From positions 28,927,501 through 28,991,500 of the forward strand of contig NC_088921.1 in the NCBI RefSeq assembly GCF_038396675.1: DNA of 64,000 nucleotides, in the 5' to 3' direction. Origin of the DNA: Hydra vulgaris. Taxonomy: Eukaryota; Cnidaria; Hydrozoa; Anthoathecata; Hydridae. How positions within the stretch are numbered: the stretch's first letter is position 1; every line of letters begins with the position of its first letter. Below are positions 1-64,000 of the stretch, piece by piece. The notes beneath the pieces are model-generated. The model did not search any database. It was not told the DNA's origin and saw nothing but the letters and a program-made list of their open reading frames with translations. Position numbers and translations under genes: made by a program.

Positions 1-1827
1 CGAGAGCAGAACATGGACAAAGTAAGAGGCTTAAAGTTAGTGATTCACTTTGATACTAAAACTGTAAGGCAGTACACCAGTGAAGAAGTAATTTCCACAA
101 GTCATGAGAGGATAGCTTTAAGCGTTTCTTCTCCTAAAGCTGACCCTTTAGATTTTCTGCTTGGTATTTTGAAAATTAAAAGTTCCAAGGGAAACGACCA
201 GGCTGTAGCCATTCAAAGTTTCCTCGAATACTATGAGCTATCAGATCAAGTTATTGGGATGTGTGCTGACACCACAGCTATCAACACAGGAAAGAACAAT
301 GGAGCTAATAGAAATGTTATTGTTCATGCTTTGGGGAGGCCTGTTCTCTGGCTAATGTGCAGACATCACATACATGAGAGACATGTGTCTCATGTCACGA
401 ATCTGTTTTTGGTACAACAAAAAGTCCAAGCAATCGCCTACGTTTTACTTCAGAAGCTATGACCGCAAATACATAGAGAAGTTAATAAACTTGAAAGAAT
501 TGTCAAAATTAAATGGTCTCAGGGTGCATTTAGACCAGGTACTCTTTTGCACCAACTTGCAGTTGAAACTAAAAAATTTTGCACCACAGCACTTCAGAGA
601 AACACTTTCCAAAGAGGAGACTACAATTATCTATGCCAGCAACTGGCTTACTTCCTGGGCGCAGGTATATCTAATTTCTTCTTTAAGCAGCCGGGAGCTC
701 ACCATGAGGCCATGTTTATGAGTGACTGTCTTTACCTTTTTATTCTGCAGATGACACAGAACTATCATCCGAATGATTCAAAAACAGTAGAGCCTGCTAC
801 TATCAAGAACATAAATACTGCTACAAATTATATTGTGTTTTTCCATGTTCTATTCTTTCTGAAGAGTCCTTTGGCAACTCAAGCTCCTTCAATTGACCGA
901 AGAGCTTTTAAGATAGCTTACCAGCTCCAAATGTTAGATGATTACAAAGCCTATGCAGAGATTAGCAAAGTTCTCAACAAAAGCCTTCTACGGTACACTT
1001 GGTATCGAGCTCCCCAGCTTGTAGTTTTGTCACTTGCTGACAGGGATCTTGATACCGAAGTTAAGAACAACATCCGTAACAAATTGTTGTCTTTTGCCAT
1101 TCCAGAAAAAAAATATATGGTGCTTGAGAACCTGGAATCCAGCCACTCATTGTTCCAATGTCATCTCTTGATAATTTTGTCACTGAGCAAAGTTCTGTTC
1201 TTTCTCCTAGAAATCACTAAGGAAGAGCTTTTCCTGTGGAGAGAGAAAGGTATAGCTGCTTGCGAAAGTAAGAGAGCCCCTAGGTCATTTGTCAAGTTTT
1301 CTGCTTGTGCACATCAGCTTGCAGTGATAAATGATAGAGCAGAACGTCACATAAAGCTGATCCAAGACTTTATTGGAAGGACACAAAACGAGGATAGACT
1401 TCAGGATACTTTTCAGGTAATTACATATCATTATTATACAGACCTGTAGTGGGTAAATTGTTAGGGGGAGGGGTCATTTTTGAAAAATTAGACAATTTAG
1501 AATAGCAAACGCATATGCTCATTTTTAATAACAAAAAAAAAGAAGTCAATTGCATTTAAAAATTTATACCTAACAACCACTTACCCCACCCAATGTACGC
1601 GCATGCTACACAATAATGTCTGCAAAATTTGAAAGTATTTCCGTATCATTTTATTTAATAAAATAAACTATTAATTTCAAATACTAGAAATTTTATTGCT
1701 TGGATTATTTAATTATTTTACAAAATAACCTGCTTTTTTAATTTTATTTATTATTTTCTAGGTTGTCCATAAAAACAGACAACAAGTATCCAAGAAAGTT
1801 ACAAAGAAGGACCTGCAGAACATTTAA
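1..1827 (+). pseudogene. Family A transposase-like gene, 5'-partial, two exons, disrupted
   Basis: The open frame enters from the left edge and carries a set of motifs I associate with an uncharacterised, transposon-associated protein family common in cnidarian genomes: LVIHFD (about base 40), CADTTAINTG (about 265-295), CRHHIHE (about 357-377), GAHHEAMFM (about 695-720), LSLADRD (about 1030), INDRAERHIKLIQDF (about 1327-1371). The frame is broken once at TGA 460-462; the +2 frame between about 400 and 540 also reads family-like, so a pair of compensating frameshifts is possible. The sequence then returns to the first frame up to 1416. A phase-0 intron fits well: donor CAG|GTAATT at 1416/1417 and acceptor TTTCTAG|GTT at 1761/1762, giving a last exon 1762-1827 that ends in a lysine-rich tail and TAA. 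Two further fragments of this family lie at 25380-25675 and 55054-55850. The chemistry of the family is not known to me; that it is a transposase is inferred from copy number and decay. Confidence 0.6.
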
Positions 1828-4467
<2,640 letters not shown>

Positions 4468-5230
4468 TTATTTTACTGTTTTTGCAGTTGGATTGTTGGC
4501 ATTCCTTACAACTTTTTTTAGCTTGTGCAAATATTTTTCAAACGGAAAGTAAGATATTTTCTTCAAGGAGCAATTGAAATTTTCTACGTCATCACTAATT
4601 TGCAATGAACTATGAATGTTAAACACAGTAAATGTTTTACCAAAAATTTCTATGCAAATGTTCAAAAAATACTTAAGCAATTCTTTACAGTAAGGCAAAC
4701 AGCTTTTACGTAGGTAACTATCTGGATGCACCAAAATAAATATTGAAATTGACAGCGAAAGAAAGTGTTTGCAACCAGGTTCTGAAACAATTTTTTTCAA
4801 AGAAACTGGTCCAGTTTATAAAAAAAATTGTCTGAATTCAGTTGCTTTCCACCTATCAACTTCAAGCAATGATCGTTTTCTTCTAGCAAAATCACTAGGA
4901 ATGTGATTTCTAAGTTCAATTAGTCTCTCAGATATTTGTGATATTTGTGCTTGTGACAACCTAGCCATATGACCTTTTCGGAAAAAATTTAAAATTCTTT
5001 TAACAACCCCAAGACATATCAAATAAATCAACCCCAAGACATACCAAGGTAGAATCCGGAAACACATCTAATGCCAGCAGCTATAAAAGGAGACTTATAT
5101 TTTTGATGTTGCTTATCTAACTGGGCTAAAACTGTCATCTGTTCGTTTATAAAATTCTTGTTCTTCGTTAACGCAACTCTTCCCGCCCGGGAACCTTTGA
5201 TTATGCATCTTTCACTAGAATTATACCCAG
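4468..5230 (-). pseudogene. CACTA/EnSpm-like (TNP2-type) transposase C-terminal fragment
   Basis: Reading leftwards from about 5230, the frames give a CERC-type start, then ICLGVVKRIL, RLSQAQISQISERL, RNHIPSDFARR, WKATEFRQF, TGPV, FLSLSISIFILVHPD, YCKELLKYF, FNIHSSLQISDDVENF and FPFEKYLHKLKKVVR. This order is what I recall for the TNP2-like transposase of CACTA/EnSpm DNA transposons found in many animal genomes. The two longer open segments (4816-5067 and 4468-4800) are in the same frame, separated by a single TAA at 4816-4818 that falls where family members usually have Tyr before TGPV. Upstream of about 5067 the match continues only with frame changes. It is a decayed C-terminal piece; no catalytic N-terminal part and no CACTA ends were found. 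Confidence 0.7.
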
Positions 5231-5353
5231 TATTATTGAGTACTTTAGTCTACTCAACGGTTTACGTTATATAAAGAACTACTTGTTTGGTTACAATCAT
5301 ATATTATAATAAAAATAAAGAAGATCTGATACAGAATATATATATAAGGAATA

Positions 5354-7190
5354 TCAACTAAAACATGAGAATATGGCGAAACATGCAATGCATCGTGGGA
5401 AATAGTTTAAACCAATAATTAATTCGCATGAAGTCGAATAGGCTTCAACACTCCCGCTACTATTGATGAGTAAAAGAATATTCTTCTCGTTAACGAAGGT
5501 GACAGTTGCTATTTTTTCTTTGCCAGAATATGAAGTAGGATATAGTTTAATAATGTGTCGATTAACTAAATACGATTTACCACTTTCTTGTATGTAACGA
5601 ACTTTAGCAACGCGAACAATTCCATCGTTAGAGTATATCAATTTTTTAACACGTGCTAACTTCCATAATTGTCTTTTGCGGTTATCGCTTTCAATTAATA
5701 CAATGCCATTAACACTAATATCATTGCAACCATTACTTTGATTTGATTTATGGTATTCACGCAACTCTGTCAAGTATTCACTTTTGAACCTGCTTCTAAA
5801 ATAGTTCAACATATTAGCTAATGTATTGTTTTGTATTTGTACATCGTGTTCTCATCACAAGCACTAAGATTTGTCTCAAACCTTAGTTTATGTCCAAAAA
5901 GTAAGTGATTGGGAGTGAGTGCTTCATCACCATGGTTGTTATACAAATACGTACACGGTCGGTTGTTTTGTGCCATTTTAATTTCGGAAAGCAATGTTCG
6001 TACTTCTTCATAAGATGATTTCGAGGTCTTTAAGGCTTTTTTTTAAACATTTTTGTCATTTGTAAAAGTTGCTCGAACATCCCTCCCCACCAAGGGGCCG
6101 AAGGTGCATTAAATTTATTACTTAACAGAAAGGTTTGCTGCAAATGATTGAGTTTCAAATGAAACGAATTGAAAATCATTGTCAGAATAAATAATTTCTG
6201 GAACACCCCGTCTTCCAATAAATCGGCGAATCATAATGCATACAACTGACAACCCATAATGCACAATTTAGATGATTAGTCAGCTACTGAGTCTAATAAA
6301 ATTGAACGGCTACTGCAACACGTAAACAAAAAACTCCATGCTTTATTTAATGTACTACCATCGTAAAAATCTTTGATATACAGTGGACCAGCATAATCCA
6401 AAGCAATACACTTTAAATCAAAATTAGAGTTTAAACAACTTTCTGGTGAAGGAGGAGCAGGTGGATAAGAATAAGGTTTACCTTCTATACGTTAACAAGT
6501 TGTCCATTCTCGTATCACGCTCTTTGCTAACCGCCTAAAACACGGTATCCAATACTGGGATCTTAAAGCATTAATTGTTTCTTTCAAACCATTATGCTTG
6601 ACAAGCTTTTGAAAATGTAAATTAGTAATTTAGCAAAATAACAATTATTAAAAATAAGTATAAGAAATATATTGTGGTATTGATAAATCGAAGAATCCAC
6701 GACGTTACTCGAAGTAAGAACCTAAAATCACTAAAGTTATCAATATTAATAAAGTCGAGATTAACATTAAACTTAACATGTGCCACATTACATAAAACTT
6801 CTCGGGTTTCATTTGAATGATTAACATGTTCATATTATGGCCATTTGATATTAGTATCGTTTAAAAAACTCGCTCTAGATTCATTATTATTTAATTTCTT
6901 AAGCGATGATCCTCGAAATATTATATCTGCAGGGTTTCTATATGACTTTTTATAGTTCCAATAACAAAGACCATTTTCTTATTTTAGTTAATCGATTTTG
7001 TACAAACTGTTCATAGGTATTATTAGTATAAATTATTCAGTGTAAGCAAATTGTTGAATCAGTCAAATTTTATTTATTTGAAATGTTATAAATAGATATT
7101 AATTGATTGTAAAGAGATGCTAATGATTTCTCTAAAAGTAAAGCTGCAGAAAGTTCTAATCGATGTAATAATGTAATGTAACTCCCTACT
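5354..7190 (-). pseudogene. BEL/Pao LTR-retrotransposon pol fragment (RNase H tail, integrase, C-terminal domain)
   Basis: On the minus strand, from right to left, the conceptual translation shows a remnant like the post-RT region (SAALLLEKSLASLYNQ near 7120-7155, NPADIIFRG near 6915), a zinc-binding/integrase start (SQYWIP near 6550), ALDYAGPLYIKDF (near 6370-6410), NKFNAPSAPWWGGMFEQL (within 6030-6218), EALTPNHLLFG (near 5900-5930) and the terminal domain at 5354-5812 with the FRSRFKSEYLTELR block and RQLWKLARVKK. This order (RNase H, integrase, then the DUF5641-type tail) is characteristic of BEL/Pao elements. Several frameshifts and stops interrupt it (for example near 5830, 6050 and 6490), so it is inactive. 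No LTR pair was identified. The CACTA fragment lies immediately downstream on the same strand, so one may have inserted beside the other. Confidence 0.8.
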
Positions 7191-8148
7191 CTACCGTGTT
7201 TTATTTATTTTGTCTTAAGGTACATGAAATACAATTTTTACAAAAAAATAAAAGTAAAAAGTTAAGTAAAAAAGTGAAAAGTCATTTCTGGACAAGAGAA
7301 GATTTTCCTTTAAACATTGTGGGGACACCAGACATTTTATATTGACCTAACTTTGTTTTACATTGTCGAAGGACAGCAGTCTTTATACCTCTGAAGATAC
7401 TGAAAAAACTAAAAAAGTCTCATCCATAACTCATTTTCACAAAAAACTGGACAATCGACCTTTGTCTTCTGAGGTGCAGATATTAAGATTTAGAGTTTAT
7501 TTTAGTTTGTAGTTTTGGTTTAGTTTATAATTATTTTTAGTTTATTTTCAGTTAGTTTAAGCTTCAGTTATTTTTTTTCTTATTTTAGACATTCTTATGG
7601 AGGAAATGAGGGGAATAGGTAAAAAGTTTATAATTATATATTTATTTTTATGTAAATATTATTTTATCGATTATTCTAAGGTATATTTTTTTGTCTTTAG
7701 CGTCTGGGAGAAGCATGACTGGTAGGGCTGTGTTTTATAAATTATATATTTTGTATGGAGAAATATGTGCAATAGGTGAAAGAATTATTTAATATAAATA
7801 TGTCATTTTTTGAACTGTTAGCGTTTTTCTCATATTTTTAATAAATTAACATTTTTCAAATGTTTAAAACTTTTTAATTTATTTATCTCTTATTATTTTT
7901 TTAAATATTGTTAGTATTATCTTCTGTTACCTATGAAAATGATGAGGTTATGTTTTATATTTTAATTAAATAAAATTCCAAGTATTTATAATTTTTATTA
8001 TATCCTTCTACTTGTCATTCTTGAGTCGTTAGCATTTGAGAGCTTTTGTGATCTTAGATTTGTTAACATTTGAGCAGTACAGAAATTATCGCTCCCAACA
8101 CCCAGGGCCTCTCTCGGAGAGATCCTTCAATAAGTGGTGTGGTAATGG

Positions 8149-8193
8149 CGGTATGGATGAGCCCTCCTTCAAATGGAGGGCTCATCCATACCG
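8149..8193. repeat. Inverted repeat, 19-bp arms, 7-nt loop
   Basis: The sequence GTATGGATGAGCCCTCC (8151-8167) is followed by TTCAAAT and its exact reverse complement; two more flanking base pairs (8149-8150 with 8192-8193) extend the stem. It is the least AT-rich piece of its neighbourhood. It may be the tip of a MITE; no target duplication was recognised. Confidence 0.85.
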
Positions 8194-9496
8194 GGATGTT
8201 GAGAAAAACACCGAAGAAAAAACAGCAACCAAAAGGTTGTATATGTATTCTATCAGCGAAGATATTTGAAACATTTTTGTCATCGGTGATATTTTTTTAT
8301 TTTTATTGTTTTTAATTTTGAAATTTTTTTTTTTTAATACATTATGTTGTATATTTGATTTGTTTTGGTCTTTTTTAATTTAAATTTTATTTGTTTTTCA
8401 CCAATCAAACTTAAATATAGTTAAACTGATTCATTACCCAATTATCATAATATAATGATGTTACATTCTATTGTTAAAAATATTTAATTGGTAGTTCAGT
8501 TTATTGAACTCACTGCTTTTAAAATTTACTGTAAAACAAGACAATATTTTTAGCTATATAAATGCAATTTAGTTATATCTCAATTTTATTTTTTATCTTT
8601 AATGTTTATAGTTTGGCTCATTAAAGCATTTGTTATTTTCCTTTTTAATTTAAAATATTTTATATCTATTGTAATGTCTTTTAAATTAAACTACAGTTTA
8701 TTAAAAGCCAACATGAAATAACGTCATTAAACAACACCGACAAGCCGCATCACGACATCAAATGAAGTATTTTACCAGGTTACTAAAATACAGGTAATTT
8801 GTTTTCCAGTTTTTTTTGTATTATTTCTTCTTTGTCTACTTATCTGTAACAATTTTTATTTTAGGTTTCTCATACGACGCATTAATGCAACATAAAAGAT
8901 CAAAGTTTACATATTTTTTTCAATTTGTTGTACACATGTGTGATTGTAAACTATATTTTTTTTTGTTTAAAACGTATTTGTACTCAATTGCTTAGTTATT
9001 TATAATAAACTTGGTTATTTTTAATAAATCTATTTAGTTGAGTGCGTGTAACGTTTTTAAGACAATTTTCTTTTTTTTAAAAATTCAATCAAGGGGATAC
9101 CAAAAAACTAATAACTCCTGCATAATATAAGTTTCCTTCATAATAATCTTAATAATAAAATAAAGTTCAGGTAATAAAAATGTGACAAGAATTTAGTTTT
9201 AGTTTTTCGTCAATTTAAAGCATGATGTTATTATTTTTTGGTCAGTAACTAAAAACGCATTGTGTTGAACTTTGGAATGCTGAGGAATATGGTTCAGCCT
9301 TACACTGATATGACCAATGTCAGTTGTAAATTACTCAAATAATGTTAAATAGTTAGTAAATTTATTTACCTCTCCATACTTTTCATGTTACTTTTACAGA
9401 CGGATCAATTTTCTCAAGCTGATGGCATTTTTCTATAAGGGTATTAGCTAAGGTTTCGCAACTTTAAATTGTGAAAAACAGCCACTTTAAACTAAT

Positions 9497-9542
9497 TATG
9501 TAACAGACTGACCATAAACCGGGTTTTGGTCGGTCTGTTACA
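9497..9542. repeat. Inverted repeat, ~14-bp arms
   Basis: GTAACAGACTGACC and GGTCGGTCTGTTAC face each other with one G/T pair, separated by a short spacer. Function unknown; possibly a small foldback element. Confidence 0.7.
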
Positions 9543-10051
9543 AAATTAGTTACGGGTTGTTCTCTGCTAGTAAATGAATAAATGTGCAAAAGTTTTTACT
9601 TTGACAGGCTTAGTTATAATATTGTTTTTAATTATTTTTGTTCGATTTTAAAAAATTAAAGAATAAATAAGTTTATAGCGTTATGATTAGATGACTTATT
9701 ATTGTTTAATTAATTTCAGCGGTGCGTTTTACAACAACAAATTTTCAAAATTTTATGCTGTTCTTGAATATATTGAGACTCAAGAATAACATACATCACT
9801 TAATATCATGTGGATGATTGATAGACTCAACTGGGATATTAAAAATTTAATTAAAAATTAAACTGTATTAATTATTTACTATCCACCAAAAAAAGCAGCA
9901 AACAAAGTGTTAAGTTCCAAATTAAATATGCAGTATTCCAGAAGAACACAGGCTTTTATGCAAAGTACGAATTCTGGGAACTCTAAGTAAGTATTCTTAA
10001 ATTTTTAGAGATTCTTAGTGTTCCTCTGTTAATAGGAAGTGTAAAGATCCT

Positions 10052-10363
10052 TCAGGGACTAACAATTAGACATTTACAAAATGCTGTGGTACTGGCGGAA
10101 AGGAGATCACAACCATAAAATACCGTAGTTCTTAATCCAGTTCCGGGTGAAAACTTGCAGAGTCTGGGTTTACTTTTGAGCAGGTGGTATTTTTTTCTTA
10201 TTAAAGTGGCGAAAAAACCTTTCAAAAATAAGGCATCCTCGTAAAAATCAGCAGGACATGAGTTTGTAGCCCCCATAATATAGGACCGGTTTAAACTTTC
10301 CCTCCTTGGTTTTTCAATAACAAAAACTTTTACACAAAAAAACCTGTAAAAAAAAACTAGCAA
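10052..10363 (-). other. Unrecognised open frame (about 103 codons)
   Basis: The frame contains a mixed-composition stretch (motifs such as NSCPADFYEDALF and SPGTGLRTTVFYGCD) unlike the low-complexity translation of neighbouring DNA, and the underlying DNA is less AT-rich than its surroundings. I recognise no domain, and no splice structure is compelling. It sits just outside the left boundary of the segmental duplication. It could be a fragment of a transposon or an exon; equally it could be chance. Confidence 0.2.
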
Positions 10364-11900
10364 TTAAGCCAGCTATGTCTTTAAAATAGTCTACCATTTC
10401 TTAGTCTCCAATTGGTATATGCGCCTTCTTACTACGATTTCATGTCTTTATCTGAACTCGAGACTTTATTTTTTACATAACTGTTGTACAAGATCCTGTC
10501 AAAGTTATTGGAGAATATAAGTAAATTTTTCTAGTTTATATAAATTACTTCTAACTTACTTTACAAGTCATATTAAATGTAAGCTTATGTAATTTAAGTT
10601 TTATTATAAATAGTTTGTTTTTTTATGAAGATTTATTATTAATTATAAAATTAGAAATTCCGACTTAAAAGATATTTTATTTGTAAGTTTAATTTACATT
10701 AAATGGCAAATTACATTTATATAATTTACTTTCATATGCAAGTTTTTTTTGATAAGTTTTTTATTTTAATTTGTTACTTTTATAGTAAATGTAAACTACA
10801 GTTTAAGGAACTTTTATATTATTTAATGTTATATTCAAAATTAAATAACTGTTAAATGTAAAAATAAACAGCTTTTTCATGTGACTTCTTTTACAAAACT
10901 TTTGAAAGTAAAAAAGCATACATTTATAAAGTAAAAGTCGTTTCAAAAAAAGGAATTACTAATACTGAAATGTAAATTTACATCAAGCGTTATGACTTAC
11001 ATATATAATTTACTTTTTGATAAAAATCAACTTACTCGTGTAAGTAAAAAATAGTTAAAGAGCCATACCTAGTTTAAGTTTTAAATGTTTTGAAAATAAA
11101 AACATGTTTATATATCACGTTGTTAGGTTCCTTGGAATTTGAAATGAACGTCCTATGTTTTATACACAAACCAATTTACAAAAACCTTTCTAATTTCTGA
11201 AAAAGACTTTTGATTGCAGATGAAATGTGTGTAAACAAAGGCCTCAAGCTGCAAACTTAGTCAAAATAACGTAAGAATCGTTGTTGCCATGGTTTTTATT
11301 CTACTTACTTTATTGTCATTAAATCTTATCATAAAACTTTGTTTTGAATTATTTGTCTGTGTACTTTTTTATGCTTGCTTTTAAACATTATTACTTCTTT
11401 CCTTTCTCTTGTTTTACCTAAATTCTTCCTAAAATTGACTTTTGGTACATGTTAGTAGATAATGATGCTTTCTATAGAGCTGAGTCTGCTTTCTGCAGAC
11501 AGTTTTAAATTTTGTTTTCAATATAAGCATACACATTTTAGAAAATTAGAACTTTCCTGGAAATTACGTTACTCAAATTTCAAAAAACGCTGGATCCATC
11601 CAATCAGAACTACATATTTTGTTTTCCGAAAAGTATGAAAATTAAGAATTCACTCTCATGTTTTTACTAATTTTGTGGTACAAAGTGTAATAATTTTGAA
11701 TAAAATCAATTAAAACATGTATAATTACAGTAATTACAAAAAAAGCTTTACCAATCAAAGTCAGGAAACTCTAGACAAGCAAACTTTTGACATTTTGCAA
11801 GTGGATAAAAATCAGATAAAGAATAAAGACATGAGATAAAAAATAAAGGCATTTTACCATTAAACATGTTTTGACATTAAAGCCTCAAAAGAGTAACATA

Positions 11901-14900
11901 CCCAGACAGTAAGGATATAATGGTCCCGCACTAGTCCTGTATAGGCTGCCGCGCTGGACCGGCTATGGCTGCCGACGTTGGTGAAGCTCCGTTTTGCTCT
12001 AAGGATTTTTCATGGACCAGCCGTGGCTAACCAGTGATGGCAAAACCGCGGCTAGCCAGTGCAGGATAAGAAGTGGCATAACAACGATTAGCCAGTTTTA
12101 CATTGTACCATCGTGATATTGTCTTTGTTAACTAACTGGGTCGCGCATGGGATTGTCATGGATTTTTTTCGGGGAATCCTATTTGAAGTCCCTATATTTT
12201 CCTTTATATTTAGACTTCTTAATTATTTTAAGTTATCTTTAGCAGAGTTGACTGTAATTTTTTGGTTAAAAATTTGCGTATTTTTCATTAGTTTAAGGAC
12301 AATAAAATGTATTAAACAAATGATTATTGACATTTTTAATTATTATGAATGAATTTAAAAAACATGCTTAAATTTTAAAATATATATTTACGCGACAAAT
12401 AGCAATTATTATACAAAGATTTGATTCATAGCCATTCGACAATGGTGCTTTTTTGCGATTCATGTCCAATCGTCTAGATGATTCCGTTATAAATTTCTGC
12501 TTCAATTTGTAACGTTACTTTCTTCTTCAGTGCTTGCATCCGTTTTAACTTTAATAAAATAAAAATAAACATAAGCACAACTTAATAATTAATTACATAT
12601 ATACTTATTCAACATAGTAGCAACATATATACAAAATGGTCACAACATAAACAACATGGCTATCATGTTACAATAACAATTATTTTTCATATTGACGAAA
12701 AAGTTTAATCCATTAACATCAAACCATCGTTTCATAGACTTGAGTTAAGGATCTTTTTATTATTTTGTGAACTAAAATGTAATGAAAATTGCAATGAAAA
12801 TTTACAATTACAAAAAAATGCAGGATACTTACAAATATATTTATCAAAACATGTGTTACTTGGATTATAATGGACCAAAACTCCATTAACAATTTCATGT
12901 CTTGAGATTTGACAATTTATGATTGAATATTTAATTTACTTTACAGCAGATTCTAAATAAAGTATATAACACGCTGTGAAAAAGTTAATTTATCATTTTA
13001 TTATATATAGATGACTTTAAAATCTTGCCACAATATGATTACAATTTAAAGCATCTTAAACATTTTAAAAAAGATGCACATTATCATTATACCATTTAAA
13101 TTTTTAAGATTGAACCTATAATATTTAGCATTAACATATATTTAAAATATTTAAATTGAAATCCTAATATAATTTTCTTCATTATTGATAATATATAGAT
13201 GAAATCTGTTTATCTAACTACATAACAAACTTGTCAGCAAGGGAACAGAAAAAGATTTAATTTACTACCTGTATCTGGTAGGTATAAGGTGTTAGGGAGC
13301 ACTAAAAATGTTAGGAGACTTATAAACTATATTTATAAAAAATTCATCAAATTTAAATAAACAAGACAATTTTAACATAAATTTAAATTTAAATTGCAAA
13401 TTTAAACATATACATGATTTCATGTATGTGTAAGTATATATACTAATATGTTTGCATATTTATATGTGAGTAAATAATTATACATGTATTTATGGGTGAA
13501 TATTTACAGATGTATCATTAAACAACTATTCTTCATTTAAAATCTATTGAGGCAGTTCTTGATGACAAGATCTTATGATCTTCTGTGAGTATCTGCTTAC
13601 TTATTGTAAAGTTAACAAAGTTTATAATTCTTATTGTATGTATTTTATGTACTTTATTCATTCTTTTATTGTAAAACTTGCTTTAAATAAATAGAAAGAA
13701 AAAAAAATTAATTGCCTCTCAACCTTCCTAAATATTTTTAAACACAAAAACTATTTTATAAAAGACAGTAACTCTAGTCATTAGTAATAGTAAAATTAAG
13801 GGGAAAAAATTTTTCTTTTACTTAGACACTGAAAACAGAAATAGTAATAACTTATTTGATTAAGTGTAAACTTACCAGACTTAGATGAACCATTCAACTT
13901 GAGATTTGGCATTTTGTTTTAACATTACGTTTATTGCCATAGCTTCATTAATATTCACTACTTTTATGTGGTGGCGCATTATTCATCACAAACAAACTCT
14001 AAAAACAAAACATCAATACTATTAAATCCAATAATTGAACTTATTTTCTTTGAGGTGTTTTCAAATAAAATAACAAAATAAGAAAAAGCATTATTGGCAA
14101 TTCTTTATAACCATTAATGAAAGCGTTTTAAAAGTGAAATTATAGAAAAAATGACTTTGGAAGTTTGACATTAGGGCAAATCAAATACTTCTTGAAATAA
14201 TTAGATAAAATAAATATAACATTATTACTTACATCATTATTTAGACCTCATTGAACCTATCAAGGAGTTTACATATATGGAAACATGTTATTATGATTAA
14301 ATAACTCCGACATATAGTTTAAAAAATTGATCATGTAAAAACTCACTAATAAACCTTTCTCTCCACATTAAAAATTAGAGGATCAAGAGGTGATGTGATA
14401 CAACTATACAGAATTATTATTGACGTGGATGTAATAAATTGGTATAATGCTCAAATCTTTATAGAAAATTCTATTACAAAAGACAACAATAAATGATATA
14501 TAAATAACAATACAAAAATTCAAACAGTCAACATAATTTTTTCATAAATAGAATAGCCGACAAATGAAACCATTTATAACTAAAAGTTGTGAAAGCAAAA
14601 AATCTAAATATATTTCTAACACTCTACAATAAATAAATACTAAACTGTGAAAAGCTGTTAAGGTCTGACATCTACTCTTGTAAGACTATACGCTAATAAT
14701 GTGTATCACAACTTTGTTGGTTTATTTATATTTATTTATTGTATTTAAAAGTAAACAAATTAAAAAATTTATTTAGATAAAATTATTAAATATTAATTAA
14801 ACTCCTATAAAAAAATAAAAAATAATAAAGTCCACAACGAATGTTTCAAATTATTTTGCTAAAAACACTTATATGCCCAAGTCTAGGTATATGGACTTGA

Positions 14901-15945
14901 TAACTTTTTCTATCTAATGCCTCATATGTTAATAATACTTAGGTATCCATTTTTTGACCTCAACAACTTTGTATAACACTACAATAATGATATTCTTAAG
15001 CTATATTTATAAAGATGTTATTTTTATATTATTCCTATTAAACTATAAGAATATAAAAGATAAATGTGTTAATAACACTCAAATTATGTTAAAGAAAAGT
15101 TATGATTATTACAACAAAAAGATAATAAAATAAAGCAAAATTATATCTACACAATAATATACATATATATAATATATTTCCTTTCCTATGAAACCAACAT
15201 TTCTATCAGTTTTTTTCTATTAATATCTATCATACTTCAATTGCCGTTGTTTCCATAAATTAGGTTTTAAGTTTCTCTAACTAGTTTAGCATGGCGAAAA
15301 AATTTAATATAAACATTAAACCTATTTAATGGTTAATGTTTGATGTAAATAATTACGTTTGAGATAAATAGACTTGTAAACAATGTTGATATATCATGAT
15401 TAATATGTTATTTGAAGTCTAACAATACATCCTATACGAAACTTTATTTATTTAACAAAAGAATTTACTTGCAATAATTTATTTAGAAATTATTTAAAAA
15501 ACATAAATTTCCTTTTACAGAATATTAATTTTTAAAACTTATCTAAAATTATTATGTACGCAATATAAAAAATTTCTCACCTGAAAGTATTCTTTTAAAC
15601 AATAAAGTTTTTAGATATATTTGAATGAAGAGGAAGAAACGACTTTCAAGATGGATGCGAATATATGCGCTGTAAACGCTCTTGTTTATATCATTATTAA
15701 TTTGATTTTACCACTGATAGGTCAGTATCGGCCCAGTCTCTATTGTTCTGCTACAGCAAATCTTTGTTGGACCATTGATGGTTTTTTTGCGGCTACCCAG
15801 CTCAGGCAATTTTATAAAGGCTCGGCAATGGCCCTGTTACGGCTTCCCAACACTGGCAATCCAAGAACGGAACTTTATCGGGCCTGTAATGAATTCGCTG
15901 GCATAGGCTAGCCATTATCGGACCAGTATATCCTTGCTGTCTGGG
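11901..15945. mobile_element. 4,045-bp TIR transposon with TA target duplication, apparently non-autonomous
   Basis: The ends are inverted repeats: left CCCAGACAGTAAGGATATA, right (reverse-complemented) CCCAGACAGCAAGGATATA, continuing to about 26 bp with two mismatches. Beyond that, GC-richer subterminal regions of roughly 200-300 bp at each end share short motifs such as GGCTAGCC and GGCCCGATAA-like strings, while the core is AT-rich. TA flanks both ends (11899-11900, 15946-15947). The second duplication copy has the uninterrupted site AACATAGCCATAC (near 33085-33097), which proves both the insertion and the 2-bp TA duplication. I see no transposase: the only open frames (12113-12352, 15621-15911) are short, unlike any known domain, and the second is made of the subterminal repeats. 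A TA duplication is shared by Tc1/mariner and a few other superfamilies; the TIR alone does not tell me which. Confidence 0.9.
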
Positions 15946-18583
15946 TAGCCATACAAATTACATGCCCATACTTCATACACCACAAAAAAAAAAAAAATAA
16001 TAATAAAAAATAAAATGAATAAAAATTTTGTATTATATAATAAAATACTCTTAAACAAACAAAATTGTTCTAAAACTTAAGTATGGCAAAACCATTATAT
16101 ATTATTAAATTGGTAACTACTACAAAAGTTAAAATAATACAAAAAAGTTATTGATCACATAAATTACACAAAAAACATCCTGAAACTATTTGGCAGCATT
16201 TTTGACGAGCTGGCTTATTAACAATATGCCAATGTAGAGCAAATTTAAATATTCCATATTTAGCAGCTTTTCAATTTCTAAGTTTTTTTATTTGTAACTA
16301 AAACTATTTATTTGTAACTAAAACTGGATTTTTTTCCATTTTGGATGATTTATCTTTCTAATGTAATTTCTTAATATCGCTTTCCCGTTGTGCCCCACTG
16401 TCCCGATATGCCCCGCTCTACCCTATTTCAGTAATTTTTAAAAATATAAGTACTTTATTAAGCAATATTTCATTACTTTACTTTATTTATAACTAACTTT
16501 ATTTATAACTAACTTTATTTATAATTAACTTAATTTATAATTAACTTTATTTATAATTAACTTTATTTTAACGTTATTAACGTTTATAAAAACTTAAGTA
16601 ATATATAATAAAGATTGAAAAGTTTTTCTTAATGCAGTGCTACGAAGTTAATTGACATTAAAACGAAATCAATTGTAATTTGTTTGATTCTTTTTGACCG
16701 TAACGTAGTTTATTCAAAACTTGAGCAAGATTAGAGCTATCTTTTTTTATATCCAGTTTATGAATGTATAAATTGATAAATCAGTCTTTTATAAAAAAAA
16801 ATTGATTTACTGATTGCACCTAATGATTGTGTTTTTCTATCGTATTGAAACTTAATTCAATAGTAAAAAAGTCGCAGATAAAAGTAAAAATAATATAAAT
16901 CTTTTTATATGCTGTTTACAAAAGTTACTTTTTTTAAATCAATTTTTTCTCAAAACGTAAAATGGTGGATATTGAACATATAACATTCTGACTTTATTTT
17001 TTTGTCATGGAGTTAAATTACCATAAATAAGTGTTTTTTGGCGGTTTTCATTAAAAAAAATATATCAATACATTAAAACAGGAGTACATTTATTAGACAA
17101 TAAAACTATAACATGTTTGGGTTTTATAAAAACGATTAGCTTAACGTAAAAGCAAAATAATTTAATGAACTTATGTTAGTGAAACATTTATAAAAATATA
17201 TATTTTTAAATGTTGCAGCTTTTTAGGTTTAGATAGACAGTTAACAAACAAAAAAAAGTTAGATAAGTAAGCATTATCTTTTTAGCTTTGAAACTTTAAC
17301 TCATTGCAAAAAAAACAAGCCACCGGAATCTTTAAGCTTTGTTAACGTTTACTTATTTTTAATGCGCATGTCTTTGTAAATACAAAGAAATGCGCATTAA
17401 AAAATAAGTACACGTTAACAAAACAAAAAATGGCATACTTAAAACGGTTTAATTAAGGTGATTTTTCAAATTTGTTTTTAAATAAGATAGGAATTAGTAG
17501 ACCTTAAATTCTTTTATTTTTTAAAAACTAAGGCAATGAGTACTTGAAGTTGCTTTATACCAATGATTGCTAGTACATACTTCAAAATCTTTTGCCTACC
17601 TGAACACTAAACAACGTTTAGTGCTTAGGTAGACAATAGTTTAACTTTAAAAAGTTTATTTTTAACCTCTACAGCAAGTATTCTTTACTTATTCTAAGAT
17701 ATACAAAATAAACAATCGTTGCCACTCATAGTTATAATTTACTTTTCGAACTTTTGAAATTTTTAAACTGATCTTCTTGTTCATTAAAAACGTTTTTTTC
17801 TGGTTTTTGACTATCACTTATTTCTTTATCCACGTAATAGTAAGTGTAAATATTAGCGAAAAACGGAGGACATAATTTGAACTAGTTTCTAATTTATTTG
17901 TTGTTAAAAAACTTTATTCCAAAAAAAATTGACAGAAATATTTAAGTCACCCCATAAGCCAAAAATTAAGCAAAAGTTGGTAGAATGTCTGTTGGCATGA
18001 ATCTGATGAATCTTTCACAATTAAATGAAATGGAATCAAACAAATTAAACCCCAAATTAAAAGAGTTATTCTAAAATTAATTGGTACCAATACATCAAAT
18101 AACAACAGATCTAAATACCGACATTTGTTGCACAATAATATTAGTAAGAACAAAACGTCAAAACCAAAAAATGTAAAAAAATTATCTTGTTGTTTTTTAC
18201 ATTAAACCAAACACTAAAAATGTGTAACGGAGGATTCCACTAAAAAATTTCATTGCTGCGGGATTTCGTTGTAATCAAATATTGAGTCATTAATGTTATG
18301 TAGAGCTTATTGGTTTGACAATTCTCAGAGAAAAGATTTTAATCACGAATTAATGTTACTTTTTCTATTTTTAAGCAGACACAATCAGAACTAAAACTAG
18401 TTGATATCTCTCAAAAAATAATATAACATTACGTTTTTCATAGCAGTTTTACAACTTTTCATGCTGCTAATTTTAAAAACGGAAATGTAAGTTGGTGCTA
18501 ATATATATCAAAAATGTTTTCTATATTTTTTTTCTCAAAATTCCAAAGATAATGTTACCCCTCATAATGTAAGTTTAACGTTT

Positions 18584-18790
18584 GCGGCCGTGGCGCAGTG
18601 GTTAGAACGCTTGCTATTAAGTAGGAGATCCAGGTTCGAAACGAGCTCTGGACATATTTTCGCGTTACGGTAAGGAAGAAGGCGTGAACTTCCTGGTTAA
18701 ATGCACTTCCGCGGTGCTCTGTGACAAGACCGTTAGGACTTCTTGGGGCACCTAACATAAAAAAAAAATAAAAAAAAAAAAAAAAAAAAA
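18584..18790 (+). mobile_element. tRNA-derived SINE, copy 1
   Basis: The 5' part looks like a tRNA gene: a box-A-like TGGCGCAGTGG (18591-18601) and a box-B-like GGTTCGAAAC (18633-18642) at the usual spacing, giving an RNA polymerase III promoter. A body of about 120 bp unrelated to tRNA follows, then an A-rich tail (about 18760-18790). The other copy of the segmental duplication lacks it: TTTAACATTTACGGCAT at 36722-36738 continues straight through. A second member lies at 59144-59322. The minus-strand open frame across it is meaningless. Confidence 0.9.
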
Positions 18791-20671
18791 TTAACAGCAT
18801 AAAACATACTACTGTCAACGTTACCCCATATAGAGGTAACATTGACAGTTGAGCCCCAAAAACAAAATTAATTATCTACCAATAATATTAGATAACTAAT
18901 TAAATTCTTTATCAGTTTATGGAATATAATTATTATTAGAATTGTTGCAAACCAAATTTAGTTTGTCAGCTAAAAAAAATGGATTTTCTAAAGATGTGTC
19001 GAAACCCCACTTAGTTTTACTCAAATGTAAATAAAACTTTTTTGTTGTCGAAAACAAAAATTGTAAACCTTAAAATCAATACCAACGCTACTTCTCTAAT
19101 GATCTAAAAAGAATAATTCTTTTTCTGCGTAGCAGTGTTAGACATTCGGTGGTGCGAATATCGATTTGATTAACGATGTCTAAGCACAGTGACAATGCTA
19201 ACATCAATATCATATAAAATGTTTATAGATTATTTTTTGTCAAAATTTATTAACTACCATCATAATGAGTTAAAAAACGTTTTTAGCCTTTTAAAGGACT
19301 AAATTAGATAACGTTTTAACGATTTGTTTAGGCATATTTGCTTCTTTTCTTGAATAATAACTTAAACTTCTTATTATCTCTATAGCTTCCCTTGACTGAT
19401 TACTTGAACACGAGTTTTATAAACCTGTAAGCATATAAAAAAGTGTCTCTATAAACATGTAATGCCCTTCAATTTTATTTTTCCCTAAAAAAAACTAATT
19501 ACGCAATTTGATCTTTACTTATTTGATTCGGAATTAAATTTCTGTTTTTTATTTTGAATTTTCTGAATTTAATAAAATTTGATTTTAATGACATTTTTTT
19601 TACTATCATAAAAATGAGCATTGAAATGTTGAATGTCTTCTATTTGAAAATATTTTAACTGTGTTTTCGAATTTTCCTGCACGGTACTAAACTCAAATAC
19701 AAAAAATATACCTATTGAATAATCAAAATACAGATAAATGCCAAAAGTAATTGTCGAATTACTTTTGTCTTATTTGTTTATGATAACTTTGATTTAATAA
19801 TGTTATTTGATTTACAAATTGATATAAAAAATAATAAAAAATCCTCATTGTGTCATGTTAAACGCATTATTAAAGTGGTTTTATTTGCCGTTTTCAGTAA
19901 TAAAATAAACCTATTTTCCTCAAGTGTTAGCTCTTTTTGTTAATGTAATAGTGTTAATTAACTTAAGTCAATAAATCATTTGCCGCCCGTTTTGTATTTG
20001 TAATCGCCAAAAAATAATTAGTTCATTAAACTATTTGTGATACAATAAAAGTATGAAAAATTTAATATTATATTGTTAGAAAACTACCTTTTTTATTTTG
20101 TAATAGGGAGCAACAACGATATAAAAATTCTTTTGTATCTTTGCTTTTTTTACCCAATACATTTTTTAGTTATTTTACTTAATTATTCAATAATTTTATA
20201 CAACAAGAATTTTAAGATAAAAATCGTTATACAGTAAAAAAATATAACAAAATATACAGTTATTTTATATTTTTATACAAAAATAAAAACAAAAATAAGA
20301 ACGCGGAGACTCGCTAAAGTTCTTCAGGTCTTTTCAACAAGAACCGCTCGTGAATATTAATATAAAGTTCACATGAAATATAAAATTAAGAAAAACAAGT
20401 TAATGTCGTAGTAATAGTTAACGAAAACATAAGTTTCCTAAGAATATATAGATAATATTGGTAAATAGAAATTCTCGATACTTTTATATATAAATACAAA
20501 AATATTTTAGAAAGTACTGCTTTCATAAATACTTAAGATGTGGATCAGATATACTATTATATATTACTTTAGGTAATGAGCTTCATTTTCATTTTCAAAA
20601 AAACATAAAAATATAAAAACATGTCTTTAAAAGATAAAACAATTTAGTTTTATCTTGAATGCAAGATTATT

Positions 20672-21503
20672 TCATTCATGTGAAAAGTCAAATTTTTTCA
20701 CAACTGTTTTGTTCCAAAGAAAAGCTCCTCGAAATAAAATACATGACTTTTCGAAATAACTTAGTAAATAAGGTTTCCGAATTAAATTACCATTTCGTAA
20801 AATGATTTTTTTTTTATCTTTCAAGGTATATAGATTATGAAAAGAAACAGGAGATTCGTTATTTTTACATTTGTCCATAAAACAAAGAATATTAAAAAAT
20901 ATTCAGCTGATAAATAATAAGAATTTTTATTTGAAATAATAACGGTTTGGCAGGAGCAAATCGATTTTAATAAATGAAAAGACGAGCAACATGCTTCTGC
21001 TGACAACAATAATTAAATAAATGAAATGACGAGCAACATGCTTCTGCTGCGTTAACCTGTATTTATTTAAAGCATTTCTAGCTTTGTACATAACTCCTAT
21101 ATTTCGAGAATTTTTGTTGTACAACAAATCAATGCGCTACTTCTAACTATGGTTTTCATGATTCCTAAAAAGTTAGCAGTTGGTTCTCTTTTTATTTGAA
21201 TTTTTTTCATTAAATTTGAGGCTTTAGTTGTATTACTGTAAACTAACTGTTTACGGTTGCTAAAATAAGTTTTAAGTATCATTAAAACATTTCCCTTAAA
21301 TCAATAACATTCAATTTTTTTGAATAGGATTTTGTGGTCAATGGTATCAAAAGCTTTTGATAAATCAATGAAAACACCAACGTACATTGAGATTTTTCAA
21401 AAGATTCAGCAATATTGCGGGTAAATTGGAGTATAGCGTGTTCGGTTGTATTACTTTTTTTAAATCCGTTTTGATTATGATACAGTATCCAATTTGAAGT
21501 CAA
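20672..21503 (-). pseudogene. APE-type LINE (CR1/L2-like) ORF2 fragment, in duplication copy 1
   Basis: Minus-strand frames give NGFKKSNTTEHAILQ (RT motif region, 21282-21503) and, after frameshifts, RNIGVMYKARNAL and a C-terminal block RGAFLWNK typical of the ends of APE-type LINE ORF2 proteins. The middle of the RT, including the catalytic FADD motif, is missing here: an internal deletion near 21190-21230 removes sequence that copy 2 keeps at about 39130-39450. Inactive remnant. Confidence 0.75.
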
Positions 21504-22166
21504 AAAGTAGAAACTTAATGCACATAAAATGACTTTTAAAATCTGTTGATACTATTATATTTCTTCGATTTTTGTTAGGTTTTATTTTTGTATTAAAAAA
21601 AAAACATTATTTTATACCTTGCCCCCAGCAACAGAACAACTTGAGCTAACTAGACTAGTCATTGAAAAACTAATCAAATGAAATCAATGAAAAACTGAAC
21701 AAAACTTTCAGACTTTTATTTCTTAAGCTGTAATTATTTTCAAAAGTTGCAGTTACAAAATATTGAAAATAAGTTTTAGTTTAAGCATCGGGTACAACTT
21801 GTTATTTGCCTACTGGTGTGAAGTAATAGAAAGTTATCTATTTTGCTGAACAAAATAATGAAAATTTATTTCATACGTAACTGGATTTAGTCAGTTATAA
21901 GCTTCAATTTTTACTATTTAATCCACTAAACGCTTCCCTGTATATTTTGATGTTTAAGCGTAAATAAAAGCTTAAATCTTTTGTAAAATTCCTTATCAAA
22001 GCATAAAAAAAAATAACAAAATTAAAAAGCAGTAAATTGAGATAAAATTTTAAATTGAATTTAAGGGCTAATGAAATAATAGTTGCCTGCTACGTTATAT
22101 ATTTTTTATATCCTGTCTATAATACATCTCTAAAGTGACCTATTTGGTTCAAAGACACCGAAAGCA

Positions 22167-22174
22167 TATAAATA
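22167..22174 (+). promoter_or_regulatory. TATA-like box of the poly-Asp gene, copy 1
   Basis: TATAAATA lies about 60 bp upstream of a good splice donor at 22231 and about 190 bp upstream of the start codon. The same box is at 40539-40546 in the paralogue. Transcription would then start near 22195-22205; this is inferred, not shown. Confidence 0.5.
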
Positions 22175-22230
22175 ACATGGTATTTCTACACAGCATCATC
22201 ACATTTAATTGTATTACATTCAAGATTCAG

Positions 22231-22324
22231 GTATGACATTTTAAGGTTTTCTGTTTTTTATTAACTGAAAGTTTTTATTTACTTAAGTATTCCGATGTAA
22301 TTCTTGATTATCTACTTTTTTTAG
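22231..22324 (+). other. Probable 5'UTR intron of the poly-Asp gene, copy 1
   Basis: ATTCAG|GTATGA (22230/22231) is a donor-like site, and a pyrimidine-rich tract ending TTTTTTTAG at 22324 is a strong acceptor 39 bases before the ATG. The 94-bp intron is conserved in the paralogue (40603-40696). Because Hydra is known to use spliced-leader trans-splicing, the acceptor could instead receive a leader RNA. Confidence 0.5.
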
Positions 22325-22363
22325 AGTTTATTTTATTCTGATTAGAAGTAATTCAAAGCAAAA

Positions 22364-23732
22364 ATGAAGCTAATCATTGTGGTATTAATGATGTTGGTTT
22401 GCGTGTACAGCATGAGTATTGAAAAAAATGTACCTAAAAGTCACGAATCAACAGCCAAAAAACAAGTTGCAGGTAAAATGTTTCTGCTTATTAGCAGAAA
22501 AACACTCATTTAACTGATGCTAATAAATGTTACTGTGTACACTCGCTTTATAACTAATAAGGGCTTTTCTGGGCAATGTGCAAAGTTATTAATTAGTTTA
22601 CTGTAATAAACTGGAACAGATAATATTTATTTGTGACGTACAACAGAATACACTAATAAAGTTCTTGTGACTTTTTTGTTAAAATATTTTGCATAAGAGT
22701 ACTTGACCAATGTACCCTGTCAATTATATTTTTGGAACAAACTAAAAAAAGTATAGATTAAAAATAGATATTTTGATCAGGTGTTTAAAACAATAATGCT
22801 ACATGTTATCCGTTATTATGTATTATGTCAAAACACAATTAACGTGTAAGATGGATTTCAAAAACTTTTGGTAACATATTTTGTTGCTGCGAATAAAAGT
22901 AATACATGAAAAAACAATAATGAAAAGTTGTTTTTAACTTAACCCATAAAATATTATTTCTATTTTTGTAAGCAGTATCATTTAAAAGCAAAACTTTTCA
23001 TTAACGTAACTTTATCGTTTTGTTTGCAATGTAATATAATGTTGTTAATCTTAATACCTTCAACAGCAGAAACTAAAACTGAATTGAAGAAACGTAGCGA
23101 TGGAGATGATGATGATGATGATGACGATGACGACGATGATGATGATGATGATGATGACGATGATGATGATGATGACGACGACGACGATGATGATGATGAC
23201 GATGATGATGATGACGATGATGATGATGACGATGATGATGATGACGATGATGATGAAGAAGAAGAATGCGATGAAGATGATAATGATTGCGAGAATGAAG
23301 ATAAGAAAAAGAAAAGTAAGTTTATAAAAATTTATGTTCTTATTTATTTGAGCGACTTGATTTATATTAGACCTTCACGTAATTATTATGTCAATGTTTT
23401 GAGTAACAAAATTTTTAGGCTTTTTTAGTTATTTATTCAAAGCACCTAGTTTTTATATATTTATTATTATCTAATAATTATTATTTTGAATGTCAATTAT
23501 TATCAAACCATTGTTTTTATACCTTCTAAACAATTTCAATATTTTATTTTTATCAGAAGAAAACAAAATGAAAAAAGAAAGTAAGAAGAAAATTTCAAAG
23601 AAAACAGTGTCAAAACATGCAAAGAAAAATTCTAAACGATCAATGACTGCAAAAAAGAACAGCCAAAAAAAGCAACAGAATAAAAGAGGCGCAAATCACA
23701 AAAACCTTAAAGTTAAAAGAAGCAAACTTTAA
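22364..23732 (+). CDS. Secreted poly-aspartate / lysine-rich protein, copy 1 (three coding exons)
   Basis: Coding exons 22364-22472, 23067-23315 and 23557-23732 join in phase (109+249+176 nt = 177 codons plus stop). Introns have donors CAG|GTAAAA and AAAA|GTAAGT and acceptors CAACAG and TATCAG. Residues 1-18 form a signal peptide (MKLIIVVLMMLVCVYS core). A short spacer ends with KKR at 44-46, a possible dibasic cleavage site. Residues 50-99 are 50 consecutive aspartates (23105-23254), followed by four Glu and a segment with two cysteines (104, 111). The last exon encodes a basic tail with 22 Lys and 3 Arg in 57-58 residues. The protein is therefore split into a strongly acidic and a strongly basic half. 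ATG context is AAAA-ATG, and the start is fixed by the signal peptide. I recognise no named family. Candidates, all inference: antimicrobial-peptide precursor with acidic pro-part, cation- or mineral-binding matrix protein, or a capsule or mucus component. Confidence 0.8.
23105..23254 (+). repeat. GAT/GAC tandem repeat coding 50 Asp, copy 1
   Basis: A pure run of GAY codons. The second half has a visible 15-bp higher-order period (four GAT then GAC). Two codons longer than in the paralogue. Out-of-frame open frames here (Met/Thr repeats) are artefacts. Confidence 0.95.
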
Positions 23733-23921
23733 AAAGAAAATCAACTTCTGATTTTTTAGTTATTTTGCTTTTGTAAAAATCCCTTCGTTTTTTAATATCA
23801 TGTCTATTTTTTTAGTGATTGTGTTTTTATTGTAGTTCTGCGTTATAAACGCAAGATGGAGTTTTCAATATACCCAATACTTAAATCATTCGGTAAAATC
23901 TGATTAATTTTTAAAAGCGCA

Positions 23922-23927
23922 AATAAA
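23922..23927 (+). terminator. Candidate polyadenylation signal, poly-Asp gene copy 1
   Basis: AATAAA about 190 bp after the stop codon, also present at the matching place in the paralogue (near 42289). In such AT-rich DNA this hexamer occurs often by chance. Confidence 0.3.
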
Positions 23928-25025
23928 TTCAAATGTTTGCTTACGTTAAACGTAAAATACTTAAATTCCTTGCAAACACACGAGATTAATGGGATATTAT
24001 ATTATTATAAATTCTAATTTCATTATGATCTCATCTAGATATTATAATCATAGTTAAATACATATTGGTGGTATCCTCGAAAAGGGGCCCATCAAATTGA
24101 ATGTTTTTTCAACGGCTGTCCATCCTTCTGAATATAACACTTTTTTTTCATCACCCAAGTAACTGTAGCTGTGACATCATTGACCTGATTTTTTTAACTA
24201 AAATATTGATATGCATGTTTTAATTAACAATTTAAATAGATTTGATGTAAGTGTGATGTAATCAGAGTTGTAGCAAGGATTTTGGTGCTCATGGCAAATA
24301 CATACTTCGGCGCCCTTTAACGCCAAAGTTTTTATTTTTTTGACAAAAAAAAAAAGAAGGAAACAAATACAGTAAAAATAATATGTAATTTCAAAAAATT
24401 TTGCATTGCTAATAATGTTTTTTAATGTAAACAATTAAACTTGGAACTCAGATGGTTTAAGGCTAGTCGCCGTAAACTTCGGGTTTAATTAGTTTACGTG
24501 CGGATGACGTTTTTTTTTTATCGTTCATCTTTCGCGAAAGAATTTTAAAACGCTTCAAATATAACAATGACTTTTCAACTTAAAAAAATCAGGACAAAAA
24601 AAGTTGTCTGCGCTATCGTGAATTCATAATATCATAAACATTATGAATTCATATTATTAACAATATTAACAATTTTAAATAACTCGTATTAAGGTGTCTA
24701 CCTAGAGTCGGGAATTGTTAAGGTTACTGTTAGATATTGTTAATTTCATTTTTTATTTAACTTTGGTTTAGCATCTTAGTTTCACTTATGCAAATGATTT
24801 AATGTTTTTAGCAAACATTTCTCTTAAGTTATCTAGCAGAAATAAAAAGTAATTTTTTCCTCTTTTTGATTGAGAAATATACAGCGTTCATTTTTGCCAA
24901 AATCAATCCAGCGCAAATGATTCACGCGACTAACAAAACTGAGAGTCGTGTACACTGGAATAATTTTACGTTAGGTTCAGTCTATACTAAAATATATATT
25001 TAAGTAACCAAGTTTCATAGCTTAA

Positions 25026-25127
25026 TTGGTCCATATTTAGTTAGAGGCTTTAAGTATAATTTATTTTAAAAAAATTTCTTTTATTTAAATAAATTATACT
25101 TCAAGTCTCTAACTAAATATGGACCAA
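25026..25127. repeat. Foldback (inverted repeat), ~40-bp arms
   Basis: TTGGTCCATATTTAGTTAGAG at the left (first bases from 25026) is mirrored by CTCTAACTAAATATGGACC ending at 25127, with most of TTTAAGTATAATTTATT also paired. In duplication copy 2 only the right arm is present (about 43881-43903), and the left arm is replaced by about 330 bp of unrelated sequence. Confidence 0.85.
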
Positions 25128-25195
25128 ACAGACTAATGATTATTTGTGTACTTTTTTTAATAATTAAAGTATAAGATTAGTATGAGTTTGTCTCT

Positions 25196-25379
25196 GATGT
25201 TTCTATGTGACTTTTGGACTAATTTTCATTAAACTGTGGACCGTTAAAAATTTTTTTCTTCTGATACTTGGTTTCAAAAAACAACTGTTTTTATAAGTAA
25301 TCGAGAACTATTTTCAAGTTGACAGCAAAGTCGCAACAAATGCAAAAAAAAAAAAAAAAAAAAAAAAATTAAACTTCAT
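25196..25379. repeat. Short A-rich spacer
   Basis: Contains a poly-A tract at about 25345-25369. No gene is supported. Confidence 0.5.
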
Positions 25380-25675
25380 TTATATTATTTAAGTTTAGAT
25401 GTAGCTGCTCTTCCATTATTCAGTGATGAAGTTTCTGTTTAAGAAAAAATGGAAATTGTAAATGCCTTACTAAAAAAACCATTACCAGGTGACAATAGAA
25501 GACTTGCTCCAAACAAAATTTCTACATTCTCTAAATTTTCTGTAGCTAACTTTGTTACACAATGCTCAATAAAATTGTTTGACACTCTCAATCTACCAAA
25601 AGAATTCTTGACATCGTCTCCTAAAACTTGGGCCAATCGTAATCAATATCAAAAGATTTACTTTGAAGGGTGATA
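25380..25675 (+). pseudogene. Family A C-terminal fragment
   Basis: The plus-strand translation reads AALPLFSDEVS, then after a stop EIVNALLKKPLPG, SVANFVTQCSIKLFDTLN and LPKEFLTSSPKTWA. This aligns in order with the C-terminal third of the gene at 1-1827 (LSLADRDLDTEVKNNIRNKL ... LSKVLFFLLEITKEELFLW). The fragment then stops. The complementary open frame on the minus strand is judged a shadow. Confidence 0.5.
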
Positions 25676-25705
25676 GAAATTCCATAAAAGTAATCCATTA
25701 GTTGT

Positions 25706-27050
25706 TTAGTTAAAACTAAAAGAAACGATAAAAGAAAAATTTGTCAATAACTTCATAAAAGAAGATACTTTTGAAGATGTCTCTTTATTGTACTTTTTTA
25801 AATTATTGTCTTCCATTTCTTCAAAAGCAGGAAAAACTGCAAAATAATTATCAAAAAACACATCAAGCCCGAAAAGCTTTTGTACCCACCGAGTTTGACA
25901 TTTGTCAATAAGATTTGCCTGAACAGGAAGAAGGTATTTTTTTAAGCAAATACTTTTTTTGGGAGAAAAGTTAAAAAAATAAGTTATGTCTTTAACTTGC
26001 TCAAGCAAACTTTTTACTTGCTGGATTTGGCAACTTTTCCTAACAACTAAATTAAGTTTGGGTGAGGCACAGTGGACAAATAATGCCTTAAGATAAACAT
26101 TTGTATAAGAAATGAAACACCTTTGTATTCACCTGACATTGAAGCAGCTCATCATAACTGCTGACTGGTGATCATAACTGCATAACTGCTGACTGGCCTC
26201 TGTATTATCTTATTTCTAAGCCAAATTCTTTCAAAATTTTAAGTATGTTGGTAGCTATGTTTAGACCACTTGTTCCTGTTTTGCTTTCAAAAAAGCGTAA
26301 AAAAACTTCTTAATATTACCGTTTAAGTCAACATAACGTATGACAATAGAAAGTTGTTCTATCTTTGCACAGTCTGATACCTTTTCAGCAATAATGGAGA
26401 AGTACCTTTTTTTTTAATATTATTTAATAAAATCTCTCCAATTGCATTTTCACAACACTCAATAAACTTGTTTTAAATGGGCTTTGAAAGCTATGTGGAA
26501 TTTTTTAGGGTATAAAGAAGATGCTCCTTTAGAATTAAATCACCTGCAGCAACTTTAAAGTTTAAAAGCTCAATAAAATTACCCAGCCCTGTAGTTTGTG
26601 AAGATTCTCCAATATCTCCTTGATATTTTTTATAGTCTCTATGACCTCGTAAAGACATATCATTTTGACATGAAAATATTATAGTCTTTATAATTGATTC
26701 AAGCTCTTTTTTGTTTTCTTCTAAACGTTGTTTCCTAGGAATATCTAGAGAAAATTTAATAGGATAAGTGTTATTGTTAGCTCTAGGTAAAAGCATCTTA
26801 TAACAATGCAAGGACTTGATGTGTAACCCGTTAACAGTTTTTTATCATCGTAGACAATTTTTACAGCATTACATCTAGTGTTAAATGGTTCTTTAAACAA
26901 TTTACATAATGCATATTTGTTTGTTAAACTTGTCCCAAAAAGGGTACATGTAAGACAATATTTCTTATATATTTCAATATCAATATTTCAATAAGTCTTT
27001 AATTTTAGAGTAACAAAGCCAAGAAAAATCATCTAACCATTTTAGCAAAA
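25706..27050 (-). pseudogene. hAT-family transposase with TTF-type zinc finger, degraded
   Basis: Reading leftwards from about 27050, frames give WLDDFSWLCYS, LFGTSLTNKYALCKLF (TTF-type zinc-finger region), RKQRLEENKKELESIIKTI and LRGHRDY (within 26491-26811), YAFLKAKQE, ALFVHCASPKLNLVV (about 26050-26090) and DKCQTRWVQKLF (25706-26008). The order matches hAT transposases of the kind related to ZMYM1 and '52 kDa repressor of PKR inhibitor'-like proteins. At least four frame changes separate these blocks. The C-terminal dimerisation domain is absent, and sequence left of 25706 belongs to another family. Confidence 0.75.
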
Positions 27051-28499
27051 AATGTCTTTTTTTGCTTTTTCCTTTTAAAGGAAATCAGAAGCACTTATCT
27101 GAAACCCAGACAATATTAACTAGAGAAAATAGTTCATGATATTAATTTTTCTCCATATAGATAGGATGACGAAGCATCATAGTTTGTATAAGATGCTAAC
27201 TGATCTGTATTTAGTAAACTAATGTCAACAAAATTGCTTTTCTTTTGTTGAACATTAGATTCAAGAGTGTTTTAATCGCTGTTGTTTGGGTATTTTGAGA
27301 TAATTACTTCAGCTTTAACTGTTTATTCACAAATACCATACTTATCTATATCTGAAACGTTCTAAGAAACAGAAGGAAAGATTAATTTGGACTGTATTGG
27401 TTTTCGTATTTTGTTACCTTTAGGTGGAAAACTAGACTCAAAAGCTTTTATTTTTTTGAAACTAAGTAAACTTGTATCACTCATAATAACAGCTGGACGT
27501 TTTTTGGGAAGATCTTTAAACAGCGCTACAAAACGATTTAGCTTAAAACATAAAACACTTTTGTTTTTTGATTTATCTAAATTGCACCACAAAATATTAA
27601 TTAAACAATTTAGTTTTTGGATGGGAAGCTTTACAAGGGTATTAAAAGAACTCTGATACTTTAAAAACCAATTTCAGGATAGATAGATTCAATAGGTTGC
27701 TTTGTAATATTAGATAATGCTATTAGGCAAAAGAAAGAACAAAATGTTTAACAAAGCAAATTAAATACGCTTCTTTAACAGAAGTTAAAAAATCATATTT
27801 CCGTACATTGTTGGAAAGCAGTCTGAGCATTTAAACAAAACAGCGATAAAAAACAAATTAGAAAGCTGAGAATATTCAGATCCATGTTGATTAAAATAAC
27901 TACAAAAATAATCATACCTTGAGTAAAAATTTATGTTTTTAATTAATCCAATTGACGTCAGTTATCTCAGAATATTTTATGTACCATTGCTGTCATTTTA
28001 AATTAAAGATAATGAGCTATAAAGACCATTTCCATCTTCAGTTGATCAGAGAAAAATAGTAAAATATATCAAAATGTAATAATAAGCATAATACACTAAA
28101 ATGTAATATTAATAACAAACAAACAAAAATGTATAACTACAAGAATTTTTTTTTTTTACCAATATTACATTTTAGTATATTCCATAATTTCTTATCAAAA
28201 CTAAATTACTTTTATAGTTCTTTGTATGTTTAATAAATAATTCAATTTCATACACATTATTAGGAATATAAATCCACTGTAAAAATTGTTAATAATTAGT
28301 TAAACACCAATAAATAAAGATAAAATCTAACATAGATCTTAAATCTATTTCCATTTTGTGATATTATTTTAATTAAGTATACTTTCATAAAGGTCGATAC
28401 AAACAAAAAATACCTTAATCATTAAGGTATTTTTTAAAAAAAACCCCGCGGTTAACCGTTGTTTTCGGTTTTACTTGTTAAATAATAAAAGATATTAAG
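27051..28499. other. AT-rich stretch, no recognisable gene
   Basis: Overlapping open frames on both strands at 27362-27656 show no recognisable domain. It could hold the hAT N-terminus of the neighbouring fragment, but no supporting motif was seen. A small hairpin (TACCTTAAT / ATTAAGGTA) lies at about 28410-28431. Confidence 0.4.
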
Positions 28500-29570
28500 T
28501 TTATTCATTTTCCAATGATGTACATGTTGCTTTAGATAGTATTGGTTCCTCATCATTAGAATTAAATCTAATAAGCCTGAAAGCAAGCTTTCCAGCAAAA
28601 TTTAAAGTATTTTTTAATGGAAACAACTAAAGGATCTTTTAGGCACCTTAATAACTGCATTACATTTTCGGTAATTCTTTCATCAACGCGCTTTTTTAAA
28701 TTTGAATGCAATAAAGATGGAGTCAATGCAATAAAGGTGCAGTCAATGAAAAAAAAGTGAATTCAAACGATGACGAACATCCAGATGATTTCTTTACCAA
28801 ATTCCTCAGTAACTTTCTTCTGAAAAAATTGATTACGAACTGATGACATTTATATGAATTTCACAACCTTTTGTGCATTTATTAAAATCCCAGGGTGGTC
28901 AACATTAATCTCATTGTTTACTGATTCAAAACTGTAGCTATCATTGTAAACTCCATGTTCATTCGCTTCTGAATTACTGTTCGTTTCCTTGGGAATTGTT
29001 ACGTTTGTGTCTTTATTTTTCTTGTATAACGTGTCGCATACATCAAGATGAGTTGCATAATTAAAGCAAAACTGATCAACTATGTCCGTTAATTGCATGA
29101 CCTTTTTGTAGATTGCTGCACCATCTTGAGTAGAACCTACTACAACTCTTTTCATAAAGACACCAAACGAATTCAAGTGATCCTAAATATTTTATGTTAA
29201 ACTATCAGCTGGATAAGAACCATGAATCCTAATGAGGCCAGTTTTATAGATTTTCTTGCATTCGCTTTCATGCAGGTTGACACCGATCAGCATTCTGTGC
29301 CTCAAAAATGTGTAATTATAATGCGTTAAGCTGAATATATGTCCCGTTTGAATTTTTTCGATAATTTCTTGTTTTATTATTTCCTTTTTATCAAAAAAAT
29401 CTTGATGGGTTTACTTTATCACATATGTTGGACTTTTAGGAAGATGATTTTCTCTAAGTTAATTAAATGAGCAAATAAATTTGTTGTTAGTTATCATATT
29501 AATTGAAACACCATCAGTAGCTAGGTTAGCTCTAGTTTCTTTAAGGCTCGTATTTTGTAAATAACTGCCC
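28500..29570 (-). pseudogene. Second, different hAT transposase fragment (BED/ZBED-like type)
   Basis: Minus-strand blocks from right to left: LRENHLPKSPTYVI, HESECKKIYKTGLIRIHGSYPA (first residues near 29290), LNSFGVFMKRVVVGSTQDGA (28850-29176), FCFNYATHLDVCDTLYKK, then VRNQFFQKKVTEEFGKE near 28780-28830. The 'G.IRI.GS.PA', 'TTDGA' and 'HGIHLAVCDVLYKK'-like motifs in this order are typical of ZBED4-like hAT transposases. Frameshifts lie at about 29440, 29180 and 28845, so it cannot be active. It differs from the hAT at 25706-27050 and the one at 59336-60190. Confidence 0.75.
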
Positions 29571-29919
29571 ATGGTTTAAATTTTTTTGGATTTGAGCTGC
29601 TGCTTTATTCTACAGTCGACGGACTATTGATAGTAATTCCATGACACAAAACATGATTGTGCAAAGTAGTAGTAAGGGAAATGTTTTTGGAATATAGAAA
29701 AGTAATGGAAACAATGCTTAAACAACAAAACAGTTATTTGATGGGCCTACGACATGGGTTTCAAAGTGAAAGGGCACAACCGTGAATTTTTAAAAAAAGT
29801 CCTCTATATGTAAAATATTCCTTTAAAAAAAAAAAATCCTACAGAAAAAAAGTAAGAGGGGGCACGTGCCCTCCAGATCCTCTCCCCCCGGGCATTCTGG
29901 TGTCGTCGGCTCTGATTTG

Positions 29920-30466
29920 CAAATGTTTTAAGCACAAATACAAAAATAATTAACGAGGGACTTGACAAATTAGAAGAAAACCCTAAAGAAATTGCAAACA
30001 AAATAAAGATAATAGTAAAAGATATGGAAGACATAAAGTTGAGCTTAATTTTTCAGTTTTTGACAAAAAAAAACCGCAACTACCCTCAAACAAAACAACG
30101 AGCGAGTAGAAAAGGAAAACATCACATCACAAAATATAAATAAAAAGCTAAAAATATTTGAAGATTGATCGAGGAGAAATAATTTAAGAATAGACGGATT
30201 ACTAGAAAGTCTGAAAGAAACATGGAATGAAACTGAGAATAAAGCTAAATTATTTATATTAAAGAAGTTGGAACTAAATGGAATAGAAATCAAAAGAGCT
30301 CATCGCACTGGAGTCAGAAAAGAATAATTCTCCAAAACAGTTGTAATGAAGTTATTTAGATACAATGATAAAGCAAAAATTCTAAAAGAACCATATAGGC
30401 TAAAAGGTACAAAGATTTACTTAAACGAAGATTTTCCCCATAAGCTTTCTAATATTAGATGCAAAT
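29920..30466 (+). pseudogene. LINE ORF1-like protein (RRM-type nucleic-acid chaperone), disrupted
   Basis: The translation shows an N-terminal charged, coiled-coil-like part, then RRNNLRIDGLLESLKETW, IKRAHRTG, DKAKILKEPYRLKGT and YLNEDFPHK, the typical order in an L1/CR1-type ORF1 protein. Stops at about 30167 and 30325 interrupt it. It is followed directly by the endonuclease frame. A second scrap of the same ORF1 region lies at 43973-44170. Confidence 0.65.
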
Positions 30467-30478
30467 TCATTTTCAATT

Positions 30479-31688
30479 TTGCATTTAAATATTAGGAGTT
30501 ATTCAAAAAGTTTTGAATTATTTAAACAATTTTTATGCGAGGTTAAGTTTAGTTTTAAAATGATTAGTCTCAGCAAGACATGGTGTACTGATGAATATAT
30601 CGAGACAAATACAAATTTTCAGCTACCAATTTATAAAGTGATTCATCGATTTAGAGGATCTGGGAAGAAAGGAGAGGGTTAGTGTGTATTTATAAGTAAT
30701 TCTTTATCATACAAGCTAAGAAAAGACTTGTGCTCAACCACTAATGATTGTGAATCACTATGTGTGGAAATAATAAATAAAGCCACAAAAAACATTATCA
30801 TCCACGTTTTATACAGACCACCTTCCGGCTCAATACAGTTCGAAAATCATATTAAAAACATTATTAAAAATATTTTAGGCAAAAATAAAAGTATTTATTT
30901 AGTAGGTGATTTTAACCTTGACCTTAACATGAGTCATTTAAATACAAATATAAATAATTTCTTTAACGTCATATATCAGAAAGGCTATATTCCACTAATT
31001 AATAAACCCACAAGAATAAATAGAGAAAGCGCAACAATTATAGATCAAATAATCACCAATAAATTCAAATCAAAAATCAAAACAGGAATATTTAAATGCG
31101 AAATTTCGGATTACTTTCCTGTAATTCTTATCTCACAAAAATGTGATAACATCGATGCACAAAAAGTTAAAAAAAATACGCGAAATATAAATGAAAAATC
31201 CATGAAAAATTTCAATACTCTTTTATCAGACTTAAATTGGGATGACCTCCCTGATATTGAACACACAGATAAGGCATACGATAAGTTAATTAAATAATTA
31301 CAACAACTTTACAATACGGCTTTTCCTGTAGTTACAAAATGTGTGAAAAAAAAATCCATAAAATCCATGGATAACGCCGGAATTATAAAGTCGTCAAAAA
31401 AAAAAAAGCAACGGTTATATAATAAGTTTCTCAAAAAAAAAAACTTTCAAGAATGAAACTAATTACTAAATATATAAACGTGTTTTTGAGATGGTTATTA
31501 AAAAGTCAAAGAAATATTACTAAACTGAGCATTTAATAATACTTAAAAATGATCTAAAAACTACTTGGAACATTATTAAGGCAGTAGTTATCAAGAAAAA
31601 AACTGATGGAAATAGTCTTCCAATAAATCTAAACATTGAAAATAAAACTATTACAAATAAATATTTAGTTGCTGAAACACTCAATCAA
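30479..31688 (+). pseudogene. APE-type LINE endonuclease and linker, truncated at the duplication boundary
   Basis: A single frame runs 30479-31297 with one in-frame TAG at 30680-30682. It shows HLNIRS, SLSKTWC (E-to-K-like change at the SETW motif), LYRPPSG, GDFNLDL, SATIIDQIITN and ISDYFPV (H replaced by Y at SDH), the endonuclease motifs of APE-type non-LTR elements. After 31297 the linker is frameshifted but recognisable up to about 31688 (TTWNIIKAVVIKKKT, VAETLNQY). There the LINE stops exactly where copy 2 of the segmental duplication begins; no RT follows on this strand. Confidence 0.8.
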
Positions 31689-33788
31689 TACAAAATCCTG
31701 TCAAAGTTATTGTAGAATATAAGTAAATTTACTTTATATAAATTACTTTTAATTTACTTTACAAGTTATATTAAATGTAAGCTTATGTAATTTTAGTTTT
31801 ATTTTATATAGTTTATTTTCAATGAAGATTTACTATTAATTTTAAAATTAAAAATTCCAACTTAAAAGATATTTTATTTGTAAATTTAATTTACATTTAA
31901 TGGCAAATTACTTTTATGTAATTTGCTTTCATATGCAAGTTTTTTTGATAAACTTTTTTTTAATTTGTTACTTTTATATGTAAATGTAAATTACAGTGTA
32001 AAGAACTTTTATATTATGTAATGTAATATTCAAAAGTAATGAACTTTTTAATGTAAAAATAAACAGCTTTTTCATGTGACTTCTCTTACAAAACATTTGA
32101 AAGTAAAAAAGCATACATTTATAAAGAAAAGTCTTTCAAAAAGATGAATTACTACTACGGAAATGTAAATTTACAAAAAGCGTTTTAATTTACTTAAGTA
32201 ATTTACTTTTTGATTAAACTTAACTTACTCGTGTAAGTAGAAAAAAGTAAAAAAGCCATCCCTAGCATAAGTTTTAAAAGTTTTGAAAATATAGAAATGT
32301 TAATATATCACGTTGTTAGGTGCCATGGAATTTGAAATGAACGTATATGTTTTATATATTACCAATTTACAAAAACCTTTGTAATTTCTAAAAATAGCTG
32401 TAAGCTTTTAGATTGCAGATGAAATGTGTGTGAAGAAACGCCCAAAGCTGCAAACTTAGTTGGGTCAACGTTAAAATAACGAATGAATCGTTGTTGCCAT
32501 GGTTGTTATTCTACTTACTTTCGGGTAAGATCGAAATTCGGAAAAAAAAAGTCATTAAATCTTCTCATAAAATTTTATTTTGAATTATTTGTCTGTGTAC
32601 TTTTTCATGCTTTCCTTTCTCTTGTTTTACCAAAGTTCTTTATAAAATTGACTTTTGGTCCATGTTAGTAAATAATGATGCTTCCTATAGAGCTGAGTCT
32701 GCTTTTGCAGACAATTTTAAATTTTGTTTGCAATATAAGCATACACAATTTAGGAAATTAGAACTTACCTGGAGTTTACGTTACTCAAATTCCAAAAAAA
32801 GCTGGATCCATCTTATCAAAACTAAATAATTTGGTTTCTGAAAAGTATGAAAATTAAGTATAAACTCTCATGTTTTTACTAATGCAGTGTTACAAAGTGT
32901 AATAACTTTGAATAAAATTATAACTTGTAAAATTACAATAATTAAAAAATAAGCTTTAACAACCAAAGTAACGAAACTCTAGACAAGCAAAATTTCGACA
33001 TTTTGCAAGTGGATAAGAAATGAGAAAAAAATAAAAGCATTTTACCATTAAACATGTTTGACATTAAAGTCTCAAAAGAGTAACATAGCCATACAAGTTA
33101 CTTGCCCATACACCCACACACTACAAAAAAAAAAAAAAAAAAAATTAACAACTAAAATAAAAAAGTGTTTGTATTATATTATAAAATACTCTTAAGGAAA
33201 AAAAATTGTTCCAAAATTTTAGTATGGCAGAACAAGTATAAATTATTAAATTGATAACTACTACTAAATTTAAGATAAAAAAAGTTATCGATCACATAAA
33301 TTACACAAAAAATATTCTGAAACTCTTTGGCAGCCTTTTTGACGAGCAGGCTTATTACAATATGCCAATATAGAGGAAATTTAAATATGCCATATTTATC
33401 AGCAGCTTTTCATATTCTAAGTTTCTTTTTACTTGTAACTAAAACTGGATTTTATCCCATTTTGGATGAATTATCTTTGTAATGAAAAATTCTTACTATC
33501 GCTGTTCTGTTATGCCCCACTGTCCCGATATGCCCCACTCTACTCATGAAGTAGACTCTACCCTACTTCAGTAATTTAGAATAATATAAATAATATATTA
33601 AGTAATATTTCATTACTAACTTTATTTATTATTAACTTTATTATTAACGTTTATAAAAACATAATATATAATACAAATTAAAAAGTTTTTACTAATGCAG
33701 GGTTGCAAAGTTAAATGACATTAAATAAAAATCAATTGTAACTTGTTAAATTCTTTTTGATCGTAACCTAGTTTATTCAAAACTTTTT

Positions 33789-34120
33789 ATGTAGCTAATT
33801 CTCTATAAAAGGTTATTTTTAATTTAAAAACAGAAAAAAAAAGTTAAGTTAACGGTTGTTGCTTTTATTTATAAACAGTAATTCTTTTTTTTTCTTTTTT
33901 GCTGCTGTCAGAGAAAATGCAAGCAAGAATCATATTAAGGCTAACGGAAGGGGAAAAATAACAAAAAGTATTTATCATTTGTTTTTTCTTTATTAATAAT
34001 AAGTCTTTTAATCAAAATAAGCCATGCAAAAGGCTTATAAAGTTAGGCTTATAAAGTGTTTATTTTAGGCGTTGTTGTTCTTACTTTATAAAATTAAATC
34101 CTTTTCATGCAGAGAGCAAG
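33789..34120. other. Copy-2-specific insertion (or copy-1 deletion), ~330 bp
   Basis: In copy 1 TTTATTCAAAACTTGAGCAAGA (first 20 bases from 16708) is continuous, whereas copy 2 has about 330 bp between TTATTCAAAACTT and GAGCAAGACA. No ORF or clear terminal repeat was seen. Confidence 0.6.
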
Positions 34121-35204
34121 ACAAGAGCTATCTTTTTTTTATATCCAATTTATGAATAAATAAATTCGTAAATCAGTCATTTATAAAAAATTGATTTACT
34201 GATCGCATAAAAAATTGATTAACAATATGCACCTAATGATTGTGTTTTTCTATCGGATTGAAACTTAATTCAATAGTAAAAAAGTCGCAGATAAAAGTAA
34301 AAATAATATAAATCTTTTTATATGCTGTTTACAAAAGTTACTTTTTTGAACCAATTTTTTCTCAAAACCTAAAATGGTGGATATCGAACATATAACATTC
34401 TGACTTTGTTTTTCAGTCATGGAGTTAAACCACCATAAATAAGTGTTTTTTGGCGGTTTTCAACTTTCAAAAAATATCAATACCTTAAAACGGGAGTACA
34501 TTTAATAGACTATAAAACTATAACATGTTTGGGTTTTATAAAGACGATCAGTTTAACGTAAAAGCAAAATAACTTGATGAACTTATGTTAGTGAAACATA
34601 TGTAAAAAAATATATTTTTAAATGTTGCAACTTTTTCGGTTTAGTTGGACAGTTAACAAAAAAAAAAAGTTAGATTAGATAGGATTATCATTTTAGCTTT
34701 AAAACATTAACTAAATGCAAAAAAAACCATTGGAATGTTTTAGCTATGTTGAAGTTTACTTTTTTTAAATGCGCATGCGTATTTCTTTGCCAATCTACAA
34801 AAACGGCATACTTAAAACGGTTTAATTATGTTGATTTTCAAACTTATTTTTAAATAAGATAGCAAATAGTAGACCTTAAATTCTTTTATTTTGTAAAAAC
34901 TATGTCTGGAGGCTATGAGTACTTGAAGTTGCCTAATACTAATGATTGCTGGTACATACTTCAAAATCTTTTGCCTACCTGAACACTAAACAACGTTTAG
35001 TGTTTAGGTAGACAATAGTTGAGTTTTAAAAAGTTTTTTTTTTTCAGCCATAACAGCATGTATTCTTTTCTTTTTCTGAGATATACAAAATAAACAATTG
35101 TTGCCACTCATAGTTATAATTCACTTTTCGAACTTTTGAAATTTTTAAACTGATTTTCTTGTTATTTAAAAACGCTATTTTTCTGGTTTGTGACTATCGG
35201 TTAT

Positions 35205-35698
35205 TTTTGAAAAAATGATTATTGACATCTATTATCCAACGCATTATTTTTTGGCAGTTTTATCCGAAATCATATTTTTCTATTATTTCCGGAACTTGTG
35301 CGATATCCCGATAATTGCAAATATTACACCATTGTTATTAAAGTCCCTTTTTACTTTAAGCACCGGAAGGATCCAAATGTCTAGACAACAGCGTCTAAGA
35401 CATCGACGTTAGGTTTACAATAAATAGTTATTTTTATTCAAATATTCTAACAAAAAAAATTAAGATAAAATTTTTGCAAAAATGTTTATATTAAAAATAA
35501 ATTTAAAGTTTCGAATGTTTCATTACGGAATTTTGTGTTTATAAACGAAGAGAAAATACATTGAATAACTAAGCCCTGAAGCTACTACAAGCAAAATTAT
35601 CAGAGTAAGATAGCACACGCTTACTTTTACATGTGTTAGATTAAATTATTTTAACAATGTTGTAGTCAGATGTTAAATGAACAAATATAACTATTTTT
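35205..35698. other. Copy-2-specific segment, ~490 bp
   Basis: Replaces about 20 bp of copy 1 (near 17826-17845). It contains an open frame 35215-35412 with no recognisable domain, so I do not call a gene. Which copy is ancestral cannot be decided from two copies. Confidence 0.55.
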
Positions 35699-36531
35699 AT
35701 CCTCATAATAATAAGTGTAAATATTAACGCCAAATGGAGGGCATAATTTGAACTAATTTCTCATTTATTTGTTGTGGAAAAACTTAAGTCCAAAAAAAAG
35801 TAAAGCCATACTACAATATGATTTTACATTTGCTTTTTATGATGTTGTTTCTAAATGCAACGCCATTAAGCTTTTTTTATGTAGCATTTTCTTTTTAAGC
35901 GCATATTTCAGTTTTGGGGTAACAGTGACAGAAATGCTTAAGTCAACGCATGGCCAAGAATCAAGCAAATAGTGGCAGAATGTCTTACATATGATGAATC
36001 TTTCACAATTAAATGAAATGGAATCAAACAAATCAAAACCCAAATTAAAAGAGTTATTCTAAAAAAAATTTGTACCATTACATTAAATAACAACAGATCT
36101 AAAAACCGACACTTGCAAACAGGTAAAATCTACACCCAATAATGTTGCACAATAATATTAGTAAGAACAAAACGTCAAAACCTAAAAATGTAAAAAAATT
36201 ATCTTGCTGTTTCTGAAATTAAATCAAACACTAAAAATTGCTGCGGGATTTCGTTGTAAACAAATATGGAGTCATTAATGTTAGGTAGAGCTTATTGGTT
36301 TGACAATTCTTAGAGAAAAGATTTTAATCATGACTTAACGTTCCTTTTAATATTTTTAAGTAGACACAATCAGAACTAAAGCTAATTGATATCTTTCAAA
36401 AAATAATATATAACATTACATTTCCGTTGTAATTTTACAACTTTTAATACTGCGAATTTTTAAAACGAAAATGTAAATTGGTGCGAATATATATTAAAAA
36501 TGATTTCTACTCGCACCAATAGAGGTATACC

Positions 36532-36925
36532 CCGTATAGAGGTAACACTGGCAGTTGAGCCGCAAAAACAAAATTAATTATCTATCAATAATATTAGATA
36601 ACTAATTTAATTCTTCATCAGTTTATGAAATATAATTATTATTAGTAAACGCATTGAATTAATGCATACTAAATTTAGTTTGTCACAGCTAAAAAGATAA
36701 TGTTACCCCTCATGATGTAAGTTTAACATTTACGGCATAAAACATACTACTGTCAACGTTGCCCCGTATAGAGGTAACATTGACGGTTGAGCCCCAAAAA
36801 CAAAATTATCTATCAATAATATTAGATAACTAATTATATTCTTCATCAGTATATGATATATAACTATTATTAGTAAACGCATTGAATTATTGCATACCAA
36901 ACTTAGTTTGTCAAAAAAATGGCTA
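36532..36925 (+). repeat. Local tandem duplication, ~232-bp period
   Basis: CCCGTATAGAGGTAACA occurs at 36532 and again at 36764, each followed by the same CAATAATATTAGATAACTAA landmark and TTTAGTTTGTC. Copy 1 of the large duplication has only one such unit (18826-18970). Confidence 0.85.
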
Positions 36926-38639
36926 AAAAAAATGCGTTTTTTTAAAGATGTGTCAAAACCACACTTCATTTTACTCAAATGTAAATAAAACTTTTTTGTT
37001 GTTGAAAACAAAAATAGTAAACCTTAAAATCAATACTAACGCTATTTTTCTAATGATTTAAAAATAATTCTTCTTCTTCTCCGTAGCAGTGTTAGACAAA
37101 TTCCATTGTGCGATTTCATATCGATTTCATTGACGCTGTCTAAGCACAGTGTCAATGCAAACATGAATATTATATAAAATGCTAATTGAATATTTTTTGT
37201 CAAAATTTTATAACTACCATTATAATGAGTTAAAAACGTTTTTAGCCTTTTAAAGGACTAAATCAGATAGCGTTTTAACGATTTGTTTGAGCATATTTGC
37301 TTCTTTTCTTGAATAATAACTTAAACTTCTTATCATCTCTATAGCTCTCCTTGACTGATTACTTGAACACGAGCTTTATAAACCTTTAAGCATTTAAAAA
37401 GTGTCTCTATAAACATGTAATGCCCTTCAATTTTATTTTTCCCTAAAAAAAACTAATTACGCAATGTGACCTTTACTTATTTGATTTGGAATTAAATTTC
37501 GGTCTTTTTTTTGACTTTTCTGAATTTAATAAAAAATTGATTTTATTGACATTTTTTTCGTATTATAAAAATGGGCATTGAAATGTAAAATGTCTTCTAT
37601 TTGAAAATATTTTAACTGTGTTTTCGAATTTTCCTGCACCGTACTAAACTTATATACAAAAAACATTCCTATTAAATAATCAAAATAAAGATATATGATA
37701 AAAGTAATTGTCGAATTACTTTTGTCTTATTTGTTTATAATAACTTTGATATGATACTGTTATTTGATTTACAAACTGGTATTTAAAATAATAAAAAATC
37801 TTATTTGTGTCAGGTTAAACGCATTATTAAAGTGGTTTTATTTGCCGTTCTCAGTAATAAAATAAACCTATTTTCCTCAAGTTTTCTCTCTTTTTGTTAA
37901 TGTAATAGCGTTAAATAACTTAAGCCAATAAATCCTTTGCCGCCCTTTTTGAATTTGCAATGGCCTAATAATTAATAGTTCATTTAAATTACTTGTGATA
38001 CAATGAAAGTATGAAAAATTTAATATTAATTTTATTGTTAGAAAACTACCTTTTTTGTTTTGTAATAGGGAGCAACAACGATATAAAAATTCTTTTGTAT
38101 CTTTGCTTTTTTTACCCAATACATTTTTTAGTTATTTTACTTAATTATTCAATAATTTTATACAACAAGAATTTTAAGATAAAAATCGTTATACAGTAAA
38201 AATGTATAACAAAATATACAGTTATTTTATATTTTTATATAAAAATAAAAACAAAAATAAGAACGTGGAGAATCGCAAAAGTTCTTCAGGTCTTATCATC
38301 GAAAACCGCTCGTGAATATTAAGTGCATTTAAGTTCGCATGAAATATAAAATTAAAAAAAAAACAAATCAATGTCGTGGTAATAATTAGCGAAAACATAA
38401 GTTTCCTAAGAATATATTGATAATATTGGTATATAGAAATTCTCGATACTTTTATATACAAATACAAAAATATTTAAAAAGTACTGCTTTCATAAACACA
38501 TAAGATGTGGATCAGATACCCTATTGTATATAACCTTAGGTAATGAGCTTCATTTTCATTTTCAGAAAAACTTAAAAATATAAAAACATGTCTTTAAAAG
38601 ATAAAACAACTTCTTTTAGTTTTATCTTGAATGAAAGAT

Positions 38640-39775
38640 TATTCCAATCATGTGAAAAGTCGAATTTTTCCACAACTATTTTGTTTCAAAGAAAAGCTCC
38701 TCTAAATAAAATAAATGACTTTCCAAAATTACTCAGAAAATATGGTTGCGAATTAGATTATCATTTCGTAAATTGAATTTTTTTCTTTCTTTTAAGGTAT
38801 ATAGATTATGTAAAGAAACTGGAGATGTGTTGGTTTTTTATTTGTCCATAAAATAAAAAACATTAAAAAAATATTCAGCTGATAAATATTAAAAATTTTC
38901 ATTTGAAATAATAATGATTTGGCAGGAGCAAATCGATTTTAGTTATAGTTGAAAAGACGAGCAACATGCTTCTGCTGACGATGAATAGGTAGCAGTTTTG
39001 ATTTATTGGTATTACCCCAGGCAACATTTGCATAATTTATATGGCAACAACAAATCAATGTGATACTTCTAACTTTGCTTTTCATAAATATAGATTCCTA
39101 AAAAGTTAGAAGTTAGTTCACTTTTTATTTGAATTTTGTCAATAAAAAGTAAGGGCATGACAGGAGGCAGTAGCTTTTTTCATTGAAGCTTAAGGTAAAA
39201 GTATCCGTTTAGTTTTCTCAACATTTAGTGACAGCTTATTCATTTTGAACCAGTCAGAAACTTTTGTTAATTCAATGTTCATATTTTGAAATAATATTGT
39301 TATGTTGTTATGAGATAAAAAGACATTAGTATCATCGGCAAACACGACCGTCATTAGATTTGAGGCTTTAAGGAGATCATTAATGTCAATTAGAAGGAGA
39401 AGAGGTCCTATTATATAAACCTTGAGGACCCCCACATGTTATATCTAATAAATTGGAAGAGACGGTTGTATTACTATAAACAAACTGTTTGCGGTTGCTT
39501 AAATAACTTTTATTAAACTAAAGTATTAATAAAACATTTCCCTTAATTCCATAATATTCTATTTTTTTGAATAGGATTTTGTGGTCAATGGTATCAAAGG
39601 CTTTTGATAAATCAATGAAAACACCAACGTATATTGAGATTTTTCAAAAGATTTAGCAATATTGCGGGTAAATTAGAGTATAGCGTGTTCGGTTGTATTA
39701 CTTTTTTTAAATCCGTTTTGATTATGATACAGTATCCGATTTGAAGTTAAAAACTAAACTCTTAATGCACATAAA
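38640..39775 (-). pseudogene. APE-type LINE (CR1/L2-like) RT fragment, in duplication copy 2
   Basis: Minus-strand frames contain the RT region: a frame after TEHAIL (about 39690), then GVLKVYIIGPLLLLIDINDL and VVFADDTNVFLSHN with the catalytic FADD box (39190-39435), then NVEKTK, followed by degraded C-terminal sequence to about 38640. It is longer than the equivalent in copy 1 because that copy lost the FADD segment. Frameshifts and the loss of everything upstream of the RT core make it inactive. Its orientation is opposite to the LINE pieces that flank the duplication. Confidence 0.8.
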
Positions 39776-40538
39776 ATGACTTTTAAAATCTGTTGATACT
39801 ATTAGTATTTCTTCGATTTTTGTTAGGTTTTATTTTTGTATTAAAAAAGCATTATTTTATGCCTTGCCCCCAGCAACACGACAACTTGAGCTAACCTCTC
39901 AATAAATGAATATTTCGAAGTTAATTCTGGAATTTTGATAAAGTTTTTCAAGAATGTATTATTTTGTCATTTTGTCTTTTCTTTCAAAAATTTATATATT
40001 TTTTTAATGTATAAAAATATTTAGGACTAGTCATTAGAAAACTAATCAAATGAAACCAATGAAAAACTGAACAAAACTTTCAGACTTTTATTTCTTAAGC
40101 AGTAATTATTTTCAAAAGTTGCAGTTACAAAATATTGAAATTAAGTTTTAGTTTAAGCATCGGGTACAACTTGTTATTTGCCTACTGGTGTGAAGTAATA
40201 GAAAGTTATCTATTTTGCTGAACAAAATAATGAAAATTTATTTCATACGTAACTGGATTTAGTCAGTTATAAGCTTCAATTTTTACTATTTAATCCACTA
40301 AACGCTTCCCTGTATATTTTGATGTTTAAGCGTAAATAAAAGCTTAAATCTTTTGTAAAATTCCTTATCAAAGCATAAAAAAAAATAACAAAATTAAAAA
40401 GCAGTAAATTGAGATAAAATTTTAAATTGAATTTAAGGGCTAATGAAATAATAGTTGCCTGCTACGTTATATATTTTTTATATCCTGTCTATAATACATC
40501 TCTAAAGTGACCTACTTGGTTCAAAGACACCGAAAGCA

Positions 40539-40546
40539 TATAAATA
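40539..40546 (+). promoter_or_regulatory. TATA-like box of the poly-Asp gene, copy 2
   Basis: TATAAATA in a context identical to copy 1 (22167). It is followed by the conserved 5'UTR donor at 40603 and acceptor at 40696. Confidence 0.5.
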
Positions 40547-40735
40547 ACATGGTATTTCTACACAGCATCATCACATTTAATTGTATTACATTCAAGATTC
40601 AGGTATGACATTTTAAGGTTTTCTGTTTTTTATTAACTGAAAGTTTTTATTTACTTAAGTATTCCGATGTAATTCTTGATTATCTACTTTTTTTAGAGTT
40701 TATTTTATTCTGATTAGAAGTAATTCAAAGCAAAA

Positions 40736-42097
40736 ATGAAGCTAATCATTGTGGTATTAATGATGTTGGTTTGCGTGTACAGCATGAGTATTGAAAAAAA
40801 TGTACCTAAAAGTCACGAAGCAACAGCCAAAAAACAAGTTGCAGGTAAAATGTTTCTGCTTATTAGCAGAAAAACACTCATTTAACTGATGCTAATAAAT
40901 GTTACTGTGTACACTCGCTTTATAACTAATAAGGGCTTTTCTGGGCAATGTGCAAAGTTATTAATTAGCTTACTGTAATAAACTGGAACAGATAATATTT
41001 ATTTGTGACGTACAACAGAATACACTAATAAAGTTCTTGTGACTTTTTTGTTAAAATATTTTGCATAAGAGTACTTGACCAATGTACCCTGTCAATTATA
41101 TTTTTGGAACAAACTAAAAAAAGTATAGATTAAAAATAGATATTTTGATCAGGTGTTTAAAACAATAATGCTACATGTTATCCGTTATTATGTATTATGT
41201 CAAAACACAATTAACGTGTAAGATGGATTTCAAAAACTTTTAGTAACATATTTTGTTGCTGCGAATAAAAGTAATACATGAAAAAACAATAATAAAAAGT
41301 TGTTTTTAACTTAACCCATAAAATATTATTTCTATTTTTGTAAGCAGTATCATTTAATAGCAAAACTTTCATTAACGTAACTTTATCGTTTTGTTTGCAA
41401 TTTAATATAATGTTGTTAATCTTAATACCATCAACAGCAGAAACTAAAACTGAATTGAAGAAACGTAGCGATGGAGATGATGATGATGATGACGATGACG
41501 ACGACGATGATGATGATGATGATGACGATGATGATGATGATGACGACGACGATGATGATGACGACGATGATGATGATGACGATGATGATGATGACGATGA
41601 TGATGATGACGATGATGATGAAGAAGAAGAATGCGATGAAGATGATAATGATTGCGAGAATGAGGATAAGAAAAAGAAAAGTAAGTTTATAAAAATTTAT
41701 GTTCTTATTTATTTGAGCGACTTGATTTATATTAGATCTTCACGTAATTATTATGTCAATTTTTTGAGTAACAAAATTTTTAGGCTTTATTAGTTATTTG
41801 TTCAAAGCACCTAGTTTTTATATATTTATTATTATCTAATAATTATTATTTTGAATGTCAATTATTATCAAACCATTGTTTTTATACCTTCTAAACATTT
41901 TCAATATTTTATTTTTATCAGAAGAAAACAAAATGAAAAAAGAAAGTAAGAAGAAAATTTCAAAGAAAACAGTGTCAAAACATGCAAAGAAAAATTCTAA
42001 ACGATCAATGACTGCAAAAAAGAACAGCCAAAAAAAGCAACAGAATAAAAGAGGCGCAAATCACAAAAACCTTAAAGTTAAAAGAAGCAAACTTTAA
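40736..42097 (+). CDS. Secreted poly-aspartate / lysine-rich protein, copy 2 (three coding exons)
   Basis: Exons 40736-40844, 41438-41680 and 41922-42097 (109+243+176 nt) encode 175 residues. The protein equals copy 1 except for Ser29 to Ala and two fewer aspartates (48; 41476-41619). The basic last exon is identical at protein level. All splice sites, both intron phases (phase 1) and the CAGCAG tandem acceptor of exon 2 are preserved. Introns are nearly as similar as exons, which suggests very recent duplication or gene conversion of this segment. The probable 5'UTR intron is 40603-40696. Both copies look intact, with no stops or splice-site loss. Function is unknown; see copy 1 for alternatives. 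Confidence 0.8.
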
Positions 42098-43386
42098 AAA
42101 GAAAATCAACTTCTGATTTTTTAGTTATTTTGTTTTTGTAAAAATCCCTTCGTTTTTTAATATCATGTCTATTTTTTTAGTGATTGTGTTTTTATTGTAG
42201 TTCTGCGTTATAAACGCAAGATGGAGATTTCAATATACCCAATACTTAAATCATTCGGTAAAATCTGATTAATTTTTAGAAACGCAAATAAATTCAAATG
42301 TTTGCTTACGTTAAACGTAAAATACTTAAATTCCTTGCAAACACACGAGATTAATGGGATATTATATTATTATAAATTCTAATTTCATTATGATCTCATC
42401 TAGATATTATAATCATAGTTAAATACATATTGGTGGTATTCTCGAAAAGAGGCCCATCAAATTGAATGTTTTTTCAACGGCTGTCCATCCTTCTGAATAT
42501 AACACTTTTTTTTCATCACCAATGTAACTGTAGCTGTGACATCATTGACCTGATTTTTTAAACTAAAATATTGATATGCGTGTTTTAATTAACAATTTAA
42601 ATAGATTTAATGTAAGTGTGATGTAATCAGAGTTGTAGCAAGGATTTTGGTGCTCACGGCAAATACATACTTCGGTGCTCTTTAACACCAAAGTCAATTT
42701 GTTTTTTGACAAAAAAAAAAATGAAGGAAATAAATACAGTAAAAATAAAATGTATATTCAAAAAATTTTGTATTGCTAAAAAAGTTTTTTAATGTAAACT
42801 ATTCAACTTAGTACCCAGATGATTTTAGTCTAGTCGCCGTAATCTTCGGGTTTAATTTGTTTACGTGCGGATGACGTTTTTTTTATATCGTTCATCTTTC
42901 GCGAAGGAATTTTAAAACGCTTCAAATATAAAAATGACTTTTCGACTTACAAAATGAGGACAAAAAAAGTTGTCTGTGCTATCTTGAATTCATAATATTA
43001 TAAACATTATGAATTCGTATTAAGGTTAGGGCCAGCATATAATATGATAAGTTAATAACTTAATTCAATTTTAATTTATTTCTTTTTCATTAAAAACTGA
43101 GTGATCGATATTACGTTCTATGGTTATACTAATAAAAGTTATGTTAATGCTTCAAATAACCTCCATACAAAATTGTATTGTGAAAAAGAGGTATTATAGA
43201 GTCACCACACCTAAGTGTCTACCTAAAGTCAGGGATTGTTATGGTGACCGTTAGATATTGTTGATTTCATTTTTTATTCAACTTTGGTTTAGCATCTTAG
43301 TTTCACTTTTGCTAATGATTTAATGTTTATAGCAAACATTTCTCTTAAGTAATCTAGCACAAAAATAAGTAATTTTATTCCTCTTT

Positions 43387-43572
43387 TTGAATAAGAAATA
43401 TACAGCGTCCATATTTGCCAAAATCCATCCAGCTCGAATGGTTCACGCGACTAACAAAACTGAGTGTCGTGTAGACTGGAATAATTTTACGTTAGGTTCA
43501 GTCTATACTAAAATATATTTTAGTAACCAAGGTTCATGGCTCGATTGGTCAAAAGTGAATGTTTCGATGTGA
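43387..43572 (+). other. Possible short coding remnant, shared by both duplication copies
   Basis: A 61-codon frame with balanced composition (IFAKIHPARMVHATNKTE, WNNFTLGSVYTKIYF). The same frame in copy 1 (about 24878-25000) stays open for the first ~43 residues, then stops. I recognise no family. It could be the relic of an exon or of a transposon. Confidence 0.25.
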
Positions 43573-43972
43573 TGATATGTTAAAATATAAGTTATACTTT
43601 TTTTTTAATCGAAGAATTTATGTTTTTTTACACATTCTTCGTATTAGTTAAATCATGGTAAATAAGTTTTCAAAAAGATCCTTGTTTAACCACTATATTA
43701 CCTTTTTATTTCGCATAGTTTGAAATTTAAAATTGATACTTGCATTACTGATATTGATACTTGCACTATCATTCTTTTTTGTTTGGGATTTTCAAAGTTA
43801 ATAAATTTATCTTGAAAAATTTGACATTTTTGATTTTTAAAAATTCTTAAAACCTAAAATAATGTACTATTTTTAAAATCTGTAACTAAATATGGACCAA
43901 ACAGACTAATGGCCATTTGTGGATTTTTTTAATAATTAAAGTAAAAGATTAGTATGAGCTTGTCTCTGATCC

Positions 43973-44170
43973 GGAGTCAGAAAAGAAGGATGCTCCAGAA
44001 CAGATATAATGAAGTTGTTAAGAACAAAATTTCTAAGAGTCATTTAGTCTAAAAGGTAGAAAGATTTACTTAAACGTAGATTTTTCCCATGAGACTGTCA
44101 ATTTTAGGAAAAGACTCCTGGCTGAAGTTAAAGAAAGACGCAATAATGGTGAAAATGTTGGCTTAAGGTA
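43973..44170 (+). pseudogene. LINE ORF1 fragment at the right edge of duplication copy 2
   Basis: GGAGTCAGAAAAG (about 43976) equals the string at 30310-30322 in the LINE ORF1. Downstream frames give IYLNVDFSHETVNFRKRL and LLAEVKERRNNGENVGLRYD, the C-terminal part of that ORF1 type. The join with the duplicated block is abrupt. Confidence 0.6.
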
Positions 44171-44283
44171 CGATATATATATATATGTGTGTGTGTATGT
44201 ACGATATATATATATGTGTGTATATATGTGTGTATATATGTATATGTGTGTATGTATGTGTGAATAGGTATGCGTGTAAGTGT
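44171..44283. repeat. Mixed (TA)/(TG) microsatellite
   Basis: Short TA tracts alternate with TGTGTGTA tracts immediately left of the 44291 terminal repeat. Confidence 0.9.
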
Positions 44284-44309
44284 ATATACACAGCAAAATC
44301 CACGATTCT

Positions 44310-44700
44310 TGTTTTAAGCAAAAAAAGTCTTAAAACAAGAAAAAAAAGACTTGTCCGCCACGTAAGAACTTTTTTTCTTATTTTAAGAATTTTTATTCTT
44401 AAAAATCTTTTTTTTCTTGTTTCAAGAACTTTTATTCTTAAAACAAGAATTTTTTTTTTTGTTTTAAGAATATTTTTCCTCAGAATAAGAATTTTTTTTC
44501 TTGTTTCAAGTATTTATATTCTTAAAATAAGAACTTTTTTTCTTGTTAAAAGTATTTATATTCTTAAAATAAGAATTTTTTTTTTGTTTCAAGAATATTT
44601 TTTCTCAAATAAAGATGTTTTTTTCTTGTTTTAAGATTTATTTTTATCAATAAGAATTTTTTTCTTATTTCAAGGACATTTTTGCTTAAAATAAGATTCT
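44310..44700. repeat. Array of palindromic TTCTTaaaatAAGAA-type units
   Basis: About a dozen loosely spaced units, alternately TTCTTAAAATAAGAA-like and TTCTTGTTTCAAGAA-like, separated by poly-T. Three similar units occur at 50185-50245. The plus-strand open frame across it (Phe/Leu/Ile-rich repeats) is a by-product. Confidence 0.8.
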
Positions 44701-44938
44701 ATTTATCATTTTTCAATAATATTTTCCTTGAACGGTAAAACAATATTACAAGAGTATTTTTTCTATGGAAAAAATGAAGCATTTTGAAATTAGGATGATA
44801 TAAAATAAGAATATTCAAGAAGTATTTACACATTTAAACAAATCTCATCGTTGAAATAAAACTTGATGTTCTTTGGAATGTCCAGTTATTGGTAATGCTT
44901 GTAGCGGCAATACTCCTCCCATAGGCTACTCATCTGAG

Positions 44939-45165
44939 TCAAACGAGTTTCTGTTGAGCTTTTATCTTTAAATAAAATATAATGTAAGAGTAAAATATAA
45001 TGTAAATTGTGTATGCCGTCATGACATGGGCGTCATAATCCATGTTCATTACATAGTGTATTCCAATACGTCCAATCACGGCGTCAGAAAATGAAATACT
45101 TCGTAAAATAATTTTTTTGCCATGCATAACGATTGCCTCGTCTCCATCGTCTGTTATGATAAGGA
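44939..45165 (-). pseudogene. Unidentified coding-like fragment (transposon-associated?)
   Basis: The minus-strand frame opens before the first Met, reading IITDDGDEAIVMHGKKIIL, then SFSDAVIGRIGIHYVMNMDY and DAHVMTAYTIY. The sequence is not low-complexity and resembles short hypothetical proteins I associate with cnidarian transposon families, but I cannot name it. It is followed by TA-rich DNA and has no obvious downstream exon. Confidence 0.35.
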
Positions 45166-45257
45166 TTTATTTTATCTGAAAATAAATTTAACAAACTCAA
45201 ATCTAAAATTTAACATTAACATCTCTTCATATGTTAAAATTTTAGAAATCCTTACTT

Positions 45258-45260
<3 letters not shown>

Positions 45261-45330
<70 letters not shown>
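45261..45330. repeat. (TA)n microsatellite
   Basis: Pure TA tract of 70 bp. Confidence 0.97.
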
Positions 45331-45333
<3 letters not shown>

Positions 45334-45735
45334 GCTGATTTAGGTGAGCAGTGTGACCATCATGCCCAAATAGCCTGCTGTTGGGGGCTTCAGTACATAC
45401 ATCGACTGACAAATAGCCTGACTAGCAGTGGAATGATGCTACATCAACTGAGGGTTTGGTATGGGGCAGCAATCTTTTCATTTATTATTTTTCGTTTTTT
45501 TCTTTTTTTTCCTAAAAAAGCCATATCGATTTAGATAAGCAAAAAAAGTGAGCAAATGCTTACATAAATATGCTATAGTAGATATATCAACCCTCGGAAT
45601 TAAGAAAAATGAGGTCAGCAATATTTTGCAGACCTCAATCTTTTAGAGGTCAGCAAGAAAAATTTAATACAAAGGTCCTCAACACCTTTTAGGTTGGCAG
45701 TTAGGTCGACATGCTGACCATAATTCCAAGGGCTG

Positions 45736-45814
<79 letters not shown>

Positions 45815-45842
45815 ATATATATGTGCATATATATGTATATAT
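45736..45842. repeat. (TA)n microsatellite with GTGTATATATATG interruptions
   Basis: TA tract, imperfect at both ends. The DNA on either side (45345-45735 and 45845-45900) shows short AGGTCAGCA / GGTCGGCA-like motifs but no gene. Confidence 0.95.
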
Positions 45843-45899
45843 CCTGCAACAGTTTAAGGTCGGCAATTTATTCCCCACCTTAGTTTTCTTAATTCTGAA

Positions 45900-47023
45900 A
45901 ATTTCTTAATTTCTTAAATAACTACCAACTTGAGTATTCCAGAATGTGTGTTAATTTCTTAAGCCAAGCTTACTCTCACTGAGTCAACTGTGACAGAAGA
46001 TTTTAATACACAAGCTATCTTGCCAACAATCTGAATTAAACAATAATAAAAAAAAAGCATACAAACAATTTTAAAAAGCAGAGGATAATTATAGAATAAC
46101 CCATTAGGACATTGGAGTTTTAAAAAAATAACTACTCACTTTGGAAAGGATTTGTGATTTTGAAACGCTATTAGATTTTTTCCAATAAAAATATAAAATC
46201 AACAATGAAAAAAAAAAACAATCTTACCACTGTCACATTAGAGAAACATGGGTATTTTTCTAAAAATGCAATTCTATCAACTCTGTCAACTGAACATTTA
46301 TTTACCCAGGTCCTTTTTTGAATAAATTTAGCATCCAATTTCTAATAACTTTGTTCTGGAGCATTTAATTAAATCATGTAATAAAAATAAAGATAAAAGA
46401 ATGTAAAAAACAAACAAAATTAATTATTAATATTAAATTTACTAATTGAAAAGTAATGTTTTCTTTACTTACTTAAAATTGCATATATTTGGAAACTTGC
46501 AATTGCTAAAAAGAAAACACACGCATATATCATGTGTGTGTATAAAACATACACAAGCATTTCATGGATATTTAGAAATAATACTAGTATTAATCTAAAA
46601 GTAAACTAAATCTAACAAAAATTAGCAATAACAATATTAAAATAGCAATAATATTATATTACATATAATCATACCAAAAGCAATAATAATAATAACCCAC
46701 AATGAGTCCAACATTTTCCAAACAGTATCTCTCTGAAAAGATTTATGGTCGCACTAACTGAACAATGATTTGGGATATATAATTTAAAGTTACTAAAAGA
46801 TGGAAGATAATAATGAGAACTTTTTATAGAAGTAAAGAAATTACAGATTGAGAGAGGTATGGTAATTTGCGTATGACTCCAGACAAATAGAAAATTTAAA
46901 CTATGTATAAGAGCGCGCAATTTGATAATTTTGGATAGAAAGTAAAGGACATTAGAATTCTTTACAATATTCTTGAAGGCATATTATTTTAAATGTCTTG
47001 TTTTTAGATTTTTTAAATTATAA

Positions 47024-47024
<1 letters not shown>
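45900..47024. other. AT-rich stretch, nothing recognised
   Basis: No supported ORF, terminal repeat or RNA gene. A minus-strand open frame at 46669-46920 lacks any recognisable motif. Confidence 0.4.

Positions 47025-47117
<93 letters not shown>
47025..47117. repeat. (TA)n microsatellite
   Basis: Pure TA tract. Confidence 0.97.
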
Positions 47118-47122
<5 letters not shown>

Positions 47123-47142
47123 TGAACAAGGTACAAGCAACA

Positions 47143-47245
47143 AGGCAAGGAGGCGAATCCATTCAACAATGAGTTTAATAAATTATTTACAAACAAGCAA
47201 GGAGGCGAATCCATTCATAATGATTTTAATAAATTATTTACCATA
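47143..47245 (+). repeat. Tandem duplication, ~55-60 bp unit, two copies
   Basis: GCAAGGAGGCGAATCCATTC occurs twice, each followed by AATGA.TTTAATAAATTATTTAC. Confidence 0.85.
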
Positions 47246-47588
47246 TATCGATTCTTTCTCCAAAAAAAAAGGGCTTAAATAGTATTCCTAAATCAAAAGA
47301 ATAACAAAAGTCATCAAAAACTAACCGTATAAACAGAAAGTTCTTTTGATTTTTATTACATTTTTATACACCTAATTTTAAAATACATTTTTACAGCAAA
47401 ATTAAATTTAAGCAACAACTAAAAAAGTATAAAGAAAATAATAATAATAATGAAAAAAAAAACTTTTAGTTTGTGCAGTTAGAAATTCTTAAAGTTTATT
47501 TCAAAAAAATAAAAAAATCACTCAACATTACAACAACAACAACAACAACAACATCCAAAAGCAATATATTTACCAGAAATATAGATGC

Positions 47589-47665
47589 TTTACATAAGCA
47601 TGTAAGATGCTTATGTAAAACATCTTGTATCATGCTTATGTAAAACATTCTTATGTATAACATGC
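47589..47665. repeat. Hairpin and dispersed ATGCTTATGTAAAACAT repeats
   Basis: TTTACATAAGCAT (47589-47601) pairs perfectly with ATGCTTATGTAAA (47607-47619). The right-hand motif is repeated at about 47632-47649 and, degenerate, once more. Confidence 0.8.
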
Positions 47666-48098
47666 CATGTTTTTAAATTAAAAGAAACTTATCTACAGTC
47701 CACATTTTGGATTTTCACTCTCTTATAGCCTCAATTATATTTATTTACTAATAAAAAAAGGACATTTATTTAGTGAGTCAGGTTAATAATATGGTTGCAA
47801 CATAAATTTTTACAAAAATAAACTAAAAAAACAGTTGCCATATAAAGAAAGATTATGTAGCTAAGAGACGCAGCCATTTTAAAATCTCTAATATTTCTAA
47901 AAACTTCTGGCTTATGCGCACCATAACGCTCGTACTCAACCGTGCCTAAATAAAGGTTTTTGTGATCTTTGGGCTCTATTAGGTTAGGGGGGAGAGCAGA
48001 CCTAGCTACGCACTGCTCTACAAAAATTCCTTTGTACGTCGCTAGGCAGTATATTCATTTTTGCTTTATTCATTTATTATAAAAAAGTGCACAGCTTT

Positions 48099-48207
48099 CC
48101 CAGTGGGCACAGGACGTAAAAAAGACGTCTTTTAAACGTCTTTTGAACGTTTTAGACGTCTTTTGAACGTTCAAAAGACGTCTTATTTAGGTCCTGTGCC
48201 CACTGGG
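48099..48207. mobile_element. Foldback MITE, 109 bp
   Basis: The ends are CCCAGTGGGCACAGGAC inverted repeats, extending to about 24 bp with one mismatch. The interior consists of AAAAGACGTCTTTT-type palindromes in tandem. No coding capacity. The target duplication is unclear. Confidence 0.85.
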
Positions 48208-48593
48208 TTGGAGCTCTTCAAACCAAATCGCACTTATGCTAGTTTGCACTTATGCTTGCACTTAACACTTATACTATTTCGCCCTTTCAAAAGATTTACA
48301 TTTATACTAGATTAGATTTATGCAGATTTACAGATATGAAAATCGCACTTATTAAATGCGAATTCTATAGAATTCTTGTATTATATGACTCCTTCTGCTT
48401 GGTATTTTAGTCTTAATGGCGATCAAATGGATTAGACTATTTGATTACATAAAATCATGAAAGCAGGGCCTATCAGATAGTGGAGGAGGGGAAACAGGAG
48501 GGGAAATTTAGTGGCTTTAGTTTCACTGAATTTAGGAGTCCCATTAAAAATTTGATGATTTTTTTAGGCATGCCTGTGAAAAGGAAGGGTCTT

Positions 48594-49540
<947 letters not shown>

Positions 49541-49659
49541 ATTTTCTAAAACAGAATTATATATATACAATGTTATTAAAAAATTAGAATTTATAATTTA
49601 AAATGTGCAAAAAAGATTGCTTTTTCAACTAATATATATTGTTTGCATTTGCACTACGC

Positions 49660-49810
<151 letters not shown>

Positions 49811-50107
49811 CGGCGCGAGTAGGTGTCACGTGGGTGGGAGGTTCCATTACAGCTTTTGCTGACTGAAAAAAAATAAAAGTAATGTCCTCGTTTTTTTGAA
49901 TTTGCCGACTGCCTTATCGACGCGTGCCAACTGACTGTCTAAATTTACCAACTAACTTGTCTGAAAAGTCTGCATTTGCCGACTGACTTGTCAAAAATGG
50001 TCAAATTCGCCGACTAAATGAACGAATAAATCATTGATAAAGGGGTGTCACACCCCTTTCCCCCATTGCCCCCCCCTCCTTTCCCGATCGCGCTGGACTT
50101 ATTATTG

Positions 50108-50150
50108 TTCCTAATTTTATAATATTATTATGATATTATAAAATTAGGAA
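50108..50150. repeat. Perfect 18-bp-arm hairpin
   Basis: TTCCTAATTTTATAATAT (50108-50125) pairs with ATATTATAAAATTAGGAA (50133-50150) over a 7-nt loop. Confidence 0.9.
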
Positions 50151-50276
50151 TATTGTTTTTTATTGAAATATCCTCAAATATGAATGAAGTTCTTAAAATA
50201 AGAATCAAGTTCTTAAAACAAGAATCAAGTTCTTAAAATAAGAACAAAAATTCTTGACCTAGAATCTTGGATTTTG

Positions 50277-50430
<154 letters not shown>

Positions 50431-50589
50431 TTATTTTTTTAATTATGGCAAAGACGGAAACAAAATATTTTGAAGTTTAAGATAAAGAAAACACTCTTCT
50501 TCTGAACAATAACAACGACCCGGACAAAAATTTTGTTGAAAACAAATCATTGAAGTTTAATTACTTAGTATCGAAGAATTATCTTGTTT

Positions 50590-52800
50590 TATAAATGCGT
50601 CACAAAATACATTTTCAGTGCTGACATTAAATATACGCAGCATGAGTAAAAACTTTGAAAACTTTAAAGTTATGCTAAAAGACTTAAGTCACGAATTTAC
50701 GGTAATATGCCTTTTAGTAACATAGTGCAAAGACGAAAATACCATAAAGTGTATTGTATTATGTGTTTACATACATAATACAATACACTTTAAAAAAGTA
50801 GAAAGCCTCAGCATACTGAACGCAAACTGTGAACTTTTCACGGTTGAATTAACAAACCAAAGTAAAGCAAATGCGTATATAACTGGCTTATAAAGACCAC
50901 CAGATGGCAATATAAAATCTTTTAAAAAACATATTATTCAGTACCTAAAACTGGCTAAAAATGATCATAACAAAAAGGCAAATATATCAAAAAAACATAA
51001 CAAAGTTCCGAAGCAACTTATCAATGGAAAACTGGGATCAGGTTGTTAATTGCAAAGATACTAACACAGCTTACGATATTTTTAAACTCACGTTTACAAG
51101 TTTGTTCGAAAAAGCATATCCGAAGCTTGGGTAGTTAACTAAACTCAAAAACCCTAAAAGTTCTTGGATGACAAATGTCTTATTTAATCTTCAAAAAAAA
51201 AAAAAAACTTTATGAAAAGTTTTTGAAAAAAAAGACTTATAAAAACGAAAAAATATATAAACAATACATAATCTGTTTGAAAAATTAAAAAAGCATTCAA
51301 AAAAACTATTATTGCAATTTATTAAAAAAATTTTGCGGTAACACCAAAAAAACATGGGGCGTAATTAAAGAGATAACGGGAAAAAAAAAGATGCCACCAA
51401 AGTGTCCCGCAATACTTAAAAACAGATGAGAATGATACATTAGCCAATAAGGCAATAGATAATGCAGAGAAATTTAATAATTATTTCATAAAAGTTGGGG
51501 AAAAACTAGCTAATAAAATAACTCCAGGAAAAAAATGTTATAAACCGTATTTAGAAAAAAAAAACTTTAGTTATGAACGAGCTTGATATAATTCCGGATG
51601 AGCTTAAAAATGCATTTAATACCTTACAACAAAACAAAAGTCCAGGTCAAGATGGCATTAGCGTGAACGTTGTAAAAAATGTCTACGATATTATTGAATA
51701 CCCCCTTCTGCATATCTGTAATCTGTCTTTAAAAAATGGGGTATTCCCTGATCAGCTAAAGCTATCAAAAGTTGTTCCTATATTTAAAAGCGGAGATGAT
51801 TCTATAGCTTTTAACTACAGACCTATTTCTATTTTACCATGCATTTCAAAAATATTAGAGAGCATAATGCACAATAGACTTTACAACTACCTGGTAAATC
51901 ACCATCTGCTAAATAATAAACAATATGGTTTTAAAAAACACCATTCAACAGAACACGCTGTAGTCAAACTTGTCAACGAAATTTTAAATGGGTTTGACAA
52001 CAATAAATACACTCTTGGAATTTTTCTTGATCTTTCAAAAGCGTTTGACACAGTTGACCATAAGGTTCTTCTTTATGAACTGTATAATTATGGAATAATA
52101 AATAACAATTTAATAATGGTTTCGCTCTTACCTTAATAATCTGAAACAAGCTTTATCATATGACAACACTGTAACACGACTTAAAAACATTACTTGTGGG
52201 GTCCCACAAGGATCAATTCTTGGTCATCGTTATTCCTCGTATACATTAACGATATCTACTTATCTTCTAACATATTTAACTTTCTTCTTTTTGCTGATGA
52301 TACGCAAGTATTCTTTAGCCACACAAACAATAGCCTGTTAAAGAATCTTAATCCAACGTTATCTGGGCAAGTACTTATCCTTAAAGTTAAATACAATCTA
52401 CAAAATACAAAAACGAGCAAGTCGCTTGATATTAAATGCAAATAAATACGCTAGTGCCAGACAACTACTAAGAGATATTGGAGTGCCTAATGTCTATGAA
52501 ATAAATATTCTTAATATTCTTATTTTATGTTTAAGTTTAAAAACGGTATGCTACCAAGCATTTTCCAAACTTACTTTTTTTCTTTAAACCACAAATACGA
52601 AACTAAATACTTAATAAATAATTTTTTTATACCAAAAACATTATTAAAACATGCTGATTTTTCGATATCTTGCCGAGGGCCGCGGTTATGAAACTTGGTT
52701 TTAACGATGAATATAAAAAACTTTAACTTCAACTCAACATTTTAAACGTGCAACAAAACAACGCTTATTTGATTTTGATACAAAGCAATTACTATCCTTT
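50590..52800 (+). pseudogene. APE-type LINE (CR1/L2-like) ORF2: endonuclease remnant and reverse transcriptase
   Basis: The 5' part (50630-51050) is a badly broken endonuclease: LNIRSMSKNFENFK, then RPPDGN. The linker (51340-51570) reads TWGVIKEITGKKKMPP and AEKFNNYFIKVGEKLA. The RT is well preserved at 51573-52136: NKSPGQDGIS, YRPISILPCISKILE, QYGFKKHHSTEHAV and [14 protein letters not shown], with the first catalytic Asp. After a frameshift near 52130, CGVPQGSIL, VYINDIY and LLFADDTQVFFSH (catalytic FADD) follow within 52190-52320. Degraded C-terminal sequence continues to about 52800. A 19-bp-arm hairpin sits at 50746-50791. Same broad LINE group as 30479-31688, on the same strand. Not active as read. 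Confidence 0.85.
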
Positions 52801-53024
52801 TAATAAAAATTTTGATAATCTTAATTATTTAATTTCTAATAAATTGACGCAACATGTTAATTATATTGTATGGTACTTAAAACGTGTTTGAAATTATTCT
52901 ATACTATAATAATAACGCAATTTGTAAATGCAATATTTATAATATGTTACGCAATTTGTAGATGGAATATAAAACAGAATTATCTGGTTTTGTGTGTATA
53001 TATGAACGAACATATATTTGTATG

Positions 53025-53027
<3 letters not shown>

Positions 53028-53095
<68 letters not shown>
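53028..53095. repeat. (TG)n microsatellite
   Basis: Pure TG tract of about 68 bp. No gene is supported between 52800 and 53600. Confidence 0.97.
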
Positions 53096-53097
<2 letters not shown>

Positions 53098-53599
53098 CCG
53101 TGCGTGCATAATAAAAATAAAAGTAGAATAAAATAGAGAATTAAAAAATAATAATAATAATTATAAAAAATAATAAAATTTTTTTTTGTTTTTCTTCTTT
53201 TTTTTCTGCAAATAATTAATTGATTGTTAAATCAGTTTTCTCTTTAGTTTCTATTTACCCTTTTCATTTTTATCGGCTGAAGTTTTTAGTTATATTAACG
53301 GGGCTGGATGATAAGACCATGTCTTCTGCCGGCTCCGGTCGAAACTTTAATATTATATTTTTCTGTTGTAAAAACATTGTAAAGGCTTATTTTTTTAATG
53401 ACGAAATTAAATGAATAAAAAAAAAATCTCTTTAACAGTGTTTTTTATTTTCACAGATTTAAATGTTTTCTGTTAATAATTTTTAATACATATGTTGGCG
53501 TATATCTTAAAAAAACTGTTTTCTCATATATATTCCTTAATATCTATTTATTTCATCCCTGTGCCACACACTGTACCCCTACAATTATTTGCTTTGTTG

Positions 53600-54731
53600 T
53601 TGGTTTTAATCAGCTGAGTTTACTCTTAGTGATGTTCCACAAGTTCTCTATTGGATTAATGTCGGGCAAATTGCCAGGCCAATCTAAAACACGCACATAG
53701 TTATCAGCTAAAAACTTCATGCCAGATTTTGCCTAGTGGTAAAGGGAACCATCCTGCATAAAGATGCTATTTTTTCTGGGGTACCACGTCTTCACTTATG
53801 GTAGCAATCACTCTTGTAGCACCTTTTTGTACTTATCCTGCCTTATTGTTTTCTCCACAACGTAGATACGGCCGCAGCCATGTACTGACATAACACTCCA
53901 GACCATCACAGACGTTGGATATTTGACACATTAATCCACACACTCTGGATGAAAATCCCATTCTGATTTCCTTCTTATATATATTGATATATCATTCACA
54001 ACACAAAAAGTACTTTCATCGCTAGATGCTACCTTCTTCCAGTCTACCTCCGCCCGGTCGCGATTTTGCTTTGGCCATTTATACCGCTTCTTCATCATTG
54101 CTTCGTTCAACTTTTGCTTCTTTCTAGGTCTTCTTGCCACATATCAACTGTTTAAAAGATGTCCCGTATTGATATATTGCTCCAATTTACTTTAGTTTCC
54201 TCAAATTGTTTGGCTAAAGCTGTGATGTTGCTTTTCTATTACTTCTGACAGCTCCTAGTAACGCCCAGCTCCATAGTAACGCCCGTAACCATCTTAAGGT
54301 ATTGTCTTTCTTGGTCTTGCATAATTACTACAATTATTACAGAGAGTCTATTATTTACAACAATTATTAAGAGAATAACTAAGCCTACATCACCATTTTC
54401 CTTTTAGAAAATGGTGATGTGGCCGTTGTGATTCTTTTCTTCACTCTGCTAACCACAGACTGGGAAACACTAACTTCATCTGCAATTGCTTCTTACGTGC
54501 AGTTCGTAACCTTAAGATATACTTCAATGCGTGCCAACTTCTTCGGAGAAACATCATTTATTTTACACATTTACAGTAAAATCCTTTAATAACAAAAAAA
54601 TTCATTATGATTACACATATGAGTGAGTACAATACATGATTTTGAGCGATAGTTAAGAAAAGTTTCTCATAATATTTGTCAAAAAAAGAATCAATATTTT
54701 AGTTTATTCTAATTTAATGAGCACCTCTGTA
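53600..54731 (-). pseudogene. Tc1-like transposase and its 5' terminal repeat
   Basis: The right end has the TIR start CAGAGGTGCTCATTAAATTA (minus strand from 54729), with TA beside it at 54730-54731. Coding blocks follow leftwards: KKLARIEVYLKV and SQSVVSRVKKRI (helix-turn-helix, about 54440-54560), ARRPRKKQKLNEAM, KRYKWPKQNRD, SSDESTFCVVND (first Asp; 53931-54140), VMVWSVMSVHGCGRIYVV, FMQDG (second Asp) and VLDWPGNLPDINPIENLW (Glu; about 53640-53690). The DD..E set is recognisable, so the element was a full Tc1-type transposon, but several frameshifts and stops, plus an extra hairpin segment at 54387-54420, have inactivated it. The left TIR was not found. Confidence 0.88.
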
Positions 54732-55053
54732 CGCAAAATACCCGTACCAATTTAAACCACTCACAGAAAAAAGTTTAACGCAAAATATCTGTACCACTGG
54801 AAACCACAGAAAATTTTTAATGTTGATTGTTTTATTAAAATACTTTTGTTCTTTTTTCATGGTTTTAACTTACTATGACATACAATGCACATTTTGATTT
54901 CATTATTAAAAAATGTAGGGAAAATAAGGGTGGGGGATCTATCATCTAAGACTTTATTGTTTTACTGTTTGACTTTGAGCACTTTATATTTATGTTATTT
55001 CTACTAATCACTTTCTATTATAGTAAAAAATATTAAAAAAATTACTTAAGAAG
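54732..55053. other. AT-rich gap
   Basis: Two similar strings (CGCAAAATACCCGTACCAAT and CGCAAAATATCTGTACCACT) lie at about 54732 and 54779 as a short direct repeat. No gene seen. Confidence 0.5.
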
Positions 55054-55850
55054 ATGGCTGCTTTAGACAAAACAACACGCTCAACTAAAAATGTTCGGCT
55101 AGTACGACATATTTTCTCAACAATAGATTGGCCGAGTCAGTGGCCAACAAGTGTTGTTGCCCTATATGGAGTTTTTTGTGAAATGATAATCAAAAAGTCA
55201 ACTATTTCAATATCTTCAATATCCTGCAACACAGTAGTAGATGAAGTTATGATTTTCTGTTTTAAGGCTAATATTACAACAACAGCAAAGCCTCATGTAG
55301 TTGCTAAACTAAAGAGTATTCACAAGCAACATGTTCAAGTATCTAAGCACATAAGTAGAAAATCAGCAACTCATTATAGCTATCTAGAAAAGTTTACTGT
55401 CAAGATAATACACTTTTTAATATTGACCATGGTGTATGGGATTGTCTCATCAAGATAAATGAAGATAAACAATTTCGGAGAGATCAGAGAGATCTCCGAA
55501 AGTTTTACTTGTCCAAATAATTTAAAACATTCTGCTATGTGGACTAGTCAATTTTCAATTACAATATCCAAACTTTGTGTTTTTAACAATTAACTGTTTC
55601 ATACAGCATTTGACGGAACGAAAATAACACCTCGACAAGCAATGATGGTTGTCACACCATACCTAGCTGTAATCGATGTTGATGTAAATAAATTAACATT
55701 CTCACGTTTAAATCTAATGGAAGCTCGAACTACATTCCGTGAATCTGTTGCAATAGCAGTAAAAAAAAATTATCAAATCTCGGTTTCACTAGTTGCTCAT
55801 TTTGATGGCAAGATGTTGTTGAATGTTGGTAACCAGACGTGAATGTCTGT
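55054..55850 (+). pseudogene. Family A N-terminal fragment
   Basis: Frames give RHIFSTIDWPSQWPTS, AKPHVVAKLKSIHKQH and QKHISRKSATH-like sequence (55054-55400). After a frameshift they read CLIKINEDKQFRRDQRD (about 55440-55490), then DGTKITPRQAMMVVTPYL and SVSLVAHFDGKMLLNV (55605-55842). The last motif corresponds to LVIHFDTKTV at the start of the gene at 1-1827, so this fragment supplies the N-terminal half missing there. A short phase of non-matching sequence between about 55500 and 55600 may be an intron or an insertion. It ends at a TGA near 55840, with nothing recognisable following. Confidence 0.55.
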
Positions 55851-56829
55851 CAATTGTTGTATCTGCCTTGGATATTGAGAAATTATTGGGGAACCTTTAG
55901 ATACCTGTTGGTACTGGCGTTCATGTGTTAATTAACCAAAACTGTATTTATAGTGAAATATATAAAAGTATTACTGTATATCGATTAATTAATAAAATTT
56001 ATTTTACTTCAAAATGTATCGTTATAAACATTTTCACTTCAAAGCATAATCTTGTCTTTAAAACATAAATAATTTGACAATAGTGTTTCCCGGAGGTAAT
56101 GTCACATTGGTTTTCTTTTTTAAAAAACGCAAGATAAAAACTTAAACCTACAGAGCATACAACATTCTTCTCAACATGTTGATGCATTTGTGGCAATTTT
56201 GATAAGTATTCATTAAATTGCCTAAAACACAAAAGAACTCATATTAATAATGTTTATGTATATCACAATTAAAGGCTAAATATTCTATGTATTTGTCTTT
56301 TTTATTACCTTATTAGGTTGAAGTTCACTTTTTAAAATAACATAGACTGTCGCAGCATTCATCTTACAATTTGCGAGGTCTAATAAAGATTAAGAAATAG
56401 AGAAACTAATGTTGTGTATCTCTGAATCAATAATTTCTAATTGAAATAGTGAGAAGAAGAACAGTGCTAGTCCATTTTTTGTTACTTTCACTTTTTTTTA
56501 TAACTTCATTTAACTTATGTCAATCTCTCCATGCACTAAAAAAATAATACTTGTCCATCTTTCTTTAATTATTTTTTGCCATGAAGTAGATTTAAACTAG
56601 TCAAAGAACAATGTCCAGGACTAGTACTGATTTTTTAATTAAATCTTATGAGGCGCCTAATCAAGTTTAATAAAATCTATCATTAGAATGCGCTTAAATC
56701 TGTAAAATGTCAGTTTAGTACAATCGTTGGTATTTGATAAATAATTAACTTTATTGTTTTGTTTAATTTGAGTTAAATAATTTATAAACAATTTTTTGAA
56801 TTGTTGTTGGAAAATTTTGTTTAATAATC
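55851..56829. other. AT-rich gap
   Basis: A minus-strand open frame at 55999-56232 has no recognisable domain. No other signal. Confidence 0.4.
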
Positions 56830-58265
56830 ATGAGTGATTCAGAAACAACATTCGATGAAAAAAATAAATCGCCAATAAAAGAAAAAAAAAATCGTCAAGA
56901 AAATTCTCGAACCTGGAAACGACAAAAGAAAAAGCAAGCCCGCCAGAAAAGACTTTTTATACTAGCACGTCAGGGGCTCTAGAAGAAGCTAAAACTACTG
57001 GACCAGATAGTGTTTGAAAACGTCAGTGCTTGATGAAATTTGTTGATGAAGATAGGAAGACAATTATTTGCAATATGTACGACGGTAAATGTAAAAGCGA
57101 GACTGATATCTTTTTACTCGGATTAATTGAGAACTAAAATTGGTGCAGCAAACGCAAAACCTAGAGCAAGTAATTTTTTATATTTTGCTATTAAAAACAT
57201 GAATCGCATTTCTGCATGTAAACATGCCTTCATGAGTTTGCATGCCATATCGCACATTCAAGTAAAACGACTAATAAATGTTCTCTTATATGAAGTGTCA
57301 GCTAAAGATGGACGTGAAAAGCACAACAACAAATCATCTAAAATCAATGACAAAGTAACTGCTAAACTTAGAGCACATATTGAGTCATTCCCAGTAAAAC
57401 ATCTTGTTATTCAACCAAAGGTTTGAAATATTTGTCTAGTGGATTAAATATTAAAACAATGCATAGTTTGTTTATAAAGCAACACCACGATCTGACAAAT
57501 GAATAAAGAATAAGTACCACTTAAAGTATTTTTGAAAAAACTCAGATTCAGACGTCCTCACGTTAACGTGTGCTTAGAATGTGAGAACTTGAGATCAAGA
57601 TTAGGTGGCAAAAACTTAAACGACAATGCTGATAGAGTGGCAATAGCGCACGTCATGGTCCGCAAAAGACTTGCTAACAAATTTTATAGTAAGATTAGAG
57701 ACGAAACAAATCTTTGTAATACAAATCCAAACGAAGTAGCACTATGTTTTGACTTGATGCAAAACCTCCCTCTTCCGCATATACCTGTTTAAGAGGTATT
57801 TTTCTATCGTCAACTTTTAGTAATCACCTTTGAAATTCACAACCTGGGTAATTAATTAGAGCCTTTGTTATGTTTATTACAAGGTACAGGCGCAAAAAGG
57901 CCCAAATGATGTAATTATTTTTCTACAGAACTGTATCTTCACAAATACTCTTCTTTATATCGAGCTTCGTCTATTCTCTGATGGCTACATAAAAAAAATA
58001 AAAACCATACTCCCGTTCGATTTCTAGTAGCTCTACAAGGTGGAAAGCGTTTTAAGAAAATTCATCATTATAATCCTAGCAGAGACACTCAAGTCCTACT
58101 CTGTGATAGAGTCTTTGATACTATCAAAAGAAATATGCGAAAGCATGACCGCATCTTCCTTTTGGATAAGTTTATTGATTTGATAGTCAGTAGCAAAAAA
58201 AGATCCAAACCTTTTACAGTTACAAAGATCACGCTCGAGGATATTTTGAATTTCAAAGATTTGTA
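56830..58265 (+). pseudogene. Transposon-derived protein 'family B' (RNase-H-like domain, uncharacterised), decayed
   Basis: Starting at an ATG at 56830, a very Lys/Arg-rich N-terminus is followed by stops. Then come open blocks at 57127-57426 (CKHAFMSLHAISHIQVKRL, KHNNKSSKINDKV, LRAHIESFPVKHL) and 57532-57792 (LRFRRPHVNVCLECENL, FDLMQNLPLPHIP). These continue as FFYRQLLVITFEIHNL (about 57798-57845), LRLFSDGY (57965-57988) and LCDRVFDTIKRNMRKHDR (about 58102-58155). The order (SFP.., C..C, FDL...LP.P..P, FY.RQL...IH, FSDG, R.KR) matches a family of uncharacterised transposon-like proteins frequent in insect and cnidarian genomes. I cannot name its superfamily with confidence. Many stops and frameshifts. 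Confidence 0.6.
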
Positions 58266-58854
58266 GACTACTGTTTATAAAAAAGCCTAAAAATTCATAA
58301 GAGAGAACATACGCGATCATGCATTGTCTGTATGGGATTATGTTTGTTTATGTGACAAGATATGGCTTTATTGATCGACTATGTTCCAGAACTTTTAAAC
58401 TTATAAAAAATAGAGTTAAGCAACAACTGCAAACTGAAAAAAATGAATGATATTGAATAGCCGGAATGTTACATACCCACAAATGCAACTGAGTTTTATA
58501 AAAATATATATTCCTGAAAAACAACTGGCAACGTGGAAGAAAATGATTATCTTTTTTTTTTTGTTGCAACCACTGTTGTTTGTTGGTTTAAATACTTATT
58601 TGTTGAATAAAGTATCGCTTTTCACATACAGTTCGCAGTTTCTTTATTCTGAAACTCATAAAAGTTTTACTGTAAGGAAGTATAGAACTTGTCCAAGGAT
58701 GTTATTTATTTTTTGTAGCAAGAAAATTTTTATTTTATGACCTACCACTATACTAACAGGTGCATAGGGAATCTAAATTAATTTTTAACAATAATTATCT
58801 CGGAATGAAAATATTGGCCTAGTACTGTTCTTCTTTTCACCGATTCAAATGTAT

Positions 58855-58928
<74 letters not shown>

Positions 58929-59143
58929 GGAGCCGTAACCACAATGGGGGAGAGTGCCCTCCGAAATATTTTAAAATTATAATTATTAGGGGAAAACATA
59001 TATGTAAAATATTTTTAACATCTATATTTTCATATATGCAAAAATGGTTGTTTTTCTCCGATGGAACAATGATAATTTACAAGCACATGAATAGTTCATT
59101 GGTTTGCATCCTTTACCAAATACAACTTCCGAAGAAAGTTTCT
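58266..59143. repeat. AT-rich gap including (TA)n at 58857-58926
   Basis: Apart from the TA tract no feature is supported. Open frames on both strands at 58348-58740 overlap each other and show no domain. Confidence 0.6.
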
Positions 59144-59322
59144 GCGGCCGAGGCGCAGTGGTTAGAGCGCTTGCTTTTTAAACAGGAGATCCAGGCTCGA
59201 AATGAGCTCTTAGCATATTTTTGCGTCACGGTAGGGAAGAAGGCGTGAACTTCCTGGTTAAATGAACTTCTGCGGTGCTCTGTGACAAGACCATTAAGAC
59301 TTCTGGGGCACCTAAAAAAAAA
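59144..59322 (+). mobile_element. tRNA-derived SINE, copy 2
   Basis: Starts GCGGCCGAGGCGCAGTGGTT, has a box-B-like GGCTCGAAAT and the same body as the SINE at 18584, and ends in a short A tail (59313-59322). Box A and box B are both slightly further from consensus than in copy 1. TTTCT before and GATTCT after may be a degraded target duplication. Confidence 0.9.
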
Positions 59323-59335
59323 GATTCTGCTTGTT

Positions 59336-60190
59336 TTCAAAGATATTCACTTGAAGATAAAATTAAGATCGGAAGATGCGCATGGTTGATGCTATTACGG
59401 AGCTGCTAATATGTCTGGTCCTAAATCTGCAGTAGCAACTGAGATAAAGTAATTGAACGAAAAGTGCTAATACACTCATTGCTACGGCTTTGCTTTAAAT
59501 CTATCAATCAGTGATGTCCTCAAAAATAATCCTAGTCTTGACAAAACCATTGGAACAACATATCAAATTTGCAAACTTATTCAAAAAAAAACCTAAAAGA
59601 AATTCCAAACTTGAATCTATTCGAGAACTAACGGAACTATACTTTGTCCAACAAGGTGGAGAGTGCGTTGCAATATTTTTAATACGTTTCTAGAAAACTA
59701 TTGCGAGCTAATGGAACTTTGGAGATAGTCATTTCAAGACTTGAATGATACCGAGATACAATTAAGAATTGTGAACATCCTATGAAATGGAAAGCTTGGT
59801 GTTGAAGACCTTAACTTTCAAGAAAAAGCAAAATGCAAGATTATTAAAGACAAATCTCTACATACAAAAACCTATTATTTTTATAATTCACAAAAAGAAC
59901 ATATAGTTTAGCTCACACACAAACTTTAGCTAATACACAAACTGCTCTTCTACTCAGCCTTGCAACATTAGGCTAGGACATCAAAAACTTCCCTATCAAA
60001 GATCTCATCTTGTTTTTTAAGAATTTGCATCATTCTGAATAAGCATAACTTATCGAAGATGAAAAGGTTGCCAAGCTAATTCTTATCATGCTACGAATGC
60101 TCTTGGTGAAAGATTTTTCTTAGCTTTAAATAGAGTTAAAACCTACCTACGATCGACAACATCATATTACAACCAAAATAACTTGAAAAA
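59336..60190 (+). pseudogene. hAT transposase fragment (ZMYM1-like), includes C-terminal dimerisation motif
   Basis: Plus-strand blocks: ANMSGPKSAVAT (about 59405-59440), THCYGFALNLSISDVLKN (about 59475-59530), TYQICKLIQKKPKRNSKLES (59511-59693 frame), then frameshifted sequence with NYCELMELW-like text near 59700. Finally ATNALGERFFLALNRVKTYL (about 60088-60155) is the classic hAT C-terminal dimerisation motif. The spacing is near normal, so most of the catalytic and C-terminal half is present, broken by at least five stops or frameshifts. Confidence 0.78.
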
Positions 60191-60487
60191 GATTCCCGCT
60201 CAAACAACTTGCAACAGATTCCCGCCTAAACAAAATTGTATTGGTTAAGATCGCAAAAAAGTTTATTTATAAATGTCAAACACGATGAAACATTTTAAGA
60301 AAATTTTTTTAGCTTTTTTGTAAAGATAAAAGATGTTTGAGAAAATATTAACTTTTTTTTTTTTATAGATATGGAGTTTGATAATCATTAAAGATACCTT
60401 ATAAATGAAAATAAAAACTTTCGTTACCACCTCCCTCCTAAACAAAAACTATATGACTCCTAATATCAAAATTGTAGTTACGGTTCT

Positions 60488-60789
<302 letters not shown>

Positions 60790-61076
60790 CCCAGGAAAAA
60801 AAGTTCTATAGAGTTTCTATAAACTTTTGAAACATATGGCCTATATAAATTACATAAAAATGCTTTAAAATTTCTATAGAATGTCTATTAATTTCTATAG
60901 AAATTGTTATAAAACTTTTTTTTCTATAAAATAAAAAAGTAGAAAAAAAAGTTCTATTGGATTTTCTATAGAACTTAACAGAGGTTGTATAAAAATTCTA
61001 AAAAGTTCTATAGAATTTCTATAGACCATATGTTCCAAAAGTTTATAGAAATTTATATAAAACTTTTTTTCCTGAG
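60790..61076. mobile_element. MITE, 287 bp, TA target duplication
   Basis: The ends are inverted: CCCAGGAAAAAAAGTTCTAT at the left and, reverse-complemented, CTCAGGAAAAAAAGTTTTAT at the right, with similarity continuing to about 50 bp (AACTTTTGRAACATATGG). The interior has repeated TTCTATAGAA palindromes. TA flanks both ends (60788-60789, 61077-61078). No coding capacity. Confidence 0.85.
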
Positions 61077-61087
61077 TATATATCATA

Positions 61088-61357
61088 GGGTTATGACTTC
61101 TTTTTCAACCTCATGCTCCTGTACTGTAGTTTGATGAACTTTTACCTAAAAAGCACAAAATAAACTATTATTTGATTATCTTTTAAAAAAAGTTTACCCC
61201 GCCATTGAAAAATCGATTTTATGTCAAAATCGATTTTTCAATGGCGGAGTAAACTTTTTTTAAAAGATAATCAAATAATAGTTCATTTTGTGCTTTTTAG
61301 GTAAAAGTTTATCAAACTGCAGTACAGGAGAATATGTATGAAAAAATGACATAACCC
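61088..61357. mobile_element. Foldback MITE, 270 bp, TA target duplication
   Basis: Arms of roughly 125 bp, starting GGGTTATG and ending CATAACCC, fold around a centre of about TTATGTCAA near 61220. The inner part of the arms (CTTTTAAAAAAAGTTTACYC, CGCCATTGAAAAATCGATTT) is almost perfectly paired. TA at 61086-61087 and 61358-61359. Consistent with a Tc1/mariner-type MITE. Only 11 bp separate it from the MITE at its left. Confidence 0.88.
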
Positions 61358-61395
61358 TAATATGTATACTTATTTATAAATTTATAAATATATGC

Positions 61396-61561
<166 letters not shown>

Positions 61562-61769
61562 ATTTTCGTAAACAAGACAAATTTCTAATTTTTAAAACCC
61601 TTTTTTTTATATTTGTTAAAATACCTATAAAGGTGTTTAAATAAAACAATACAAATATAATTATTCTTGTCAAACTAATAATAATATAATTACAAAAATA
61701 CTATAAAATATTCATGTCGATTTGTTCATGGGCCATTTTGAAAATAAAATCAAAATAGAATCAAAAATT

Positions 61770-62528
61770 TCAATGACGTTTAACCAGTTTTCTATGAAAG
61801 ATACGTTGATGACATTTGTGCTGCTCTCCGGACAGAAAATGACGCACATCTTTTTCTTAGATATATAAATAGTATACACAATTCTATTTCTTCTATTATG
61901 GAACTAGAAGTAAATTCAAAAATATCTTTTTTAGACATTACTATACACAAAACTAATTCTTCAGTTATCACAACCGTTTTTCATAAAAAAACCTATTCTG
62001 GTCTTCATACTAATTTTTATAGTTTCACTCCATTTTCGAACAGATTTAGTCTAATCAAAGGTTTAATCGATAGAGCGTTTAAAATTAATAGTACTAAACT
62101 TGGGTTTCACTCTGACATAAACCACCACCTTAAAGAATTTCAAAGAAACTTGTACCCATCTTGGCTCATTTCAAAAATATGTAACTCCTATTTGAACAAG
62201 ATTTATTCAAATCCTCCACCATAAACGAAAATCAAAGAACCTTTGTCTTATTTTAAACTGCCGTTTTTGGGAAAAAATATCTGATTCAACTAAAATAGAT
62301 TGAGTTCAATTGCTAAAATATATTAGAGTTGCAAATATTAAATCAGTATTTACCTTACTGAAAAATTCTAAATTCTTTACATCTAAAGACCCTATTCCTA
62401 TAGAGTTCAAATCGTTCGTGAGGTATAAATTTGTATGAACAAGATGTAACTCCTGCTATGTTGGCGAAACTACTTGTGATCTCAGATATTCGAACATTAC
62501 AAGAGGGACAAAAAGTCTTATATCTGAG
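61770..62528 (+). pseudogene. Penelope-like element: RT end plus GIY-YIG endonuclease
   Basis: YERYVDDICAAL (about 61795-61830) is the RT catalytic YVDD motif. The open frame at 61898-62224 continues with VNSKISFLDITIH, VFHKKTYSGLHTNFYSFTPF and LIKGLIDRAFKI, the typical Penelope-like RT C-terminus. After a frameshift near 62225, sequence like SYFKLPFLGKNI follows. Then comes FKSFVRYKFVCTRCNSCYVGE (about 62405-62470, last residues omitted), the linker and start of a GIY-YIG-type endonuclease (CYVGET), plus TRGTKSLISE. The 5' RT is missing and there are in-frame stops, so it is inactive. The overlapping minus-strand open frame (62355-62537) is a shadow. Confidence 0.82.
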
Positions 62529-63133
62529 TAATTCCATGTCAAAACAACCAGGCCATGCAACCCTATGTCCTTGGATTTTCTTTATATTTTTACCATAGTT
62601 AGTACATTATAAAATAAGATAAATCATAAAATTTCAAGGTCTAACTCCCAACGGTTCGTGAGTAATGGTTGTTTTAATTTTGGCTACTATTATTGATTTG
62701 TTCATTTTCCGCCATTTTTAAATTTACATTTCTCCTTATAAAACCAAGTCTTTAAACATGTGAATTCTAAAAATAAGTGACTTAGTTAATCTCAAGGTGA
62801 GGAATTTGAATATATAAATAAAAAACTCATTTTATAATTAAAAAGTTCCTTAATATCAATTATAAATGTTAAAATAATGGACACCTGCCCCAGTAAAATT
62901 TTAAGGTGTGCGGTATATTTTTTAAGCTTAAAATTTCAAATTAGATCATTGTATGTTAGAAGAACATTGTGTGAAAAAATCATTTCTGCCAAATGCATAG
63001 TTTAAAAATTAAATGAAAAATATTACAAAAAAAGCAAATATAGTATATTTCGCTTATCGTGGTATTCAAAATAAATAAAATTGATGCATACTTGAATTGA
63101 TATACAATTTTTTATAATAAATCCATTAAAAAA
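62529..63133. other. AT-rich gap
   Basis: No ORF, repeat structure or RNA gene recognised. Confidence 0.5.
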
Positions 63134-63919
63134 TTATTGATTTACAAATATATACTTATTAATTTTGTAAAAATCTTTTTTTGAAAGTTCATATTTGTCT
63201 GATATTATTGTTGGTGCACTTATTAATGTTATTACATTGGTAATTGGTATCCAACAATAATCATCGCTTTTCAGCCAGAAAAACTGTTCAGATGGACCGT
63301 GTGGATGCATAAACTTTATTTTTATTATATTATATTCTTCATTTTTTTTTTCGACTACTGCAATCCACTAAAACGAGTCATATGTACATGCGTAATATTC
63401 GTACTTCTGCATTAGCTCAAAATATATTAAACTTAAATTTTGGTTACTTGATTTTTTAGTTATATTAATAGTTTTTGGATTTATATCGTTACTAGTTTTT
63501 TTAAATAACATAGATGTTTTCAAAACTGGTATGCAATGATGAAATCCTCGAGTTCCTGGTATTGTTTTTCCCTTCTCAAATCGTTTATTTTGCGTAGCTC
63601 TAACATTAACCTTAGTTTCTTTATCAATTTTAAAGAACTTTATTGTGAGCATTTTTTGAGTGCAAAATTCAAAATTTGCATCGATTGTTAGTATTTGATT
63701 TTTCTTTGGACGTTGCAAACTTTCTCTTGCTATTGTTCATTTTACTGTACCGCCTATTGCATCGCAAGAAGATTTGCCGTGACTGGTTGCAAAAAATATC
63801 CATTCAGCTTCCAATAAAAAATCTTCTGAGTGATGGCATAGATTTAGAAAATTTTTATAATTTTTATACTGTCCTCCACATCCATCAGAAAAGTTATACA
63901 ATTTGAAAACTAAACACAC
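63134..63919 (-). pseudogene. Transposon-derived protein 'family C' C-terminal region, two in-frame stops, cut by window edge
   Basis: One minus-strand frame runs from about 63919 down to TAA at 63134-63136, interrupted only by TGA at 63737-63739 (after GGTVK, where relatives usually have Arg) and TAG at 63368-63370. Motifs: NFSDGCGGQYKNYKNF, AEWIFFATSHGKSSCDAIGG, SLQRPKKNQILT, GTRGFHHCIPV, KFMHPHGPSEQFFW and DDYCWIPITNVITLI. The 'FSDG..QxKN..N' and 'FFATSHGK..CD.IGG' pair marks an uncharacterised family abundant in cnidarian genomes, probably transposon-derived. Just upstream of 63919 an in-frame stop and an acceptor-like TTTGTTTTCAG suggest an intron or decay. The N-terminus lies beyond the window. 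Confidence 0.6.
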
Positions 63920-64000
63920 TTATAACTGAAAACAAACCTTTTTCATTAAATGTTTATAAATTATATCCCATTTCATTGCATATAAAAGAAGAACTGCATT

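Follow-up and report, generated by a model that had tools for sequence, protein, structure and literature searches.

Hydra antimicrobial precursors are described in PMC10945409 as combining a signal peptide, a bipartite charge and a complex cysteine pattern, and as being encoded by clustered near-identical paralogues, many with identical products. In alpha-defensins, an anionic prosegment is thought to hold the cationic peptide inactive, as outlined in PMC3308943. The Aspein of P. fucata, as characterized in PMC3091754, has 60.4% Asp in its main body, is punctuated by Ser-Gly and serves calcite prisms. Hydra nematocysts are reported to contain poly-gamma-glutamate, a polyanion that builds osmotic pressure (PMC10014300).

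We analyzed a 64,000-nucleotide stretch of the Hydra vulgaris genome (C2:28927501-28991500; hereafter the window) containing two copies of a gene for a predicted protein with a signal-like start, a long run of aspartates and a Lys-rich tail. Like the arminin- and periculin-type precursors of Hydra, this protein has a predicted signal peptide (by hydrophobicity) and a bipartite charge (-63 / +27), and it is encoded by clustered near-identical paralogues, four within 276 kb. Unlike those precursors, which we compared by description only, it lacks a complex Cys pattern, having two mature Cys, and it carries an uninterrupted Asp run and a very polar, non-amphipathic tail. The preliminary description of this DNA had likened the protein to cnidarian arminin-type precursors, and the likeness is apt with respect to the signal peptide, the bipartite charge and the clustered paralogues (as described in PMC10945409). 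The best reading of the four-copy family would place it with Hydra's lineage-restricted secreted bipartite-charge precursors, minus the complex Cys pattern.

Other described systems share single features with the predicted protein. It resembles alpha-defensin propeptides in joining an acidic segment to a cationic one, but differs from them in having two mature Cys, no Pfam defensin match and an acidic block that far exceeds the cationic charge. Aspein is a secreted protein, and like it and other Asp-rich shell matrix proteins the Hydra protein is extremely Asp-rich; unlike in Aspein, the Asp run is pure (45-50 residues, in 4/4 copies), is joined to a Lys tail and occurs in an animal that, to our knowledge, has no mineral skeleton. 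For that reason a skeletal-like matrix role, as had been proposed, is unlikely. Granins, calsequestrin and the prostatic spermine-binding protein are lumenal or secreted and have acidic stretches that bind Ca2+ or polyamines; they share with the Hydra product an acidic stretch in a (here predicted) secreted protein, and none of them is known to have a separate Lys-rich block. The poly-gamma-glutamate of nematocysts is likewise a Hydra polyanion in a secretory organelle, but it is a synthesised polymer and not a gene-encoded chain.

Gene structure and encoded protein

Both window copies have three phase-consistent coding exons, as first proposed. The two coding introns of copy 1 (A) are GT-AG in phase 1/1, those of copy 2 (B) are likewise GT-AG in phase 1, and the frame is open in both. 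The features are as follows, in window coordinates.

22167-22174, + strand: TATA-like box of copy 1, TATAAATA (consensus match only)
22195-22230, + strand: probable non-coding first exon of copy 1 (start approximate; from consensus)
22364-22472, + strand: coding exon 1 of copy 1, signal-like start and beginning of the basic spacer
23070-23315, + strand: coding exon 2 of copy 1, end of the spacer (...KKR), Asp run, acidic stretch with two Cys, beginning of the Lys tail
23105-23254, + strand: Asp run of copy 1, 50 codons (38 GAT, 12 GAC)
23557-23732, + strand: coding exon 3 of copy 1, Lys-rich tail and stop
23922-23927, + strand: AATAAA downstream of the stop of copy 1 (consensus match only)
40539-40546, + strand: TATA-like box of copy 2 (consensus match only)
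40736-40844, + strand: coding exon 1 of copy 2
41441-41680, + strand: coding exon 2 of copy 2
41476-41619, + strand: Asp run of copy 2, 48 codons (35 GAT, 13 GAC)
41922-42097, + strand: coding exon 3 of copy 2, Lys-rich tail and stop

The TATA-like box TATAAATA sits 197 bases upstream of the ATG in all four copies described below. The 5' intron of copy 1 would span 22231-22324, with the next exon starting at 22325; its borders (donor CAG/GTATGA at 22230/22231 and an AG acceptor before 22325) are also kept in 4/4 copies.

The spliced products are 176 residues long for copy 1 and 174 for copy 2 (177 and 175 counting the stop). In copy 1, a 16-residue hydrophobic signal-like start is followed by a 29-residue basic spacer ending in KKR, then by SDG and 50 Asp, the acidic junction EEEE-C-DEDDND-C-ENED and a 62-residue Lys-rich tail. 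Copy 2 differs only by S29A and by 48 Asp instead of 50, and spliced translation confirms that both runs are uninterrupted. The two Cys that had been placed in the acidic junction are residues 103 and 110; these are the only Cys in the mature part, and one more lies in the signal sequence. The tail contains 29 K/R, of which 25 fall within the 58 residues of exon 3, in agreement with the earlier count of 25 basic residues in fewer than 60; four Lys come from exon 2. Basic motifs are found at 43-45 (KKR) and as KR starting at 145, 161 and 172.

The protein ends in SKL in 4/4 copies (window 23724-23732 and 42089-42097, and copies C and D). The ending resembles a peroxisomal targeting tripeptide; such a signal could have meaning only for a leaderless form, not for a secreted protein.

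The claim of an N-terminal hydrophobic signal holds by hydrophobicity. Across the 299 ATG frames of at least 36 codons in the window, two combine a strong hydrophobic core with a basic residue at positions 2-4, and both belong to this gene (copies 1 and 2; best 11-residue mean hydrophobicity 3.61).

Genomic copies and exchange between them

The genome (911,502,276 bases, 15 contigs) encodes all 25 aligned residues of a minicollagen peptide, 24 of which are shared with the Hydra mini-collagen in PDB 1sop. We queried it with three probes: exon 1, to a limit of E = 10; exon 3, to E = 0.1; and the leader DNA. Where repeats or large families are concerned, the counts obtained in this way are lower bounds. 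Each of the three queries returns the same four loci, all within 276 kb of one contig.

C2:28949864, + strand: copy A (copy 1 of the window)
C2:28968236, + strand: copy B (copy 2 of the window)
C2:29011858, - strand: copy C
C2:28735899, - strand: copy D

The preliminary description spoke of two intact paralogues: both window copies are indeed intact, but the genome holds four. Three-exon frames are intact in 4/4 copies, with uninterrupted Asp runs of 50 (A), 48 (B), 47 (C) and 45 (D) residues, and the coding-intron splice sites are the same in all copies, except for one base after a donor in D. Outside the Asp run, the C protein equals the B protein. The D protein differs from that of C by M17I, V35I, an Asn to Asp change in the acidic junction and a Lys to Asn change in the tail, and has one more Glu beside the Asp run. 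The Lys to Asn change abolishes the KR at 145; if this site is processed, copy D would give a different tail peptide. Exon 3 is identical among A, B and C (0/176 bases) and differs at 1/176 in D. Intron 1 of D differs from that of A at 26/589 bases, with a further 56 gap columns; the coding sequences of D and A show no gaps outside the Asp/Glu run.

The two window copies lie in a pair of duplicated segments.

10487-25198, + strand: duplicated segment with copy 1 (self-BLAST; ends approximate, with gaps; partner 31689-43970)
31689-43970, + strand: duplicated segment with copy 2 (self-BLAST; ends approximate, with gaps)
21685-24160, + strand: stretch of copy 1 that matches copy 2 and copy C despite a D-like upstream flank (approximate)
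40057-42530, + strand: matching stretch of copy 2 (right edge approximate)

Within the duplicated segment, the gene and its surroundings are mostly 97-100% identical and other parts 77-91%. The left edge of the 21685-24160 stretch was taken from site patterns, and its right edge was set at the point of divergence from copy 2. The duplicated segment also recurs in part, lacking this gene, at C2:28757530-28766016 and 28770837-28773542 (window 10001-18502, ~98.8%). The region is a young array of segmental duplications.

The upstream flank of A pairs with that of D, at 96-99.8% in each 500-base bin. B pairs with C: their flanks are 100% identical between the ATG and -4.9 kb and 96-99.6% beyond it. 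Cross-pairs are mostly at 87-95% (about 90%). This pairing ends 680 bases upstream of the ATG, where A's gene comes to match B and C. Sites that set A and D against B and C number 172 from -2600 to -680 relative to the ATG, although 36 of these are packed into 59 bases (-1316 to -1258) and are perhaps an alignment artefact; there are 4 from -679 through +1799, all of them beyond +232. Within the gene, the deviating copy is mostly D, and A, B and C agree with one another. Sites with the other two-versus-two patterns (AB vs CD, 2; AC vs BD, 9) all lie in the gene or downstream of it. In the downstream flank, B is the divergent copy, at 92-94% to the rest, and identity among A, C and D is 98-99.8%. 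The match of A to C continues as far as the compared stretch reaches, and the right-hand end of the A tract is visible only against B.

These patterns indicate that the copies are mosaics from exchange between copies, and gene conversion would most simply account for them. Since the A tract's right-hand end is visible only against B, the mosaic may instead come from unequal crossing-over or other non-allelic recombination. Over most of the gene, divergence between D and A is 3-4%, a value between those of the A-D flank (about 1%) and the cross-pair flank (about 10%); this suggests that exchange occurred more than once. Given exchange between copies, selection cannot be read from the close similarity of the window copies alone. 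In view of the flank-versus-gene mosaic, the two intact copies stressed in the preliminary description are not independent evidence of constraint.

Elsewhere in the window, models that are often found in mobile elements match at several places.

5357-5851: DUF5641 (Pfam)
30683-31294: endonuclease-reverse transcriptase, just below the Pfam cut-off
49094-49483: transposase-type helix-turn-helix (Pfam)
51555-52133: reverse transcriptase (Pfam)

At the left edge of the window, two adjacent open frames, 463-1446 (328 residues) and 1-459 (153 residues), have no Pfam match at E 0.01. Long AT, TA and TG dinucleotide arrays are numerous (e.g. window 48596-48840 and 60489-60789).

Coding evidence and selection

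A run of GAT and GAC codons could in principle be a microsatellite translated by chance. In 249,888 bases around the cluster, homopolymer residue runs of at least 15 outside this gene reach at most 16 residues, at two places, both of them AT-rich trinucleotide repeats; against the 45-50 Asp found here, this disfavours chance translation. Between A and B, all six substitutions in the Asp run (6/6) are GAT/GAC changes at codon position 3 and are silent, and the run lengths differ by six bases. We regard the silent changes as supportive only, because repeat slippage can spread such changes and moves in three-base steps anyway; in a GAT repeat, three-base length changes are expected with or without selection. 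Exon 3 by itself is weak coding evidence. It is 59% A (104/176) and shows no codon-position bias (p = 0.68), and of 5000 Markov sequences with the same composition, 379 stay free of stops over 58 codons. We judge the four clustered copies to form a small gene family that is real, as predicted from the Hydra DNA.

Outside the Asp run, the 127 codons compared between A and B include one replacement and one silent difference; A and D differ by five replacement and two silent codons, and C and D by four replacement and two silent codons. The C-D comparison covers 317 replacement and 64 silent sites, which puts dN at about 1.3% and dS at about 3%. Comparison of coding sequence with introns gives 7/381 versus 32/830 differences for A-D (p = 0.08, not significant), 6/381 versus 32/829 for C-D (p = 0.03, marginal) and 2 versus 11 changes for A-B (p = 0.37, no significant difference). 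These values are suggestive of purifying selection on the protein, and are not proof of it.

Candidate functions of the predicted protein

Searches with the protein gave no Pfam match above cut-offs; the tail has sub-threshold matches to Stm1_N, Spt5_N, PRP38_assoc and DUF3450 (E 0.55 to 2.3). Of the non-repeat parts, the N-terminal one had a single PDB match (E = 1.3) and the tail had none, and there was no match in Rfam. We therefore rejected a known domain as the protein's identity, there being no significant Pfam, PDB or Rfam match. In a prokaryote genome collection, exon 3 gave 439 pattern stretches, of which 0 were confirmed. The Macin model matches nowhere in the Hydra genome, and in none of its 14 controls either; a query with the acidic junction did not recover even the four known junctions. 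In the titles and abstract openings of the openly licensed literature, no gene for a poly-Asp Hydra or cnidarian protein is named among the matches listed. The words 'aspartic', 'lysine' and 'charged' are absent from the Hydra glue paper PMC5080974. As far as these searches show, within the openly licensed literature and among the matches listed, the gene family is undescribed, as the preliminary description had held.

The computed charges are +4 for the spacer, -63 for the acidic block and +27 for the tail, giving the mature protein a net charge of -32. Self-neutralisation of the opposite-charge blocks, which had been suggested as a possibility, would thus be only partial, and with charges this unbalanced the acidic block would do more than neutralise. 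Hydrophobic residues make up 16% of the tail, and its best helical moment, 0.37, is attained in 1084 of 2000 shuffles. On these values we rejected a membrane-lytic amphipathic helix for the tail.

Our leading, tentative reading is that the gene product is a secreted Hydra precursor with a bipartite charge, in which the basic tail is packaged into secretory granules by the acidic block. The protein would enter the regulated secretory pathway, and in the granules the acidic block, with Ca2+ or other cations, would condense with the basic tail and shield it. Cleavage at the basic sites or dilution outside the cell would free the tail, which could then bind polyanionic targets such as bacterial surfaces, the glycocalyx or nucleic acid, acting as a polycation and not as a membrane-inserting helix. 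Such a precursor would act in the manner of the charge-neutralised propeptides seen in alpha-defensins and in Hydra antimicrobial precursors. The predicted protein resembles the Hydra antimicrobial precursors, which is a likeness and not a demonstration of antimicrobial identity. Intactness in 4/4 copies, the hydrophobic core, the charge split, the KKR/KR sites and the silent A-B changes in the Asp run speak for a packaged precursor; the net charge of -32, the non-amphipathic tail, the presence of only two mature Cys and the loss of KR at 145 in D speak against it.

The excess negative charge favours a different emphasis, in which the Asp block is itself the functional part of a granule-matrix or calcium-store protein. 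Such a protein, which we consider possible though rather unlikely, would hold Ca2+, protons, polyamines or other cations densely in a secretory granule or nematocyst-like compartment, with the Lys tail serving only to tether or cross-link. Its action would be granin- or calsequestrin-like. The mature net charge of -32, with 63 acidic residues in one block, fits a cation store, as does the variation of this block among the four copies, which consists of synonymous changes, changes in Asp/Glu number and one Asn to Asp change. Hydra nematocysts, moreover, already use the polyanion poly-gamma-glutamate for osmotic pressure, according to PMC10014300. However, the Lys tail is conserved no less than the rest (0-1/176 bases among the four copies), which a mere tether would not need, although exchange between copies may explain this conservation too. 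The well-kept tail and the Hydra precedent favour packaging of a precursor. It is also conceivable, though unlikely, that the protein is a secreted block polyampholyte: its poly-Asp and Lys-rich blocks would self-coacervate into a granule matrix, either unaided or with Ca2+, which could then offset the charge deficit.

Two further explanations would dispense with secretion or with function. The gene could be a remnant, or a non-functional by-product of segmental duplication, intact only because it is young and exchange keeps the copies alike. Exchange does explain the near-identity of A, B and C, the selection tests are weak and the openness of exon 3 alone is not improbable (379/5000). Yet the coding splice sites, the frame, the TATA-like box and the 5' intron borders are kept in 4/4 copies, the diverged D included, and the six A-B substitutions in the Asp run are all silent, so that we consider a remnant improbable. 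Histone chaperones and nucleolar proteins often carry poly-acid and Lys-rich blocks. This, together with the non-significant tail matches to Stm1_N, Spt5_N, PRP38_assoc and DUF3450, would suit an intracellular (nuclear or nucleolar) acidic-basic chaperone-like protein with an incidental hydrophobic start. Against it, the N-terminus is shaped like a classical signal peptide in a way unmatched by the other 297 ATG frames of the window, and a basic cleavage-like motif follows the hydrophobic start; an intracellular role seems to us improbable.

The two additional copies, the exchange mosaic and the charge and amphipathicity arithmetic are new beyond the first description of this DNA. Hydra serves as a model of how a microbiome is shaped by secreted, lineage-restricted peptides, and the four-copy family adds an uncharacterised candidate with an extreme charge-block design. 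Natural block polyampholytes are relevant to granule condensation; if the product does form a self-coacervating matrix, Hydra would have a new means, specific to it, of loading, storing and releasing cations or cationic cargo, and exchange between copies would keep the block design the same in all four genes. The flank-versus-gene mosaic offers a concrete mechanism, exchange between copies, by which clustered paralogues come to encode nearly the same protein. Whether exchange also explains the periculin and arminin clusters is directly testable.
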